Assembly (NCBI RefSeq): GCF_000959445.1
Contig: NZ_CP009632.1
Coordinates: 1,116,001 to 1,180,000, forward strand
DNA length: 64,000 nt
Direction: 5' to 3'
DNA from: Burkholderia vietnamiensis LMG 10929
GTDB lineage: Bacteria; Pseudomonadota; Gammaproteobacteria; Burkholderiales; Burkholderiaceae
Shown: in pieces, positions 1 through 64,000 of the stretch
How positions within the stretch are numbered: the first letter of the stretch is position 1
Layout: each line of letters begins with the position of its first letter
Made by a program: the position numbers and the translations under genes
The notes under the pieces: model-generated
The model's database searches: none
What the model was told of the DNA's origin: nothing
What the model saw: the letters and a program-made list of their open reading frames with translations, nothing else

Positions 1-314
1 CCCACGCCGAGCGTGTACGGCTCCGGTTTGCCTACCAGGTCGTTGAGCTGCGATTCGCCGAGCCGCTGCGCTGCCTCACGCATCTCCTGAATCAACGCCA
101 TGTTGATATCGGTGATCGGAATCTGCAGGTTCTGCTGCGAAGTACTTTCATCGCCGCCTGTAACCGGCAATGTCGCTTGCGACGACATGCGCATGCCCGG
201 CGCCACCGAGCATGCCGACAGTGCCGCGCTCATCGCCGCGCCGATCACGATTCGTGTGCCAAGACGGCGGATTTCCGTCGCCCTGGCCTCGCGCCGATCC
301 AAAATACATCTCAT
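1..314 (-). CDS. Wza-type polysaccharide export lipoprotein, 5' part only
   Basis: The gene runs off the left edge; about 104 codons are visible from an ATG at 314. The N-terminus has a basic stretch, a hydrophobic segment and a lipobox (LSAC, Cys near residue 34), so the product should be an outer-membrane lipoprotein. The next residues, ending in a KPEPYTLGVG segment, look like the start of the polysaccharide export domain of the Wza/BexD family, which forms the outer-membrane channel for capsule or exopolysaccharide. It lies 56 bp downstream of the sugar phosphotransferase gene on the same strand and is probably co-transcribed with it. The family call rests on the lipobox, the short visible sequence and the neighbours; the diagnostic domain is mostly outside the window. 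Confidence 0.7.
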   Translation of the reverse strand, partial: MRCILDRREARATEIRRLGTRIVIGAAMSAALSACSVAPGMRMSSQATLPVTGGDESTSQQNLQIPITDINMALIQEMREAAQRLGESQLNDLVGKPEPYTLGV

Positions 315-370
315 CTCGTGTTCCCCGGTTTATGTTTAGAGATGCGACAAATCACGACTTCCACCACCGC

Positions 371-1750
371 TCAATAAGCATTCGCATTGACCAACCCCTT
401 CGCCACCGTCGCCAACACGATCCGCATATCCAGCGCGAACGACCAGTTCCGCAGGTAATAAAGGTCGTACTCCACCCGCTTCTGCATCTTCTCGAGCCGA
501 TCGGTTTCCCCGCGATACCCGTTCACCTGTGCCCATCCGGTGATGCCGGGCTTGATCCGATAGCGATGGATGTAGCCGTCGACGACCTTCTGATACAGCC
601 GGTCGTGCTCGATCGCGTGCGGCCGCGGCCCGACCACCGACATCTCGCCGCGCAGCACGTTGAGGAATTGCGGCAACTCGTCGAGACTGGTCTTTCTGAG
701 GAAGCGCCCCACCCGCGTGATGCGCGAATCGGTCTTCGTCGCCTGCGTGACCACGCCGGCCTGCTCGACGTGCACGCGCATCGTCCTGAACTTGAGGATC
801 TGGAACTCTCGTCCATCGGCCCCCTTGCGGTACTGCTTGAAGAACACCGGCCCGCGCGACGACAACTTCACCGCGATCGCGATCACGACCATCACCGGCA
901 GCAGCCCGATCAATGCAACGGCTGCGAACAGGCGATCGAACAGTTCCTTCTTCCACATCGCGTGGCGCGGCATCGGCGATGCCACGAGATTGATCGCCGG
1001 CGCACCCATGAGGTCGACCATCTCGCCGTCGAACAGCGCGACGCTGCGCACGTCGGGAATGAAACGGATGTTCACCAGGTCGTCGCCGAACGCATTGACG
1101 AACCGCAGGATCGTCGCCTCCTCCGACAAGGGCAGCGCCAGCCAGATTTCCTGCACACCGGTCTCGCGCACGAACTTCGCGAACTCGTCGAGCTCCGTGA
1201 ATACCGGCACTCGAGGCGAAACACCCGCGACGACCGGCTGCAGATCGAACACCGCAGCCGGGCGAAACCCGCTCGCCGGCGACTCCTCGATGTTGCGAAT
1301 CACCTGCTGGCAATGCTGCGCATGCCCCACCACGGCAACACGACGCAGGTTGATGCCCGCGTGGCGGACGCTGCGCAGGAACAGATGCGTGCCGATGCGC
1401 GACGCGATCAACGCACTCCCGGTCATCGCGGTCCAGTAGACGAACCACAACCGCGAGATCACGTCCGATCGATGCAGCGAGAACATCAGCACGATGCCGC
1501 ACGCCTGCACGGCGAACCACGCGAGCGAGATCTTTCCGCTCAGCCTGAGCATCGAGCGCCCACGCCACGATTCATACACGCCGAACGCCGGAAACAGCAC
1601 GAGTGCAAAGGCGATCGAGAACGTCACCAGCGCGCTGTCGAAGTGCGATTCAGAAACCGTCTGATAGCGAAATTGCGACGCCAGCAACGAGCCGGCGACG
1701 ATCACCGCGATATCGACGAGTCGAGCCATCATTCCTTGCAGACCGAACAT
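371..1750 (-). CDS. wcaJ: undecaprenyl-phosphate glucose phosphotransferase (WcaJ/BceB-like)
   Basis: A 459-residue polyisoprenyl-phosphate hexose-1-phosphate transferase. It starts exopolysaccharide repeat-unit synthesis by moving a sugar phosphate, usually glucose-1-P, from a UDP-sugar to undecaprenyl phosphate in the inner membrane. The N-terminal half has several hydrophobic segments and a CoA-binding-like region; the C-terminal third holds the family motifs KFRTM, DELPQFLNVLRGEMSVVGPRP and a final YYLRNWSFALDMRI segment. Length fits full-length WcaJ-type enzymes. It sits 45 bp downstream of the GDP-mannose pyrophosphorylase gene and upstream of the export lipoprotein, an ordinary arrangement for a Burkholderia exopolysaccharide cluster. 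Sugar specificity (glucose or galactose) cannot be read from the sequence. Confidence 0.92.
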   Translation of the reverse strand: MFGLQGMMARLVDIAVIVAGSLLASQFRYQTVSESHFDSALVTFSIAFALVLFPAFGVYESWRGRSMLRLSGKISLAWFAVQACGIVLMFSLHRSDVISRLWFVYWTAMTGSALIASRIGTHLFLRSVRHAGINLRRVAVVGHAQHCQQVIRNIEESPASGFRPAAVFDLQPVVAGVSPRVPVFTELDEFAKFVRETGVQEIWLALPLSEEATILRFVNAFGDDLVNIRFIPDVRSVALFDGEMVDLMGAPAINLVASPMPRHAMWKKELFDRLFAAVALIGLLPVMVVIAIAVKLSSRGPVFFKQYRKGADGREFQILKFRTMRVHVEQAGVVTQATKTDSRITRVGRFLRKTSLDELPQFLNVLRGEMSVVGPRPHAIEHDRLYQKVVDGYIHRYRIKPGITGWAQVNGYRGETDRLEKMQKRVEYDLYYLRNWSFALDMRIVLATVAKGLVNANAY

Positions 1751-1795
1751 TTCAATCTCCCGTCTGATGTCAACGAATACAGCCGAATCGGCGCA

Positions 1796-3313
1796 TCACG
1801 CACGCCCATACGTGTCATCGAACCGTACGATGTCGTCTTCGCCAAGATACGATCCCGATTGCACTTCGATGAGCTCGAGCGGCAACTTGCCCGGGTTCTC
1901 GAGCCGATGTGTCACGCCCAGCGGAATGAACGTGGACTGGTTCTCGCCGAGCATGAATTGCTCGTCGCCGCGCGTGACGAGCGCAGTCCCACTCACGACG
2001 ATCCAGTGTTCGGCGCGGTGATGGTGTAGCTGAAGCGACAGCCGGCCGCCGGGATGCACGACGATGCGCTTGACCTGGAAGCGCGCGCCGTGATCGATCG
2101 AGTCGTAGTAGCCCCACGGGCGCCGCACCTTGCGGTGCGCGTCGGCCTCCGGCGCCTGCTGCGCGCGAATGCGGCTCACGAGGCCCTTCACATCCTGCAC
2201 ACGCGAGCGATCCGCCACGAGCACGGCATCCGCCGTTTCGACGACCACCGCATTGGTCACACCCACGCATGCGACGAGGCGCCCTTCCGAATGAACGAAG
2301 CTCGACGTCGCGCCCTCGAATACGACCTTGCCGCGACCGACGTTGCCGTCGGCGTCCTTGTCGAGCGCCTCCCACACGGCGTCCCACGAGCCGAGATCCG
2401 ACCAACCCGCATCGAGCGGCACGACCACGCCCTCCGCCCCGACCGCCGTGGACGCCAGGCGCTCCATCACGGCATAGTCGATCGAATCCGCCGGCGACTG
2501 CAGGAAGGCTTGCTCATGCGGGCGGAAGAACGGGCCGTCGGTCTTGCCTTGCACGTACGCAGTGAGGCAGGCCGCGTGCATGTCCGGCTGCAGCGCACGC
2601 AACGTGTCGAGCCACACGCTCGCACGCACGACGAAGATCCCGCTGTTCCACCAGTACGCGCGCGACTCGACATACTGCGCGGCGAGTTCGGCAGCCGGTT
2701 TCTCGACGAATCGCTCGATGCGATGCGCGCCGCCGTCGAGCGCTTCGCCGAGCTTGATGTAGCCGAAACCGGTATCCGGACGCGTGGGCGGCACGCCCAG
2801 CGTCGCAATCGCACCGCGCCGTGCATGCTCGACCGCCAATGCGATCGCACGGTGAAACGCCGGAGTATCGGCAATGGCGTGATCGGCCGGCATCGCGACG
2901 ACGATCGCGTCCTGGCCATCGGCATGCGCCACGGCTGCGGCGAGCGTCAGTGCAGGTGCCGTATCGCGCCGCGCGGGCTCGACGACGATGCTTGCGGCGA
3001 GCCCGCTCGCACGAAGCTGCTCCGCCGTGACGAAGCGGTGTTCATCGCCGCATACGACGATCGGCGCCGACACTTCGCTCTCGCCAGCTGTAAAGCCGGT
3101 CATGCGCTGAACCGTCGCCTGCAGCAGCGAGTCGGCACCCAGCACGCCGATCAGCTGTTTCGGATATTGCTCGCGCGACATGGGCCACAAGCGCGACCCC
3201 GATCCACCCGCGAGAATGACCGGCGCGACTCGAACCTTCGCCCGCACTGCGTCGCCGCGGTCGGGATCGACCGATCCCGTTTCGTCGTGTGCTGTCTCGG
3301 TGAATGCCGACAT
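1796..3313 (-). CDS. manC: mannose-1-phosphate guanylyltransferase / mannose-6-phosphate isomerase
   Basis: A bifunctional type II PMI/GMP enzyme of about 505 residues that makes GDP-mannose for polysaccharide synthesis. The pyrophosphorylase signature GGSGSRLWPMSREQYPKQ lies near residues 36-53 and FVEKP near 202-206. The C-terminal cupin isomerase domain shows RPWGYYDSID, HPGGRLSLQLHHHRAEHW and a VSGTA segment. I chose the ATG at 3313 because AGGAGT lies 7 bases upstream; a GTG three codons earlier is also open. It is first of three co-directional genes with the sugar phosphotransferase and export lipoprotein. GDP-mannose also links it to the Nudix hydrolase at 6031. The same family is called bceA, algA or cpsB elsewhere. 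Confidence 0.94.
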   Translation of the reverse strand: MSAFTETAHDETGSVDPDRGDAVRAKVRVAPVILAGGSGSRLWPMSREQYPKQLIGVLGADSLLQATVQRMTGFTAGESEVSAPIVVCGDEHRFVTAEQLRASGLAASIVVEPARRDTAPALTLAAAVAHADGQDAIVVAMPADHAIADTPAFHRAIALAVEHARRGAIATLGVPPTRPDTGFGYIKLGEALDGGAHRIERFVEKPAAELAAQYVESRAYWWNSGIFVVRASVWLDTLRALQPDMHAACLTAYVQGKTDGPFFRPHEQAFLQSPADSIDYAVMERLASTAVGAEGVVVPLDAGWSDLGSWDAVWEALDKDADGNVGRGKVVFEGATSSFVHSEGRLVACVGVTNAVVVETADAVLVADRSRVQDVKGLVSRIRAQQAPEADAHRKVRRPWGYYDSIDHGARFQVKRIVVHPGGRLSLQLHHHRAEHWIVVSGTALVTRGDEQFMLGENQSTFIPLGVTHRLENPGKLPLELIEVQSGSYLGEDDIVRFDDTYGRA

Positions 3314-3405
3314 GATCTGCACTCCTATTCTCTCAGGGCAATGATTCGATTCGAAAATCCGAGAAGATGTGCGCCGTCCCGTCGCCGCGGCACATCCCGT
3401 GTTTG

Positions 3406-4368
3406 CTAAATCGGTCGCACGTCCCCGTTCGAGCGGGCCCGCAACCGGTATTGCGAAGGCGTCACATCCAGGTGCCGCCGGAATATCTTCGCCAGGCGAT
3501 CACCGTTTCCCCACCCGCATTGCCGAGCGATCGTGCCGATCGGCATGTCGGTCTCCATCAGCAGCTGCACCGTGCGCTCCAGGCGCACCTGCAGCAGAAA
3601 CTCGGACGGTGTCGTTCCGATCTCCTGCTTGAAATGCCGCAGGAAGTTCCGTTCGCTCATTGCCGCAACCCGCACCGCGTCGCTAACCGATATCGACCGA
3701 TCGCAGTTCCTGCGCAACCAGTCCGCTGCCGCCCGTACCCGCTCGACGGGCGCACCGTGGCGCGCGTCGTCATGCTCCGCCGTAACCAGCGCGTCGTTCA
3801 GCGCGAGCCGCGACGCGATCGCTCGTACCGCATCGCCGCCGAGATCGCGCTCGACCAGAGACAACGCGGCGCGAGCCGGCCCGTAACCGTCGTAATCGAC
3901 GACGACTGCATCGGCCCCGTGCGCACCGCTTCGCGCGGCGTCGATCAACATCCTGCCTTCGCTGATGGTCTCGACCATGCCGGCCTTCGGCACGACGACC
4001 CTCAGCCAATCGATCACCCGCGCGTCACGCGCAGCGCGCCGCGCACCTTCTCCACCTGCGACGAACACCGCGTCGAAGGTATCGGCCAACGCCGCATCGC
4101 AAGCAAACGTGCGTACGCTGACGGCCGACGACCACACGACGTTTCCACCTCGCGACGAATAGAACCGAACGTCATACAGCGGAAGCGAGGCCGCATGAGG
4201 CGCATAAATCTCATTGGCTGCCTCGAACACCTCGCATACCGCAGCCGCCGCGAGCAACGAGAATCCCTCGAATACGACAACGCCGATATCTCGACTCTTG
4301 CGCGACCGTCTCCCTCCAACATCTCCTTCCGCTTCATCTACCGAATGAGCGACATTCGTGTGCGTCAT
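3406..4368 (-). CDS. GlxA-family transcriptional regulator (DJ-1/PfpI + AraC HTH)
   Basis: A 320-residue regulator. Residues about 27-190 form a DJ-1/PfpI-like domain beginning DIGVVVFEGFSLLAAAAVCEVFEAAN; residues about 215-312 form an AraC-type double helix-turn-helix with the typical MSERNFLRHFKQEIGTTPSEFLLQVRLE and GWGNGDRLAKIFRRHL segments. Such proteins bind small ligands through the N-terminal domain and activate nearby genes; the ligand is not predictable. It ends about 90 bp before manC on the same strand, so it may regulate the polysaccharide genes or simply be an upstream neighbour. A second, related GlxA regulator lies at 6581-7633. Confidence 0.9.
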   Translation of the reverse strand: MTHTNVAHSVDEAEGDVGGRRSRKSRDIGVVVFEGFSLLAAAAVCEVFEAANEIYAPHAASLPLYDVRFYSSRGGNVVWSSAVSVRTFACDAALADTFDAVFVAGGEGARRAARDARVIDWLRVVVPKAGMVETISEGRMLIDAARSGAHGADAVVVDYDGYGPARAALSLVERDLGGDAVRAIASRLALNDALVTAEHDDARHGAPVERVRAAADWLRRNCDRSISVSDAVRVAAMSERNFLRHFKQEIGTTPSEFLLQVRLERTVQLLMETDMPIGTIARQCGWGNGDRLAKIFRRHLDVTPSQYRLRARSNGDVRPI

Positions 4369-4982
4369 GGCGTACTCTCGAACATCCCTTCCAATCGACT
4401 TCGGTCCGGCTCGGTAATTTGACTCCGTTGCGATGCATCATACCGACGGCGCCGAGTGGCGTTTAAACGCTGGCCGATCAGAACAAACAGTCGTCGGATT
4501 AGCCTGCGGGAATTCCCTGATCGGCCAGAAATTGGCGTTTTCTGACTACCGTGTAGCAGCGAAATGAAGCACGTGTGCTGGAGAAAGATGCATGACGAGC
4601 GAGATGCGGGAATCGCCGCTTCCGAATGCGTCGAATCGAGTAGCACTGCGATGTGACGACAGCACGCGCCAACGCGCACTTCACGCACCGCTTCGCAGGT
4701 TCCCCATCGATCCAGGCCATATGCGAATGCGATGCGGCTCACGGCGACGGGATGGTCCGATGCCTTCACATCGATGTGGCAAACGCATGCGATTCGACGG
4801 CAACATGCAATCGGTGTCACTCGTGCATGTGCCGCATCGATACGGCGTATTCGGCCACGCGTACGGCCGCGGCCGCAGTAGGCAGATTCCGCCAGGCAAC
4901 CGAACACCGCGTTTGGTCTCGCGTGCCCGTGCTGTCGCATATGAGCGGCGTCGCGCGCATCACTTACCGCTTCAACGAGCGT
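4369..4982. other. gene-free stretch upstream of the GlxA regulator
   Basis: About 610 bp with no convincing gene. The part from about 4420 to 4620 is noticeably AT-richer than its surroundings and probably contains the promoter of the regulator starting at 4368. The open frames crossing it have no recognisable domain, no good ribosome-binding site and arginine-rich, shadow-like composition. Confidence 0.5.
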
Positions 4983-5240
4983 TTATGTGAGCGCTATGCC
5001 GGCGATGAGGGCCGCGACACCGATCGGCAGCGCGAACACGGCCGAGAGCGCCATTCTCTTCAATACGCGAGCGCGCGCCACTTCACGCGAACCACGGGCC
5101 CGCCGCGGCCGAAACTCGAGCAGCAGCATCGCACGTCCATGTCGGGCACCGGCCCACAGGCCAGATGTCACGCTGAACACGAGGTAGACCAGAATCCACA
5201 CGAAGCAGATTCTCGAGAAGATCAGGAGAGCGACGTTCAT
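4983..5240 (-). CDS. small two-helix membrane protein, function unknown
   Basis: An 85-residue open frame with two strongly hydrophobic segments, residues about 3-28 (LLIFSRICFVWILVYLVF) and 64-84 (ALSAVFALPIGVAALIAGIA), separated by a very basic loop. That pattern is unlikely for a chance frame in GC-rich DNA and suggests an inner-membrane protein with a cytoplasmic arginine-rich loop. The upstream region has no strong Shine-Dalgarno sequence. I do not recognise the family and cannot assign a function. Confidence 0.5.
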   Translation of the reverse strand: MNVALLIFSRICFVWILVYLVFSVTSGLWAGARHGRAMLLLEFRPRRARGSREVARARVLKRMALSAVFALPIGVAALIAGIALT

Positions 5241-6030
5241 ATCCGCAATGCCAAGTTATCGGTGAAGTCGCGCAGCTCAACCGATGCGCGATTCGCTGCT
5301 GCTAGCGTACATTGCGGTGCAACATGCCGCACATGACATTCTTCCCCTCGATTCCGCCATTGACGATCGCGTTTGACGTAGATGAAGGTTAGTGAGCGCG
5401 CCAGCCGTTTTTTGCGCGGTCGTGCGTGAATGCCGTGCTACGCGACGGACGCGTCGAGCGCAGCGCACGGTGCCGTCGGGTTCGGCAAGAGTGAGGTTCT
5501 GGAGATTGGCGCTTGCTGCATCGCCGCCTTCGATAGAGGCGGCACGCATCATCGCGTGGCGTCGGCGAGTCGAGCGGCGGCAAAGACATGCGCCGCACCT
5601 GCAGCTCGACCCGTGCTGAATAAAAAGACCTGCGCGCGCGACGCGCGCAGGTGAAGTTCCGAGGAGGTTCCGGGGTGAACGCGTCTCCTCGAAAGGCCAG
5701 ACCAAAGACTAGCGCCGAAACGATCGTTCGGAATCGAGATGGCGGCTGCCGCCACGATCATGGCCGAATGCAATTGTGTCGATGCGCGCCGCACGCTCGA
5801 CGCCAACGACATCGCGATAACGCGCCGATTTGCGAGCGCCAATTGGCGGAATGCTTCGAGGTTTTGACCGACGAGCGCGATCATGCCGGGCAATGATGAT
5901 GAACACCGTCGGCGACAACTCCGCGGCATTGTGGGTCTACGAAATCGGCACACCGATTCACAGACCGACGCAAACGCCATCGCGATCCGACGCCGGCACA
6001 TTCCCACAAACTTCATGGAGCCTCTCCGCC
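5241..6030. other. gene-poor stretch with a minus-strand terminator
   Basis: About 790 bp without a clear gene. It contains a strong minus-direction terminator (5621-5652), so some minus-strand transcript from the right ends here. A minus-strand frame over roughly 5700-5890 (LEAFRQLALANRRVIAMSLA) is faintly phasin-like but runs through the terminator with no proper stop, so at best it is a degraded gene. Confidence 0.45.
5621..5652 (-). terminator. Rho-independent terminator on the minus strand
   Basis: A perfect 11-bp stem (ACCTGCGCGCG and its complement) closes a 3-base CGA loop. Read on the minus strand it is followed by C then five T residues. On the plus strand there is no T run, so it acts leftward. 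No intact minus-strand gene ends just before it. Confidence 0.8.
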
Positions 6031-6492
6031 ATGTTGCCGCTCGATACCTTCTTGCGCATCGTCGACGCAACGCCGCTCGTTGCGATCGACCTGATCATCT
6101 CGAACGAGGACGGCGCATACCTGCTCGGCCATCGCACCAACCGTCCCGCTCAGGGCTTCTGGTTCGTGCCTGGCGGACGCATTCACAAGAACGAACGCCT
6201 CGACGATGCATTTCGACGGATTGCGCGCGATGAACTCGGATGCAGCGATCTCGAGCGCGCCGACGCGGAGCTGGTCGGCATCTACGATCATCTCTATGAA
6301 GACAACTTCGGCGGTGCACCGGACATCACGACACATTACGTCGTGATGGGATACAAGCTGCGCGGCAATCTGAACCTCGTATCGCTTCCGAACGCGCAGC
6401 ACACCGCGTACCGATGGGCGACTGCCGACGAGATTGCCGCCGACCGGTCGATCCATCCGAACACGCAAGCCTACTTCGCGCCCGCGCGCTGA
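6031..6492 (+). CDS. gmm: GDP-mannose mannosyl hydrolase (Nudix)
   Basis: A 153-residue Nudix enzyme that hydrolyses GDP-mannose (and GDP-glucose) to GDP and the sugar, inverting at C1. The N-terminus TPLVAIDLII, the RTNRPAQGFWFVPGGRI segment, the DDNFGGAPDITTHYVVMGY segment and the C-terminal HPNTQAYF region follow the Gmm/WcaH pattern closely. The Nudix box is the Gmm variant, in which the usual REUXEE glutamates are replaced around ARDELG. Length matches E. coli Gmm. I start at ATG 6031 because the open frame upstream shows no homology and GGAG lies before this ATG. It probably tunes GDP-mannose levels for the polysaccharide made through manC. Confidence 0.92.
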   Translation: MLPLDTFLRIVDATPLVAIDLIISNEDGAYLLGHRTNRPAQGFWFVPGGRIHKNERLDDAFRRIARDELGCSDLERADAELVGIYDHLYEDNFGGAPDITTHYVVMGYKLRGNLNLVSLPNAQHTAYRWATADEIAADRSIHPNTQAYFAPAR

Positions 6493-6580
6493 ACACCGCC
6501 CCGAGCCACGCATGCGCACATGCCCGAATCGGCCAGCAAGACGCCGGCCATCACACCCACGGCGAATGCGACGCTGCGTT

Positions 6581-7633
6581 TCAGCGGCGGAACGTGCCGT
6601 TGCGCCATTCGACGCCGTCCGCGGACGCGATCATGCGGTCCCGAGCGGCCGCGCGATACTCGGTCGGCGACATCGACAGATGCTGTCGGAACAGCTTCGC
6701 GAGACGGTCTCCGCTGCCGAGACCGACACGGCGCGCGACCTTGTCGGCCGGCAAGTCGGTTTCGACCAGCATGCAGCATGCCTTCTCGAGCCGCACTCGC
6801 AGCACGAACTCGGTGGGCGTCACGCCGATCTCGTTCTTGAAGCGCCGCAGAAAATTCCGCTCGCTCATCGCCGCCGCCTGAGCGGCATTGGCGATCGAGA
6901 TGCGATTTGCGCTGTTCGCGCGCAGATGAAGCGCGGCAGCACGAATCAATTCGCTGGCGCGCGCCTCCTGCGCGCCGAACAACACGCTCGCGAACTTGCG
7001 GCTCGCGCCCGGCATCATGCAGGCGACGATTTCCTGCGCGATCTCGTAGCCGGCATCGCGCACGACGATCGACAACGCAGCGGCGAACATGCCCTCGTCG
7101 CCATCGCTGCTCTGCTCGGCTTCGCCCGGATTGCACACCGCCAACGACGCCTGCAGCGCGGGCGGCACGGTCTCGGGAGTCTTCTGGTTCAACCGGATCG
7201 CGCTCAGCATTTCGACGCCGGCGCCGTCCCCCTTGACCACGCGCGCACGCTGATGCGCATGATGCAGCCAGCCGATGAACGGCTCGTCGAGCCCGTTCAC
7301 CCGCCCCTGCCCGCCCAGCACGAACATCGCTTGCACGCTGCTCGTATCGAGCGGACGCGGCGCGTCGGTCCAGATCTGCACGCCCGACGACGAGCGCACG
7401 GCGCCGCCATGACTCGAGTGAAGCCGCAGTTCATAACGGTCCTCAAACGACGCATTGACGCGCTCGAGCCGATTGGCGAGTTCGAATACTGCAGCCAGCC
7501 TGCCCATTTGCATAATGGAAAAACCGTCGAGCAACAGAATGATTACGCTGTCACGTCGACGACCGATAGTTCGACCCCGATCCCCGCTCACTCGCGACCC
7601 CGTTGTAATTACATTCGGCACTGTCAGCATCAT
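6581..7633 (-). CDS. second GlxA-family regulator (DJ-1/PfpI + AraC HTH)
   Basis: About 350 residues; the true start may be a few codons further in. The N-terminal DJ-1/PfpI-like domain starts near residue 28 (DSVIILLLDGFSIMQMGRLAAVFELANRL). The C-terminal AraC domain has MSERNFLRRFKNEIGVTPTEFVLRVRLE and VGLGSGDRLAKLFRQHL, nearly the same wording as in the regulator at 3406, so the two are paralogues. It converges on gmm with 88 bp between stops. The two regulators bracket gmm and lie next to manC, suggesting a shared role in sugar-nucleotide or polysaccharide control, which is inference. Confidence 0.88.
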   Translation of the reverse strand: MMLTVPNVITTGSRVSGDRGRTIGRRRDSVIILLLDGFSIMQMGRLAAVFELANRLERVNASFEDRYELRLHSSHGGAVRSSSGVQIWTDAPRPLDTSSVQAMFVLGGQGRVNGLDEPFIGWLHHAHQRARVVKGDGAGVEMLSAIRLNQKTPETVPPALQASLAVCNPGEAEQSSDGDEGMFAAALSIVVRDAGYEIAQEIVACMMPGASRKFASVLFGAQEARASELIRAAALHLRANSANRISIANAAQAAAMSERNFLRRFKNEIGVTPTEFVLRVRLEKACCMLVETDLPADKVARRVGLGSGDRLAKLFRQHLSMSPTEYRAAARDRMIASADGVEWRNGTFRR

Positions 7634-9326
7634 CTCGGCCCTTTAACAATTTTTTGCATTTTCTGCAGCGCATCATATGCGGCAAATACGCCGCCGTTCC
7701 GTCAGTGTCCGATCTCGCCTCATTGTTGACGGAATCAATCAAGACGGCGATCCGTTACCAATTATTTGTTGGTAATCAAGAAAATCAATCACGCCGACCG
7801 CGGCGGAATTGGCCTCCCTTGATCCAGGTCATTGCCTTAATATTTTTGCAATGTATCGCGTCGCTGTATGGAATGCGTGCGTTGCGGGCGTTGTTCGTGT
7901 GCCGTTGCGGCTGCGGGGCCCAAATGGATATGGCGCGGCGGCGCCGATGGTATCGCGAGTTCACGTCATTGAAGCGGTGCTCGGCATTAGCAGCCGCAAC
8001 AGATCTCACGAGCCATTCACCGGCGATCAAACGTATCTACCGGCAGTACATCGCAGGGCAATATGCCTGTCGATTTTAACGTTTGCGCAGAATGTGGAAT
8101 CCCGCACAAGTGGTTCTAGAACACTTATTCGCCGGCCGTCGCATGTCGTCCTGGCAACGCTTTAATATCCAGTAACACGCCGTAATTAAAAGTGACAGCG
8201 GGAACTCGCGCTTTTTGCGGGTTGCCCGCCGTGACAAGCAGATCGTGTCCGACACGCAAGTGGGCACCGTCGCGCAGTGGTCCGGGGCCGCACACGCCCG
8301 CCGACTGCCTGCGGAATGTGTCAGGCGCGTGACGAGCAACGCGCCCTGCAACGCCACCGGACTCCGCCAGGCCCCAACGCCACCGCAGCTCGCGCCGTAT
8401 GCGAACGAGACGGAACAATCCGTACCGGATCACCGATAGTTAGAACAACGGATGTTGCACGATTGCCAGCGCCACGCACATTCGATGTCGAGCGCCATAC
8501 CTCACCGCGCGATTTCGGCAAATAGCCCGGATCGCTGTCGGATAAGACATGGGCCGTATCGCTCGTTGCATGCCTCGCCGAATCGGATCCGGATTCGCGC
8601 TACTCATGTCAATTCGCCAACGCGAGAGTTTCGCGATGTTGCCGAACGATCGCTTTCTCGGCGCCTGTATTGCACACCATCACGCCGATCTTGCCTACGT
8701 GACTGCATAAATTTATTGGCACACCCGCGGGTGGCCGGAGTGCACCGTACGGCGAATCAGTTTCCATCACATGGTGACAATTCAAGCGCATAAAGAACGC
8801 GGCTTCAATCCGACAGGACACCATCAACATACTGCACGACGAGAAAGCATCGCACAACCGTTCCATAAGATTCAGCTCGCGCAGCGGCAATAATCCCGCA
8901 CAGTATTTCTGTTTATCAATCGATGCTAAAAATGGTTTGAAACTCTCAGCACTCGGCGTCGGCGGTGAGCTTTGAAGACCGCATGGAAAGCGAAAACGAT
9001 CGATCTACCGTCACACACGAAACTAAGAATCCCATAATAATCCGCCAAATTTCACCGTCCGATCTAGACAAGACTTTGTCCGAATACACCTTATTAGATC
9101 CATTGCCTTCTCGAAAATAGATCAAATAAAACGGCGCCCAGTATCGTAATCCGCTCGATATCAATCAACAGCATCGCAAATCGCCCTCGCCCCACATGTC
9201 CGGGACATACCGATCCCCGTTTCTTTTCCACGACACATCGCACCCCTGAATTTCCGCAAGAAAATATCTCGATGTACGCTGCACTGCACTATTCGAACGC
9301 AAACACGCACACAAAGCGGAGAGACC
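7634..9326. other. 1.7-kb gene-free, AT-richer region before the porin
   Basis: No reading frame here has a credible start, domain or codon bias. The DNA is AT-richer than its flanks, especially 7640-7780 and 8880-9130. It should hold the promoter of the GlxA regulator on one side and of the porin on the other. I see no transposase remnant or RNA gene, though a small RNA cannot be excluded by eye. Confidence 0.5.
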
Positions 9327-10487
9327 ATGAAACAAGCAACTTTTCCGATCCTGACGATCGCGTCGTTGATGGTGGCCGGTGCAGCGCACGCGCAGACGAG
9401 CGTCACGCTGTACGGCACGATCGACACCTCGTTGACGTACGTGAATCACGCCGACGGCAGCAAGAATCTCTGGGCGCTCGGCAACAGCAGCGCGGGCAAC
9501 CTGTCGGGCAGCCGCTGGGGTCTGAAGGGCTCGGAGGACCTCGGTGGCGGCCTCTCGGCGATCTTCCAGCTCGAGAACGGCTTCAATCCGAGCACCGGCG
9601 GTCTCGGCCAGGGCAGCCGCATGTTCGGCCGTCAGGCCTACGTCGGCGTCGCCAGCAATCAGTACGGTTCGCTCACGCTCGGCCGCCAGTACGATCCGCT
9701 GATCGATCTCGTCCAGCCGATCACTGCCGACAACTACTTCGGCAGCGCGTTCGCGACCGCCGGCGACGTCGACAACTACGACAACAGCTTCCGCGTCGAC
9801 AACGCGATCAAGTACACGTCGCCGGTGTTCGCCGGCCTCCAGTTCGCGGCGATGTATTCGCTGGGCGGTGTCGCGGGCAGCACCGGCTCGAAGCAGTCGT
9901 ATTCGGCAGGCGTGTCGTACACCAACGGTCCGCTGAGTCTCGCCGGCGGATACTTCTACGCGGCGAACGCGAACCCGTCCGCGGGCACGCGCACGACATG
10001 GTCGAGCACGTCGGACGGCACGTTCGACGGCGCGATCAACACGGGTTATCAGAGCGCGCATTCGATCGGCATCGCGCGCGTGGCGGGCCAGTACGTGTTC
10101 GGCGCATTCACGGTGGGGGCCGGCTACAGCAATTCGCAGTACCGACGCGACGGCGCCTCGGTGTTCGCGAGCAACGAGCACTACAACACCGCGCAAGGAT
10201 TCCTGAACTATCAGGCGTCGCCGGCGCTGCTGGTCGGCGTGGGCTACAGCTTCACGAAGTCGGGCGGCGACACCGCGGCGAACTATCACCAGGCATCGCT
10301 CGGCGCCGACTACAACCTGTCGAAACGTACGGACGTCTACATGACGGCCGCGTATCAGCATGCCAGCGGCACGACCGCCGACGGAGCCGGCGGCTCGATG
10401 GCGGCAGAGGCTTCGATCGGGTCATACGGCTACAACGGCACGAAGTCCCAGACCATGGTCAATCTGGGACTCCGTCACCGGTTCTGA
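9327..10487 (+). CDS. general porin, OpcP/Burkholderia type
   Basis: A 386-residue outer-membrane porin. A signal peptide (about 22 residues, ending in AHAQ) precedes the family opening SSVTLYG-type strand, here TSVTLYGTIDTSLTYV. Further marks are GSRWGLKGSEDLGGGLSAIFQLENGFN, FGRQAYVGVASNQYGSLTLGRQ and the C-terminal GLRHRF ending in Phe, the usual beta-barrel assembly signal. It should form a trimeric 16-stranded diffusion channel. GAGAGACC precedes the ATG at 9327. It stands alone between gene-free DNA and the decayed adhesin locus. Confidence 0.95.
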   Translation: MKQATFPILTIASLMVAGAAHAQTSVTLYGTIDTSLTYVNHADGSKNLWALGNSSAGNLSGSRWGLKGSEDLGGGLSAIFQLENGFNPSTGGLGQGSRMFGRQAYVGVASNQYGSLTLGRQYDPLIDLVQPITADNYFGSAFATAGDVDNYDNSFRVDNAIKYTSPVFAGLQFAAMYSLGGVAGSTGSKQSYSAGVSYTNGPLSLAGGYFYAANANPSAGTRTTWSSTSDGTFDGAINTGYQSAHSIGIARVAGQYVFGAFTVGAGYSNSQYRRDGASVFASNEHYNTAQGFLNYQASPALLVGVGYSFTKSGGDTAANYHQASLGADYNLSKRTDVYMTAAYQHASGTTADGAGGSMAAEASIGSYGYNGTKSQTMVNLGLRHRF

Positions 10488-10527
10488 TCGCCGTCGCGGG
10501 CAGCCGGCCGCGTCGGCGCCCGCAGTC

Positions 10528-11059
10528 TCACTGCGCGTGCAGCGATATCTCGACGCGCCGGTTGCGCGCGCGCCCTTCTTGCATATCGTTCGACGCGACC
10601 GGGTTCGCTGGCCCGTGCGCCGCGGCCGCGAACGCGTCGGCCTGCAGTCCATGCTCGCGCAAGTACGCCGCGACGGCGTCGGCGCGACGCTTCGACAACG
10701 CCTGGTTATGCGCGGCCGAGCCGGTCGAGTCGGTATAGCCGTCCACGTCCACGCGGGCGAAATGCATGTCGCGATGATGGTTCAGCAACGCGCCGAGCGC
10801 GGCGCGTGCGGCCGGCGTCAGAACGGCCGAGTCGGTTGCGAAATAGGCGTCTCCGGTGAGCGTGACCTTCTCGGCCGGCGCCGGTGCAGTACGGCGTCGT
10901 CGAATCGACCACGCGCACGGGTTCGCTGCCGCACATGCGCGTCGCGACCTTCATGCAGGTCTTCTCGCTCGACAGGAAGCCGTGGCAATCGACACGGAAC
11001 GTCTTGATGCCGTCCCGCGACTGCCGTTCATAGGCGTTGAACGTAGGCCCCGACGCGGT
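10528..11059 (-). pseudogene. OmpA-family lipoprotein/porin, frameshifted remnant
   Basis: Two frames together spell an OmpA-like protein. The upstream frame reads FNAYERQSRDGIKTFRVDC then KTCMKVATRMCGSEPVRVVD. Near 10885-10895 the frame shifts and continues APAPAEKVTLTGDAYFATD, then the peptidoglycan-binding core DGYTDSTGSAAHNQALSKRRADAVAAYL and NRRVEISLHAQ. An in-frame stop at 11060-11062 cuts off the N-terminus, so no signal peptide remains. Intact family members are secreted and anchor the outer membrane to peptidoglycan. With a frameshift and a lost start this copy is almost certainly dead. It lies next to the equally broken autotransporter. Confidence 0.8.
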
Positions 11060-11171
11060 TCACGTAAAGCTCCGCAAATGCGAGGGGCGCGGCCGCATGC
11101 GCGTGCGATGGTGTTCGGGGTGCGACGCGGCATGCGTCGGCCGTGCGTGCCGGCGCATGCCGCTGCGCCGC

Positions 11172-11765
11172 TTACTTCCACTGATACAGCATGCCCGCGC
11201 CGACCACGCGCTGGCTGCCGGCAAAACCGACGTTGACCGTCGCCTTCAGGTTCTCCGTGATGCGCGCCTGCACGCCGACTGCCATGGCTTTCCGGCCCTG
11301 GAACGTCGCCGTGCCGCCCCCCATCGCGAAGCTCGAATCGCGGTCCATGTGCGGAATCGACGCCATCCCGGCCGTCGCGGCGATCCCTCGCGCGCCATCG
11401 AATCGGTCTGCTGGATCGGCCGCTGCATCTGCGTGAGCTGGTTGTTCACCGTGTTCAGCGATTGCGTGAACTGGTTCGATACGGCATTCAGCTGATTTAC
11501 GTTCACCGCGTCGGTGCCTTGCGTACCGGCCGCGACGTTCACCACCTGCCGCGCCGAATCCGCCGAGCCGACCGCGACGACGTTCGAGCGGCCGCCGTCG
11601 TTGCTGCCCGCGCCGAGCGCCGTCGAGTCGTTGCCCGACGCCGTCGAACTGTTGCCGACCGCCGTGCTGTTCGAGCCCGACGCAACCGAGCCCGAGCAAC
11701 CGGCCGACGAATTCGAACCGCTCGCCCCCGGGCGGCACGTTGCCGCCGGCCGGATTCGACGTGTA
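11172..11765 (-). pseudogene. trimeric autotransporter adhesin (YadA-type), C-terminal remnant
   Basis: The 3' end encodes an intact YadA-type anchor: GIAATAGMASIPHMD, then KAMAVGVQARITENLKATVNVG and the final GAGMLYQWK. Before it, in a different frame, are stalk and head sequences: ADSARQVVNVAAGTQGTDAVNVNQLNAV and left-handed head repeats such as STAVGNSSTASGNDSTAL. The frame changes near 11385-11400. Intact trimeric adhesins are usually over 1000 residues with an N-terminal extended signal peptide; here most of the passenger and the signal are missing and the frame runs into a CHASE2 fragment. The remnant cannot make an adhesin. Confidence 0.82.
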
Positions 11766-12005
11766 GGAGCCGTGCGCGCTGGCGCTGTCGATCGCGATCA
11801 GCACGATCTTGTGCGGCGACGGCCGCAGCAGCAGTAGCCGCTGCACGATGTCGAAGAACAGGAGATCGGCGCGGCGCAGCACGCCGGACGCGCTCAGCGA
11901 CACGCACACCAGCAGCACGAACGCGCCCATCACGATGCATTCGCGGATGAAGCCGGCGGGCAAGTGTGCGTCGTCGCCGCGCATCAGAGGCGGCTCGTCA
12001 TGCAT
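11766..12005 (-). pseudogene. CHASE2-domain protein, N-terminal fragment fused to adhesin remnant
   Basis: About 80 codons from an ATG at 12005: a hydrophobic segment (IVMGAFVLLVCVSLSASGV) followed by RRADLLFFDIVQRLL and SPHKIVLIAIDSAS, the start of a CHASE2 extracellular sensor domain. Such domains normally belong to membrane adenylate cyclases, kinases or diguanylate cyclases of 600 residues or more. The sequence breaks off after SASAHGSYTS and joins autotransporter DNA; the frame stays open to the adhesin's stop at 11172, but the intervening residues are out-of-frame adhesin sequence. This looks like a deletion junction. Confidence 0.72.
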
Positions 12006-12115
12006 GCGCGTGGCACAGCGGCAGCTCACTCGCACTCGAGTCCGACCGGCGTCAGCCGGGCCGGCGACACCGGCTCGGCGGGCTGACGCAACGCCGCCGC
12101 GCCGCCGTGAGCGCG

Positions 12116-12803
12116 CTACGACGACACCGCTTCGAGGCGATAGCCGTGCGTATAGACGACACTGAGCCGCACGCCGTTTCCGGGCAGCGCTCGAGCTTCT
12201 GCCGCAGCCGGTAGATGTGCGTATCGAGCGTGCGCGACTCCGGATCGAGCTCGCGCCCCCACGTGCTCATGCAGACCAGCTTGCGCGACAGCAGCTTGCC
12301 GACGTTGTTGAAGAACAGTTCGGCGAGATCGAATTCCTTCGGCGTCAGCTTGATCGGCGCACCGCGCAGCGTGATCGTGCGCTCGCGCGGATCGAGCAGG
12401 TAGTCGCCGGCTGCGATCGCGCCGCAGCGGTCGGTAGCGCGCCGAGCGCATCAGCAACGCGTTCACGCGGCTGGCGAGTTCGGCGACGCGAAACGGCTTC
12501 GCGATGTAGTCGTTCGCGCCCGCATCCATCGCGAGCACGATCTCGTCTTCCAGCGTCTTGCTCGTCACGAACAGCACGGCGGGCGAGGCGCCCAGCGTGC
12601 GGCGGATCCAGTACAGCACTTCGAAGCCGCTCATGCCCGGCAGCAGCCAGTCCAGGATCACGAGGTCGAACGGCTCGGCGCGCAGCAGCCGCTGCGCCTC
12701 CTGGCCGTCGGCCGCTTCGATCACCTCATGACCGAGCGGCTCCACTACCCGCGCGGCGCGCCTTCGCATGAACGGGATCATCTTCGACTATCAACACACG
12801 CAT
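12116..12803 (-). pseudogene. OmpR/PhoB-type response regulator, three frameshifts
   Basis: Starting at ATG 12803, MRVLIVEDDPVHAKARRA is in one frame; near 12745-12760 the frame shifts and continues RVVEPLGHEVIEAADGQEAQ, LVILDWLLPGMSGFEVL and the KPFRVAELASRVNALL segment. Near 12420-12435 it shifts again into the winged-helix DNA-binding domain (LTPKEFDLAELFFNNVGKLL, DTHIYRLRQKLE). Near 12175-12190 a third shift restores RLSVVYTHGYRLEAVSS before the stop at 12116. The ancestral protein is a full-length OmpR-type regulator of about 228 residues. It lies directly before the CHASE2 and adhesin remnants, whose expression it may once have controlled. Confidence 0.85.
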
Positions 12804-14550
12804 CAGCGGTCATCCTCGTCATCGGCGGACGAGCGACCTGGCCGTCGTCGCTTCGCCGCGGGCACGACATCGTATGGGATACGTATGGGATACGAACGAA
12901 TCATGCGCGTACGGTGCAGAGCCAAACAGCGCGCGCGTCCGCGCCCACGCTCATGGCGGTTCGCATTCGTCGCGCTACCTCGCGCGACCGGTAGGTACGG
13001 CGCGAATGGTCCAGCAGGCCCGTTATGGGCGTTCCACGGGGCTCTCAGCATCGGGATGCTCATGGTTGCAGTGCCTTCATCGGGCTGCATGTGTTTCGGT
13101 GGTACCGGATGGAATCGGCCGCGTCGCGCAGCCGGTTTCGCGGCAAACGTTTGCGTCCGGAACACTCACGAGCAATTTTTTTCCGATCCGAACGATCCGC
13201 CGACGCTGTAGTCGTTGGCGAGCCAAAAGCCGGGCGGATTTTCGCATGAGGGTAATGGTTGTCATGTGACGACAGATGTTTGAGCGCAACAGCCATACAT
13301 GCTCAGCCGGCGTGCTTCGCGGACGCCCTCGCGCCTCATTGGATCGCCGCAGCCGAAGGCGGCGATCATGCGATGGCACGCCGCCGGCCCGCGTCATCAC
13401 ACCGATGCGCGTGCAACGCCGGATTCCGCCGGACGACGCCATTAAGTCGCCGAACGAACGCATGCCGACCGGCGCCACGGGTTGGTTCGCGCCAGCGACG
13501 TCGCGACACCCACCGCTGAGCCGACGCACGCGCTGCGTGCTCGCGAACACCGACAGCCACGACCGGTTCGATCTGTCCCGCACATCGATCCGCCGAGTTC
13601 GCCATGTTCATTTCTTTTCATGCCGCGCGACTCACGAAACGTCGCGCGCGACCGCCGCCTGATGAACCGCGCGACCGGCGATCGACGCAAGTTCACTCAC
13701 CCATTTTTCATTCCGGCATCCCACTATTTTCCAGTTTTTCCACAACATTCAGTGATTGACCGCATGACCACGACATCACATTTATAAACTGACTTTATTT
13801 AACTATTTCTGTCTTTCTGCTGTGTCAAACTCTCGTCCGGTTCCGCGTCCTTTCTTTCGTTTTCCGCGTCAGTGCGTTCGAAGGATAGGCGGCTCGCAAC
13901 GGCCCTCGTGCCTACGGTCGTCGCAGCCCCGGAATCCCAGACTCTGGGAACATAAGTACGCGATGTCACATCGAGCGCCGAGCGCAACAAAGCGCCGCTT
14001 CGACCGTTGAATTTCGCGTGGAATACCAGTTGATTGGCCAAACCGGTTCCACTGCTTCGAGGCTAGTTTGCAGGCATTCCAGCTCGCAAACCTTTGCCCG
14101 AGCGGACGAAATGTTTTCCCGGCCGGACGATATTTACATTCATACAATCGCGCATCGCGACGGATGCCGAGTGTGAACGCTTTTTTTACGCCCAATAAAT
14201 ACAATGCCCGCTCACGGAGACGATAAAACGATGAATTCGATCTGCAATGCGTACGGAGTCCCGCACGACAAAATCCGCTTCAATCCATCGTTCGGGCCAA
14301 TTCGATTTCCATTCGCCGGATTCGGAAATAACGACCGGTATTCAGCGGACGTGGCGGCACGGTTTTTGTCGATCCGTTCGCGATTGCTCCGCGCAGCGCC
14401 GCGCGTGCCGTGCGCTGTCAATCAAGTCCACACGGATCGCACGGAATCGTTACCGCGGCGCGCGCCCTCGACCTATAATTTTTCGCAATAATCGCGCACA
14501 TAGATGCATCGAGCCAGCCCAGGCCAACCCTCTCCAACGCGCTCGCAACC
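12804..14550. other. 1.75-kb gene-free region
   Basis: No convincing gene on either strand. There is a short direct repeat of GTATGGGATAC at about 12870-12890. From about 13680 the DNA becomes AT-richer, which probably marks decayed sequence and, near the right end, the promoter of the response regulator at 14551. No transposase, integrase or phage sequence was recognised. Confidence 0.5.
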
Positions 14551-15375
14551 ATGCCATCCCGTTCGTCCAGTCCGGCGTCGCTCCGCGCCACGCCTGAGCT
14601 CGTCGGCGCACATATTCTCGTCGTCGACGATCGCCCGAACGACCTGCGGCTCCTGACCGAGATCCTGCGCTCAGCGCGGTGCCGGATCAGCGTCGCGTTC
14701 GACGGCCTGCAGGCGTATCACCGCGCGCAGGCGATCGTGCCCGACCTGATCCTGATGGACGTCCGGATGCCGCGCATGGACGGCTTCGCCGCGTGCCGGC
14801 TGCTGGCGTCGACGCCCGACACGCAGAACATTCCGGTCATCATCCTGACGGCCGCCGGCGATCTCGACGATCGCATCGCGGGCCTCGAGACGGGCGCGCT
14901 CGACTACATCGTGAAGCCGTTCGAGCCGGCCGAGGTGATCGCCCGAATCCGCAATCACCTGAAACGCGCGCGGCGCAGCCAGCCGTTCGCGCATCTGCCC
15001 GAGCTGCCCGATCACCCGGACACCGCGCTGGTGCGCGCGGCCAGCGACATCCTGCTGCGCGAACTGCGCAACCCGCCGACGCTGGACGAACTCGCGCGGC
15101 AGGTCGGCACCCATGAGAAGCGGCTGTCGCGCGTGTTCCGCGATCATCTCGGGCAGACCGTATTCGAATATCTGCGCGACACGCGGCTGCGCGCGGCGCA
15201 GCACTTCCTCGCCGCGACGTCGATGGGCATCGGCGACATCGCCGAGGAGATCGGCTTTTCGACGCCCGGCAACTTCGCGACGGCGTTCCGCGAACGCTTC
15301 GGCGTCACGCCGTCCGACTGGCGCCGCCAGCGCCCGACGGTCGATGCGCAGCCGCCGTCGCATGACCATGCGTAG
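14551..15375 (+). CDS. response regulator, receiver + AraC-type HTH
   Basis: A 274-residue protein. Residues about 20-140 form a receiver domain: acidic pocket VVDD, phosphoacceptor Asp70 in LILMDVRMPRMDGF, and KPF near residue 130. The C-terminal 100 residues form an AraC-type double helix-turn-helix (LDELARQVGTHEKRLSRVFR, MGIGDIAEEIGFSTPGNFATAFRERFGVTPSDWRR). This is less common than OmpR or NarL outputs. Its last 14 bases overlap the start of the sensor kinase, so the two are translationally coupled partners. Targets are unknown; the sugar ABC operon begins on the opposite strand downstream of the kinase. Confidence 0.93.
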   Translation: MPSRSSSPASLRATPELVGAHILVVDDRPNDLRLLTEILRSARCRISVAFDGLQAYHRAQAIVPDLILMDVRMPRMDGFAACRLLASTPDTQNIPVIILTAAGDLDDRIAGLETGALDYIVKPFEPAEVIARIRNHLKRARRSQPFAHLPELPDHPDTALVRAASDILLRELRNPPTLDELARQVGTHEKRLSRVFRDHLGQTVFEYLRDTRLRAAQHFLAATSMGIGDIAEEIGFSTPGNFATAFRERFGVTPSDWRRQRPTVDAQPPSHDHA

Positions 15376-17722
15376 GCGCGGCGCGTCGGCCGCGTATGCG
15401 TTCGGGCTGCTCGTGCGGCTCGTGCTGGCGCTGCTCGCCGCATACGCCGCGCCCGCGGCCGCGGCCGACGACAACCCCGCGCGGCTCGAGGCAGTGGCGT
15501 TGCTCGAGGATCCGGGCGCGGCGCTGTCGGCGAGCGAGGTCGCGACGCGGGTGGCCGAGCGTCAACGTCGCGCTGCCGAGCCGGCGCGGCCGTCGTTCAA
15601 CATCGAATTCTCGCGTTCCGCGTGGTGGGTCGGCGCAACGCTCGTGAACCGCGCGGCGACCCGCCAGCCGATGGTGCTGGCGATACGCGACGCGCGCGTC
15701 GATCGCGCCGACTTCTATGTCGAACACGGCGGCCAATGGACGCTCGCCGGCCGCTTCCCGGCCCGCGACGGCAGCCTGGGCGAACCGGTGTCGCGATATC
15801 CGGTGCTCGCCGCGACACTGGACGCCGGCGAACGGCTGCCGGTGCTGGTGCGCGTCACGTCGCGCAAGGAACTGAAGCTCGCGCCGAGCGCATTCACGCG
15901 CGACGCGTGGCATGCGTACGAGCTGCGCGCGGCGATGTGGGACTTCGGCTTTCTCGGCGGGCTGCTCGCGCTCATGTGGTGTGCGCTGCTGATCGGCTTC
16001 TTCTCGCGCAGCGGCACGTTCGCGGTGCTCGCGCTGCTGGCGCTCGGCACCGCGCTGTTCGAGGCGACCTACCGCGGCTACACCGCGCTGTACCTGTGGC
16101 CCGGTGCGTACGAATGGTCGGCGCGCGCGGAAATGGTGTCCGTGTATCTGTCGCTCGCATGCTTCATCGCGTTCATTCTGCTGATCGCCGATCGCGAAAA
16201 GACCGGCATGCCGATGCGCGCGGCGTACCTGGTGTTCCTCGCATTCGAATGCGTCGGGATGGCCGGCGCCGCGTGCGGCGATCTGCTGACGTTCACGTGG
16301 CTCAGCCTGCGGGTGAACGCGGCGCTCGCGGTGATGAACATCAGCCTCGCGCTGATCCTCGCGTTCCGCCGCACGCCGACCGCGCGCGTGATGCTGATCG
16401 CGATCTCGTTCGCTGGATTCAACATGCTGATCCGCGTGCTCGACGCGCGCGGCGCGATTCCCGGTTGGCTGCCGTGGCTCCGATCCGACATCTATCCGAA
16501 CCCGGTGATCGCGATCATCGGCCTCGCCACGCACCTGCTCGTGCTCGCCGCGTGGATCAACCACGTGGGCCGTCAGCGTACCGAAGCGCGCAAGCGCCTC
16601 GAGCACTGGCAACTCACCGAACAGGACCGCCTGCGCGACGAGGTCGCGAAGCGCACGGTCGCCCTCAACGACGCGCTGCAGGAAGTCAAGACGCACATGC
16701 AGCAGAAGATCGAGACGCTCGGCTACGTCAGCCACGACCTGCGCGCGCCGCTGTCGACCATCCACGGCTACGCGAAGCTGCTGCTGCAAACCGCGACGCC
16801 CGGCCAGGCGCGCCTGATCCGCTCGATCGACCGCAGCATCCGCTACCAGCTCACGCTGATCGACGAATTGCTGCAGTACACGCGCGCCGAGCTGCAGCCG
16901 CTCGGCATTGCGCCGGACGCGACCGACCTGCCCGGCCTGCTCGACGACATCGGCGACTACGCGCTCGCGCTGTGTGCGCAGCAGAACAACCGCTTCGACT
17001 ACCGGCCGCTGACGCCGTTGCCGCGCAAGCTGACGATCGACGGCATCCGGCTGCAGCAGGTGCTGCTCAACCTGCTGTCGAATGCGTCGAAGTTCACGCG
17101 CGACGGCACGGTCACGCTGTCGATCGGCGCGTACCGGCAAGCGGGCGCGTGGCGGCTGGTGTTCGAAGTCGCCGACACGGGCATCGGCATCGAGCTCGAC
17201 CAGACGACCGACATCTTCCGCGCGTATCAGCAGGTGCAGGCCGTGAACGGCGGGACCGGCCTCGGCTTGTTCATCGCGCAGCGGATCGTCGGCGCGATGA
17301 ACGGCGAGCTGGCCGTATCGAGCCAGCCGGGCGTGGGCACGTCGTTCACGTTTCAGATCGTCGCACCGGCGCTCGGGCATGCGTTGATCCCGGCGTCCGC
17401 GCTCGCGCGCACCGTGCAGCCAGCGGAACAGATCGACCTGCTCGCCGATGCGCGCGGGATGCGCTGTCCGCCCGACGATGCACTCGATGAACTGATCGTG
17501 CTGGCCGGCGAGGGCCGCCTCACCGATATCGAGGAATGGCTTGGACAGCATGCGCCCGCGCCGCGACATGCCGCGTTCGTGCATGCCGTGCGGGAGCGGC
17601 TCGACACGCTCGACCTGCAAGCGATCGAACGCCTGGCCGCAGCGCTGAAGCATACGGGCATCGTGGATGCACCGAGTGCGCCGTCGCTCGACGCGGAGCC
17701 GGATCTGGCCGGGCCGGCCTGA
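15362..17722 (+). CDS. 7TM-DISM sensor histidine kinase
   Basis: A 786-residue membrane kinase. A signal-like hydrophobic segment (residues about 15-38) is followed by a periplasmic 7TMR-DISMED2-type beta-sandwich domain (about 40-195), seven hydrophobic segments (about 200-395), a short coiled coil and a kinase core: H-box YVSHDLRAPLSTIHGY with His458, N-box LLNLLSNASKF, G1 DTGIGIE and G2 GGTGLGLFIAQ. About 120 C-terminal residues carry no domain I know. The periplasmic domain of this class is thought to bind carbohydrates or other small ligands. ATG 15362 lies inside the end of the response regulator gene; ATG 15368 is an alternative. Confidence 0.92.
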   Translation: MTMRRRGASAAYAFGLLVRLVLALLAAYAAPAAAADDNPARLEAVALLEDPGAALSASEVATRVAERQRRAAEPARPSFNIEFSRSAWWVGATLVNRAATRQPMVLAIRDARVDRADFYVEHGGQWTLAGRFPARDGSLGEPVSRYPVLAATLDAGERLPVLVRVTSRKELKLAPSAFTRDAWHAYELRAAMWDFGFLGGLLALMWCALLIGFFSRSGTFAVLALLALGTALFEATYRGYTALYLWPGAYEWSARAEMVSVYLSLACFIAFILLIADREKTGMPMRAAYLVFLAFECVGMAGAACGDLLTFTWLSLRVNAALAVMNISLALILAFRRTPTARVMLIAISFAGFNMLIRVLDARGAIPGWLPWLRSDIYPNPVIAIIGLATHLLVLAAWINHVGRQRTEARKRLEHWQLTEQDRLRDEVAKRTVALNDALQEVKTHMQQKIETLGYVSHDLRAPLSTIHGYAKLLLQTATPGQARLIRSIDRSIRYQLTLIDELLQYTRAELQPLGIAPDATDLPGLLDDIGDYALALCAQQNNRFDYRPLTPLPRKLTIDGIRLQQVLLNLLSNASKFTRDGTVTLSIGAYRQAGAWRLVFEVADTGIGIELDQTTDIFRAYQQVQAVNGGTGLGLFIAQRIVGAMNGELAVSSQPGVGTSFTFQIVAPALGHALIPASALARTVQPAEQIDLLADARGMRCPPDDALDELIVLAGEGRLTDIEEWLGQHAPAPRHAAFVHAVRERLDTLDLQAIERLAAALKHTGIVDAPSAPSLDAEPDLAGPA

Positions 17723-17822
17723 TCGCGGTATGCGCGCAGGCCGTCGTCGGGCGGTGTGCGGTGCGAGGCCAGCGCGCCACGCATGCACCCCGCGCCGCCG
17801 CATGGCCCGCACCGCCCTCACG

Positions 17823-18911
17823 CTACAACCGCGGCATCGTCGACACCAGCGCCGCGTCGTCGCCCGGCGCAGCGGCCGCGGGCCGAGCGGTTTCCCGCGT
17901 CGCGCGCTTCGGATCGAGCCCGCTGCCGCCGGTGCGGCGCCGTGCGGCGTGCCGCTCGATGACCCGCTGCAGCAGACAGAACACGCACAGCAGCGCACCG
18001 ATCACGATGCGCGTCCACCACGAGCTCAGCGTGCCGTCGAACGTAATGAGCACCTGAATCGTGCCGAGAATCCCGACGCCGAACACCGAGCCGATCACGT
18101 AGCCCACGCCGCCCGTGAGCAGCGTGCCGCCGATCACGGTCGCAGCGATCGCGTCGAGCTCCATCCCCTGTGCCTGCAGTCCGTAACCGGACAGCACGTA
18201 CAGCGTGAACACCACGCCGCCGAGCGCCGAGCAGAAGCCGCTCAACGCATACACGCCGACTTTCGTGCGCGCGACCGGCAGCCCCATCAGCAACGCCGAG
18301 CGCTCGTTGCCGCCGATCGCGTAGACGTTGCGGCCGAAGCGCGTGAAATGCGCGACGTAGATCGCGCCGGCCAGCGTCGCGAGCGCGATCAGCGCACCGG
18401 CGCTGAGCATGCCGCCGCCGAGCGGCACGCTGATGCCCGCGAGCGCATGGAACGTCGGCTCGTTGATCGTGATCGATTGCGTGGTGATCAGGAAGCACGC
18501 GCCGCGCGCGAGGAACATCCCGGCCAGCGTGACGATGAACGGCTGCAGCCGGAAGTAGTGGATCAGCGCGCCCATCGCCGCGCCGTACAGCGCGCCGAAC
18601 AGCAGCACGATCGGCACGATCGCCCACACCGGCCAATGCAGCCGCTCGGCGCCGACCGCGCACAGGATGGTTGTCAGCGCAACGACGGAGCCGACCGACA
18701 GATCGATGCCGCCCGACACGATCACGAAGGTCATCCCGATCGCGACGATCAGCAGGAACGCGTTGTCGACCAGCAGCCCGGTCAGCACCTGCATGGAGAA
18801 GAAGCCCGTATACATCACGGACCCGAAACCGAACAGCGCCGCGAACAGCGCGATCGTCACGACGATCGGCAGCGTGCGCGGGTCGGTGAGCCGTGCGAGG
18901 AATCGGTTCAT
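17823..18911 (-). CDS. yjfF: sugar ABC transporter permease (YjfF-like)
   Basis: A 362-residue inner-membrane permease of the RbsC/BPD_transp_2 family with about ten hydrophobic segments. The FVIVSGGIDLSVGSVVALTT motif and the IGGNERSALLMGLPVARTK segment are typical. It starts at ATG 18911, overlapping the stop of the other permease by 4 bp (ATGA), and is last in a four-gene operon. Two permeases plus a YtfQ-like binding protein suggest a heterodimeric galactofuranose-type importer as in E. coli YtfQRT-YjfF. The C-terminal tail of about 40 residues, rich in Arg and Ala, is longer than usual. Confidence 0.88.
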   Translation of the reverse strand: MNRFLARLTDPRTLPIVVTIALFAALFGFGSVMYTGFFSMQVLTGLLVDNAFLLIVAIGMTFVIVSGGIDLSVGSVVALTTILCAVGAERLHWPVWAIVPIVLLFGALYGAAMGALIHYFRLQPFIVTLAGMFLARGACFLITTQSITINEPTFHALAGISVPLGGGMLSAGALIALATLAGAIYVAHFTRFGRNVYAIGGNERSALLMGLPVARTKVGVYALSGFCSALGGVVFTLYVLSGYGLQAQGMELDAIAATVIGGTLLTGGVGYVIGSVFGVGILGTIQVLITFDGTLSSWWTRIVIGALLCVFCLLQRVIERHAARRRTGGSGLDPKRATRETARPAAAAPGDDAALVSTMPRL

Positions 18912-19933
18912 CGCGGCGTCGCTCCGGTGGTGGCGCGCAGCGCGCGCGTCGCGTGGCGCAGCGCCAGCGCGCGCGCCGCGTCCGACTGGATCAGCGTGAC
19001 GACGATCACGACGATCGCCTTGACGACGAGCGTCGCCTCGGGCGGCACGCCGATCGAATAGGTCGTGTAGGTCAGCGTCTGGATGATCAGCGCGCCGAGC
19101 ACCGAGCCCGCGAGGCTGAAACGGCCGCCGAGCAGCGACGTGCCGCCGAGCGTCACGGCGAGGATCGCGTCGAGCTCGAGCAGCAGCCCTGCGTTGTTGC
19201 CGTCGGCGCTGCGCACGTTCGAGCTGGCGAGGATGCCGGCAAGCGCCGACAGCACGCCGGAACACAGATAGACGCCGAACACGACGGCCCCCGCGCGCAG
19301 CCCGACGAGCCGCGTCGCGACCGGATTCACGCCGATCGCGCGGATGAACAGGCCGAGCGCCGTGCGGTTGACCAGCAATGCGATCGCCGCGATCGTCGCG
19401 ATCGCGATCCACACCGAGCACGGCACGGCCGCGAGATAGCCACCGCCGAGCGCCAGGTAGCCGGGCGCGCCGATCGGAATGATCTGTCCGCCGGTGAGCA
19501 GCTGCGCGATCCCGCGCCCCGCAACCATCAGGATCAGCGTCGCGATGATCGGCTGCATCCCGACGAACGCGACCAGCACGCCGTTCCATGCGCCCGCCAG
19601 CAGCCCGACGCCGAGCGCCGCGGCGAGCGCGACGCCGACGCGCGACGGGTCGCCGTCGAGCACGATCGCGGCCGCCGCGCCGGCGATCGCGACGATCGCG
19701 CCGACCGAGATGTCGATGCCGCGCGTCGCGATCACGAGCGTCATCCCGAGCGACACGATCACGAGCGGCGCCGCGCGATTCAGGATGTCGATCGGCGCGC
19801 CGAACAGATGGCCGTCGAGCAGCGAGATCGACAGGAAGCCCGGCCGGTGCGCGACGTCCAGCGCGAACAGCAGCGCGAGCGTCAGCACCGGCCACGCGAG
19901 CGAATGACGAAACAGCGAACGCAGCCGCGTCAT
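18908..19933 (-). CDS. ytfT: sugar ABC transporter permease (YtfT-like)
   Basis: A 341-residue permease paralogous to the downstream one, also of the RbsC family; MTLVIATRGIDISVGAIVAIAGA is the conserved EAA-region equivalent, followed by multiple hydrophobic segments. It starts at ATG 19933, overlapping the stop of the ATPase gene by 4 bp, and overlaps the next permease by 4 bp. The tight overlaps indicate coupled translation of two subunits forming one channel. Confidence 0.88.
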   Translation of the reverse strand: MTRLRSLFRHSLAWPVLTLALLFALDVAHRPGFLSISLLDGHLFGAPIDILNRAAPLVIVSLGMTLVIATRGIDISVGAIVAIAGAAAAIVLDGDPSRVGVALAAALGVGLLAGAWNGVLVAFVGMQPIIATLILMVAGRGIAQLLTGGQIIPIGAPGYLALGGGYLAAVPCSVWIAIATIAAIALLVNRTALGLFIRAIGVNPVATRLVGLRAGAVVFGVYLCSGVLSALAGILASSNVRSADGNNAGLLLELDAILAVTLGGTSLLGGRFSLAGSVLGALIIQTLTYTTYSIGVPPEATLVVKAIVVIVVTLIQSDAARALALRHATRALRATTGATPR

Positions 19934-21444
19934 GAGCGGCCTCCCGCGATCAATTGGTACACCTGCTCCTCCGAGGCATCGCTGCCGGTCAGTTCGGCGA
20001 CCTTGCGGCGGTCGCGCAGCACCGCGATCCGGTGACTCACGCGCACCACTTCGCTGATCTCCGACGAAATGAACAGAATCGCGAGCCCCTGCGCGCACAG
20101 CGCGAGCACGCGCTCCATGATGTCGAATTTCGCGGCGACGTCGATGCCGCGCGTCGGCTCGTCGAGAATCAACAGCTTCGGCTCCGTCGCGAGCCAGCGC
20201 GCGAGCAGCACCTTCTGCTGGTTGCCGCCCGACAGCAGCCCGATCGGCTGCTCGGCGTCGCGCGCCTTGATGCCGAGCCGCTCGATGTACGTGTCCGCAA
20301 GCTCGCGCTGGCGCGCCCGCCCGATCAGCCGCCACCAGCCGCGCCGCGCCTGCAGCGCGAGCACGATGTTTTCGCGAATCGACAGCGCGGCGACGATGCC
20401 CTCCTTCTTGCGGTCCTCGGGGCAATACGCGATGCCGTTGTGCACCGCGTCGTGCGGCGACGCGAGCCGCGCGCGCCGGCCGTCGATCTCGATTGCGCCG
20501 GTGTCGGTGCGCTCCGCGGCGAACGCGAGCCGCGCGGTCTCCGTGCGCCCCGAGCCGAGCAGCCCGGCCAGCCCGACGATTTCGCCGGGCCGCACGTCGA
20601 GATCGAGCGGGCTCATCATCCCGCGCCGGCCGGCGCGCTGCATCGACAGAAACGGCGCGCTCGCGCCGGCATCGCGCTGCACGGCCGCCGCGCCCGCCTG
20701 CAGCGTGCCGGACACCGGCTCGCGGCCGGTCATCTTCGCGACCAGCAGGTCGACCGGCAGCTCGCGCGCGAGGTACTCGCCTTCGCGCTCGCCGTTGCGC
20801 ATCACGGTGATGCGGTCGGACACCGCGTAGGTCTGTTCGAGAAAGTGCGTGACGAACAGGATCGCGATCCCCGACGCCTTCAGCCGGCGCAGCACGTCGA
20901 ACAGCCGCGCGACCTCGCCGTCGTCGAGGCTCGAGGTCGGCTCGTCGAGGATCAGCACGCGCGCGTCGACCGACACCGCGCGCGCGATCGCGACCATCTG
21001 CTGCACGGCGATCGGATACGCGTCGAGCGAGCGCGTGACGTCGAGCGACAGGTCGAGCTCGGCGAGCGCGTCGCGCGCACGCGCATGGATCGCCTTCCAG
21101 TCGATCGCGCCGCGCCGCATCGGCTGCCGGCCCGCGAAGATGTTCTCCGCGACCGACAGGTTCGCGCACAGGTTGACCTCCTGGTACAGCGTCTGGATGC
21201 CGGCCGCCTCGGCCTCGCGCGGCGCCGCGAAATTCACCGGCGCGCCGCCGACGCGAATCTCGCCCGCATCGTGCGCATGCACGCCGGTCAGCACGTTGAT
21301 CAGCGTCGACTTGCCCGCGCCGTTCTGGCCCATCAGCGCATGGATCTCGCCCGGAAACAGCCGGAAGTTCACGCGCTGCAGCGCGTTGACGCCCGGAAAC
21401 GCCTTGTCGATGCCGATCATCTCGACCACCGGCGGATTCGTCAT
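19930..21444 (-). CDS. ytfR: sugar ABC transporter ATPase, duplicated (YtfR-like)
   Basis: A 504-residue ATPase with two nucleotide-binding domains. The first (residues about 5-240) has Walker A GQNGAGKST and Walker B LILDEPTSSLD; its signature is degenerate (AVQQMVAIARA). The second (about 260-500) has the degenerate Walker A GLLGSGRTE, signature LSGGNQQKVLLARW and Walker B LLILDEPTRGID. This asymmetric layout is normal for monosaccharide ABC importers (CUT2). ATG 21444 is preferred over an upstream frame because homology starts with VVEMIGIDKAFPGVNAL. It powers the two permeases downstream. Confidence 0.93.
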   Translation of the reverse strand: MTNPPVVEMIGIDKAFPGVNALQRVNFRLFPGEIHALMGQNGAGKSTLINVLTGVHAHDAGEIRVGGAPVNFAAPREAEAAGIQTLYQEVNLCANLSVAENIFAGRQPMRRGAIDWKAIHARARDALAELDLSLDVTRSLDAYPIAVQQMVAIARAVSVDARVLILDEPTSSLDDGEVARLFDVLRRLKASGIAILFVTHFLEQTYAVSDRITVMRNGEREGEYLARELPVDLLVAKMTGREPVSGTLQAGAAAVQRDAGASAPFLSMQRAGRRGMMSPLDLDVRPGEIVGLAGLLGSGRTETARLAFAAERTDTGAIEIDGRRARLASPHDAVHNGIAYCPEDRKKEGIVAALSIRENIVLALQARRGWWRLIGRARQRELADTYIERLGIKARDAEQPIGLLSGGNQQKVLLARWLATEPKLLILDEPTRGIDVAAKFDIMERVLALCAQGLAILFISSEISEVVRVSHRIAVLRDRRKVAELTGSDASEEQVYQLIAGGRS

Positions 21445-21514
21445 GGATCGCCCTCGATTCGTTGAAGTGGCCGGACGGCGGCGCGACGGCCACCGTCCGC
21501 GCCGCAAGCGACGC

Positions 21515-22477
21515 TCAGTACTTGCGGGTCGGCAGCACCTGCGCGGCGACGTTCATCGGGAACACGGTCTCGTTCGTGACGATCCGCTTCGGCAGCTGCT
21601 TGCCGGCCACCACCTCCTTCACCGCGGTCATCAGCTGCGGGCCGAGCAGCGGGCTGCATTCGACGTCGACGTTGATCTTGCCCGCGACCATCGCCTGGAA
21701 GCCGCCCTTGGTCGCGTCGAACGACACGACGCTCACGTCCTTGCCGGGCTTGATGCCGGCCTCCTCCATCGCCTGGATCGCGCCGAGCGCCATGTCGTCG
21801 TTGTGCGCGTAGACGACGTTGATCTGCTTGCCGTAGGTCTTGGCGAACGCTTCCATCACCTGCTTGCCGCCGGCGAGCGTGAAGTCGCCGCTTTGCGACG
21901 CGATCACCTTGAACTTCGGATTGTTCTTGATCACCTCGAGCAGGCCCGCGCGGCGGTCGTTGGCCGGCGCCGAGCCGACCGTGCCCTGCAGCTCGACGAT
22001 GTTGATCGGGCCGGCGTCGTTCTTGTAGCGCTCTTCGAGCCAGTGGCCCGCGCGCCGCCCTTCCTCGAGGAAGTCGGAACCGATCATCGTCACGTACAGC
22101 GACGGGTCCTTCACGTCGACGCCGCGATCGGTCAGGATCACCGGAATATGCGCCGCCTTCGCTTCGGTCAGCACCGGCTCCCAGCCCGACTCGACGACCG
22201 GCGAGAACGCGATGACGTCCACCTTCTGCGCGATGAACGAGCGGATCGCGCGGATCTGGTTCTCCTGCTTTTGCTGCGCGTCCGAGAATTTCAGGTTGAT
22301 GCCGGCCTCCTTCGCCGCGCTCTTCACCGACACGGTGTTCGCCGTGCGCCACGCGCTCTCCGCGCCCACCTGCGAAAACCCGAGCGTGATCTGCTTTTGC
22401 TGCGCGTAGGCGCCGGTGGTCAGCAGCGTCGCCGCCGCGACGATCGCGCCGGTCGCCAGCTTCCTGATGAATGTCAT
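21515..22477 (-). CDS. ytfQ: periplasmic sugar-binding protein (YtfQ-like)
   Basis: A 320-residue periplasmic binding protein, first gene of the ABC operon. A signal peptide of about 25 residues ends at AYAQ. Segments LGFSQVGAESAWR, QKQENQIRAIRSFIAQKVD, VVELQGTVGSAPANDRRAG-type sequence, SQSGDFT and YAHNDDMALGAIQAMEEAG match E. coli YtfQ, which binds galactofuranose. Resemblance to YtfQ is closer than to RbsB or XylF, so furanose binding is a reasonable guess, but specificity is not proven by sequence alone. The gene is 70 bp upstream of the ATPase gene. Confidence 0.9.
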   Translation of the reverse strand: MTFIRKLATGAIVAAATLLTTGAYAQQKQITLGFSQVGAESAWRTANTVSVKSAAKEAGINLKFSDAQQKQENQIRAIRSFIAQKVDVIAFSPVVESGWEPVLTEAKAAHIPVILTDRGVDVKDPSLYVTMIGSDFLEEGRRAGHWLEERYKNDAGPINIVELQGTVGSAPANDRRAGLLEVIKNNPKFKVIASQSGDFTLAGGKQVMEAFAKTYGKQINVVYAHNDDMALGAIQAMEEAGIKPGKDVSVVSFDATKGGFQAMVAGKINVDVECSPLLGPQLMTAVKEVVAGKQLPKRIVTNETVFPMNVAAQVLPTRKY

Positions 22478-22829
22478 GGTCCGTCTCCGATGATGTCGTT
22501 GTATGCCGCGGCGCCGGCGTGGCGCGGTGCCGCGCTGCGCTGTTGTGGTTCTGCGTCGCGCGGGCGCGGTGCGGGGCCACGCGAGCCGGCGCTTGCGGCC
22601 GGCCCGGAATAGACGCCCCGCATCAGTCTAGGAACAAGTCCGATAACCTGCCAATGAAATCTTGGATTGAAGCGATACAACTATCGGCATACGTATAAAC
22701 ACTGATCCGCGGCGCGCGCCACCGCGAGCCGTGCCGCAGGCCGTGCAATCGGCCCTGGAGCGGCGCCGGCGACGCGGCGCACGCAACTTGCTCCGGCGCT
22801 CAGGCTCGTTCAAGACAAGGAGAACCGCG
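22478..22829. other. divergent intergenic region, ytfQ operon / topoisomerase IB
   Basis: About 350 bp between divergent genes. The AT-richer part at about 22625-22700 is the likely minus-strand promoter zone of the sugar operon. I could not pick a convincing -35/-10 pair or operator by eye, and there is no regulator gene immediately adjacent. Confidence 0.45.
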
Positions 22830-23954
22830 ATGCGTGCCGGACGCGAACCGAAATCGCAGCGCGCGGCCCCCGGCCGCCGCCTGCCGCGCTGCAGCATGAC
22901 GAAGCGCCCGTCCCGCTCGAACGGCGGCGCGTGGGTGGACGCCGCGCTGCGCCACGTCGACGACCGGCATCCCGGCTATACGCGCCGGCGCGTGCGCAAC
23001 GGCTTCGCGTATTACGGACAGGACGGCCAGCGCATCCGCGACCCCGACGAAATTGCACGCATCAACGCGCTGGCGATTCCGCCCGCGTACACCGACGTGT
23101 GGATCTGCATGGACCGGCGCGGCCATCTGCAGGCCACGGGCCGCGACGCGCGCGGGCGCAAGCAGTACCGCTATCACCCGCTGTGGCGCGAGACGCGCGA
23201 CGCGAACAAGTACGCGCGGATGGCCGCCTTCGCGGCTGCGCTGCCGCGGATCCGCGCGCGTGTCGCGCGCGACCTCGCGCTGCCGGGAATGCCGCGCGAC
23301 AAGATCGTCGCGACCATCGTCCGCCTGCTCGACACCACGCTGGCGCGGATCGGCAACACCGAATACGCACGCGAGAACGCGTCGTTCGGGCTGACGACGC
23401 TGCGCAAGCGCCACGTGACGATCCGGCCCGGACAGGTGCGGCTGCGCTTCACCGGCAAGAGCGGCATCGAGCACGACGTGACGGTGCAGGACCCGCGCGT
23501 GGGCCGCATCGTGCGACGCTGCGCGGAGCTGCCGGGGCACGAGCTGTTCCAGTATGTGGACGACGACGGCGCGCGCCATTCGGTCGGCTCGTCCGACGTG
23601 AACGACTACCTGCGCGAAGCGGCGGGCGCGGAGTTCACCGCGAAGGACTACCGGACCTGGGCCGGCAGCGTGCAGGCGCTGGCGCTGCTCAGGCGCATCC
23701 CGCACGAGAGCGTCACGCAGGCGCGCAAGCAGATCGTCGAGACGGTACGGGCCGTCGCCGGCATCCTGCGCAACACGCCGGCGGTGTGCCGGCGTTGCTA
23801 CATCCATCCGGTGGTGCTCGACACGTTCGAGGCCGGCCTGCTCGACACGTTCGAGGTGACGCGCAAGCCGCGAGGGCTGCGCGCGGACGAAGCGGCGTTC
23901 GTCGCATTGCTCGAGCAGGCCGAGCGCCGCTCGGCCCGGCCGCAGAAAAAATGA
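22830..23954 (+). CDS. DNA topoisomerase IB (poxvirus/bacterial type)
   Basis: A 374-residue type IB topoisomerase that relaxes supercoils through a transient 3'-phosphotyrosine link. The N-terminal beta domain (RRVRNGFAYYGQDGQRI, DVWICMDRRGHLQATGRDARG) and catalytic domain (GNTEYARENASFGLTTLRKRH, FTGKSGIEH, TAKDYRTWAGSVQAL) are typical; the nucleophile is the Tyr in CRRCYIHP near the C-terminus. AAGGAG lies 7 bases before ATG 22830, which decides for this start over ATG 22896. It converges on pqqE with a 40-bp gap. These are scattered accessory enzymes in proteobacteria. Confidence 0.93.
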   Translation: MRAGREPKSQRAAPGRRLPRCSMTKRPSRSNGGAWVDAALRHVDDRHPGYTRRRVRNGFAYYGQDGQRIRDPDEIARINALAIPPAYTDVWICMDRRGHLQATGRDARGRKQYRYHPLWRETRDANKYARMAAFAAALPRIRARVARDLALPGMPRDKIVATIVRLLDTTLARIGNTEYARENASFGLTTLRKRHVTIRPGQVRLRFTGKSGIEHDVTVQDPRVGRIVRRCAELPGHELFQYVDDDGARHSVGSSDVNDYLREAAGAEFTAKDYRTWAGSVQALALLRRIPHESVTQARKQIVETVRAVAGILRNTPAVCRRCYIHPVVLDTFEAGLLDTFEVTRKPRGLRADEAAFVALLEQAERRSARPQKK

Positions 23955-23966
23955 CGCGGGAAGTGA

Positions 23967-23987
23967 CGCGGGCCGCGCCGGCCCGCG
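23967..23987 (-). terminator. hairpin after pqqE
   Basis: An 8-bp stem (CGCGGGCC paired with GGCCCGCG, 5-base loop) lies in the gap between the convergent topoisomerase and pqqE genes. On the minus strand a T run follows only about 13 bases later, so it is a weak or atypical terminator for the pqq operon. Confidence 0.4.
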
Positions 23988-23994
23988 GTCGGCG

Positions 23995-25119
23995 TTACAG
24001 CCCGAGCGAATTCGCCGTGCTGCGAAACACCAGCGGACGCTCGTCCTGCCGCTGCTCGCGGCGGGCGAACTGCACGGCCTGTTCGACCCGGCCGTGATGG
24101 GCCGATTTCGAGCACACCGGATCGGCCTCGGCCGGATCGCCGGCCAGCATGTACGCCTGGCAGCGGCACCCGCCATGATCGACATGCCGCTCGTCGCAGG
24201 TGCGGCACGGCTCGCGCATCCAGCCGTCGCCGCGAAACGCGTTGAAGGCGTCGCTGTCGTACCAGATCTCCCTCAGCGACTGCTCGCGCACGTTCGGCAG
24301 CGTGAGGCCGGGCAGCGAGCGCGCCGCATGGCACGGCAGCGCGGCGCCGTCGGGTGCGACGCCGAGGAACACCGAGCCCCAGCCGTTCATGCACGCCTTC
24401 GGCCGCTGCTCGAAGTAGTCGGGCACGACGAACAGGATCTTGCAGCGCTCGCCCACCAGCTTGCGGTAGCGGTTGACCGTTTCCTCCGCGTCGCGCAACT
24501 GCTCGGCGGTCGGCATCAGCTGGTCGCGGTTGAGCATCGCCCAGCCGTAGTACTGCGTATTGGCGAGCTCGAGAAAATCCGCGCCGAGATCGAGCGCCAT
24601 CTCGATGATCTGCCCCACGTGCGGCAGGTTGTACCGATGCAGCACGCAGTTCAGCACCATCGGATAGCCGTGCTGCTTGATGAGCCGCCCGACGCCGCGC
24701 TTCAGGTCGAAGGTGCGCGTGCTGGTGAGAAAGTCGTTCAGCTCGCGCGTCGAATCCTGCAGCGACAGCTGGATATGATCGAGGCCGGCCGCCTTGAGCC
24801 GCTCGATGCGCGTCGCGTTCAGGCCCACGCCCGACGTGATCAGGTTGGTGTAGAAGCCGAGCGAGCGCGCATGCCCGACCAGTTCTTCCAGATCGTCGCG
24901 CTGCAGCGGCTCGCCGCCGGAAAAGCCGATCTGCGCGGCGCCGAGCGCGCGCGCGTCGCTGATCACCGTGCGCCACGCGTCGGTGTCGAGCTCCGCGCCG
25001 TGCGTCGCGAAATCGACCGGGTTGTAGCAGAACGCGCAATGCAGCGGGCAGCGGTACGTGAGCTCCGCAAGCAGCCACAGCGGCGCCGACGGCCGGTTCT
25101 GATCGGGGGTCGTGTCCAT
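23995..25119 (-). CDS. pqqE: PqqA peptide cyclase PqqE (radical SAM)
   Basis: A 374-residue radical SAM enzyme that links the Glu and Tyr side chains of PqqA, the first committed step to PQQ. The SAM cluster motif CPLHCAFC supplies Cys24, Cys28 and Cys31; a C-terminal SPASM-type region has CMNGWGSVFLGVAPDG, PCRTCDERHVDHGGCRCQA and CSKSAHH cysteines for auxiliary clusters. ATG 25119 is 1 bp past the pqqD stop; the longer upstream frame overlaps pqqD and shows no homology. Needs PqqD as peptide chaperone. It is the last gene of pqqABCDE. Confidence 0.96.
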   Translation of the reverse strand: MDTTPDQNRPSAPLWLLAELTYRCPLHCAFCYNPVDFATHGAELDTDAWRTVISDARALGAAQIGFSGGEPLQRDDLEELVGHARSLGFYTNLITSGVGLNATRIERLKAAGLDHIQLSLQDSTRELNDFLTSTRTFDLKRGVGRLIKQHGYPMVLNCVLHRYNLPHVGQIIEMALDLGADFLELANTQYYGWAMLNRDQLMPTAEQLRDAEETVNRYRKLVGERCKILFVVPDYFEQRPKACMNGWGSVFLGVAPDGAALPCHAARSLPGLTLPNVREQSLREIWYDSDAFNAFRGDGWMREPCRTCDERHVDHGGCRCQAYMLAGDPAEADPVCSKSAHHGRVEQAVQFARREQRQDERPLVFRSTANSLGL

Positions 25120-25120
25120 G

Positions 25121-25402
25121 TCAGTCGAGCCAGCCGCGCAGCCGCGCATGATCGAGGAAGCGGTAGACGTCCGACGCAAGATCCGACGTGCTGAACAGCT
25201 GCTCGAGTTCGCCGATGATGTCGTCGAGCTCGCGCGTGCCGTCGCAGCGCACGAGGATCTCGCCGGCACTCGGGTTGAGCCGGACCATCCCTTCCGGATA
25301 CAGGAGCACGTATGCGTCCTGGGCCGCCTCCCACTGCAGGCGGTACATGCCCCTCAGCGAGGGGCGCAGCGGCACGCCGCTGACGGCTTCGTTCGAGTTC
25401 AT
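25121..25402 (-). CDS. pqqD: PQQ biosynthesis peptide chaperone PqqD
   Basis: A 93-residue protein beginning [25 protein letters not shown], with [20 protein letters not shown] and a C-terminal helix ending RLRGWLD, all standard for PqqD. It binds PqqA and presents it to PqqE. Its ATG overlaps the pqqC stop by 4 bp and its stop is 1 bp before pqqE, so the three are translationally linked. Confidence 0.95.
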
Positions 25403-26118
25403 GCGGGATATGCCTTTTCGATCGCATCGAGAATCTGCCACAGGACATCCAGCTTGAACGACAGGATGTCGAGCGCGCGCCGTTGCGCGTCAGGTGTCGT
25501 GAAATGGCTCAGCGTCACCGCGAGCCCGTGCTCGACGTCGCGCTGCGCGAGCGGCACGCGGCTGCGGAAATACTGCAGGCCGTCGGCCTCGATCCACGGG
25601 TAGTGCGACGGCCAGCCGGCCAGCCGGTCGAGGTGGATCTGCGGCGCGAACATCTCGGTCAGCGACGAGCACACGGCTTCCTGCCACGGCGCGCGACGCG
25701 CGAAGTTGACGTACGCATCGACCGCGAAGCGCACGCCCGGCAGCACGTGCTCGAGCGACCACAGCTGCGCGCGCTCGATGCCGACCGCCTCGCCGAGCCG
25801 CGCCCACGCCTCGATGCCGCCTTCGCTCTCGCCGTGCCCGTCGTGGTCGAGAATCCGCTCGACCCACAGGCGGCGCGTCTCGCGGTCGGGGCAGTTCGAC
25901 AGGATCGCCGCGTCCTTCAGCGGAATGCTGATCTGATAGTAGAAGCGGTTCGCGACCCAGCCGCGAATCTGCTCGCGCGAGCATTCGCCGGCATTCATCC
26001 GCCGGTTGAACGGATGATGGATGTGATAGCGCGATTCGAGCGCGCGCAGGCGCGCCTCGAACTCCTGCGCGCTCCAGGGCGTCGCGTGCAGCGCCGCGGC
26101 GGGAATCGGTGCGTTCAT
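25399..26118 (-). CDS. pqqC: pyrroloquinoline-quinone synthase PqqC
   Basis: A 239-residue cofactor-less oxidase that catalyses the last step, ring closure and eight-electron oxidation to PQQ. Recognisable segments are [56 protein letters not shown] and [18 protein letters not shown] 26118 is 1 bp past the pqqB stop; the 3' end overlaps pqqD by 4 bp. Confidence 0.96.
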
Positions 26119-26119
26119 G

Positions 26120-27043
26120 TCAAACCTCGAATTGCATGCCGTCGTGGGCGACCTCGATGCCGTGCTCGCGCAGCTGCGCACGCTCGGGCGAACCGGGGTC
26201 GAGAATCGGATTCGTGTTGTTGATGTGGGTGAGGACCTTGCGCGTGCTCGCGGGCAACACCCCGAGCCGCTCGATCATCCCCGGGTGCGCGGCGTCGCCG
26301 CGCTGCGCGAGATGCCCCATGTCGGCCGCGTGCTTCGACGACAGGCCGAGGTCGATCATCTCCGTCCCGGTCCAGAAGGTGCCGTCCACCAGCACCAGCT
26401 CGGCGTCGCGCATCGCGGCGCGCACGCCGTCGTCGACGTCGGCGAGCCCCGGCGCGTAGAACGCCTGGCGGCCGGTGGCCGTGTCCTGAATCAGCAATGC
26501 GATGTTGTCGCCCGGCACGCTGGCTGCGCGATGCGGCGAGTAAGGCGGCGGCTTGCTGTCGACCGGCAGCGCGGTGAAGCGAAGGCCGGGTGCGCCGGCG
26601 ATCGCGAACGGCTCGCGCAGCGCGATCGGGTTCACGTCGACGCCGCAGTAGTGGCCGAGCAGCGGGACGAGCGGCAGCCCGGTCGACAGGTCCTCGAGCA
26701 CCGGCGCGCTCGCGTAGAGCGGCAGCGGCGAGGTACGCTCGCGCAGCATCAGCAGGCCCGTCACGTGATCGATCTGCGCATCGCACAGCATCACGGCCGC
26801 GATCGCGCTGTCGCGGATCTGCCGTGCCGGTTGCAGGTCGGGATCGGCGCGCAGCTGCGTGAGGATGTCCGGCGACGCGTTCACCAGCACCCAGTCGACG
26901 CCGTTGCCGCTGACCGCGATCGACGACTGCGTGCGCGGCACGATGCCGCTGCTGCCGGTGCGGGCGCGACGGCAGTTGCTGCAGTTGCAGTTCCATTGCG
27001 GCAACCCGCCGCCGGCGCCCGAGCCGAGTATCTTGATCTTCAT
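26120..27043 (-). CDS. pqqB: PQQ biosynthesis protein PqqB
   Basis: A 307-residue metallo-beta-lactamase-fold protein. It begins [20 protein letters not shown], the PqqB N-terminus, with [10 protein letters not shown] as the zinc-type cysteine site and later [11 protein letters not shown] and [11 protein letters not shown]. It is thought to hydroxylate the tyrosine part of the crosslinked precursor. It lies 64 bp downstream of pqqA and directly before pqqC. Confidence 0.96.
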
Positions 27044-27107
27044 CTGCGTGTGCTCCGGGTGCTGCCCGCATCGGGTTCGCCGACGCGGGCGGCACTGCGT
27101 GCGTCGA

Positions 27108-27182
27108 TCAGCGGTTGGCGATGTACATCGTGATTTCGAAGCCGAAGCGCAGGTCGGTATAAGCCGGGGTGGTCCACTGCAT
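27108..27182 (-). CDS. pqqA: PQQ precursor peptide PqqA
   Basis: A 24-residue peptide, [20 protein letters not shown] plus four more residues. Glu16 and Tyr20 have the required E-x-x-x-Y spacing and are the atoms that become PQQ. GGAGA lies 5 bases before the ATG at 27182. It is first in pqqABCDE and sits about 55 nt downstream of the predicted start of a sigma-54 promoter. No pqqF protease gene is seen in the operon. Confidence 0.97.
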
Positions 27183-27247
27183 GATGTGTCTCCTTGTTGA
27201 GTTGGTGAATCGAACAACCGCATCGATCGAGCGGCCGTTACCAGTTC

Positions 27248-27262
27248 AGCAAGGAGCGTGCC
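27248..27262 (-). promoter_or_regulatory. sigma-54 promoter of pqqABCDE
   Basis: On the minus strand the sequence GGCACGCTCCTTGCT matches the -24/-12 consensus TGGCACG-N4-TTGCW at all but the first T, with the obligatory GG-N10-GC spacing. Transcription should start near 27236, giving a leader of about 55 nt before pqqA. The adjacent gene encodes a sigma-54 activator and dyad repeats lie 160-220 bp upstream, as expected for enhancer sites. Confidence 0.75.
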
Positions 27263-27412
27263 GGGGCGGCAGGCGCGCCGCGCGGCGGCGTGCGCGGGCC
27301 TACGCGGGCGTGCGACAGCCGCCGCATCGTGATGACGCCGCCATTCTTACGATATGCCAACGACACTCTTTCGGAACCCGTCGGGCGACACGCTCGGGTG
27401 TGCCCGATGGGC

Positions 27413-27471
27413 GTTGCAGGTGTTGAATCCTTGAACACCGGGTGTTGCAACATGACACACCGGTGTGACAC
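27413..27471. promoter_or_regulatory. cluster of dyads, likely upstream activator sites for pqqA
   Basis: Three dyads sit side by side just past the activator gene's stop: GTGTT-N9-AACAC (27420-27438), the perfect palindrome TGTTGCAACA (27443-27452) and TGACACACCGGTGTGACA (27453-27470, symmetric except one base pair). The 11-mer ACACCTGCAAC (minus strand, 27413-27423) recurs exactly upstream of acs, and GTGTCAC recurs upstream of the alcohol dehydrogenase. Distance to the -24 box is 150-220 bp. Binding by the adjacent AcoR-like protein is inferred. Confidence 0.65.
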
Positions 27472-27482
27472 TCGCGGCGGCG

Positions 27483-29498
27483 TCAGCGCGTTTCGGGCTC
27501 CGTCGCGTCCTGGGCGGCGGCCGGCATCTTCCGGTAGATGGTGTTGCGCGACACGCCGAGCGCGCGCGCCGCGGCCGATACGTTGCCGCCGTGACGGGCG
27601 AGCGCGGCCGCGATCGCGGACGCGGCCACGTCCTGCAGCCGCGCATCGCTGGCGGCCGCCGCGGCGGCCAGCGGCGCGGGCTCCGCCGCGAGTGACGCCA
27701 CGTCGTGGCCGTTGGCGGCCGGTGTCGGCTCGCGCCGCACGTCGTCGAAGAAATCGTCCGGCAAATGCTCGCGGCGAATTTCGCCGTCTTCGTCGACCAT
27801 CGCGGCGGCGGTGCGCAGCAGGTTCGCGAGCTGCCGGAAGTTGCCCGGCCAACCGCAGCGCTCGAACAGCGCCATCACGTCGGGCGCGACGCTCAACGGG
27901 CGGCGGCCTGGGCCCGACAGCGTCTCCCGCTGCAGCATCTTCTGCACGACCACCGCGAGGTCGGTGCGATCGCGCAGCGGCGGCAGGCGCACGACCAGGC
28001 CGTTGAGCCGGTAGTACAGGTCTTCGCGGAAGCGGTTCTGCGCGATCATCTCGCGCAGGTCGCGGTGGGTCGCGCAGATGATCGCGATGTCCACGCCGAT
28101 CGCCTTGGTCGAGCCGAGCGGGTTGACGATGCGCTCCTGCAGCACGCGCAGCAGCCGCACCTGCAGCGGATACGGCATGTCGCCGATCTCGTCGAGAAAC
28201 AGCGTGCCGCCGTTGGCCTGCAGCAGCTTGCCGGTCGCGCCCTTGCGCCGCGCGCCGGTGAACGCGCCTTCCTCATAGCCGAACAGCTCGGATTCGATCA
28301 GCGTCTCCGGGATCGACGCGCAGTTCACCGCGACGAACGGACCGTCGCGGCGCGGCGAGTCGTTGTGGATCGCCTGCGCGAGCAGCTCCTTGCCGGTGCC
28401 CGTCTCGCCGGTGATCAGCACCGGGATGTCCTTGCCGATCACCTTGCGGACCTTCGCGATCACGGCCGCGACCTGCGGATCGCCGGTGTCGAGGTAGCTG
28501 AGCCGCGACAGGCTCGCCGCGTTCTGTGCGGCGGTCGGCCGCGCGGCCTGCGCCGTGCCGCCGTCGTGCACTTCTGCCGGGCGGCTGCCCTCGGCCCGCG
28601 AGGCGCGCCGGAACTGCACGCGCGCGCAGACCACCGCGCCGTTGCCCAGATTCAGCGACACGTGCGGCTCGGTGCTGGCCCGCATCCGGTCGATCAACTG
28701 CGCGCTCGTCACGTCGAACAGCGACGCGAGCGTATGCGCGCGCAGCGCCGCGAGCGGCATTCCGAGCTGGAATTGCGCACTGCGGTTGGCCGACAGGAAG
28801 CGGCCGTCGGCGGTGAACGCGACGATCCCCTCCATCAGCGTGCCGAGGAATTCGGGGCGGCCGTGGAACGACACCTGCAGCGTTTCCTGGAAGGTCGTCG
28901 TGAACAGATGGTTCTCGATCATCTGCACCGACATCTTCGCGAGCGCCATCGTGTGCTGGTGATAGCTGCGATGGTCGCCCGTCACGTCGAGCACGCCGAT
29001 CGCGTCGCCGTACGGATCGAGAATCGGCACGCTCGAGCAGGTGAGGAAATGGTTGGCGGCGAGGAAGTGCTGGTCGCCGTGCACGACCATCGGACACAGC
29101 TCGGCGAGCGCGGTGCCGATCGCGTTGGTGCCCTGGCGGTTCTCGGCCCAGTTCGCGCCGGGGCGCAGCGCGACGCGCTCCGCGCGCCGCAGGAAATCGT
29201 CGTCGCCGATCGAATGCAGGATCAGGCCCTCCGCATCGGTCAGCACGATCATGCTCTGCGTGTTGACGATCTGCTCGTGCAGCGTCTCCATCACGGGCAT
29301 CGCGTGGACGCACAGCACGCGGTTCTGCTCGCGCTTCAGCGCCAGCGCGGTGCCGGACAGCAGGTCGTAGTCGGGGCGTGTCGACGCCTGCAGACCGAAC
29401 GTTTCGGACCGCTCATGGGACTTCTGGATCGTCGGCGTCGGCCAGCCGGGCACTTGCGGTGCCCGAGCGCCGGCCGTCGGATAAACGTCATCGCGCAT
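27483..29498 (-). CDS. sigma-54-dependent activator, AcoR family (GAF-AAA-Fis)
   Basis: A 671-residue enhancer-binding protein. A GAF-type sensor region (residues about 75-220) holds the AcoR-like [17 protein letters not shown]; a PAS-like segment follows (about 225-290). The AAA domain (about 345-580) has Walker A GETGTGKE, the sigma-54 contact loop GAFTGA and Walker [12 protein letters not shown]; a Fis-type HTH ends the protein ([20 protein letters not shown]). GGAGGAG precedes ATG 29498. It lies directly before pqqA on the same strand. Three sigma-54 promoter matches in this region (pqqA, alcohol dehydrogenase, acs) make it the obvious candidate controller. The inducer is unknown; an alcohol or aldehyde is plausible. 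Confidence 0.92.
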
Positions 29499-29812
29499 TG
29501 TCTCCTCCGGGGATCCTTCCGGTCGATGCCGGACTCTTTGCCATCGATGCAAGCAAACATCGGGCCACAGGGCGGCCCGTTCATCGAGGTCGTGGCGTTG
29601 CGTCGGCGTCCGGCCGACATTGAAAGGAAAATGAAATCGGCATCGCGAGGCACGTCGTGCAATGCGTTTCCGGTACGGCCCAGTGATAGCGCGAAACCTT
29701 GGCGCACCGCCACCCGGACGAATCCCTAGCTTGCGCGCGGGCGCGATTCTCGCTTCAGTGGACGCAAGCGCGCGGCGCGCCGTCGCCGCCTTCTCCCTCT
29801 ACCCCGACCGAC
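29499..29812. other. divergent intergenic region, activator / hydrolase
   Basis: About 310 bp between divergent starts. It should hold the activator's own promoter. I looked for a GG-N10-GC sigma-54 match on both strands and found none convincing, so the activator is probably not under sigma-54. Confidence 0.45.
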
Positions 29813-30784
29813 ATGACGCACACCTTCAAGCACCTGCACCGCGACGCCTGCACGATCGCGTGGACCGAAGCCGGCAATCCGCTCGGCGAGCCGGTCGTCG
29901 TGTTGCACGGCGGCCCCGGCAGCGGCAGCCGGCCCGCGGTGTTGAGCCTGTTCGACCTCGAACGCATGCGCGTCGTGCTGGTCGACCAGCGCGGCGCTGG
30001 CGCATCGACGCCGCGCGGCGGCTTGCGGCACAACGACACGACGCGGCTGCTGCGCGATCTCGACGCGCTGCGCGCGCAGCTCGGCATCGCGCGCTGGGGC
30101 GTCGTGGGCGGGTCGTGGGGCGCGGCGCTGGCGCTCGCGTATGCCGGACGGTATCCGTCGCGCGTCAGCGGCGTCGTGCTGCGCGGCCTGTTCCTCACGT
30201 CGTCGCGCGAAGTGCGCGCGCTGTTCGTCGGCATGCGCGCGCACGCGCCGCGCGCGTGGCGACGCCTGATCGACGCGGCCGGCACCGCGCGCGCCGAGCG
30301 CCTGACGGCCAGCTTCGCGCGACGGCTGCAGCCCGGCGCGAGCGCGGCGCGGCAACGCGCGCTCGCGCTCGCGTGGAGCGCCTACGAAGACGCGATCCTG
30401 ACCGGGCGGCCGACCCGCCGCACGCGCACGACGCAACCGGCGCTCGAGCGCCTGATCGACAAGTACCGGATTCAGGCGCATTACCTGCTGCACGACTGCT
30501 GGCTCGGGGAGCACCGGCTGCTCGCGCTCGCGCGACAGGCGGCCGACGCCGGCGTGCCGATTCACGCGGTGCACGGCACGCGCGACCGCGTGTGTCCGGT
30601 CGACAACGTCGCGCGCCTCGCGCGCGCGGTGCCGGCCGCGATCGTCGAGCGCGTGCCGGCCGGCCACCTCACGCGCGACGCTGCGCTCGCGCGCGGCGTC
30701 GCCGCTGCGGTGCGCGCACTGCCGGCCGTCATGCCGGCCAATCGGCACACGGCAGCCGACGCGCCCGTTCAGTCCCACGCATAG
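29813..30784 (+). CDS. alpha/beta hydrolase, proline iminopeptidase-like
   Basis: A 323-residue alpha/beta hydrolase. HGGPG (oxyanion hole) lies near residue 34, VDQRGAGAS near 60 and the nucleophile elbow GGSWGAALAL near 100; a late Asp (HGTRDRVCP) and His (PAGHLTRD) complete the triad. These are the marks of the S33 proline iminopeptidase family. The enzyme should act in the cytoplasm. It is divergent from the activator and convergent with the TonB receptor (end to end, overlapping by 16 bp). An S33-like peptidase beside pqqABCDE could process PqqA-derived peptide, since no pqqF is present, but that is speculation. Confidence 0.82.
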   Translation: MTHTFKHLHRDACTIAWTEAGNPLGEPVVVLHGGPGSGSRPAVLSLFDLERMRVVLVDQRGAGASTPRGGLRHNDTTRLLRDLDALRAQLGIARWGVVGGSWGAALALAYAGRYPSRVSGVVLRGLFLTSSREVRALFVGMRAHAPRAWRRLIDAAGTARAERLTASFARRLQPGASAARQRALALAWSAYEDAILTGRPTRRTRTTQPALERLIDKYRIQAHYLLHDCWLGEHRLLALARQAADAGVPIHAVHGTRDRVCPVDNVARLARAVPAAIVERVPAGHLTRDAALARGVAAAVRALPAVMPANRHTAADAPVQSHA

Positions 30785-33069
30785 CGCGCGCCGAGCCACG
30801 CGCCGCGCGGCGCGCCGGGCCCGACGAACTGCTCGTTGACCGGATTCAGCCCGTCGAACGAATGATTCGGGCCATTGAAGAAGTTGCGGCCGAGCGTGCC
30901 GAAGTTCGCATAGCGCTTGTCGAGCAGATTGGTGACCGACGCGAACAGTTGCAGATGCTTGGTCGCCTGCCACGTCGTGTCGAGATCGATGAGGAAATAG
31001 CCGGGAATCGTGCCGTTCGCGTCCTGGTTGTTCTCGTCGCCGCGCGCGAACACGCCGCCGCGATACGTGAGGTTGGTGCCGATGTTCCACTTCGGCGTCG
31101 CCGCGAAATCGAGCCGCAGCTTCACGGTGCTGGCCGGAATGCCCGGAATCCGGTCGCCGGAATGCACGACGATGTTGCCGCGCGCGTCGGCGCTCGAATT
31201 GCTCGCACTGCTTTCGGTCCACGTCGAGCGGTAGCGCGCATCGACATAGCTGTAGCTCGCGCCGATCCCGACCGGCCCCAGCCGCGTGTGTCCGGCCAGC
31301 TCGACGCCTTGCCGCCGCGTGTTGCCAACGTTCTGGAAATAGCCAAGCGTGCTGGCGCCGCCGTTGCTGCTGATGAACTGGATATCGTCGGCGAGCGTCG
31401 TGCGGTAGACCGCCGCGCTCCACGTCGTCGCCTGGCCCGCGCGGCCGCGCGCGCCGAACTCGAAGGTCTTCGCGATCACCGGCTTGAGCGCCGGATCGGC
31501 GAGAAAATCGTTCGGCAGCGAACACGGCGCGGCCGGGTCCGCGCACGCGAGCTCGATCGCGGTCGGCGAGCGCATTCCCTCGTTGTAGGTCGCGTACGCG
31601 GTGAAGCCCGGCACCGGATTCCACGTGACGCCGACGGCCGGATTGAACCGCGAGAACGTATGACGCGCGGTGAGCAGCGGCTGCTGGCCGCTCACGTCCT
31701 CGATCGCGGCGCGCGACCAGTCGTAGCGACCGGCCAGCGTCAACGCCCACTGCTGCGTGAGCGCGAGCGTGTTGTCGAAGTACACGCCGTAGTTCGCGTT
31801 GCGCGTCCGGGCGCGGGTCGTCTGCGTGAAGTCGCCGACGCCCACCGTCGCACGCGCGTCCGTGAACGCCGCCTGCTGCGACGCCTGCTCGAAACCCGAC
31901 GTCGCGAGATCGGCGGACGCGCCCATCACGAACTGCTCGTCCATGCCGGCGAGCTTGCCGAGCAGCGTCAGCTGCAGCGCCGCGCCGTAGCTGTCGGTCG
32001 TGATCGTCGAGCGGTCGTTGGTCCCTTGCACGGTGTCGACGGCGCCGCTGTCGTCGACGCTGCCGAAGTCGTCGTTCACGTTGCTGCTGGTGTTCGTGTT
32101 GCGGTAGTGCCGGTAATGAACGCCGCCGCTCAACTGCACCTGATCGTTGAACGCATGATCGCCCGACAGCGTGACGTACGCGGCGCTGTTGCGATTCAGA
32201 TCCGGATAGGTGTACGCCTGCGCGCGGTTGTCGAGAAACGAGCGCGGAATCGTCTGCGTGCCCTGCAGCGCGTTGTCGGCGCCGCCGGCCGAGATCGACA
32301 GCGTCGTGTCGGCATCCACGTAGCGCAGCTTGCCGAAGCCCTGCCGTACGCGGCTCGCGTTGTGATCGGCCCAACCGTTGTCGTTCGCGACGTTGCCCGT
32401 CACGTAGTAGTCGAGCGCGCTGCCGATGCGCCCGCCCTGCTCGAACTGCGCGGTCTTGCGCCCCCATGAGCCGCCGGACAGCTGCGCGGCGCCGCCGGGG
32501 CTGGTCCTGCCGTTCTTCGTCGTGATCGCGAGCGCGCCGCCGAGCGTGTTGAGCCCGTAGGTCGGGTTCGAGCCGGGAATCAGCTGCATCGTGTCGATCG
32601 CGGCCTGCGGAATCAGATCCCAGTTGACGACGTCGCCGAACGGTTCGTTCACGCGCACGCCGTCGACGAACACCGACAGCCCCTGCGGCGTGCCGACGAC
32701 CGGTGACGCGGTGAAGCCGCGGTAGTTCACGTCCGCCTGGTACGGGTTGCCCTGCGCGTCGTTGATGTCGATGCTCGTCACGTTGCGCTCGAGGTAGTCG
32801 GTCAACACGCCGCGGTGCTGCCGTTCGACGTCGTCGCCACGTATCGTCTGGACGTTGGCCGGCACGCGCGACAGCGGCGTGCCGATGCCGAGCAGCGGCG
32901 TCGTGCCGACGACGACGATCGGCGCGAGCGTCTGCTCCGCGGCCGGATCCGACGGCGCGACCTGCGCGGCAGCGGGCGTCAGCCAGCCGCCGAGCATGCC
33001 GCCGACCCACAGCGTTGCGCCGACGCGGCCGGCGGCCCGGCAGCGCTTCGCCAGTTCGGCTTCCTTCAT
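30769..33069 (-). CDS. TonB-dependent outer-membrane receptor
   Basis: A 766-residue receptor. Signal peptide about 35 residues ending in AAAQ, TonB box-like region APIVVVG, plug domain (about 55-170: VLTDYLERNVTSIDI, VNYRGFTASPVVGTPQGLSVF, NPTYGLNTLGGALAI) and a 22-strand barrel. The C-terminus is GARYAWD: Trp is penultimate rather than the usual final aromatic residue. AGGAGA precedes ATG 33069. It is divergent from the lanthanide-type alcohol dehydrogenase, whose upstream region it shares. Uptake of a lanthanide chelate, PQQ or another metal complex for the dehydrogenase fits the context, but the barrel sequence alone gives no substrate. Confidence 0.9.
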   Translation of the reverse strand: MKEAELAKRCRAAGRVGATLWVGGMLGGWLTPAAAQVAPSDPAAEQTLAPIVVVGTTPLLGIGTPLSRVPANVQTIRGDDVERQHRGVLTDYLERNVTSIDINDAQGNPYQADVNYRGFTASPVVGTPQGLSVFVDGVRVNEPFGDVVNWDLIPQAAIDTMQLIPGSNPTYGLNTLGGALAITTKNGRTSPGGAAQLSGGSWGRKTAQFEQGGRIGSALDYYVTGNVANDNGWADHNASRVRQGFGKLRYVDADTTLSISAGGADNALQGTQTIPRSFLDNRAQAYTYPDLNRNSAAYVTLSGDHAFNDQVQLSGGVHYRHYRNTNTSSNVNDDFGSVDDSGAVDTVQGTNDRSTITTDSYGAALQLTLLGKLAGMDEQFVMGASADLATSGFEQASQQAAFTDARATVGVGDFTQTTRARTRNANYGVYFDNTLALTQQWALTLAGRYDWSRAAIEDVSGQQPLLTARHTFSRFNPAVGVTWNPVPGFTAYATYNEGMRSPTAIELACADPAAPCSLPNDFLADPALKPVIAKTFEFGARGRAGQATTWSAAVYRTTLADDIQFISSNGGASTLGYFQNVGNTRRQGVELAGHTRLGPVGIGASYSYVDARYRSTWTESSASNSSADARGNIVVHSGDRIPGIPASTVKLRLDFAATPKWNIGTNLTYRGGVFARGDENNQDANGTIPGYFLIDLDTTWQATKHLQLFASVTNLLDKRYANFGTLGRNFFNGPNHSFDGLNPVNEQFVGPGAPRGAWLGARYAWD

Positions 33070-33181
33070 TTACGGGTCTCCTCAGTCGTCTTGTCGTCGT
33101 GTTTTCGTGTATAGCGATACAGCAGGCGCAGGCGCCGTATCGGCGGCCGCGGTCGGTTTCGCATCATCGGCTGCGCACGCG

Positions 33182-33196
33182 GCGAATGCGATGCCA
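33182..33196 (-). promoter_or_regulatory. possible sigma-54 promoter of the TonB receptor gene
   Basis: On the minus strand TGGCATCGCATTCGC has the GG-N10-GC frame but TCGC instead of TTGC at -12. The start of the receptor lies about 113 bp downstream. One mismatch in the -12 box makes this only a candidate. Confidence 0.35.
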
Positions 33197-33413
33197 TCCG
33201 CGTTCGGCCGATGCCCAACGCATGCGTGCGACACCGTCTCCGTCGAGCCCATTGGATCGTTCTGGAAATGGCATCCGGTTTCGCGCTGCATGAATCGCTT
33301 CGTGATCCAGATGGCAAGAAGCATGCCGAAATGCCGGTCGCCTTGCGGGTGGCCTTGTCAGCGCGAAGCCGACCCACTCACCCGCGGACGCATTGCGACA
33401 CTGGGCCACGCGC

Positions 33414-33452
33414 GTGTTGCACTTCGTGTCACCGCCGCTGCACCTGTGTCAC
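33414..33452. promoter_or_regulatory. repeated GTGTCAC boxes, likely activator sites
   Basis: GTGTTGCA at 33414-33421 is followed by GTGTCAC at 33426-33432 and 33446-33452, spaced 20 bp start to start, about two helical turns. The same GTGTCAC element (as GTGACAC) and GTGTTGCA occur in the pqqA upstream region. They lie about 340-380 bp before the dehydrogenase promoter, distant but within reach of sigma-54 enhancers. Confidence 0.5.
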
Positions 33453-33792
33453 TTTGGATCAGCACGGCGCGGCGCATGCCGCGACATGCGCCGACATGCG
33501 CGGCGCGATGCCCGTCGGCGCCGGCACCGGAACTGCGCAATCGGTGAAAACCAGCGGCGCGCGACGGCTTCATCTCGTTGATCGATGCGAGCCGGCCCGC
33601 CTCGAACGCGAGCACGGCGCAGCGTGCATCGTTGTTCCGCCGCACGATGAATGCACTGTCATCTTTAGCAACACTACACGCACGGTTGTCCCCGAACGCA
33701 ACAACCATTGATCAACCGCAACCATCGGCACGCGACCGCACGGCGCGCGCGAATCGCCCGCTGCGCGTTGCGCGGCAATGCTCGCGCATCAA

Positions 33793-33807
33793 TGGCATGC
33801 GATTTGC
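33793..33807 (+). promoter_or_regulatory. sigma-54 promoter of the PQQ alcohol dehydrogenase
   Basis: TGGCATGCGATTTGC matches the -24/-12 consensus with exact GG-N10-GC spacing. The predicted start is near 33819, leaving an 80-nt leader before ATG 33899. Confidence 0.75.
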
Positions 33808-33898
33808 GTTACTGGCTGCGCACTGATCCCGGAACCCCACCCAGCCGGCCTGGCCGGATGTTGGCCGCGGTGCGACCACAATGACTCAGGAGACAACC

Positions 33899-35626
33899 AT
33901 GAAGAAACTCTCGGCTTCGAAGAGCCGACTGGCATCGATCGGCATCGCGGCGGCTGCCGCGATCGTCTTGAATCCCGGCCTGGTGGCTGCCGCCGCGGAT
34001 TATCCGGCCGTTACGTATCAGCGGCTGACCGATGCGCAACGCGACCCGGGCTGGCTCACCTACTACCGCACCTACAACGGCCAGGCGCATTCGCCGCTCA
34101 AGCAGATCGACGCGTCGAACGTGAAGCAGCTCACGCAGGCATGGAGCTACAAGTTTCCGGCCGAGCTGAAGCAGGGCTTCGAGGCCACGCCGATCGTCAA
34201 CGGCCGCTACCTGTTCGTCACCACGCCGAAGGACAACGTCTACGCGTTCGACGCGACCACCGGCGCGCAACTGTGGAAGTACGAGCCGAAGCTCGGCGCC
34301 GAGTCGTTCAAGACCGCATGCTGCGACGTCGTGAACCGCGGCGTCGCGCTGTACGGCAAGAACGTCTACGTCGCGATGCTGAGCGGCGAGGTTGCCGCAC
34401 TCGACGCCCAGACCGGCGCGCTCGTGTGGAAGAAGCAGATGTTCGAACCGGGCCTCGGCTACGCGTTCTCGCTCGCGCCGCTCGCGATCGACGGCGCGAT
34501 CGTGGTCGGCAGCTCGGGCGGCGAATACGGCGCGCGCGGCTTCATCGCGGCGCTGAGCCCGAACGACGGCTCGGTGCTGTGGAAGCGCTACACGATCCCC
34601 GGCCAGGGCGAGAAGCACGCCGACACGTGGCCCGACGGGATGCAGGCGCACGGCGGCGCGCCGGCGTGGCTGACCGGCACCTACGATGCGGCGACGCGCA
34701 CGCTGTACTGGGGCGTCGGCAACCCGGGGCCGTGGCTCGCGGACCTGCGCCCCGGCGACAATCTGTACTCCGATTCGCTGCTCGCGCTGGACCCGAAGAA
34801 CGGCGACCTCAAGTGGCACTACCAGTACACGAAGCACGACACGTGGGACTACGACGGCGTGAACACGCCGGTGCTCGCGACGATCAAGTACAAGGGCAAA
34901 GAGCATGACGCGATCATCCATGCGGACCGCAACGGCTACTTCCACGCGATCGACCGCGACAGCGGCAAGCTGATCTACGCCGAGCCGTTCGTGAAGGCGA
35001 CCTCGGTCACCGGCTACACGGAAGACGGCGCACCGATCCAGGACCCGGCGAAGTATCCGAAGGTCGGCACGACGATCGAGACGTGCCCGAGCTTCCTCGG
35101 CGGCAAGAACTGGTGGTCGGTGTCGTACGACCCCGAGCGTCATCTCGCGATCGTGCCGACGCTGCATGCGTGCATGAGCCTGTCCGGCAAGTCGGTCAAC
35201 TACATGGAAGGGCTGCCGTATCTCGGCGAAGGCTTCGAGATCAAGCCAGAACCGGGCAGCGAAGGCTACGGCGAACTGCAGGCCATCGACGTCAACACCG
35301 GCAAGAAGGTGTGGAGCCACTGGAGCAAGCTGCCGTGGAACGGCGGCGTCGCGACGACCGCCAGCGGCCTCGCGTTCAGCGGCTCGCTCGACGGCCACCT
35401 GTATGCGTTCGACGTGTCGACCGGCAAGGTGCTGTGGGAAAGCCCGCAGCTCGCGAGCGGGATCATCGCGCAGCCGTCGGTGTTCGAAGTCGACGGCAAG
35501 GAATACGTCGCGGTGCTCGCCGGCTACGGCGGCGCGAACCCGATCTGGGGCGGCCCGATGGCCAAGGCCGCGGATGACGTACCGCGCGGCGGCACGCTCT
35601 ACGTGTTCGCGCTGAACCGCGGCTGA
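33899..35626 (+). CDS. PQQ-dependent alcohol dehydrogenase, lanthanide type
   Basis: A 575-residue periplasmic quinoprotein of the methanol/ethanol dehydrogenase family. Signal peptide about 33 residues (LVAAAAD). The eight-bladed propeller carries the vicinal disulfide Cys141-Cys142 (KTACCDVV), and predicted metal/PQQ ligands Glu209 (SSGGEYG), Asn275 (GVGNPGPW), catalytic Asp317 and Asp319 in TWDYDGVN. The Asp two residues after the catalytic Asp is the known marker of lanthanide-dependent enzymes (XoxF, PedH, ExaF); calcium enzymes have Ala, Ser or Thr there. AGGAGA before ATG 33899 decides the start over ATG 33881. It probably oxidises short-chain alcohols and passes electrons to the downstream cytochrome. 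Exact substrate unknown. Confidence 0.93.
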   Translation: MKKLSASKSRLASIGIAAAAAIVLNPGLVAAAADYPAVTYQRLTDAQRDPGWLTYYRTYNGQAHSPLKQIDASNVKQLTQAWSYKFPAELKQGFEATPIVNGRYLFVTTPKDNVYAFDATTGAQLWKYEPKLGAESFKTACCDVVNRGVALYGKNVYVAMLSGEVAALDAQTGALVWKKQMFEPGLGYAFSLAPLAIDGAIVVGSSGGEYGARGFIAALSPNDGSVLWKRYTIPGQGEKHADTWPDGMQAHGGAPAWLTGTYDAATRTLYWGVGNPGPWLADLRPGDNLYSDSLLALDPKNGDLKWHYQYTKHDTWDYDGVNTPVLATIKYKGKEHDAIIHADRNGYFHAIDRDSGKLIYAEPFVKATSVTGYTEDGAPIQDPAKYPKVGTTIETCPSFLGGKNWWSVSYDPERHLAIVPTLHACMSLSGKSVNYMEGLPYLGEGFEIKPEPGSEGYGELQAIDVNTGKKVWSHWSKLPWNGGVATTASGLAFSGSLDGHLYAFDVSTGKVLWESPQLASGIIAQPSVFEVDGKEYVAVLAGYGGANPIWGGPMAKAADDVPRGGTLYVFALNRG

Positions 35627-35646
35627 TCGGCATCCGACCACCGCAT

Positions 35647-35673
35647 GACGCCCGCGCCGACGGTGCGGGCGTC
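35647..35673 (+). terminator. hairpin between dehydrogenase and cytochrome genes
   Basis: A 9-bp perfect stem (GACGCCCGC / GCGGGCGTC) with a 9-base loop, followed by CTCCCTT rather than a T run. It probably acts as a partial terminator or 3' stabiliser, allowing more dehydrogenase than cytochrome message. Confidence 0.5.
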
Positions 35674-35709
35674 CTCCCTTCGTTCCCATTACCCACCGAG
35701 CGTACGAAC

Positions 35710-36978
35710 ATGAACCTTCGACTTTCCCGCGTAGCCGTCGCCAGTGCGCTCGCGGCAGGCACGGCACTGATTCCCGCACTGTCCGCGGCCGCTCCTGCGG
35801 TGCGCGTCTGCTCGCTGCCGGGCACCCCCACCGCCGGGCTCGACAAGACCGTCGCCCGCGAGGCGTTCCGCACGGCCGGCATCGCCGCGACGTTCGCCGC
35901 GCACGACGCCGCGGGCAGCGACGACGACGGCGTGTCCGCCCACGAGCTCGCCAAGATCCTCGAGCACGATTGCGACGTGCTCGCCGGCTTCCCGCGCTCG
36001 GCGATCGCCGACGCGTCGGACACCAAACTGCTGTTCTCGCAGGGCTACCTGCGCTCCGGCTACGTGAGCGTCACGCGCCGCGACGCGGCCAAGCCGGCCA
36101 ACGAACGCGAAATCGTCGCGGCGACGTATGCGAGCCCCGCGCAACTGATCGCGGTGCAGCAGAAGAACGCCCGCTTCGATCTCGAGAACACGTCGGAGCA
36201 GACCGTCGACGCGGTCGCCCGCGGCCGCGCGAACCGCGCGATCGTCTGGTATCCGGCGGTCGTCGCCTACCAGGCAGCGCATCCGAAGCAGGCGTTCAGC
36301 ATCGGCGCGACCTCTTCTCCTTATGCGGAATGGCAGCTCACGTTCGCGTTCGCGCAACGTTCGGCCGAGCTGCAGCAGCGGATCGACGCCGCGCTCGCGC
36401 AGATGAAGCAATCGGGCCGGCTCACCGCGCTGACGCGCAAATGGGCGCTGCCCGGCAACGCGCTCGAAGCGCGCGCCACGCACGATTCGCGCGCGACGCC
36501 GCGCTTCCTCGACGGCGCGCTGGCGGCCGCGGACGCATCGCGCGCGGGCGTGATCCGCGCCGGCGGGCGTGCGGCCGGCGGCGGCTTCATCCGCGTTTCG
36601 GACAGCACCGGCGAAGCCGCGCCGTCGTTCGACGCGGCCCAGGTCGAGCACGGCAAGGCGCTGTACGGCAGCGCGTGCGCGAAGTGCCACGGCGTCGATC
36701 TCGAGGGCAATACGGCGCCCGCGCTGAGCGGCCCGTCGTTCGCGCCGCTCGCGCATTCGCATCTGACGATCGGCGGCGTGTTCGGCTACATGGCGACCAA
36801 CATGCCGGCCGACCAGCCGGGCAAGATGAAGGACGACGAGTACGCCGACCTGATGGCGTTCCTGCTCGCGTCCAACGGCTATGCCGCGTCCAAGACCAAG
36901 CTGAGCGCCGACACCGCGCGCGCGTCCAACGCGCCGCTCGTCGCCGGCCCGGGCGGACACAAGCAAGCCAGCCAGTAA
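35710..36978 (+). CDS. XoxJ-like periplasmic protein fused to cytochrome c
   Basis: A 422-residue secreted protein. After a signal peptide (about 27 residues), residues 30-250 form a family-3 solute-binding-like domain as in MxaJ/XoxJ (VRVCSLPGTPTAGLDKTVAR, CDVLAGFPRSA, AFSIGATSSPYAEWQL). Residues about 305-395 form a class I cytochrome c: heme motif CAKCH (Cys323, Cys326, His327) and a likely axial Met near 365 in TNMPADQPG. In methylotrophs XoxJ and XoxG are separate genes; here both functions are in one chain, presumably docking the dehydrogenase and taking its electrons. It follows the dehydrogenase by 83 bp. Confidence 0.88.
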   Translation: MNLRLSRVAVASALAAGTALIPALSAAAPAVRVCSLPGTPTAGLDKTVAREAFRTAGIAATFAAHDAAGSDDDGVSAHELAKILEHDCDVLAGFPRSAIADASDTKLLFSQGYLRSGYVSVTRRDAAKPANEREIVAATYASPAQLIAVQQKNARFDLENTSEQTVDAVARGRANRAIVWYPAVVAYQAAHPKQAFSIGATSSPYAEWQLTFAFAQRSAELQQRIDAALAQMKQSGRLTALTRKWALPGNALEARATHDSRATPRFLDGALAAADASRAGVIRAGGRAAGGGFIRVSDSTGEAAPSFDAAQVEHGKALYGSACAKCHGVDLEGNTAPALSGPSFAPLAHSHLTIGGVFGYMATNMPADQPGKMKDDEYADLMAFLLASNGYAASKTKLSADTARASNAPLVAGPGGHKQASQ

Positions 36979-37054
36979 GCACGGCGCGCGGCCGTCACGG
37001 CACATGCCGGGCCGCGCGTCGGCAAGATTTCTTCTTCAACAGGAAACGACCGTG

Positions 37055-37366
37055 ATGCACAACCCGAATCGCAGAACCTTCATCGTCCAGACCATTGGAC
37101 TGTGCGCGGCGCTCGCCGCAACCCGCTCCGCGCTCGCCGCGTTGCCGCTCGTCGACGAGAACGACGCGACCGCGAAGACGCTCGGCTACCGCGCGCGCGC
37201 GTCGAGCGTCGACGCCGCGAAGTTCCCGAAATACCAGAGCGGTCAGCGCTGCGCCAACTGCCGCTTCTACAAGAGCGAAAGCGCCGACGCCGGCACCTGC
37301 CCGATGTTCGCCGGCAAGTCGGTCGCGGCTGACGGCTGGTGCAACGTGTATGCCAAGGGCGCGTGA
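37055..37366 (+). CDS. high-potential iron-sulfur protein (HiPIP), Tat-exported
   Basis: A 103-residue protein. The N-terminus NRRTFIVQTIGLCAALAATRSALA is a twin-arginine signal, as expected for a protein folded around its cluster before export. The mature part has four cysteines, Cys66, Cys69, Cys82 and Cys96, in the HiPIP order C-x2-C-x12-C-x13-C (RCANCRFYKSE, GTCPMF, DGWCNVY), binding one [4Fe-4S]. HiPIPs carry electrons in the periplasm to terminal oxidases. Placed third after the dehydrogenase and cytochrome, it likely extends that chain. ATG 37055 is preferred; the frame upstream overlaps intergenic DNA. Confidence 0.93.
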   Translation: MHNPNRRTFIVQTIGLCAALAATRSALAALPLVDENDATAKTLGYRARASSVDAAKFPKYQSGQRCANCRFYKSESADAGTCPMFAGKSVAADGWCNVYAKGA

Positions 37367-39254
37367 CGCGTTGCCGGCGCGCCCGGCGCCACGGCGCGCG
37401 CCGGTGCCGGTGCGCGCCGCCGGCCACGACGGCGACGCGCCGCCTCACGCGGCGCACCTGCACGCACTGATTTCGACGGGGCTCACACGCGGCTTCGTCA
37501 CGCACGGCGACATCATCGACGCGTTGCCGGACGACGACGCCCATCAGGGCGGCGTCGACGCGACGGCCGCGATGCTGCGCGAGCTGGGCATCGCGGTGTC
37601 GGACGGCGCGCACGCCGCGGGCTGGACGCTCGACCGTTACTTCCAGCCCACGCCGAGCGCGCGTGCGTGGGCCGAAGGGGCCGGCGCGCTCGCCGCGGCC
37701 GAGCTCAGCGCACCGCGCACGACCGACCCCGTACGCCTCTACCTGCGCGAGATGGGCATGACGCCGCTGCTCACGCGCGACGAGGAGATCATGCACGCGC
37801 GACGGATCGAGCGCGGCCGCGCGGCGTCGGTCGCGGTGCTGTGCGGCGATCCGCAGGCACTCGACGCACTGGTCGCGATGCGCATCGAGATCGCCGAAGG
37901 CCGGAGCGCCGCGTCCGCCTACGTGCTGTCCATCGCGGATAGCGCGGACATCGCGCCCGCCGACGGCGCCGCCGCCAGCCCGCATGCGGGCGATACGCCG
38001 GCCGACGCGGGCGCGAGCACGCGCGACGACGACGCTCCGGCCGACGATGGGCTCTGCCGTCATGCCGTGCTCGCGCGACTGGCGCCGATCGACGCGCTCG
38101 CGGCCGCGATGCGCGCCGCACTGGAAACCGACGGCGCGCACGGTCTCGCCTACCGCGCCTGCGTGCGCGAAGCGGCCGCCCTGCTCGGCACGCTGCGCAT
38201 GTCGATGCGCGCACTCGAGCGCATGAGCGAGCCGCTGCGCACGCACGCGCGCCGGCAGCGCACGCTGCACGGCCGGCTCGCACGCACGCTCGCCGACGCC
38301 GGCGTGCCGCACGGCGCGGCGGCCGCGTGCGTGCAGCGCGACGGCGATCACGCCGGCTGGCTCGCGGCGTGCATCGCCGCGCATCCCGAATGCGCGCTTG
38401 CGCTGACGCGCCGCGCGGCCGAGCTGGTCGACGCGCGCGACGCGATCGCGCGGGCCGCGCGCACCTCGCCGCTGCCGCCCGACACGATCGCGTTGCTCGA
38501 TGCGCGGCTCGACACGATCGAGCGCGCGATGCAACCGGCGCGGATGGGCCTCTTCGACGCGAACCTGCGGCTCGTCGTATCGATCGCGAAGCGCTACCCG
38601 GACCGCGGGCTGCCGTTCGCGGACCTGATCCAGGAAGGCAACATCGGGCTGTTGAAGGCGATCGACCGCTACGATCACCGGCGCGGCTTCCGCTTCTCGA
38701 CCTACGCGACCTGGTGGATCAGGCAGGCGATCACGCACGCGCTCGCCGATCTCGGCCGCACGATCCGCGTGCCGACGCACACCGTCGACGCGATCAACAA
38801 ACTGACGCGGATCGCGCGCGAACACCGGCAGCGTTCCGGCGCTGCCGCGACGCCGCACGAACTGGCCGTGCAAATGGGCGAGCCGCTCGACAAGGTGCGC
38901 GACCTGATGTCGATCGTGAAGGAGCCGATGTCGGCCGACGCGCCCGTCTCGCCGGAAGGCGAGATGACCTTCGTCGACGTCGCGCCGGACGTATCGACGC
39001 CGTCGCCCGAAGACGCCGCCGGCGCGGCGCAGCTGCGCGACACGATCGCGGCGATGATCGGCCGCCTGCCGGCGCGCGAGGCGACCGTCCTGCGGCTACG
39101 CTACGGGCTGCACGCGGACGAAGGCTGCTCGCTGCGCGACATCGGCCGACAGCTGAACCTGTCCGCCGAACGCGTGCGGCAGATCGAGGCGTCGGCGCTC
39201 GCGCGGCTGCGCGCGTCCGACGGGCTCGACGTGCTGCGCGCGTTCATCGCATAG
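37350..39254 (+). CDS. RpoD-like sigma-70 factor (accessory paralogue)
   Basis: About 634 residues. Region 1.1-like sequence (LHALISTGLTRGFVTHGDIIDAL) near residue 30, region 1.2 (DPVRLYLREMGMTPLLTRDEE) near 130, a long divergent non-conserved region (about 160-390), region 2 (NLRLVVSIAKRYPDRGLPFADL, GFRFSTYATWWIRQAITHAL) from about 405, region 3, and region 4 (GCSLRDIGRQLNLSAERVRQIE) near 590-625. This is group 1/2 architecture, but the arginine/alanine-rich middle looks unlike a housekeeping RpoD, so I take it as a second copy. ATG 37350 overlaps the HiPIP gene by 17 bp; the exact start is uncertain. Targets unknown. Confidence 0.85.
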   Translation: MPRARDALPARPAPRRAPVPVRAAGHDGDAPPHAAHLHALISTGLTRGFVTHGDIIDALPDDDAHQGGVDATAAMLRELGIAVSDGAHAAGWTLDRYFQPTPSARAWAEGAGALAAAELSAPRTTDPVRLYLREMGMTPLLTRDEEIMHARRIERGRAASVAVLCGDPQALDALVAMRIEIAEGRSAASAYVLSIADSADIAPADGAAASPHAGDTPADAGASTRDDDAPADDGLCRHAVLARLAPIDALAAAMRAALETDGAHGLAYRACVREAAALLGTLRMSMRALERMSEPLRTHARRQRTLHGRLARTLADAGVPHGAAAACVQRDGDHAGWLAACIAAHPECALALTRRAAELVDARDAIARAARTSPLPPDTIALLDARLDTIERAMQPARMGLFDANLRLVVSIAKRYPDRGLPFADLIQEGNIGLLKAIDRYDHRRGFRFSTYATWWIRQAITHALADLGRTIRVPTHTVDAINKLTRIAREHRQRSGAAATPHELAVQMGEPLDKVRDLMSIVKEPMSADAPVSPEGEMTFVDVAPDVSTPSPEDAAGAAQLRDTIAAMIGRLPAREATVLRLRYGLHADEGCSLRDIGRQLNLSAERVRQIEASALARLRASDGLDVLRAFIA

Positions 39255-39263
39255 CCCGCGCAG

Positions 39264-39289
39264 GGACGGCGGCGCATGCGCCGCCGTCC
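39264..39289. terminator. GC-rich perfect palindrome after the sigma gene
   Basis: A 26-bp perfect inverted repeat (half-site GGACGGCGGCGCA) directly after the sigma factor stop. No T run follows, so it may be a Rho-assisted or stabilising hairpin closing the dehydrogenase-HiPIP-sigma operon. Confidence 0.5.
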
Positions 39290-39296
39290 GCCGCCA

Positions 39297-39313
39297 TGTT
39301 GACACCTGCAACA
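39297..39313. promoter_or_regulatory. TGTTG-CAACA dyad upstream of acs
   Basis: TGTTGACACCTGCAACA is an inverted repeat with 5-bp arms. It contains the 11-mer ACACCTGCAAC also present in the pqqA upstream sites, and resembles TGTTGCAACA there. It lies about 140 bp before the acs sigma-54 promoter, a usual enhancer distance. Confidence 0.6.
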
Positions 39314-39454
39314 CCCGCTGCTGCATTTCGGCGCAACGATCGCGCCGCTCACGATGCCGCGCGGCCACGCGCAGATCGTTTGCATCCCATATCGATTCCG
39401 GAACGCCGCGCGCGACGGGCATGCGTGCCGATTCGACCGGATCGCGGCGGCGAT

Positions 39455-39469
39455 TGGCATGCTAGTTGC
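39455..39469 (+). promoter_or_regulatory. sigma-54 promoter of acs
   Basis: TGGCATGCTAGTTGC fits the -24/-12 consensus with exact GG-N10-GC spacing and a perfect TTGC. Predicted start near 39481, 21 nt before ATG 39502. Confidence 0.75.
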
Positions 39470-39501
39470 GTTTTGCTATTCGAGCCACACCCAGACAAAT
39501 T

Positions 39502-41496
<1,995 letters not shown>

Positions 41497-41722
41497 ATGA
41501 CGGGGCCGGCACCGGCCGGCCCCACCCGACCTCCGCGACGCACGCACGTTCCGGCGCCCATCCCCGCCGCGAACGCGCGACGCGCAGCCGCCACCCGGCC
41601 GCGCACCTGCGTCCCCGCGCCCCATCCCGCGTGCGCGGCTCGGGCGACGGACACCGCTGCGCGGCCGTCCGGCGCCTTTTCTGTTCGATGCATGGACGTA
41701 CAACAACACTGGAGACACCCCG

Positions 41723-42790
41723 ATGAAAAGCAGGATCGTGATCGGCTGCGCCGCGCTCGCAGGCGCGCTTGCCAGCCCCAGCGGCTTCGCCCAAAGCAGC
41801 GTGACGCTGTACGGCAACCTCGACGCCGCGTTGCTGTACACGAGCAAGACGCTCGATAGCGCCACCGGCGCAAACGCAGGCCATCAGTTCTCGATGGCCG
41901 ATACCGGCATGACGCCGACGACATTCGGGATGACCGGCACCGAGGATCTCGGCGGCGGCCTGAAGGCGAAGTTCCAGCTCGAAAGCGGCTTTGCCGTCAC
42001 CAACGGCGCATTCGCGCATTCGAACGGCAACATCTTCGGTCGCCAGGCGTGGGTCGGACTCGACGGCGCGTTCGGCACGGTCAAGGCCGGCGTCCAGTAT
42101 TCGCCGTTCCTGCTCGCGATCTTCGATTCGGACCCGCGCAGCTTCTCGCACTTCGGCAGCGGGCTCGTCAACTACGTCGACAACGTGCTGGTGACCGGCC
42201 TGTTCAACCCGAACGCCGTGTCGTACACGAGCCCGACGATCGCCGGCCTCACCGGCAGCGCGATGTTCGCGTTCGGCGGCAAGGCCGGCGACTTTCAGGC
42301 GGGACGCCAGTACTCCGCGAGCCTCAAGTACGAGCACGGCGGCTTCATGATCAACGCCGGCTTCTACAACGGCAACGACGGCACCAACCCGACGCCCACC
42401 GCCAGCACCGTGGCGTTCGTCGGCCGCACGATCGGCGCCGCGTACCGGTTCGGCCCCGTCACCGCGAAGGCGTCGTTCGCCAGCTACAAGGTCGCCGGGT
42501 CGTTCAGCAACAACGTGTACGGCGGCGGCCTCGACTACCAGGCGACGCCGACGGTCGACCTGAACGGCGGCGTGTGGTTCACGAGCGATCGCAACGACAC
42601 GGCCAACCACTCGCTGCTCGCCGCCGTCGGCTCGACGTACAGCCTGTCGAAGGCGACCGCGTTGTATGCACAGGTCGCGATGGTCAACAACCACGGCGCG
42701 ATGGACACCGGGCTCGGCATCACCAACGCGCTTTACGCGGTCAACGGCACGACCGTCGGCGCGAACGTCGGGATCCGGCACATGTTCTGA
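41723..42790 (+). CDS. general porin, OpcP/Burkholderia type
   Basis: A 355-residue porin paralogous to the one at 9327. Signal peptide about 23 residues (SGFAQ), SSVTLYGNLDAALLYT, FGMTGTEDLGGGLKAKFQLESGF, FGRQAWVGLDGAFGTVKAGVQ and C-terminal GIRHMF. It lies 226 bp downstream of acs, probably with its own promoter, and is followed by a strong hairpin. It may admit substrates of the neighbouring uptake systems but is not specific on sequence. Confidence 0.95.
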   Translation: MKSRIVIGCAALAGALASPSGFAQSSVTLYGNLDAALLYTSKTLDSATGANAGHQFSMADTGMTPTTFGMTGTEDLGGGLKAKFQLESGFAVTNGAFAHSNGNIFGRQAWVGLDGAFGTVKAGVQYSPFLLAIFDSDPRSFSHFGSGLVNYVDNVLVTGLFNPNAVSYTSPTIAGLTGSAMFAFGGKAGDFQAGRQYSASLKYEHGGFMINAGFYNGNDGTNPTPTASTVAFVGRTIGAAYRFGPVTAKASFASYKVAGSFSNNVYGGGLDYQATPTVDLNGGVWFTSDRNDTANHSLLAAVGSTYSLSKATALYAQVAMVNNHGAMDTGLGITNALYAVNGTTVGANVGIRHMF

Positions 42791-42797
42791 TGCAGGC

Positions 42798-42824
42798 AAC
42801 GGCGGCATCGGCAGCGCCGCCGTT
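42798..42824 (+). terminator. hairpin after the porin gene
   Basis: A 9-bp stem (AACGGCGGC / GCCGCCGTT) with a 9-base loop begins 8 bp after the porin stop; only a short T-rich stretch (CTGCGTTTGC) follows. Confidence 0.5.
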
Positions 42825-43278
42825 CTGCGTTTGCAGTCCGAATCATCAAGTGTCGGAGTCGGCATGCGCCGACTCCGGCGCGAACTTCGTCGCGCATCGA
42901 GGGTGCGATCCGCTCGCGCACGCGCTGCGTCCGCGCCGCATGCCCGCAAGAAGGCCTGGTATAGACCGCGCGCTTCCCGGTCCAACGCGTCGACCGACGC
43001 CGCCCGGTGTTGCGGCGCACATCGCGCGGCTGCGCGATGCGTGTCGTTTACGACCGATTTCCGGGCGCATCGCCGATAGTCCGCACGCTCCGTTTCTCTA
43101 CACTGGTGCACGCCAGCACACAGCCACCTGCCCCGTGTCGCGTGTCGCGTGTCGCGTGTCGCGCCGCGTCACGGCACCGTGGCGATCCCGAGACAACCGC
43201 CCTCGCCGCCGACGCTGCCGCGTCCGTCCCGCCGCGCTGCCGCCGGCCCGCTGCGAAGGCCCCTTCCAGGAGCGTTCA
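42825..43278. other. intergenic region before the MFS transporter
   Basis: About 450 bp with no supported gene. It includes a tandem array of four GTGTCGC heptamers and presumably the promoter of the MFS gene, which I could not pinpoint. Confidence 0.45.
43135..43162 (+). repeat. tandem heptamer repeat (GTGTCGC) x4
   Basis: Four exact, contiguous copies of GTGTCGC, 117-144 bp upstream of the TTG start of the MFS gene. A 7-bp unit is prone to slippage, so copy number may vary between strains. Confidence 0.9.
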
Positions 43279-44748
43279 TTGAGTTCACCGCACGCGCACT
43301 CCGCGAAAACCCGGTCTTCGCGCCAGGCCCTCAAGCTCGACGACATCACGATCGTGGACCGCGCCATCCTGAAGCGCGCGGTCGGCGCGATGGCGTTCGG
43401 CAATGCGATGGAATGGTTCGACTTCGGCGTCTACAGCTACATCGCCGTCACGCTCGGCAAGGTGTTCTTCCCGTCGAGCAGCCCGTCCGCGCAGCTGCTC
43501 GCCACCTTCGGCACGTTCGCGGCCGCGTTCGTCGTGCGCCCGCTCGGCGGCATGGTGTTCGGCCCGCTCGGCGACCGCATCGGCCGCCAGCGCGTGCTCG
43601 CCGCCACCATGATCATGATGGCCGTCGGCACCTTCGCGATCGGCCTGATCCCCAGCTACGCGTCGATCGGCATCATGGCGCCCGTGCTGCTGCTCGTCGC
43701 CCGCCTCGTGCAGGGCTTCTCCACCGGCGGCGAATACGGCGGCGCCGCCACCTTCATCGCCGAGTTCTCGACCGACAAGCGCCGCGGCTTCATGGGCAGC
43801 TTCCTCGAGTTCGGCACGCTGATCGGCTATACGCTCGGCGCGGCCACCGTCGCGCTGCTGACGGCGACGCTGTCGCACGACGCGCTGCTGTCATGGGGCT
43901 GGCGCGTGCCGTTCTTCATCGCGGGGCCGCTCGGCCTCGTCGGTCTGTACATCCGGATCAAGCTCGAGGAAACGCCTGCGTTCAAGAAGGAAGCGCTGGC
44001 GCGCGAAGCAGACGAACGCGCGCGCCCGAAGCAGTCGTTCGGCACGCTGCTCGTCGAACAGTGGCGGCCGCTGCTCCAGTGCGTCGGTCTCGTGCTGATC
44101 TTCAACGTGACCGACTACATGGCGCTGTCGTACCTGCCGAACTATCTGTCGGCCACGCTGCACTTCAACGAGACGCACGGGCTGTTCATGGTGCTGATCG
44201 TGATGCTGCTGATGATGCCGATGACGCTCTATGCCGGGCATCTGTCCGACCGCATCGGCCGCAAGCCGGTGATGATGTTCGGCTGCGTCGGCCTGCTCGT
44301 GCTGTCCGTGCCGGCGCTGATGCTGATCCGCACCGGCGGCATGCTGCCGGTGTTCGGCGGGATGCTGATCTACGGCACGCTGCTGTCGACCTTTACCGGC
44401 GTGATGCCGTCGGCGCTGCCCGCGCTGTTCCCGACGCGGATCCGCTACGGCGCGCTCGCGATCGGCTTCAACGTGTCGGTGTCGCTGTTCGGCGGCACGA
44501 CGCCGCTCGTCACCGCATGGCTCGTCGATCGCACCGGCGACCTGATGATGCCGGCGTACTACCTGATGGGCGCGTCGTTCATCGGCATCGTGTCGGTGCT
44601 CGCGCTGCGCGAGAGCGCGCGGCGGCCGCTGCCGGGCTCCACGCCGTGCGTGGGCAGCCGCGCCGAAGCGCAGGAGCTGATCCGCCGCGGCGCGGGCGAG
44701 GTCCGCGGGCGCGAACGCAAGCTCACGCCGATCGGCGAACGCGCTTGA
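43279..44748 (+). CDS. MFS transporter, metabolite:H+ symporter (ProP-like)
   Basis: A 489-residue, 12-helix inner-membrane transporter of the MHS family. AMEWFDFGVYSYIAVTLGKVF, GPLGDRIGRQRVL, ARLVQGFSTGGEYGGAATFI and FLEFGTLIGYTLGA are family motifs shared with ProP, CitA and KgtP. The likely start is a TTG at 43279, because AGGAG sits 6 bases before it; the next in-frame ATG would lose conserved residues. Substrate could be proline/betaine, or a di- or tricarboxylate. It is convergent with the hydrolase gene. Confidence 0.9.
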   Translation: MSSPHAHSAKTRSSRQALKLDDITIVDRAILKRAVGAMAFGNAMEWFDFGVYSYIAVTLGKVFFPSSSPSAQLLATFGTFAAAFVVRPLGGMVFGPLGDRIGRQRVLAATMIMMAVGTFAIGLIPSYASIGIMAPVLLLVARLVQGFSTGGEYGGAATFIAEFSTDKRRGFMGSFLEFGTLIGYTLGAATVALLTATLSHDALLSWGWRVPFFIAGPLGLVGLYIRIKLEETPAFKKEALAREADERARPKQSFGTLLVEQWRPLLQCVGLVLIFNVTDYMALSYLPNYLSATLHFNETHGLFMVLIVMLLMMPMTLYAGHLSDRIGRKPVMMFGCVGLLVLSVPALMLIRTGGMLPVFGGMLIYGTLLSTFTGVMPSALPALFPTRIRYGALAIGFNVSVSLFGGTTPLVTAWLVDRTGDLMMPAYYLMGASFIGIVSVLALRESARRPLPGSTPCVGSRAEAQELIRRGAGEVRGRERKLTPIGERA

Positions 44749-44835
44749 TCATGTGACGCACGTGATGTGCCTGATGCGCGGCACATCCGTCGCGCTGTCC
44801 CAGCCGCAGCGGCGTCACGCAACGCCGCGTGACGC

Positions 44836-45660
44836 TCAAGCCGCGGCGAGCTTCTGCTCGTCGAACCAGTCGAGCAGCGTGCGCGTGACGAAGGCGGGAT
44901 TCTCGAGGTTCGAGATGTGGCCGGCGTCCGGCACCAGCACGTGGCGGCAGCCGATTACGCCAGCCATCTTCTCCGTCTCCGACGGCGGCCGCGCCATGTC
45001 GCCGGCGCCGCACATCAGCAGCGTGCGCGCGGCATCGAGGTCGGCGAGTGCGGCCAGCGTGTCCGGACGCCCGAAAATCAGCCGGCCGAGCGGGACGATC
45101 GACTCGCGCAGCCGGTCGGCAGGCAGGCCGGCGAGTGCGGCGCGAAACGCGCTCGGCACCGGGTCCGACAGATTCGCGTCCGGGCGGAAGAACAGCGGCA
45201 CGATCGCATCGAGCAGCGGTGGCGCAATCTTGCCGGCGGCGGCGATCGCATCGAGCATCCCGAAGTAGCGCAGCCGCGTCGCGTCGGGCTCGGCTTCGAG
45301 CGACGCGTCCATCAATACGAGCGAGCGCACGCGCTGCGGTTCGCGCAACGCGAGCCGCGCGCCCCACATCCCGCCGACGCTCAGGCCGACCACCGCGCAT
45401 TGCTCGATCTCGAGCGCGTCGAGCAACGCGCTCGCATGCGCGGCGAGATCGTCGAGCGTCTGCGTGCCGGCCGGCAGCGGACCCGATGCGCCATGCCCCC
45501 ACAGGTCGGGCACGATCACGCGATACCGGCGCGACAGCGCGTCGATCTGCGGCGCCCACATCGCCGCGTCCCACAGATAGCTGTGTCCGAGCAGCACCGG
45601 GAAGCCGGTGCCGTGATCGTGGTAATGCAGCGTGCTGCCGTGGATGGTGCGGGTGAGCAT
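44836..45660 (-). CDS. alpha/beta hydrolase
   Basis: A 274-residue soluble alpha/beta hydrolase: GHSYLWDAAMW, the nucleophile elbow GLSVGGMWGARL (Ser near 98), an Asp in CGAGD and the His in DAGHISNLENP. GGAGG precedes ATG 45660. Similar enzymes hydrolyse esters, lactones or C-C bonds; the family is too broad to name a substrate. Its minus-strand direction and 450-bp upstream gap suggest an independent unit. Confidence 0.82.
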   Translation of the reverse strand: MLTRTIHGSTLHYHDHGTGFPVLLGHSYLWDAAMWAPQIDALSRRYRVIVPDLWGHGASGPLPAGTQTLDDLAAHASALLDALEIEQCAVVGLSVGGMWGARLALREPQRVRSLVLMDASLEAEPDATRLRYFGMLDAIAAAGKIAPPLLDAIVPLFFRPDANLSDPVPSAFRAALAGLPADRLRESIVPLGRLIFGRPDTLAALADLDAARTLLMCGAGDMARPPSETEKMAGVIGCRHVLVPDAGHISNLENPAFVTRTLLDWFDEQKLAAA

Positions 45661-46111
45661 CGGGCCTCCGGGTATGACGACGATGGGCAGCGGCGCGCAA
45701 GCGCGCGCTGATTCACTGGCGCGTTGCCAGCAACGCTGGCGCCGCGCATGATCGCACAGCTCGGCGGGCGCTGCAGGCGACGTGTGTAGCGCGTCGCGGC
45801 GGCGGTGGCGTGCTCGCATGCGGCACTGGATCCAAGGGCCGGGAATGCCGGCGTCGGGCCGCGTTCGGCCCGGCGCGCAGTGCGAACGATCGCGCGGCCC
45901 GCATCGAACCGGGCACGCGGACCAAGCGCGTGTCCGCACCGGCCTGTTCGGCGAGCGCCGCATGCTGCAGCGTGGTCCGGCGTCGGTCACTTGCATGCAC
46001 AACGCGCGGCACGCGCACGCCGCAAACCGGCCACGAAGGAAGAAGCCGTTAACGCAATCGCGGCGCCGGACGACCTCGATCGTCCGGCGCCACGCGGGCC
46101 GATGCCGGTAC
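45661..46111. other. gene-free gap between hydrolase and TRAP operon
   Basis: About 450 bp, upstream of the hydrolase and downstream of the TRAP large subunit gene. I see no supported gene. An imperfect GC-rich inverted sequence at about 46055-46100 (CGGCGCCGGACGACC ... GTCCGGCGCC) just past the TRAP operon could terminate it. Confidence 0.45.
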
Positions 46112-47464
46112 TCAGAACACCGCGTGCCCGCTGATCAGGCTCGGCAGCCAGGTGGAGAAGAACGGCATGTACGTGACGATGTTGATCGCGCTGAAGATCG
46201 CGAGGTAATACGGCCACGCCATCTTGGTCGTCTCGCCGATCGACACGTTGCCGATCGCGCAGCCGACGAACTGCACCGAGCCGATCGGCGGATGCACGAG
46301 GCCGAGCGAGCAGTTCAGCAGCAGCATGATGCCGAACTGCACGGGCCCGACGCCGCAGGCCATCGCGATCGGCAGGAACAGCGGAGTCGTGATCAGGATG
46401 TGTGCGGCCATGTCGACGAAGGTGCCGAGGAACACCTGGATGACGTTGATGTACAGCAGCATCAGCCACGGCGCGGCGGTCGACTGCTTGAGCAGCCCTT
46501 CGATCGCATCCGGGATCTCCAGATACGACATCTGGAAGCGCAGCATGTTCGACACGGCGATCAGCAGCAGCACGACGCCCGTCGTGCGCGCCGCATGCGA
46601 CAGCGCGCGCCGCAGCTTCTCGACGGTCAGCGTGCGATAGACGAGCGCGGTCAGCACGAGCGAGTACACGACCGCGATGGCCGCCGCTTCGGTCGCGGTG
46701 GCGATCCCCTTCGCGACGCACACGAGGATGATCGCGATCACCATCAGGCCGGGCACCGCGCCGACGAAGCTGCGCAGCACCGCATACCAGCCGGGGAACG
46801 CGGGCAGCGCGGAGGAGCCGTCCTCGCGGCGCGGATAGCCGTGACGCACGGCCTGCCAGTACGCGGCGGCGAGCACGAAGCCCATCACCCACAGCACCGG
46901 CAGCAGCCCGGAAAACAGCAGGTCGCCGATCGACACGCCGCTCACCTGCTGGCCGTGCAGCATCCCGGTGATCCCCTGCGCGGCGAACGCGTAGATGATC
47001 ATGTTGGTCGACGTCGGCATCAGCGCGCCGGCAAGCGACGCGTGGGTCGTCACGTTGACCGCGTACGCCGCGCTGTAGCCCTCGCGCTTCATCAACGGGA
47101 TCACCACGCCGCCCATCGCCGACGTGTCGGCGGTCGGCGAGCCCGACACGCCGCCGAACAGCGTGCAGGCGACGACGTTGGCCATCCCGAGGCCGCCGCG
47201 AAAATGGCCGACGGTCGCCTGCGCGAAGCGCAGGATCCGGTCGGCGATGCCGCCGTGCAGCATCAGTTCGCCGGAAAAGATGAAGAACGGCACCGCGAGG
47301 AACGAGAACGCGTTCATCCCCGAGATCATCGACTGCATCGCGGTGGCGATCGGCAGCCCTTCGACGAGGTAGGTCAGCACGCATGCGATGCCGAGCGCGA
47401 ACGACACGGGCACGCCGAGCACGAGGAAAATCAGAAAACTGACGGACAGGATCGCGAGTTCCAT
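46112..47464 (-). CDS. dctM: TRAP transporter large permease (DctM)
   Basis: A 450-residue, about 12-helix membrane protein of the DctM family (LAVPFFIFSGELMLHGGIADRIL, GGVSGSPTADTSAMGGVVIPLM, GLVHPPIGSVQFVGCAIGNV). It forms the Na+-driven transport path of the TRAP system. ATG 47464 lies 4 nt past the DctQ stop. Last gene of dctPQM. Confidence 0.94.
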   Translation of the reverse strand: MELAILSVSFLIFLVLGVPVSFALGIACVLTYLVEGLPIATAMQSMISGMNAFSFLAVPFFIFSGELMLHGGIADRILRFAQATVGHFRGGLGMANVVACTLFGGVSGSPTADTSAMGGVVIPLMKREGYSAAYAVNVTTHASLAGALMPTSTNMIIYAFAAQGITGMLHGQQVSGVSIGDLLFSGLLPVLWVMGFVLAAAYWQAVRHGYPRREDGSSALPAFPGWYAVLRSFVGAVPGLMVIAIILVCVAKGIATATEAAAIAVVYSLVLTALVYRTLTVEKLRRALSHAARTTGVVLLLIAVSNMLRFQMSYLEIPDAIEGLLKQSTAAPWLMLLYINVIQVFLGTFVDMAAHILITTPLFLPIAMACGVGPVQFGIMLLLNCSLGLVHPPIGSVQFVGCAIGNVSIGETTKMAWPYYLAIFSAINIVTYMPFFSTWLPSLISGHAVF

Positions 47465-47468
47465 GGCG

Positions 47469-49597
<2,129 letters not shown>

Positions 49598-49792
49598 ATG
49601 CAGACGAGTCGACCGTCGGCGGGACAGCGTCAGGACGCGCCGTTGAATCCTGGGGACGAAGGGCCGCCCGATACGCCCGGTGTCGGCGAAGATCTATGCG
49701 GTGTATGTCGCGGCACAGGGATGGTGGAAGGCCAGCCATGCACGGTATGCGGCGGCACCGGCAAGGTGTTGCAGGGAATCGGCGGCGGCTAG
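49598..49792 (+). CDS. small protein with DnaJ-type zinc knuckle
   Basis: A 64-residue protein. The C-terminal half has two CxxCxGxG repeats, CGVCRGTG and CTVCGGTG, as in the DnaJ zinc-finger region, which probably bind one zinc ion. The first 30 residues are polar and rich in Gly and Pro. GAGGAGG lies 6 bases before ATG 49598, a strong start; the longer upstream frame has no such support. Small zinc-knuckle proteins like this occur widely in Burkholderia with no known role. Confidence 0.82.
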   Translation: MQTSRPSAGQRQDAPLNPGDEGPPDTPGVGEDLCGVCRGTGMVEGQPCTVCGGTGKVLQGIGGG

Positions 49793-49910
49793 GCGGCATC
49801 CCCCATACGCATCAGGCTGCGCCGATGCGCTGCGGGAGCGCTGTGGGAGACGAGCGCGGCGCGTCCATGCCGCGTTCGCGGCCCCGCTGCGCGGACCGTG
49901 CGCGGCTGCT

Positions 49911-50591
49911 TCAGCGGCCTAGGCGTCGTTCGCGCAGGAACGCGTTCAGTTCGCCGCCCGCGTGCTCGATGTGGCGCTTCAGCAGCGACGCCGCAGCGCG
50001 CCCATCGCCCTTGCGGCACAGCGCGACCAGTTCCGCATGCTCGGACTCGGCCACGTCGCGCGCGGCCTCCGACAGCGACAGCTGAACGCGCGTGTAGCGA
50101 TCGGTCTGCTGCAACAGCGACGCGACGATCGCGGCCGTCTTCGGCTGCTCCGCGCGCGACAGCAGCAGTTGATGCAGTTCGGTGTTCAGCTCGCCCCAGC
50201 GGCCGGACTGGCTCGCGTGCAGCACCGCGCTGTATTCGTCGAGGATCGCGTCGAGCCGCGCGAAGTCTTCCGCCGTGAGCTTCGGAATCGACTTTTTCAG
50301 CAGCACGGGTTCGAGCAGCGCGCGCAGTTCGAACAGCTCGGTGATGTCTTCGGGCGACAGCTCGGAGACGATCGCGCCCTTGTGCGGCAGGATTTTCACG
50401 AGCCCTTCGCTTTCCAGCTGCACGAGCGCTTCGCGCAGCGGGATGCGGCTGATCCCTAGCTCGGTGGCCAGCGCGTCCTGGCGAAGCTGGTAGCCGTCGA
50501 CGTACTCGCCGGTCAGGATGCGACGGCGCAGTTCGTTCGCGGCGGCCTCGGCACGCGTGGCGTAGACGAGGGCGGGGCGTTTGTCGTTCAT
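49911..50591 (-). CDS. GntR-family regulator, FCD subfamily
   Basis: A 226-residue repressor. Winged-helix HTH at residues about 12-75 (AANELRRRILTGEYVDGYQL, ALATELGISRIPLREALVQLESEGLVKI) and an all-helical FCD ligand domain (ELFELRALLEPVLLKK, ELNTELHQLLLSRA, SEHAELVALCRKGDGRAA) with metal-binding His residues. It lies between the TRAP operon and the DapA-like gene and is divergent from the latter, so it probably represses both in the absence of a sugar acid or related ligand. Confidence 0.92.
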   Translation of the reverse strand: MNDKRPALVYATRAEAAANELRRRILTGEYVDGYQLRQDALATELGISRIPLREALVQLESEGLVKILPHKGAIVSELSPEDITELFELRALLEPVLLKKSIPKLTAEDFARLDAILDEYSAVLHASQSGRWGELNTELHQLLLSRAEQPKTAAIVASLLQQTDRYTRVQLSLSEAARDVAESEHAELVALCRKGDGRAAASLLKRHIEHAGGELNAFLRERRLGR

Positions 50592-51115
50592 GTTGCGGTT
50601 CGGACCAGGGATGGCGGCAAGGCTCGCGCCGACGCGCCGGTGGATATTGCATATTTTCTACGATAGTAGCAGAGCGGCGGGGCGGCCAACGCGGCCGGCA
50701 GGTCGGCTCGGCAGATCGCGCCGAATGCAGCTGGTGCGGTCGCATGCCGACTGGCCGCGCGCTTACTTCATGCATCCCGGCGCACGCGGGGAAGGTTTGC
50801 GCGGAGGCGATCCGGTACGCTCCGCGCGCCCTTCCCCTCTCATTCCAGCCCATTCCCCCGCCCATTTCCAGCACGTTCCCCTTCCCTTTCTCACGCCCTT
50901 TTTATTTTATATTGTATAAAATATCCGAACTCACTAGAATGCACTCGTCGATGGCTGACTCTCGGGCGAAACGGGAGGCACCGTTTCGGCACCGACGCGA
51001 ACGAGAGGCGGCCGGCCACGGTTCGGATCGGGCGAAGCCCCACGATCCGGCGCGCACGCGTACCGCCCAGGTTGCCAGCAATGGCAGTTCACCTATCTGA
51101 ATGTGAGGAAACGAG
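50592..51115. other. intergenic region between regulator and lyase gene
   Basis: About 520 bp. ATATTGCATAT at about 50645-50655 lies just before the regulator and may be its own operator. An AT-rich dyad at 50903-50923 precedes the lyase. A short frame between 50940 and 51100 has a good-looking start but no recognisable domain, and I do not call it. Confidence 0.5.
50903..50923. promoter_or_regulatory. AT-rich dyad before the DapA-like gene, likely GntR operator
   Basis: Nine-base arms TATTTTATA and TATAAAATA flank TTG: a perfect 21-bp dyad in otherwise GC-rich DNA, 190 bp before the lyase. It may overlap the -10 region of the promoter. Its TTGTAT core resembles the dyad before dctP. Confidence 0.6.
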
Positions 51116-52057
51116 ATGAGCGAGAACATTTTCACCGGCACCATTCCGGCCCTGATGACGCCGTGTACCGCCGAGCGCCAGCCGGATTTCGACGCGCTGG
51201 TGAAGAAGGGCAAGGAGCTGGTGGCGCTGGGCATGCGCGCGGTGGTGTACTGCGGCTCGATGGGCGACTGGCCGCTGCTGACCGAAGCGCAACGTCAGGA
51301 AGGCGTCGCGCGGCTGGTCGCAGCCGGCGTGCCGACCATCGTCGGCACGGGCGCGGTGAATTCGAAGGAAGCCGTCTCGCACGCCGCTCACGCGGCGAAG
51401 GTCGGCGCGCACGGGCTGATGGTGATTCCGCGCGTGCTGTCGCGCGGCGCATCGCCGGCCGCGCAGAAGGCGCACTTCTCCGCGATCCTGAAGGCCGCGC
51501 CGAACCTGCCCGCGGTGATCTACAACAGCCCGTACTACGGCTTCGCGACGCGCGCCGACCTGTTCTTCGAACTGCGCCGCGAGCATCCGAACCTGATCGG
51601 CTTCAAGGAATTCGGCGGCGCCGCCGACATGCGCTATGCGGCCGAAAACATCACGTCGCAAGACGCAAACGTCACGCTGATGGCCGGCGTCGACACGCAG
51701 GTGTTCCACGGCTTCGTCAATTGCGGTGCGGCCGGCGCGATCACCGGCATCGGCAATGCGCTGCCGCGCGAAGTGCTGCAGCTCGTCGACCTGTGCAAGA
51801 AGGCCGCGCAGGGCGACGCCGTGGCGCGCGTGCGCGCGAAGGAACTCGAAGCGGCGCTCGCCGTGCTGTCGTCGTTCGACGAAGGCTGCGACCTCGTGCT
51901 GTTCTACAAGCACCTGATGGTGCTGAACGGCGACACGGAATACACGCTGCACTTCAACGAAACCGATGCGCTGAGCGACGCGCAACGCAACTACGCTGAA
52001 GCGCAGTACACGCTGTTCCGCAACTGGTACGCGAACTGGTCGAAGACGATCGCGTAA
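51116..52057 (+). CDS. DapA-family lyase/aldolase
   Basis: A 313-residue class I aldolase-fold enzyme of the dihydrodipicolinate synthase family. The Schiff-base Lys is in LIGFKEFGG and the catalytic Tyr in AVIYNSPYYG. The pyruvate carboxylate-binding loop, usually GTTGE, reads GSMGDWPLL, which argues against true DapA and for a sugar-acid dehydratase/aldolase or hydroxyproline-pathway deaminase. GAGGAAA precedes ATG 51116. The neighbouring TRAP importer and FCD regulator suggest a catabolic role on the imported acid. Confidence 0.85.
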   Translation: MSENIFTGTIPALMTPCTAERQPDFDALVKKGKELVALGMRAVVYCGSMGDWPLLTEAQRQEGVARLVAAGVPTIVGTGAVNSKEAVSHAAHAAKVGAHGLMVIPRVLSRGASPAAQKAHFSAILKAAPNLPAVIYNSPYYGFATRADLFFELRREHPNLIGFKEFGGAADMRYAAENITSQDANVTLMAGVDTQVFHGFVNCGAAGAITGIGNALPREVLQLVDLCKKAAQGDAVARVRAKELEAALAVLSSFDEGCDLVLFYKHLMVLNGDTEYTLHFNETDALSDAQRNYAEAQYTLFRNWYANWSKTIA

Positions 52058-52087
52058 GTCGGGCGCCGCTGGTTCGGCGATCGAAGC

Positions 52088-52114
52088 AAGCCACGGCCCG
52101 TTCCGTGGCTTTTT
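52088..52114 (+). terminator. Rho-independent terminator of the DapA-like gene
   Basis: AAGCCACGG and CCGTGGCTT form a 9-bp stem with a 6-base loop, followed by TTTC. It lies 31 bp after the stop. Confidence 0.85.
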
Positions 52115-52147
52115 CATTGGCGCGGGGATGAAGCGCCGCCGCCCGTG

Positions 52148-52960
52148 TCAGCCGGCCGTGCGCTCGAGAAACGCGAGCATCGCCGCATTGAAGCGCGCCG
52201 GCCGCTGCAGCGGCGCGAAGTGGCTGACGCCAGAGAGAAGCGTCAGTGTCGCGCCCGGAATCGTGTGCGCGAGGTATGCCGCATGTTCGGCGCGGATGAA
52301 CTCGTCGTGCTCACCCTGCACGATCGCGACCGGCACCGTGATCGCCGCAAGCTCGGACGCGCCGTAATTCGGTTGCGTGCGCATCATTTCGCTGACGGCC
52401 GCGACGAACGCGTCGAAGTCGCCGGGCGTCGCCGACAGGCGTGCGTAGTCCTTGCGGTGCCGCGCGAAGCAGCGGTCGATCAACGGGCTCGGCACGAATT
52501 CCTTCGTCCCGCTCGGATCCATGTTGCACGCGAAGAAGAAGACGCCCGCCGCCCGCTGCGGCGTGCGCGCGGCCAGCACCAGCGCGACGCATGCGCCATC
52601 GCTCCAGCCGACGAAGCGCGCGCGCTCGATGCGCAGCGCGTCGAGTACCGCGCGCACGTCGGATGCCATGCATTCGTACGAATAGGGGCGCGCATCGCGC
52701 GTGCTGCGGCCGTGGCCGCGGCTGTCGATCACGATCGCGCGGTAGCCGGCCGCGAGCAGCGCCGGCACCTGGTGGCCCCAGTTGCCGCCGTGGCCGAGGC
52801 CGCCGTGCAGCAGCACGACGGGCGGCCCATCTCCGAACGACGCGTGCCAGATGCGCGCGCCGTCATGGTCGAGCCATCCTTCGGCGTCGGCCGCGGGCAG
52901 CGGCGGCCCGCCCTGCTCTTCGAAACGGACGAGATCGTCGTCGGTGAAGTGCGCGCTCAT
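52148..52960 (-). CDS. alpha/beta hydrolase
   Basis: A 270-residue alpha/beta hydrolase: VVLLHGGLGHGGNWG (oxyanion hole), IDSRGHGRST, nucleophile elbow VGWSDGACVAL (Ser near 121), acid in QGEHDEF and His in SGVSHFAP. AAGGA precedes ATG 52960. Convergent with the DapA-like gene across its terminator. The substrate is not evident. Confidence 0.83.
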   Translation of the reverse strand: MSAHFTDDDLVRFEEQGGPPLPAADAEGWLDHDGARIWHASFGDGPPVVLLHGGLGHGGNWGHQVPALLAAGYRAIVIDSRGHGRSTRDARPYSYECMASDVRAVLDALRIERARFVGWSDGACVALVLAARTPQRAAGVFFFACNMDPSGTKEFVPSPLIDRCFARHRKDYARLSATPGDFDAFVAAVSEMMRTQPNYGASELAAITVPVAIVQGEHDEFIRAEHAAYLAHTIPGATLTLLSGVSHFAPLQRPARFNAAMLAFLERTAG

Positions 52961-53038
52961 CGTGGTGCCGTCCTTGGGGAGAGACGAGCTTGCGATTCTA
53001 ATGCGCGAAGCCGCGCGTCGGCGCGGCGCGCGACGCAT

Positions 53039-53467
53039 TCAGGCCTGCGTCGACACCAGCGAGCCCGACGTCGATCCGGATGACTTCTGGATCGCCTGCG
53101 CGAGCTGCGCGATCGCCGTCGACAGCGCAGCGGAGATCGTGCTCGCTTGTGCGCCGAGCGACTGCTGCTCGGTGGCTGCGGCGGGATCGTTCTTCGCGCG
53201 CTGCGCGACGGTCGCCATTTGTTGCTGAATCTGCGCGAGCTGTTTCTGCAGGCGCTCGATCAGCTGTTTCAGTTGCTTGACCGCGGGATCCTCGGACGAC
53301 GACGACGCCGATGCGCTCGACGCCTGACCGCCGTTGGCCGGCGCGGCGCCGGCAGCGGCAGCCGTCGCGCCGCCCGTCGGCGACGATGTCCCGGTAGCCG
53401 TCGAGTTGGCCGTCGGCGTGGAAGCCGCAAGCGGGGTTTGCGCGGCGGAAGAAGGTTCGATCTGCAT
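53039..53467 (-). CDS. small FlxA-like coiled-coil protein
   Basis: A 142-residue protein. The first 55 residues are low-complexity Ala/Ser/Thr/Gly; then DPAVKQLKQLIERLQKQLAQIQQQMATVAQ is a strong heptad coiled coil like FlxA, and a second helical part follows (LGAQASTISAALSTAIAQLAQAI). No signal peptide or membrane segment. Function unknown; single gene with its own promoter on the minus strand. Confidence 0.75.
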   Translation of the reverse strand: MQIEPSSAAQTPLAASTPTANSTATGTSSPTGGATAAAAGAAPANGGQASSASASSSSEDPAVKQLKQLIERLQKQLAQIQQQMATVAQRAKNDPAAATEQQSLGAQASTISAALSTAIAQLAQAIQKSSGSTSGSLVSTQA

Positions 53468-53803
53468 TGTGTCGGTCCGTAGTGGGTCGGCGATTGCCGT
53501 CGATTGAACAGGCGAATACCTTGCAAGCGGATAACGGCATTCGTCGTACCAAACTTTAGCCGCGCGACGCAAAGGGGCCAGACAGACGCGCCGGGTACGC
53601 TGGTAAAATTCGAGTCCTGCCTTCCGCCGGACCGCCGCTCGATTGCGTCTCGCCGCGGCCGGCCCGCAACCGCGTATCGAAGCCCGCCGTATCGCGCGCA
53701 ATCGACCGCGTCGGCCGGCGTCGCGCCCCGCGAGCGGCAGCAAGCGCCTCCACGGCACGGCGACGGTTACGCCCCCTTCATCACGTATCACGAGGAATTC
53801 ACG
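53468..53803. other. divergent gap with no supported gene
   Basis: About 335 bp between the FlxA-like gene and the small membrane protein. An AT-richer patch at 53600-53620 (GGTAAAATT) resembles a plus-strand -10 element for the latter. Nothing else recognised. Confidence 0.4.
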
Positions 53804-53938
53804 ATGGCCCGCATCGGCGCCTTCTGCCTGACGACTTGGCTCGCCGCCGCGATCCTGTATTTCGGCCAGCATTCGCTTGCGATGATCGCGCTCAGCGGCG
53901 TGGTCGTGTTCGGCGGATTCGATCTGCTGCGTCCGTAG
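53804..53938 (+). CDS. 44-residue membrane protein
   Basis: MARIGAFCLTTWLAAAILYF followed by a second hydrophobic stretch (LAMIALSGVVVFGGFDLL): one or two membrane helices. GAGGAA lies 6 bases before ATG 53804. Small hydrophobic proteins of this kind are common and uncharacterised in Burkholderia. Confidence 0.65.
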   Translation: MARIGAFCLTTWLAAAILYFGQHSLAMIALSGVVVFGGFDLLRP

Positions 53939-54135
53939 CGCTTGCGGGCTAGCGGCGTGCGCCGAGATGCGCGTCGACCCGGCGTGACGCGCTGACCGAC
54001 AGCTTCATCGCCGGACGACGCGCCGGCCCCAGCCCTTCGCAGCCCGTGGAACGCGCGCCGCTCGAACCGGCTGCCGTGCCGTGCGGCCCGCGTGCGCGCG
54101 CAGGCGGGCGCATCGCCCGCCGCACGCTACCCCGT

Positions 54136-55323
54136 TCAACGCGGCAAGGTCCGCAGCGACGACGGCCCGCCCGACAGCGCGATGCGCGTGCCCGTGTCGC
54201 GCAGCTTGCCGCCTTCCACCGCATACAGCGCGAGCTGCCGCTCGACGTTGAACTGCACGATCACGTGCCGGCTGTCCGCGGTGAACGCGATGCCCTGCGC
54301 GGCTTCGCCGCCCGGCGCCTCGCTCGTCTGTACCGCGCGGCCGGCGCGGATCTCGAACAGCACGACCTTGCCGCGCTTGTGGCGGCCGGGATTGTCGGGC
54401 GTCAGGTTCGAGCCGTCCATCGCCTGCACGGCGATCCATTTGCCGTTCGGCGAGATCGCGACGCCTTCCGGCAGCGACGGCACCGTCAGGTACTGCACCG
54501 TGCGAAACGGCGTGTGCGACACGTCGATCAGCGCAACCGAATCGGCGTCGCCCGCGAGCGTGCCCGTATAGCCGGGCAGCCCCGCGAGGCCGACGTTGCT
54601 GACGACGGCCCAACGATCGTCGCTCGACACTTCGATCGTGTACGGCGCGACGCCGGTGCTCAGCCGCGTGCCGCTGTCGGTCACGTTGCCGTCGTCGACG
54701 TTCAGCACCGCGACGCCCTGCTCGTCGCGCAGCGACACGAGCGCATGCTTGCCGTCGTGCGTGAAGCTGATCCCGGCGAGGCGCTTCTTGCCGATCTTCA
54801 GGCTGCCGTCGAGCGTGACCTGCGTGCCGTCGATCCGCAGGATCGACACGCTGCCGTCGACGTTCGCGACCAGCGCGAGCCGGCCCGACCGGTCGATCGC
54901 GATACCCTGCGGATGCGTGCCGAGCTCGATGCGCGCGATCGTCGGCGGCGATGCGTCGAGCGTCACGACCTGCACGAACGTGTCGTACGCGAGCTGCTTC
55001 GCGGCCGGGTCGTAACGCGTGGGCGCACCGACCAGCGCGAGCTTCGCGTCAGGCGTGATCGCCACCGCCTGCGGCGGCCCCTGGATGCCGTTCTCGACGT
55101 CCACCTGCAACGCGATCTTGGGCGGAAACACGCTGGCGTCGAGCAGCGTCAGCGTGTCAGCGGGCGGCGACGCGAGATAGGTGTCGCGCCCGTCGACGCG
55201 CTGGTACTTGCCGTCGTTGCCTGACACGATCCAGTCGGCCGCATGCGCGGCGACGGCGGTCGTGGCGAGCGTCAACGCGGCGAGCAGGCGGGCGCGACGA
55301 AGGTGGAAGCGTTTCGAATGCAT
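54136..55323 (-). CDS. secreted YncE-like beta-propeller protein
   Basis: A 395-residue protein with a signal peptide of about 28 residues (AAHAAD). The rest is a seven-bladed propeller of YVTN/lactonase type: repeated blades such as PQAVAITPDAKLALVGAP, PQGIAIDRSGRLALVANVDG, LAGISFTHDGKHALVSLRD and PEGVAISPNGKWIAVQAMDG. GGAGAA precedes ATG 55323. Periplasmic; enzymatic activity is not predictable. It follows the catabolic operon on the same strand 115 bp after mlrC but has its own upstream gap. Confidence 0.83.
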   Translation of the reverse strand: MHSKRFHLRRARLLAALTLATTAVAAHAADWIVSGNDGKYQRVDGRDTYLASPPADTLTLLDASVFPPKIALQVDVENGIQGPPQAVAITPDAKLALVGAPTRYDPAAKQLAYDTFVQVVTLDASPPTIARIELGTHPQGIAIDRSGRLALVANVDGSVSILRIDGTQVTLDGSLKIGKKRLAGISFTHDGKHALVSLRDEQGVAVLNVDDGNVTDSGTRLSTGVAPYTIEVSSDDRWAVVSNVGLAGLPGYTGTLAGDADSVALIDVSHTPFRTVQYLTVPSLPEGVAISPNGKWIAVQAMDGSNLTPDNPGRHKRGKVVLFEIRAGRAVQTSEAPGGEAAQGIAFTADSRHVIVQFNVERQLALYAVEGGKLRDTGTRIALSGGPSSLRTLPR

Positions 55324-55437
55324 GGCGTTCGGTTCTCCGGTCGGTTGCAGACGCAAGAATGCGCGCGACCCCGCTGCTCGACGGGCCGGTGCAATCGCAT
55401 GATGCATGAAGGCGCGCGCCGCCGTGCGCGCCGGTTC

Positions 55438-56940
55438 TCACGCGCTGCGCGGCCCTGCGCCGTCCCACCGGTCGACGCCATCGAGCGGATACACGGGCCG
55501 CGCGAGGCGCTCGTAGCGGAACAGCGCGTAGTCCGACCCGGTCAGGCCGCGGCTGTCGCATTCGACGAGCGCGGCCGCGATCGGCACGAACACCGGCCGG
55601 CAATACATGCGCGACTTCAGCAGCAGAAAGCGTGCCCGGCGCGGATCGATGCCGACGCTCTCGAACACGCCGAGATCCCACGGCTCGTGCGTGCGCTCGG
55701 TCACCACCAGCGTCGCGACGCCGATATCGAGCACGGCGGCGCGGCCCATGTAGGCGCGCTGGCCCGTATAGGTCGGCCCGGTGATCACGTATTCGCCGTC
55801 GGTGATCGCGCGCACGACGCCGGTCGCGCGAAACGGCGTGCGCCGCGCGCCACCATGCGACGGCATCCGGTTGCCGATCGGCACCGTGACGGTCGCGCCG
55901 ACGCCCGCATCGATCAGCGCGGCGACCGCGTCGGGGTCGCACAGCGGCCCGCTGACGATCCCGTCGAGCCCTTGCGCGAGCGCGGCCTCCAGCAGGTCCA
56001 TCGTGTCGCACGGGCCGCCCGACATGCAGTTGTCGCCGTGATCGAGCATCAGCACCGGCCGGTCTGCGCCGCGCGCGAGCGCCGCGGCCTGCGCGACCGA
56101 TTCGGCGAGCGGCGCGCTGCGATACACGAACGCGTCGCGCGCGTCCCAGATCTGCCGCGCAATGCGTTCGGCCACCGCGTCGGCCGCCGCGCGATCGCCG
56201 TCGCCGACCACGACGACGCTCACGCACGGCGCGGGGATGTCCGCGAGCGAGAAGCCCGCCAGCACCGACACCGCGAGCATCCCGTCCGCTTCGGCCGCGC
56301 GCGCGGCTTCGAGCGCGCGCCGCATCGCGCCTTCGGCGCTCGCGCTGCGCAGCGTCGACGTCAGCAGCGGCGGCTGCCGCCACGCCAGCACCGGCCGCGC
56401 ACGGCCATGCAGTCGATCGAGCAGCAAACGCGCCGCGTGCTCGCCGGTTTCGTACATGTCGACGTGCGGATAGGTCTTGAAACTGACGATCACGTCCGCG
56501 TGGTCGATCATCTTCTGCGTGACGTTCGCGTGCAGGTCGAGCGCGACCGCGATCGGCGCGGCGGGCAGCAAGGCGCGCACGCGCGCGAGCAGGTCGCCTT
56601 CGCCGTCCGCGCTCTGCTCGGCGACCATCGCGCCGTGCAGATCGAGCATCACCGCGTCGCAACCGGGCGCCGCGGCCACGATCGCGTCGCAGATCGCCGC
56701 ATAAGCGTCGGCCGCGACCGGCCCGCTCGGGTTCGCCGCCGCCGACACCGGCGTGACGATCTGCGCGCCGGCGCGCTCGGCCGCGTCGATGAATGCGGCC
56801 ATCGCCGTGCGCATCCCGCGGTTCGTGCGATACGCGTCGTCGCCCCAGTCGGGGCCGTTGCGGCCGAACGCGGCGAGCGGCGTCGGCACCGGCGAGAACG
56901 TATTCGTCTCGTGGTTCATCCGGGCGATCAGGATTTTCAT
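55438..56940 (-). CDS. M81-family metallohydrolase (MlrC-like)
   Basis: A 500-residue cytoplasmic zinc hydrolase of the MlrC family, known from microcystin breakdown but widespread. Motifs: RMNHETNTFSP, VMLDLHGAMV, ALDLHANVT, FKTYPHVDMYETG and LMLDHGDNCMSGGPCDTM. ATG 56940 overlaps the carbamoylase stop by 4 bp. With the amidohydrolase and ABC importer it likely breaks down an imported amide, hydantoin or ureido compound. Confidence 0.9.
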   Translation of the reverse strand: MKILIARMNHETNTFSPVPTPLAAFGRNGPDWGDDAYRTNRGMRTAMAAFIDAAERAGAQIVTPVSAAANPSGPVAADAYAAICDAIVAAAPGCDAVMLDLHGAMVAEQSADGEGDLLARVRALLPAAPIAVALDLHANVTQKMIDHADVIVSFKTYPHVDMYETGEHAARLLLDRLHGRARPVLAWRQPPLLTSTLRSASAEGAMRRALEAARAAEADGMLAVSVLAGFSLADIPAPCVSVVVVGDGDRAAADAVAERIARQIWDARDAFVYRSAPLAESVAQAAALARGADRPVLMLDHGDNCMSGGPCDTMDLLEAALAQGLDGIVSGPLCDPDAVAALIDAGVGATVTVPIGNRMPSHGGARRTPFRATGVVRAITDGEYVITGPTYTGQRAYMGRAAVLDIGVATLVVTERTHEPWDLGVFESVGIDPRRARFLLLKSRMYCRPVFVPIAAALVECDSRGLTGSDYALFRYERLARPVYPLDGVDRWDGAGPRSA

Positions 56941-58217
56941 CGCGTGCAGCCCTCCGCGAGGCCGGCTGCGGCGAGCATCGCATGGAGCAGCACGTTGCAG
57001 CCGGCCTCGAGATCGGCTGGCGCCGCGTCCTCGATTTCGTTGTGGCTGATCCCGTCCTTGCACGGCACGAAGATCATCGCGGCGGCCACGACACGCGCGA
57101 GATACACGGCATCGTGGCCGGCCCCGCTGATCACGTTCATCGACGACAGGCCCAGCGCATTCGCGCCCGCGCGCACCTGTTCGACGAGCGCCGCGTCGAA
57201 CGGCTGAGGCGCGAAATACACGACCTGCTCGACGTCGATCGGCATGCCGGCCGTCGCCGCGAGATCGTCACACGCGGCGCGCAGAGCCGCATCCATCGCC
57301 GCGAGCGTCGCATCGTCGGCCGCGCGCAGATCGACCGTCAGCGTCACGCGGCCCGGAATCACGTTGCGCGAATTCGGATGCACGTCGATCCAGCCGACCG
57401 TGCCGCGCCCGTGCGGCGGGTGGGCGAGCGCGATGCCGTTCACCGCGCGCACGAGATCGGCCGCCACCAGCAGCGCGTCGCGCCGCAGCGCCATCGGCGT
57501 CGGGCCGGCGTGCGCCTCCATCCCGTGCACGGTGACGTCGTACCAGCGCTGCCCGAGCGCGCCCTCCACCACGCCGATAGTCGTCGCATGCGCCTCGAGC
57601 ACCGGCCCCTGTTCGATATGCGCTTCGAAGTACGCGCCGACCGCATGTGCATCGCGCACGTCACCCGCATAGCCGATCGCTGCGAGCGCATCGCGCACGG
57701 CGATGCCGTCGCGATCGCGTTGCGCGAGTGCATGCTCGAGCGTGAACGCACGCGCGAACACGCCGGACCCCATCATCACCGGCACGAAGCGCGAGCCTTC
57801 CTCGTTGGTCCACACCGCGACCTCGAGCGGCGCGCGCGTGCGCACGCCCGCGTCGTCGAGCGTGCGCAGCACTTCGAGGCCCGCGAGCACGCCGTAGTTG
57901 CCGTCGAACTTGCCGCCGGTCGGCTGCGTGTCGATATGGCTGCCCGTCATCACGGGCGGCAGGTCGTCGCACGCACCCGCGCGGCGCGCAAAGATGTTGC
58001 CGATCGCATCGATGCGCACCGTGCAGCCGATCTCCTTCGCCCATCCGACGAATAGGTTGCGCGCGTCTCGATCGCGCTCGGTGAGCGCGAGGCGGCAAAC
58101 GCCGCCGTTGGCGGTCGCGCCGATTTGCGCGAGCCGCATCAGGCTGTCCCATAGCCGCGCGCCGTCGACGCGCAGCCCGAGCGCCGCAACGCCCGGTGTC
58201 GAATCCTGAACTTGCAT
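56937..58217 (-). CDS. M20-family amidase (hydantoinase/carbamoylase type)
   Basis: A 426-residue binuclear zinc amidohydrolase: GSHIDTQPTGGKFDGNYGVL, TNEEGSRFVPVMMGSGVFA, EAHIEQGPVLE, the dimer-domain HAGPTPMALRRDA and SGAGHDAVYLA are signatures of N-carbamoyl-amino acid hydrolases, beta-ureidopropionases and allantoate amidohydrolases. AGGAA precedes ATG 58217. It lies 34 bp after the ABC ATPase gene and overlaps mlrC. Confidence 0.92.
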   Translation of the reverse strand: MQVQDSTPGVAALGLRVDGARLWDSLMRLAQIGATANGGVCRLALTERDRDARNLFVGWAKEIGCTVRIDAIGNIFARRAGACDDLPPVMTGSHIDTQPTGGKFDGNYGVLAGLEVLRTLDDAGVRTRAPLEVAVWTNEEGSRFVPVMMGSGVFARAFTLEHALAQRDRDGIAVRDALAAIGYAGDVRDAHAVGAYFEAHIEQGPVLEAHATTIGVVEGALGQRWYDVTVHGMEAHAGPTPMALRRDALLVAADLVRAVNGIALAHPPHGRGTVGWIDVHPNSRNVIPGRVTLTVDLRAADDATLAAMDAALRAACDDLAATAGMPIDVEQVVYFAPQPFDAALVEQVRAGANALGLSSMNVISGAGHDAVYLARVVAAAMIFVPCKDGISHNEIEDAAPADLEAGCNVLLHAMLAAAGLAEGCTR

Positions 58218-58251
58218 CGGTGGAATTCCTCGCAATGAACGGGCACGGCGC

Positions 58252-58953
58252 TTATGCGACGCCGACGCCCAAGTAACGATCCTTCACGTCGTGATCGGCG
58301 GTGAACGCCGCGTTGCTGCCTTCGTAGACGATCACGCCCTGTTCGATCACGAAGTGACGGTCGGCAAGCTGCGTGCACACTTCGAGGTTCTGTTCGACGA
58401 GCAGGATCGACACGCCGGCCGCCTTGATCAGCTTGAGCTGCGCGACGATCTCCTCGACGATCACCGGCGCGAGCCCTTCGACCGGTTCGTCGAGCATCAG
58501 CAGCCGCGGGTGATTCATCAGCGCGCGGCCGATCGCAAGCATTTGCTGCTCGCCGCCCGACAGCTGCGCACCGCCGTTGCGGCGGCGCTCCTTCAGCCGC
58601 GGGAAGATGCGATAGATGTCGTCGAGCTGCCAAGGCGAATCGCGACGTGCGCCGAGCCGCAGGTTTTCCTCGACCGACAGCAGCCGGAAAATCCCTCGAT
58701 GCTCCGGCACGAAACACAGGCCGCGTGCGGCAATCCGGTGCGCGGGCTGACCGGACATCACCCGGCCCGCGAACGTCACCGTGCCGCCGCTCGGCGCGAC
58801 GACCCCCGCGATCGTCTTGAGCGTGGTCGATTTGCCCGCGCCGTTACGCCCGAGCAGCGTCACCGTTTCGCCGTCCCGCACGTTGAGCGAAACGCCCTGC
58901 AGTACGTGGCTCTTGCCGTAGCACGCGTGCACCGCCTTCACGTCAAGGATCAT
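58252..58953 (-). CDS. livF: branched-chain-type ABC ATPase (LivF)
   Basis: A 233-residue ATPase: Walker A GRNGAGKST, signature LSGGEQQMLAIGRAL, Walker B LLMLDEPVEGLAP, and the LivF-like FVPEHRGIF (Q-loop region). ATG 58953 overlaps the LivG stop by 4 bp. Confidence 0.94.
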   Translation of the reverse strand: MILDVKAVHACYGKSHVLQGVSLNVRDGETVTLLGRNGAGKSTTLKTIAGVVAPSGGTVTFAGRVMSGQPAHRIAARGLCFVPEHRGIFRLLSVEENLRLGARRDSPWQLDDIYRIFPRLKERRRNGGAQLSGGEQQMLAIGRALMNHPRLLMLDEPVEGLAPVIVEEIVAQLKLIKAAGVSILLVEQNLEVCTQLADRHFVIEQGVIVYEGSNAAFTADHDVKDRYLGVGVA

Positions 58954-59717
58954 GCGCGGCCTCCGGTGATCATGTTGCCGAGATACGCGCTGCGCACGCG
59001 CGCGTCCCCGCGAATCGCCTCGGGCGTGCCTTCGACCAGCACGCGCCCCTGCTGCATCACCGTGATCGTGTCCGAGATGTCCATCACGATTCCCATGTTG
59101 TGTTCGATCAGCACGACCGTGTAATCGTCGCGCAGGCGGCGGATCAGCGTTTTCATGTCGTCGAGGTCGTCGATACCCATGCCGGACGTCGGCTCGTCGA
59201 GGAAGATCGCGCGCGGCCGCGCCGCGAGCGCCATCCCGACTTCGAGCCGGCGCTGCTGGCCGTGCGACAGCACGCCGGCCGCCGTGTCGGCGAACCGCTG
59301 CAGGCCGAGCCGATCGAGCACGTCGTCGACGACACCCTGATGTGCCCGCGCGCCAAGGGGCGGCGCCCACGGATTCAACGCGCGCCGCGACTCGACGCCT
59401 TGCGCGGCGACGCGAAGGTTCTCGCGCACGCTGAGGTTCGCAAACAGGCTCGTCACCTGGAACGAACGCGCGATACCGCGCCGCACACGCTTGTGATCGG
59501 GCTCGCGCGACACGTCGTGACCGTCGAACAGGATCGAGCCGGCGGTGATCGGCACGGTGCCGGTCAGCGTATGGAACAGCGTGGTCTTGCCTGCGCCGTT
59601 CGGGCCGATCACCGAATGAATGGTGCGCGGCATGATCCGCAGATCGACGCCGCCCAGCGCCGTGAACTTGCCGTAGCGCTTGACGACGCCGCGCGCTTCC
59701 AGAATCGCTTCGCTCAT
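58950..59717 (-). CDS. livG: branched-chain-type ABC ATPase (LivG)
   Basis: A 255-residue ATPase: Walker A GPNGAGKTT, RSFQVTSLFANLSVRENL (Q-loop), signature LSHGQQRRLEVGMAL, Walker B AIFLDEPTSGMG. The signature LSHGQ is usual for this family. Overlaps the permease and LivF genes by 4 bp each. Confidence 0.94.
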   Translation of the reverse strand: MSEAILEARGVVKRYGKFTALGGVDLRIMPRTIHSVIGPNGAGKTTLFHTLTGTVPITAGSILFDGHDVSREPDHKRVRRGIARSFQVTSLFANLSVRENLRVAAQGVESRRALNPWAPPLGARAHQGVVDDVLDRLGLQRFADTAAGVLSHGQQRRLEVGMALAARPRAIFLDEPTSGMGIDDLDDMKTLIRRLRDDYTVVLIEHNMGIVMDISDTITVMQQGRVLVEGTPEAIRGDARVRSAYLGNMITGGRA

Positions 59718-60757
59718 CGCTGCTCCCCGGCCGCGGCCTCGGTACGCCGGGCGCGCCGCAGCGATGCCGCGACGCGTTCGCCGACTCCCCACAAGCCGCG
59801 CTGCATGAACAGGCTCACGGCGATCAGCACGAGCCCGAGCAACAGCAGCCAGCGCGGCCATAGCGTCGACAGCCAGTCGGCGAACAGCACGTAAGCGGCC
59901 GCCCCGAGCACCGACGCGAACAGGTTGCCGGTGCCGCCGATCACCGTCATCACGAGGATCATCTCGCTCGTGTGATAGTCGATGTTCGACAGCGGCGCGA
60001 TGCCCGTCATCAATGCATGCAGCGCGCCGGCGAGGCCGGTGACCGCGCCCGAGATCACGAACGCCGCGAGTTTGAAGCGCCGCACGTCATAGCCGGCCGC
60101 CGCCGCGCGCGCCTCGTTGTCGCGGATCGCGAGCAGCGTGCGGCCGAACACCGAGCGCGACACGCGCAACAGCAGCCAGAACACCGCGACGAACACGACG
60201 GCGACGAAACCGTAATAGCGCCACGGCGAATCGAGCGGCACGAGCGGATGGCCGAATACCGACAACGCGGGGCGCGGAATGTCGAGCAGCCCGTTGTCGC
60301 CGCCCGTCACATCGGGCGTCGTATAGGCGACGAAGTAGAACAGCTGCCCGAACGCGAGCGTCAGCATCACGAAGTAGGTGCCGCGCTGCCGGATCGAGAA
60401 CCAGCCGACCAATGCGGCCGCGGCGGCGCCGAGCGCGGCGGCCGCAACCAGCGCCGCAGTCACCGACTCGACGCCGTGCGTCAGCACCACGCCCGCCGCG
60501 TAGCTGCCGAGCCCGAAGAAGATGCCCTGGCCGAACGACAGCAGCCCCGTGTAGCCCAGCAACAGATTGCAGCCGAGCGCGGCGAGCGCGAACACCAGCA
60601 CCTCGGTCGCGAGCGAGCCCGAGTCGAGCGCGAGCGGCAGCGCGCCGGCCACCGCCACCGCGAGCCAGCCTTCCGGTCGCTGCAGCGCGGCGCGCCACGG
60701 CGGCACACGCCGCGACGCCGCCGCATCCGACGGCAGCGATTTCGACGATTCGATCAT
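59714..60757 (-). CDS. livM: branched-chain-type ABC permease (LivM)
   Basis: A 347-residue, 8-10-helix permease (LALAALGCNLLLGYTGLLSFGQG-type loop, AIRDNEARAAAAGYDVRRFK and GGTGNLFASVLGAAAYVLF are LivM features). Overlaps livH and livG by 4 bp. Confidence 0.93.
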   Translation of the reverse strand: MIESSKSLPSDAAASRRVPPWRAALQRPEGWLAVAVAGALPLALDSGSLATEVLVFALAALGCNLLLGYTGLLSFGQGIFFGLGSYAAGVVLTHGVESVTAALVAAAALGAAAAALVGWFSIRQRGTYFVMLTLAFGQLFYFVAYTTPDVTGGDNGLLDIPRPALSVFGHPLVPLDSPWRYYGFVAVVFVAVFWLLLRVSRSVFGRTLLAIRDNEARAAAAGYDVRRFKLAAFVISGAVTGLAGALHALMTGIAPLSNIDYHTSEMILVMTVIGGTGNLFASVLGAAAYVLFADWLSTLWPRWLLLLGLVLIAVSLFMQRGLWGVGERVAASLRRARRTEAAAGEQR

Positions 60758-61614
60758 GCAGCCCTCCCGAGCAAACCGTTCGGACGCAGCAGCAGCACGG
60801 CCGCCATCGCGACATAGATCATCAGGCGCGCGCCTTCGGGCCACAGCGTGCTCATCAGGCTCTGTACGATGCCGACGAGCAGCCCGCCCACCAGCGCGCC
60901 GAGAAAATTTCCCATCCCGCCGACAACGACCACGACGAACGCGACGCCGAGCGCCTCGATCCCCATGAACGGATCGACGCCGCGGATCGGCGCGGCCAGG
61001 ACGCCCGCGAGTGCGGCCGTCGCCGCGCCGAGCGCGAACACGAGGCTGAACACGCGCGTCACGTTGATGCCGAGCAGCGACACCATTTCCGACGACTCGC
61101 TGCCCGCGCGCACCGTGCTGCCGAGCCGCGTGCCGTCGAGAACCCACCACAGCAGCGCGGCCAGCACTGCCGTGAAGCCGATCACGAACAGCCGGTATTT
61201 CGGATAGACGAAGCCGCCCCAGATCACGACGCCGCTGAGCGCGTCGGGCGGCGGTACGTTGTCGCCAAGCGGGCCCCACGCGAGGATCGCGCACTCCTGC
61301 AGCACGAGCGCCAGGCCGACCGTCGCGAGGATGTGGAATTCGTGTTGCTGTGCATACACGTGACGCAGCACGAGCTTTTCGACGATCCATGCGAACGCGC
61401 CGACGACGAGCGGCACGACCGCGAGCGCGGCCCAGAAATTCGCCGACCATTGCAGCGCCTGATAACACAGGTACGCGCCGAGCAGATAAAACGCACCGTG
61501 CGCGAAATTCACGAAGCGCAGCAGGCCGAACACGATCGACAGGCCGACCGCGAGCAGGAAGTACAGCATGCCCACGCCGATGCCGTTGACGATCTGCAGC
61601 AGATAGACGTTCAT
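60754..61614 (-). CDS. livH: branched-chain-type ABC permease (LivH)
   Basis: A 286-residue, eight-helix permease: GMLYFLLAVGLSIVFGLLRFVNFAHGAFY, RAGSESSEMVSLLGINVTR and VVVGGMGNFLGALVGGLLVG. ATG 61614 is 68 bp past the binding-protein stop. Confidence 0.94.
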   Translation of the reverse strand: MNVYLLQIVNGIGVGMLYFLLAVGLSIVFGLLRFVNFAHGAFYLLGAYLCYQALQWSANFWAALAVVPLVVGAFAWIVEKLVLRHVYAQQHEFHILATVGLALVLQECAILAWGPLGDNVPPPDALSGVVIWGGFVYPKYRLFVIGFTAVLAALLWWVLDGTRLGSTVRAGSESSEMVSLLGINVTRVFSLVFALGAATAALAGVLAAPIRGVDPFMGIEALGVAFVVVVVGGMGNFLGALVGGLLVGIVQSLMSTLWPEGARLMIYVAMAAVLLLRPNGLLGRAA

Positions 61615-61681
61615 GGCTTCCGTATCGGTAAGGAGGAGGAACGGTGGTCGGCGCGCAGCGGCCGCGAACGCGGCCGGCGCG

Positions 61682-62890
61682 TCACGCGAGCTTGCAGCCG
61701 GTCTTGTCGACGGGCAGGAACGACTGCCCGGAGCTGACCACGTCCGCGTAGTCGTCCGCGTTCTTCATCCGGCTTTTCGGCTTGCCCTTCAGCAGGTAGT
61801 AGTTCTTCAATACCTGGTGGTCGCCCTTGCGGATTTCCTCCGGACCCGTGAGCCCGTCGTACTTCATCCCCTCCATCGCGGCGATGACCTTCTTCGGCTC
61901 CGCGGTGCCGGCCTTCACCATCGCGTCGAGCAGGATCTTCGAGCAGATGTACGAGCCCGCGAGGCTGTAGTTCGGATTGGCCTTGAACGCGGCGTTCGCG
62001 CGCTTCACGAGATCGCGGTTCAGCGGCGAATCGATGCCGTGCCAGTACTGCGCGCCGAAATACACGCCGTCGCAGATGTCGGGGCCGAGCGCCTCGAACT
62101 GCTCGAGCCCCGACGCCCATGCGAGCAGGATCGTGCAGTTGCGCTTCATCCCGAAGCTCACGGCCTGACGCAGCGTGTCCGATGACTGCGAGCCGAAGTT
62201 CAGGATCAGCAGCACGTCGGGCTGCGCGGCGGCTGCATTGGTCAGATAGCCGCTGAATTCCTTCTCGGCGAGCGAGTGATAGCTGTTGCCCACATGCTCG
62301 ATGCCCTTTTCCTTGAAGATCGCCTTCGCGGCCGACAGCAGCCCGTCGCCGAACACGTATTGCGGCGTGATCGTGTACCAGCGCTTCGCTTTCGGCAGCA
62401 TGCCGATCAGCGGGCGCACCGTCTGCTCGATCGCGCCGAAGGTCGGCACCGACCAGCGAAACGTCGCGTCGTTGCAGTCCTTGCCGGTGATCTCGTCGGC
62501 GCCGGCCGTCGTGATGAACACGCCGCCCGCCCGCTGCACTTCCTTGCCCATCGCCAGCGATTCGGACGACAGAATGCCGCCCGCGAAGAAGCGCACGCCC
62601 TTCTGCTGCGCGATCTCCTGCACGCGCCGCACGGCCGTCGCCGGCTTGCCCTCGGTGTCGAGCGCCGTGTATGCGAGCGGTGCGCCGAGCACCTTGCCGT
62701 ATTGCCTGACGACGAGCTGCATGCCGAGATCGGCGTACTTGCCGTTCGCGGCGAACGGCCCGGACATCGGCACCGGGCAGGCGAGCTGGATGGGCGAACC
62801 CTGTGCGAACGCGGCGCGGGACGCCATGCTGCCGAGCGCACCCGGCACGGCCGACAGCGCGGCCAGTTTCAACAGTTCTCGGCGATTCAA
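61682..62890 (-). CDS. ABC transporter substrate-binding protein (urea/amide or branched-chain type)
   Basis: A 402-residue periplasmic binding protein with a twin-arginine-like signal (NRRELLKLAALSAVPGALG, cleavage near AFAQ). I start at TTG 62890 because AAGGAG lies 7 bases upstream; a GTG at 62917 is also open. Segments QLACPVPMSGPFAANGKYAD, FFAGGILSSESLAMGKEVQ and ITPQYVFGDGLLSAAKAIF fit the family. It leads a seven-gene operon with LivHMGF, carbamoylase and MlrC; the likely ligand is an amide or ureido acid, by context. Confidence 0.88.
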   Translation of the reverse strand: MNRRELLKLAALSAVPGALGSMASRAAFAQGSPIQLACPVPMSGPFAANGKYADLGMQLVVRQYGKVLGAPLAYTALDTEGKPATAVRRVQEIAQQKGVRFFAGGILSSESLAMGKEVQRAGGVFITTAGADEITGKDCNDATFRWSVPTFGAIEQTVRPLIGMLPKAKRWYTITPQYVFGDGLLSAAKAIFKEKGIEHVGNSYHSLAEKEFSGYLTNAAAAQPDVLLILNFGSQSSDTLRQAVSFGMKRNCTILLAWASGLEQFEALGPDICDGVYFGAQYWHGIDSPLNRDLVKRANAAFKANPNYSLAGSYICSKILLDAMVKAGTAEPKKVIAAMEGMKYDGLTGPEEIRKGDHQVLKNYYLLKGKPKSRMKNADDYADVVSSGQSFLPVDKTGCKLA

Positions 62891-62970
62891 GTTGACGCTC
62901 CTTGGTGAAGGGGACACACGCGATGCGACCGACTGCCAAACCGTGCCTGCGCGCTGCAGGATGCCCGCCG

Positions 62971-63010
62971 CCGGTTCATTCTATTTATCATGATAAATAG
63001 AATGAACCGG
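62971..63010. promoter_or_regulatory. perfect 40-bp palindrome between the liv operon and FadR-type gene
   Basis: The half-site CCGGTTCATTCTATTTATCA is followed immediately by its exact reverse complement, with no spacer and no mismatch. It is AT-rich inside GC-rich DNA. It lies 81 bp before the start of the binding-protein gene and 110 bp before the divergent regulator, so it is placed to control both. It is most likely the operator of the FadR-type regulator, but is much longer than a usual GntR site, and on one strand could also fold as a hairpin. Confidence 0.85.
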
Positions 63011-63119
63011 ATGCTAGAGTTGATCAAAATTGGTGTCAATCAGGCAAAATTCCGTACCTCGCGCCGGAACGGATCGTCGACGATGACGCGGCGCGCAGTC
63101 AGACAAAGGAGTCTTCAAG

Positions 63120-63968
63120 ATGGTCATGGGCCGAGCCAGGGCGGGCGTCGCGGTCGCAATCAAGCAGCCGAAACGGGCCGATCTCGTCGCCGAGGAGATC
63201 AAGCGGCTGATCACGGAGAAGGATCTGAAGCCGGGCGACCGCCTGCCGCGCGAAGCCGAGCTCCAGCAGCTCTATGCGGTGAGCAAGAGCACGATCCGCG
63301 AGGCGCTGAAGTCGCTGGAGGTGCAGGGGCTGATCAAGGTCACGACGGGGCCGTCGGGCGGCGGGATGGTCGTCGAGGTGCCGCTCGACCGCACGCTGCA
63401 GTTGCTGCAGAACTACCTGTTCTTCAAGGACGTGACGATCGACGACATTTATACGGTGCGCAAGCTGCTCGAACCCGAGCTCGCGGCCGGCGCCGTGCCG
63501 CACCTGACGGAGCGCGACTTCACGGCGCTCGAAGCGAACATCGCGTGCTGCGACGGCGCGTCGGGCGTGCACGATCGCGGCCACATGCTGCGCCAGCGGC
63601 AGGAGGACACGACGTTCCACGACATCCTCGCGGCCGCGAACCCGAACCCGTTCCTGCGCTTCAGTTGCGAGCTCATCAACGAGATGATCCGGCAGCTGAT
63701 CGAGTTCCGGAACGACACGCCGCTCACCGAGCACAAGCGCTTCGGCGAGGCGAACGTGTCGATCCACAAGGCGATCCTGCAGGCCGCGCGCGAGCGCGAC
63801 GTCGAGCGCGTGCGTGCGCTGATGGTCGAGCACATGACCGACGCGCCGAAGCACGTGAAGCGGATGAAAGGCAAGCTGCGAGGGCGTCTGATCCTCGATT
63901 CCGAAATCCGTCGGCGGGCCGCGTCGCCCGTTGCGAGTGCGGACGCGGCCGGTTCCGACGACGACTGA
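63120..63968 (+). CDS. FadR-type GntR regulator (FCD)
   Basis: A 282-residue regulator: winged helix at residues about 18-85 (LVAEEIKRLITEKDLKPGDRLPREAELQ, YAVSKSTIREALKSLEVQGL) and a helical FCD domain (IYTVRKLLEPELAAGAV, QRQEDTTFHDILAAANPNP, FGEANVSIHKAILQAA). AGGAG lies before ATG 63120. Divergent from the liv-carbamoylase-mlrC operon across a 40-bp palindrome, so it probably represses that operon until its amide or ureido substrate binds. Confidence 0.93.
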   Translation: MVMGRARAGVAVAIKQPKRADLVAEEIKRLITEKDLKPGDRLPREAELQQLYAVSKSTIREALKSLEVQGLIKVTTGPSGGGMVVEVPLDRTLQLLQNYLFFKDVTIDDIYTVRKLLEPELAAGAVPHLTERDFTALEANIACCDGASGVHDRGHMLRQRQEDTTFHDILAAANPNPFLRFSCELINEMIRQLIEFRNDTPLTEHKRFGEANVSIHKAILQAARERDVERVRALMVEHMTDAPKHVKRMKGKLRGRLILDSEIRRRAASPVASADAAGSDDD

Positions 63969-64000
63969 CCGCCACCCCTCACGCGTACCCCGTCGTGCCC

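Follow-up and report, generated by a model that had tools for sequence, protein, structure and literature searches.

A sigma-54 regulon that joins PQQ synthesis, alcohol oxidation and acetate activation in Burkholderia vietnamiensis LMG 10929 is well supported by our analysis, because both its -24/-12 promoters and the dyads upstream of them are conserved. Stated more fully, we consider it quite probable that this regulon serves periplasmic, probably lanthanide-dependent, alcohol oxidation, and that the activator encoded next to pqqA runs it by way of the dyads. The regulon may also take in a TonB-dependent receptor and the activator gene itself. The features concerned are collected in Table 1, numbered within the window, that is, the whole stretch of 64,000 nucleotides analysed here.

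Table 1. Genes, predicted -24/-12 sites and dyads of the proposed regulon, in window order
Feature	Position	Strand	Basis or sequence
pqqA, 24-aa PQQ precursor peptide	27108..27182	-	translation; first gene of pqqABCDE (about 23995-27182)
-24/-12 site, pqqA	27248..27264	-	CCGGCACGCTCCTTGCT, 12/13; 12 in 34/34 genus loci
Dyad, pqqA near	27421..27437	-	TGTTCAAGGATTCAACA
Dyad, pqqA far	27443..27459	-	TGTGTCATGTTGCAACA
Sigma-54 activator, 671 aa	27483..29498	-	GAF - AAA+ - Fis-type HTH; PF01590, PF00158, PF02954; GAFTGA, Walker A
-24/-12 site, activator's own gene	29552..29568	-	GTGGCCCGATGTTTGCT; 53 nt before ATG
Tentative -24/-12-like site, hydrolase	29738..29754	+	CGGGCGCGATTCTCGCT; unusual -12 element
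Alpha/beta hydrolase	29813..30784	+	PF00561
TonB-dependent receptor	30769..33069	-	PF00593, PF07715
-24/-12 site, TonB receptor	33313..33329	-	TCGGCATGCTTCTTGCC, score 11
Degenerate dyad upstream of TonB receptor site	33415..33431	-	TGACACGAAGTGCAACA; one mismatch
Dyad, dehydrogenase far	33657..33673	+	TGTCATCTTTAGCAACA
Dyad, dehydrogenase near	33687..33703	+	TGTCCCCGAACGCAACA
-24/-12 site, dehydrogenase operon	33792..33808	+	ATGGCATGCGATTTGCG, 11/13; 11 in 33/33 genus loci
PQQ alcohol dehydrogenase	33881..35626	+	TIGR03075 above cut-off; best PDB match 6zcw; D-x-D motif WDYDGVN
MoxJ-like solute-binding domain with fused cytochrome c domain	35710..36978	+	profile matches, in part below curated cut-offs
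HiPIP, high-potential iron-sulphur protein	37055..37366	+	PF01355; translation
RpoD-like sigma factor	37350..39254	+	PRK05658 454.8 bits, cut-off 555
Dyad, acs	39297..39313	+	TGTTGACACCTGCAACA; strict in 17/24 genus upstreams
-24/-12 site, acs	39454..39470	+	TTGGCATGCTAGTTGCG, 12/13; 12 in 24/24 genus upstreams
acs, second acetyl-CoA synthetase copy	39502..41496	+	TIGR02188 above cut-off
Tract 99.1% identical to chromosomal acs	39579..41481	+	probable gene conversion tract

The sequence-only reading of this DNA had proposed GG-N10-GC sites before pqqA, the dehydrogenase and acs, and all three were found where it placed them, with scores of 12, 11 and 12, a score being the number of matches to the 13 positions of the -24/-12 consensus as generally known. 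When the window was scored in this way for RpoN-type sites, the three ranked among its best: both strands hold 1346 GG-N10-GC sites, three of which score 12 and six 11. The third score-12 site (37340-37356, minus strand) lies antisense within the HiPIP gene and was discarded. A genome-wide search for TGGCAYG-N4-TTGC gave 21 strict sites, and the same search with the reversed control gave 4; the 21 include the dehydrogenase and acs sites and exclude that of pqqA, which reads CGGCACG. The three sites have the GG-N10-GC core in a TGGCAC-N5-TTGC-like context that characterises sigma-54 promoters, and the genome encodes two rpoN genes (two PF04552 matches). Among 80 named loci, a score of at least 10 is found in 68/68 pqqA upstreams and 66/68 dehydrogenase upstreams; Paraburkholderia, Caballeronia and Trinickia retain both sites despite a different gene order.

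The element common to all three promoters is the TGTTG/CAACA dyad, a 17-bp TGT-N9-CAACA sequence upstream of each site, present twice at pqqA, twice at the dehydrogenase and once at acs. Such dyads had been noticed before at pqqA and acs; the pair at the dehydrogenase (33657-33673 and 33687-33703) had been overlooked. Two other words proposed as shared elements did less well. ACACCTGCAAC does occur at acs (39302, plus strand) and at pqqA (27413, minus strand), but the dyad register differs between the two copies and the word, in its 3' part, is unconserved at pqqA, and we do not regard it as a binding site. GTGTCAC, likewise, is present at 27465 (minus strand), where it belongs to a conserved block, and at 33426 and 33446 (plus strand), but the latter copies lie about 350 bp upstream of the dehydrogenase promoter and nearer to the divergent promoter of the TonB receptor, which speaks against an element joining pqqA with the dehydrogenase; the word also occurs at two unrelated positions of the window (1909 and 4814).

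In a footprint alignment of the regions upstream of the leaders, conservation peaks at the -24/-12 sites and the dyads, one further conserved block adjoining the far pqqA dyad. The upstream regions of the targets, 65.7 kb in all, hold 150 strict dyads, against 27 in 1596 kb elsewhere, an enrichment of 135-fold, or of 92-fold outside Burkholderia sensu stricto, both figures coming from loci related by descent. The pqqA dyad is strict in 37/68 of the named loci and within one mismatch in 64/68, 7/24 acs upstreams in the genus have no strict dyad, and the promoter/dyad pairs of pqqA and the dehydrogenase are kept across genera together with the distance between dyad and promoter. Over the whole genome, the dyad slightly outnumbers its reversed control (44 vs 30 matches), and its rarity there is not a clean test, since the motif was built from the very promoters under study. 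Five of the 43 strict positions in the own genome lie upstream of pqqA, the dehydrogenase and acs, and eight are copies of one repeated 17-mer. We examined the flanks of the remaining 30 and of one repeat copy: within 400 bp of six of the 30 dyads there is an outward-facing site that scores 10-11, by our estimate roughly the number expected by chance from the window's density of sigma-54-like sites, and none is comparable to the three promoters, so we do not count these dyads as members.

The activator gene, as the sequence-only reading stated, immediately precedes pqqA and is encoded on the same strand, and its product has the make-up of an AcoR-type enhancer-binding protein, a GAF domain followed by AAA+ with GAFTGA and a Fis-type HTH. 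This architecture is common to the acetoin regulator AcoR; linkage to acetoin dehydrogenase was not found for the window activator, whose gene adjoins pqq, and the genome has a separate AcoR-like gene (G000:C3:2241319, 40% identical), which is preceded by a sigma-54 site of its own and neighbours genes of the acoX/acoA kind (NAD-kinase-type and E1-dehydrogenase). That a single activator co-induces cofactor, enzyme and downstream metabolism had been suggested earlier; conservation bears out the three-function regulon, and one activator most likely runs the whole of it, because the gene adjoins pqqA, co-occurs with the dehydrogenase, and the dyads survive rearrangement of the genes. What keeps this at 'most likely' is a paralogue whose gene is preceded by a similar dyad, the want of a strict dyad at the activator's own site, the rarity of the TonB-receptor dyad and an ExaC-type gene that looks separately wired. 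Strict dyads precede pqqA, the dehydrogenase and acs, whereas the TonB receptor has a degenerate one and the activator gene none. The latter's own site scores at least 10 in 34/35 genus sequences and in 70/80 named loci, including 68/68 of those with pqqA, and a strict dyad precedes it in only 1/80 (L155, without pqqA).

Let us suppose, then, that the sigma-54 promoters share the dyad, but that the paralogue (G000:C2:414499-416340, 53% identity) reads it, alone or in competition with the adjacent activator. Its recognition helix is near-identical to that of the activator, a dyad such as TGTTCCGCATTGCAACA stands upstream of it in 12/21 genomes, including one without the cluster (G001), and TGTTCCGCATTGCAACA closely resembles the pqqA dyad TGTTCCGAAACGCAACA of several Paraburkholderia. 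We nevertheless regard this alternative as unlikely. The paralogue is present in 60/61 genus genomes, yet among the 61 both adjacent activator and dehydrogenase are found in 34, neither in 24 and one in 3; the activator still adjoins pqqA in most rearranged loci; and in the own genome the 400 bp around the paralogue's dyad hold no sigma-54-like site with a score of at least 10.

Less probable still is mere co-location, in which each promoter would answer a different signal (nitrogen or carbon control, for example) and the dyads would reflect descent or chance. The sites of the activator and the TonB receptor, for which the window shows no strict dyad, would fit this, as would the chromosomal acetaldehyde-type (ExaC-type) dehydrogenase gene. 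The latter has a sigma-54 site in 26/26 genomes with a match (27 searched), and the site is kept in 17/17 examined genomes without the activator (11 close orthologues and 6 relatives at 72-74%), so that the acetaldehyde step looks separately wired; its dyad is related but distinct (TGT-N11-ACA with TGTTC halves, 19/26 genomes), and for both reasons we leave the gene out of the regulon. In favour of the regulon with its adjacent activator, 8 named loci of Paraburkholderia/Burkholderia sp. have an activator orthologue (74-77%) divergent to an aldehyde dehydrogenase gene whose product is about 90% identical to the own ExaC-type protein, as reported for Ralstonia solanacearum (see below); that the intergenic region has a strict dyad in only 1/8 counts against it.

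Against mere co-location, few non-coding blocks are as conserved as the dyads, which also keep their distance to the promoter, and none of the 19 other strict sigma-54 sites of the own genome has a strict dyad. The duplicated acs argues likewise. Cluster acs and its chromosomal twin (G000:C3:1823759-1825729) are 97.1-99.7% identical within each of 11/11 genomes compared (G022, whose second copy is a partial match, was left out), against about 92% between genomes, and the copies pair by genome in 11/11, a concerted evolution of the tufA/tufB kind; because they are more alike within than between genomes, gene conversion probably homogenises them. Their upstream regions, however, are unrelated: the sigma-54 site precedes 11/11 cluster copies vs 0/13 chromosomal copies, and a strict dyad precedes 8/11 cluster copies, while the chromosomal twin has neither. 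Finally, it is hardly credible that the -24/-12 sites arose by chance and that transcription starts from sigma-70 promoters, the usual view of the LuxR-type AgmR/ErbR systems of Pseudomonas, given that GG and GC are invariant and their spacing exact at all three sites in every usable genus locus; a simple consensus scan of 35500-41700, which covers the acs promoter of the three, found no sigma-70-like site.

Under the sigma-54 regulon with its adjacent activator, the GAF domain would sense the alcohol or its aldehyde, an oligomer of the activator would bind the dyads and loop to the sigma-54 polymerase, and its ATP hydrolysis would open the promoters. PQQ, the enzyme with its electron acceptors, the acs copy dedicated to the pathway and perhaps the outer-membrane receptor would be produced together. 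PqqB has an equivalog match above cut-off; pqqC, pqqD and pqqE were named by position and sequence. Lanthanide-dependent PQQ alcohol dehydrogenases of the PedH/ExaF type carry, besides the catalytic Asp, another two positions further on, and this Asp-x-Asp motif is present in 101/101 loci with a dehydrogenase match; in the window WDYDGVN aligns with WDFDGVN of 6zcw, which we take to be PedH, the calcium-type 1flg having WDFSGNN. Alcohol oxidation by the window enzyme is thus probably lanthanide-dependent, its substrate being, we infer, an alcohol. Upstream of the TonB receptor a site of at least 10 lies within 500 bp in 22/29 sequences and a dyad within one mismatch in 5/29, TGACACGAAGTGCAACA being the second-best match to the dyad matrix in the window outside the training sites. 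A PDB search with the receptor gave only a weak match, to a haem receptor, which is not enough to establish import of PQQ or a metal. Where the start of the hydrolase gene was usable, the tentative site before it scores at least 10 in 29/32 sequences.

The cluster acs would, in this mechanism, exist for its promoter, with gene conversion holding the greater part of its coding sequence in step with housekeeping acs. A bolder proposal, possible though doubtful, combines the regulon with a sigma cascade: a self-inducing, alcohol-sensing activator, the RpoD-like sigma factor as last gene of the operon, and a 'promoter-only' acs converted recurrently in its coding sequence alone. The sigma factor would then redirect polymerase during alcohol growth, and the acs copy would be retained solely for its sigma-54 switch, with the housekeeping twin on another replicon. 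The candidate start of the sigma factor is the in-frame ATG at 37350, overlapping the HiPIP end, and the gene sits between HiPIP and acs in 23/23 loci holding all three.

Several published accounts allow comparison. Ralstonia solanacearum has AcoR Rsc3129 and ExaC Rsc3128, and needs rpoN1 for growth on ethanol, the link of Rsc3129 to ethanol being that paper's prediction (PMC4676750). An AcoR-type activator, sigma-54 and an ethanol pathway are common to both systems, as is the activator orthologue beside an ExaC-type gene in the 8 named loci, Rsc3129 being likened by description. Unlike there, the proposed targets here, which have dyads in common, are the genes for making PQQ, the operon of a PQQ dehydrogenase and a copy of acs, and the ExaC-type gene lies elsewhere in the genome. 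Azospirillum brasilense exaA, also a PQQ alcohol dehydrogenase gene under sigma-54, is reported to be controlled by a LuxR-type regulator (Singh 2017). Here the regulator is an AAA+ activator, and pqqA and acs have the same kind of promoter. In Pseudomonas, ErdR controls acsA. PQQ synthesis and PQQ alcohol dehydrogenase are under joint control in the Pseudomonas ped/exa-pqq network too, through AgmR/ErbR (PMC12997753), but with LuxR-type and two-component regulators in place of the one sigma-54 activator with shared dyads proposed here. The '40-gene region' of stink-bug symbionts holds the same gene types as the window cluster (PQQ genes, a PQQ dehydrogenase, a sigma-54-dependent Fis regulator), and several of its genes are reported to be upregulated in symbiosis (PMC9088363, PMC7397029). 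The further genes of that region were absent among 10 ORFs scanned in one Caballeronia locus (L175).

For the PQQ-dependent, probably lanthanide-type, oxidation of alcohols in Burkholderia, Paraburkholderia, Caballeronia and Trinickia, our searches of the open-access literature showed no described regulator. Across these genera the 17-bp dyad with the -24/-12 site would provide a testable regulatory code for this oxidation, one that predicts which genes respond together. The TonB receptor beside the lanthanide-type dehydrogenase, possibly co-induced with it, becomes a candidate importer, and the two acs copies, differing in promoter and little else, are a natural experiment.

The -24/-12 sites that the sequence-only reading had placed before pqqA (27248-27262), the PQQ alcohol dehydrogenase gene (33793-33807) and acs (39455-39469) were all present at those positions, matching 12, 11 and 12, respectively, of 13 consensus positions (a plain match count), and a score of at least 11 was reached by only 9 of the 1346 GG-N10-GC sites of the window. 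Across the genus loci (34 of the 36 matches to activator orthologues outside the window's own genome were fetched), considering the best site up to 250 bp before the start in usable upstream regions and with the window included, the score was 12 in 34/34 cases for pqqA, 11 in 33/33 for the dehydrogenase and 12 in 24/24 for acs. Among 80 named loci, those closest to the window coming first from Burkholderia, then from Paraburkholderia, Caballeronia and Trinickia, scores of at least 10 were found before pqqA in 68/68 and before the dehydrogenase in 66/68 with a usable start, also in loci that place the dehydrogenase on the far side of the pqq genes or orient it differently; the named Burkholderia loci overlap the genus set, and the two counts are not additive. 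One named locus, L136 of Paraburkholderia xenovorans LB400, carries the activator, pqqA and the dehydrogenase, and no acs match was found in the stretch fetched there. In the 250 bp upstream of other cluster genes in the genus loci, the best score did not exceed 9 for the MoxJ fusion and HiPIP or 10 for the RpoD-like gene, and the region preceding pqqB includes the pqqA site.

Features of the PQQ-acs cluster in window coordinates (the window being C4:1116001-1180000 of a 6.93 Mb genome in four contigs)
Feature	Position	Strand	Remark
pqqE-D-C-B-A	about 23995-27182	-	
PqqA	27108-27182		intact 24-residue peptide
pqqA dyads (two)	27421-27437, 27443-27459		
Conserved block	27455-27472	-	TGTCACACCGGTGTGTCA-like
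Activator gene	27483-29498	-	
Activator gene -24/-12 site	29552-29568	-	
Hydrolase -24/-12-like site (tentative)	29738-29754	+	
Alpha/beta hydrolase	29813-30784	+	
TonB receptor	30769-33069	-	
TonB receptor -24/-12 site	33313-33329	-	
Dehydrogenase dyads (two)	33657-33673, 33687-33703		
PQQ alcohol dehydrogenase	33881-35626	+	
MoxJ-like/cytochrome c fusion	35710-36978	+	MoxJ-like solute-binding domain joined to cytochrome c
HiPIP	37055-37366	+	
RpoD-like sigma factor	37350-39254	+	Pfam regions 1.1 to 4 present
acs dyad (one)	39297-39313		
acs, cluster copy	39502-41496	+	

In the aligned upstream regions, the most conserved parts were the -24/-12 sites, a 17-bp dyad, a block by the far pqqA dyad and the surroundings of the start codons. 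The dyad reads TGT-N9-CAACA (the strict form), or TGTTG-N7-CAACA in full. Within 450 bp, the strict form was found in 34/34 pqqA, 33/33 dehydrogenase and 17/24 acs upstream regions of the genus, and in 37/68, 58/68 and 3/10, respectively, in the named loci; allowing up to one mismatch, the latter counts rise to 64/68, 68/68 and 7/10, some of the ten acs rows being not the cluster copy but distant relatives. Dyad density was 135-fold higher in the target upstream regions than in the rest of the named loci (150 in 65.7 kb vs 27 in 1596 kb), and 92-fold higher (81 in 45.9 kb vs 24 in 1257 kb) outside Burkholderia sensu stricto, a split of our own from the names attached to the loci. In the named loci, the -24 GG is preceded by dyad centres at a distance of 61-189 bp for pqqA and 84-140 bp for the dehydrogenase; for acs, the three named cases gave 141, 152 and 264 bp. 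Such distances are usual for sigma-54 activators. The TGTCACACCGGTGTGTCA-like block, common to the genus pqqA upstream regions, adjoins the far pqqA dyad on its upstream side and overlaps its edge.

Across the whole genome the strict dyad gave 44 matches at 43 positions, five of them in the cluster, against 30 for a reversed control. Eight matches are exact copies of the 17-mer TGTCTGGCAGGCCAACA, including C4:394774 and C4:602585, which probably belongs to a repeated element. The genome has 19 further strict sigma-54 sites, and the 260 bp upstream of each were free of strict dyads; a looser TGT-N11-ACA precedes three of them, two of which form a divergent pair at an ExaC-type aldehyde dehydrogenase gene, with the dyad set in common. 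One strict sigma-54 site of the genome (C4:995068-995082, locus L275) has twin upstream dyads of a different type, TGTCGGGTTTCCCGACA and TGTCCGTCTTTCCGACA.

Because the genes from the dehydrogenase to the RpoD-like sigma factor overlap or stand closely spaced, they are probably carried on a single transcript; a terminator scan found 5 candidates vs 2.9 +/- 2.1 in shuffles. To our knowledge, a MoxJ-like/cytochrome c fusion followed by HiPIP is an unusual partner set for a PQQ dehydrogenase. The RpoD-like protein scores below the RpoD equivalog cut-off and, at 52-98% identity, is more variable than the dehydrogenase; its gene is flanked by HiPIP and acs in 23/23 loci holding all three, and its start may overlap the HiPIP gene end. 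The best solved relatives of the dehydrogenase are the quinoprotein ethanol dehydrogenases 6zcw and 6zcv, which we take to be PedH, ahead of 1flg. Since the window enzyme has Asp at the position of the second Asp of 6zcw (Ser in 1flg), and the motif WDYDGVN occurs in 101/101 loci with a dehydrogenase match (two overlapping locus sets), it likely uses a lanthanide.

With less certainty, the regulon may also take in the activator gene and the TonB receptor. The site before the activator gene scores at least 10 in 34/35 genus sequences and in 70/80 named loci (68/68 of those with pqqA). Self-induction of the activator is only a guess, because no strict dyad precedes its gene in loci with pqqA. 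For the TonB receptor, a score of at least 10 within 500 bp was found in 22 of the 29 sequences with a usable start, and a dyad with up to one mismatch in only 5/29. The sigma-54-like hydrolase site scores at least 10 in 29/32, with a conserved CTGGCGCG-N4-CTGGCT-like element and an odd -12 part.

Would one activator serve all of these promoters, as the sequence-only reading had proposed? The activator has GAF, AAA+ (with GAFTGA) and HTH domains and is AcoR-like; a separate gene (C3:2241319, 40% identical) lies near acoX/acoA-type genes. Of the 61 genus genomes, the window's own included, 36 have an orthologue of the activator (at least 72% identity) and 35 a dehydrogenase match at E <= 1e-200; both are present in 34 and neither in 24. 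Of the three genomes with one only, G031 is fragmented, G048 has only a partial dehydrogenase match, and in G050 the activator occurs but the cluster does not. A 53% identical paralogue with nearly the same recognition helix occurs in 60/61 genomes, with a similar dyad upstream in 12/21, and the sigma-54 site of the ExaC-type gene is kept in 26/26 genomes with a match, 17 of them lacking the activator (six of these being relatives at 72-74% with a poorer -12 part). A strict one-activator model is thus weakened. The ExaC-type gene (C3:670244-671767, locus L230) has a related dyad type beside its conserved site, and a second, oppositely directed sigma-54-like site (L230 6024, +).

In 8 of 12 named loci without pqqA, activator orthologues (74-77%) are divergent to an ExaC-type gene, with the strict dyad in only 1/8 of the intergenic regions. 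This arrangement resembles the AcoR-ExaC pair described for R. solanacearum (PMC4676750), where growth on ethanol requires rpoN1, and this likeness points to an alcohol or aldehyde as the activator signal. Sigma-54 control of a PQQ dehydrogenase is already known in Azospirillum, and AcoR/sigma-54 control of ExaC, as a prediction, in Ralstonia. Among the open-access matches listed, none described this regulon in Burkholderia. A region linked to insect symbiosis that holds PQQ genes together with a Fis regulator of the sigma-54 type (PMC9088363) may be related to the cluster; its other genes were absent among 10 ORFs scanned at one Caballeronia locus. The same paper terms ~100-bp stretches of the PqqA kind PQQA fragments, a label that may have come from misreading a gene that is naturally short; PqqA in the window has a conserved promoter.

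Lastly, acs is duplicated. Alignment of the window (38801-42000 compared) with the second, chromosomal copy (C3:1823759-1825729) is limited to 39579-41481, at 99.1% identity, and two copies occur in 12/15 genomes searched. In the 11 pairs compared (G022, a partial match, was left out), the copies are 97.1-99.7% identical within each genome, against a mean of 92% for orthologues from different genomes (55 pairs each), and the tree groups copies by genome in 11/11 with ultrafast bootstrap 100. In these 11 genomes the two copies evolve in concert on different replicons, in the coding sequence only; in the table passages of PMC6053082, acs did not appear among the genes listed as evolving in concert. 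Recurrent gene conversion is the simplest reading, since the cluster copies have a promoter in common, and those of six genomes also a distinct N-terminus spared by the tract. The sigma-54 site precedes 11/11 cluster copies and the strict dyad 8/11; within 300 bp, none of the 13 chromosomal copies has either (best score 8). The cluster copy is set apart from its twin mainly by its promoter, a difference that indirectly but strongly argues for the sigma-54 wiring being what is kept.
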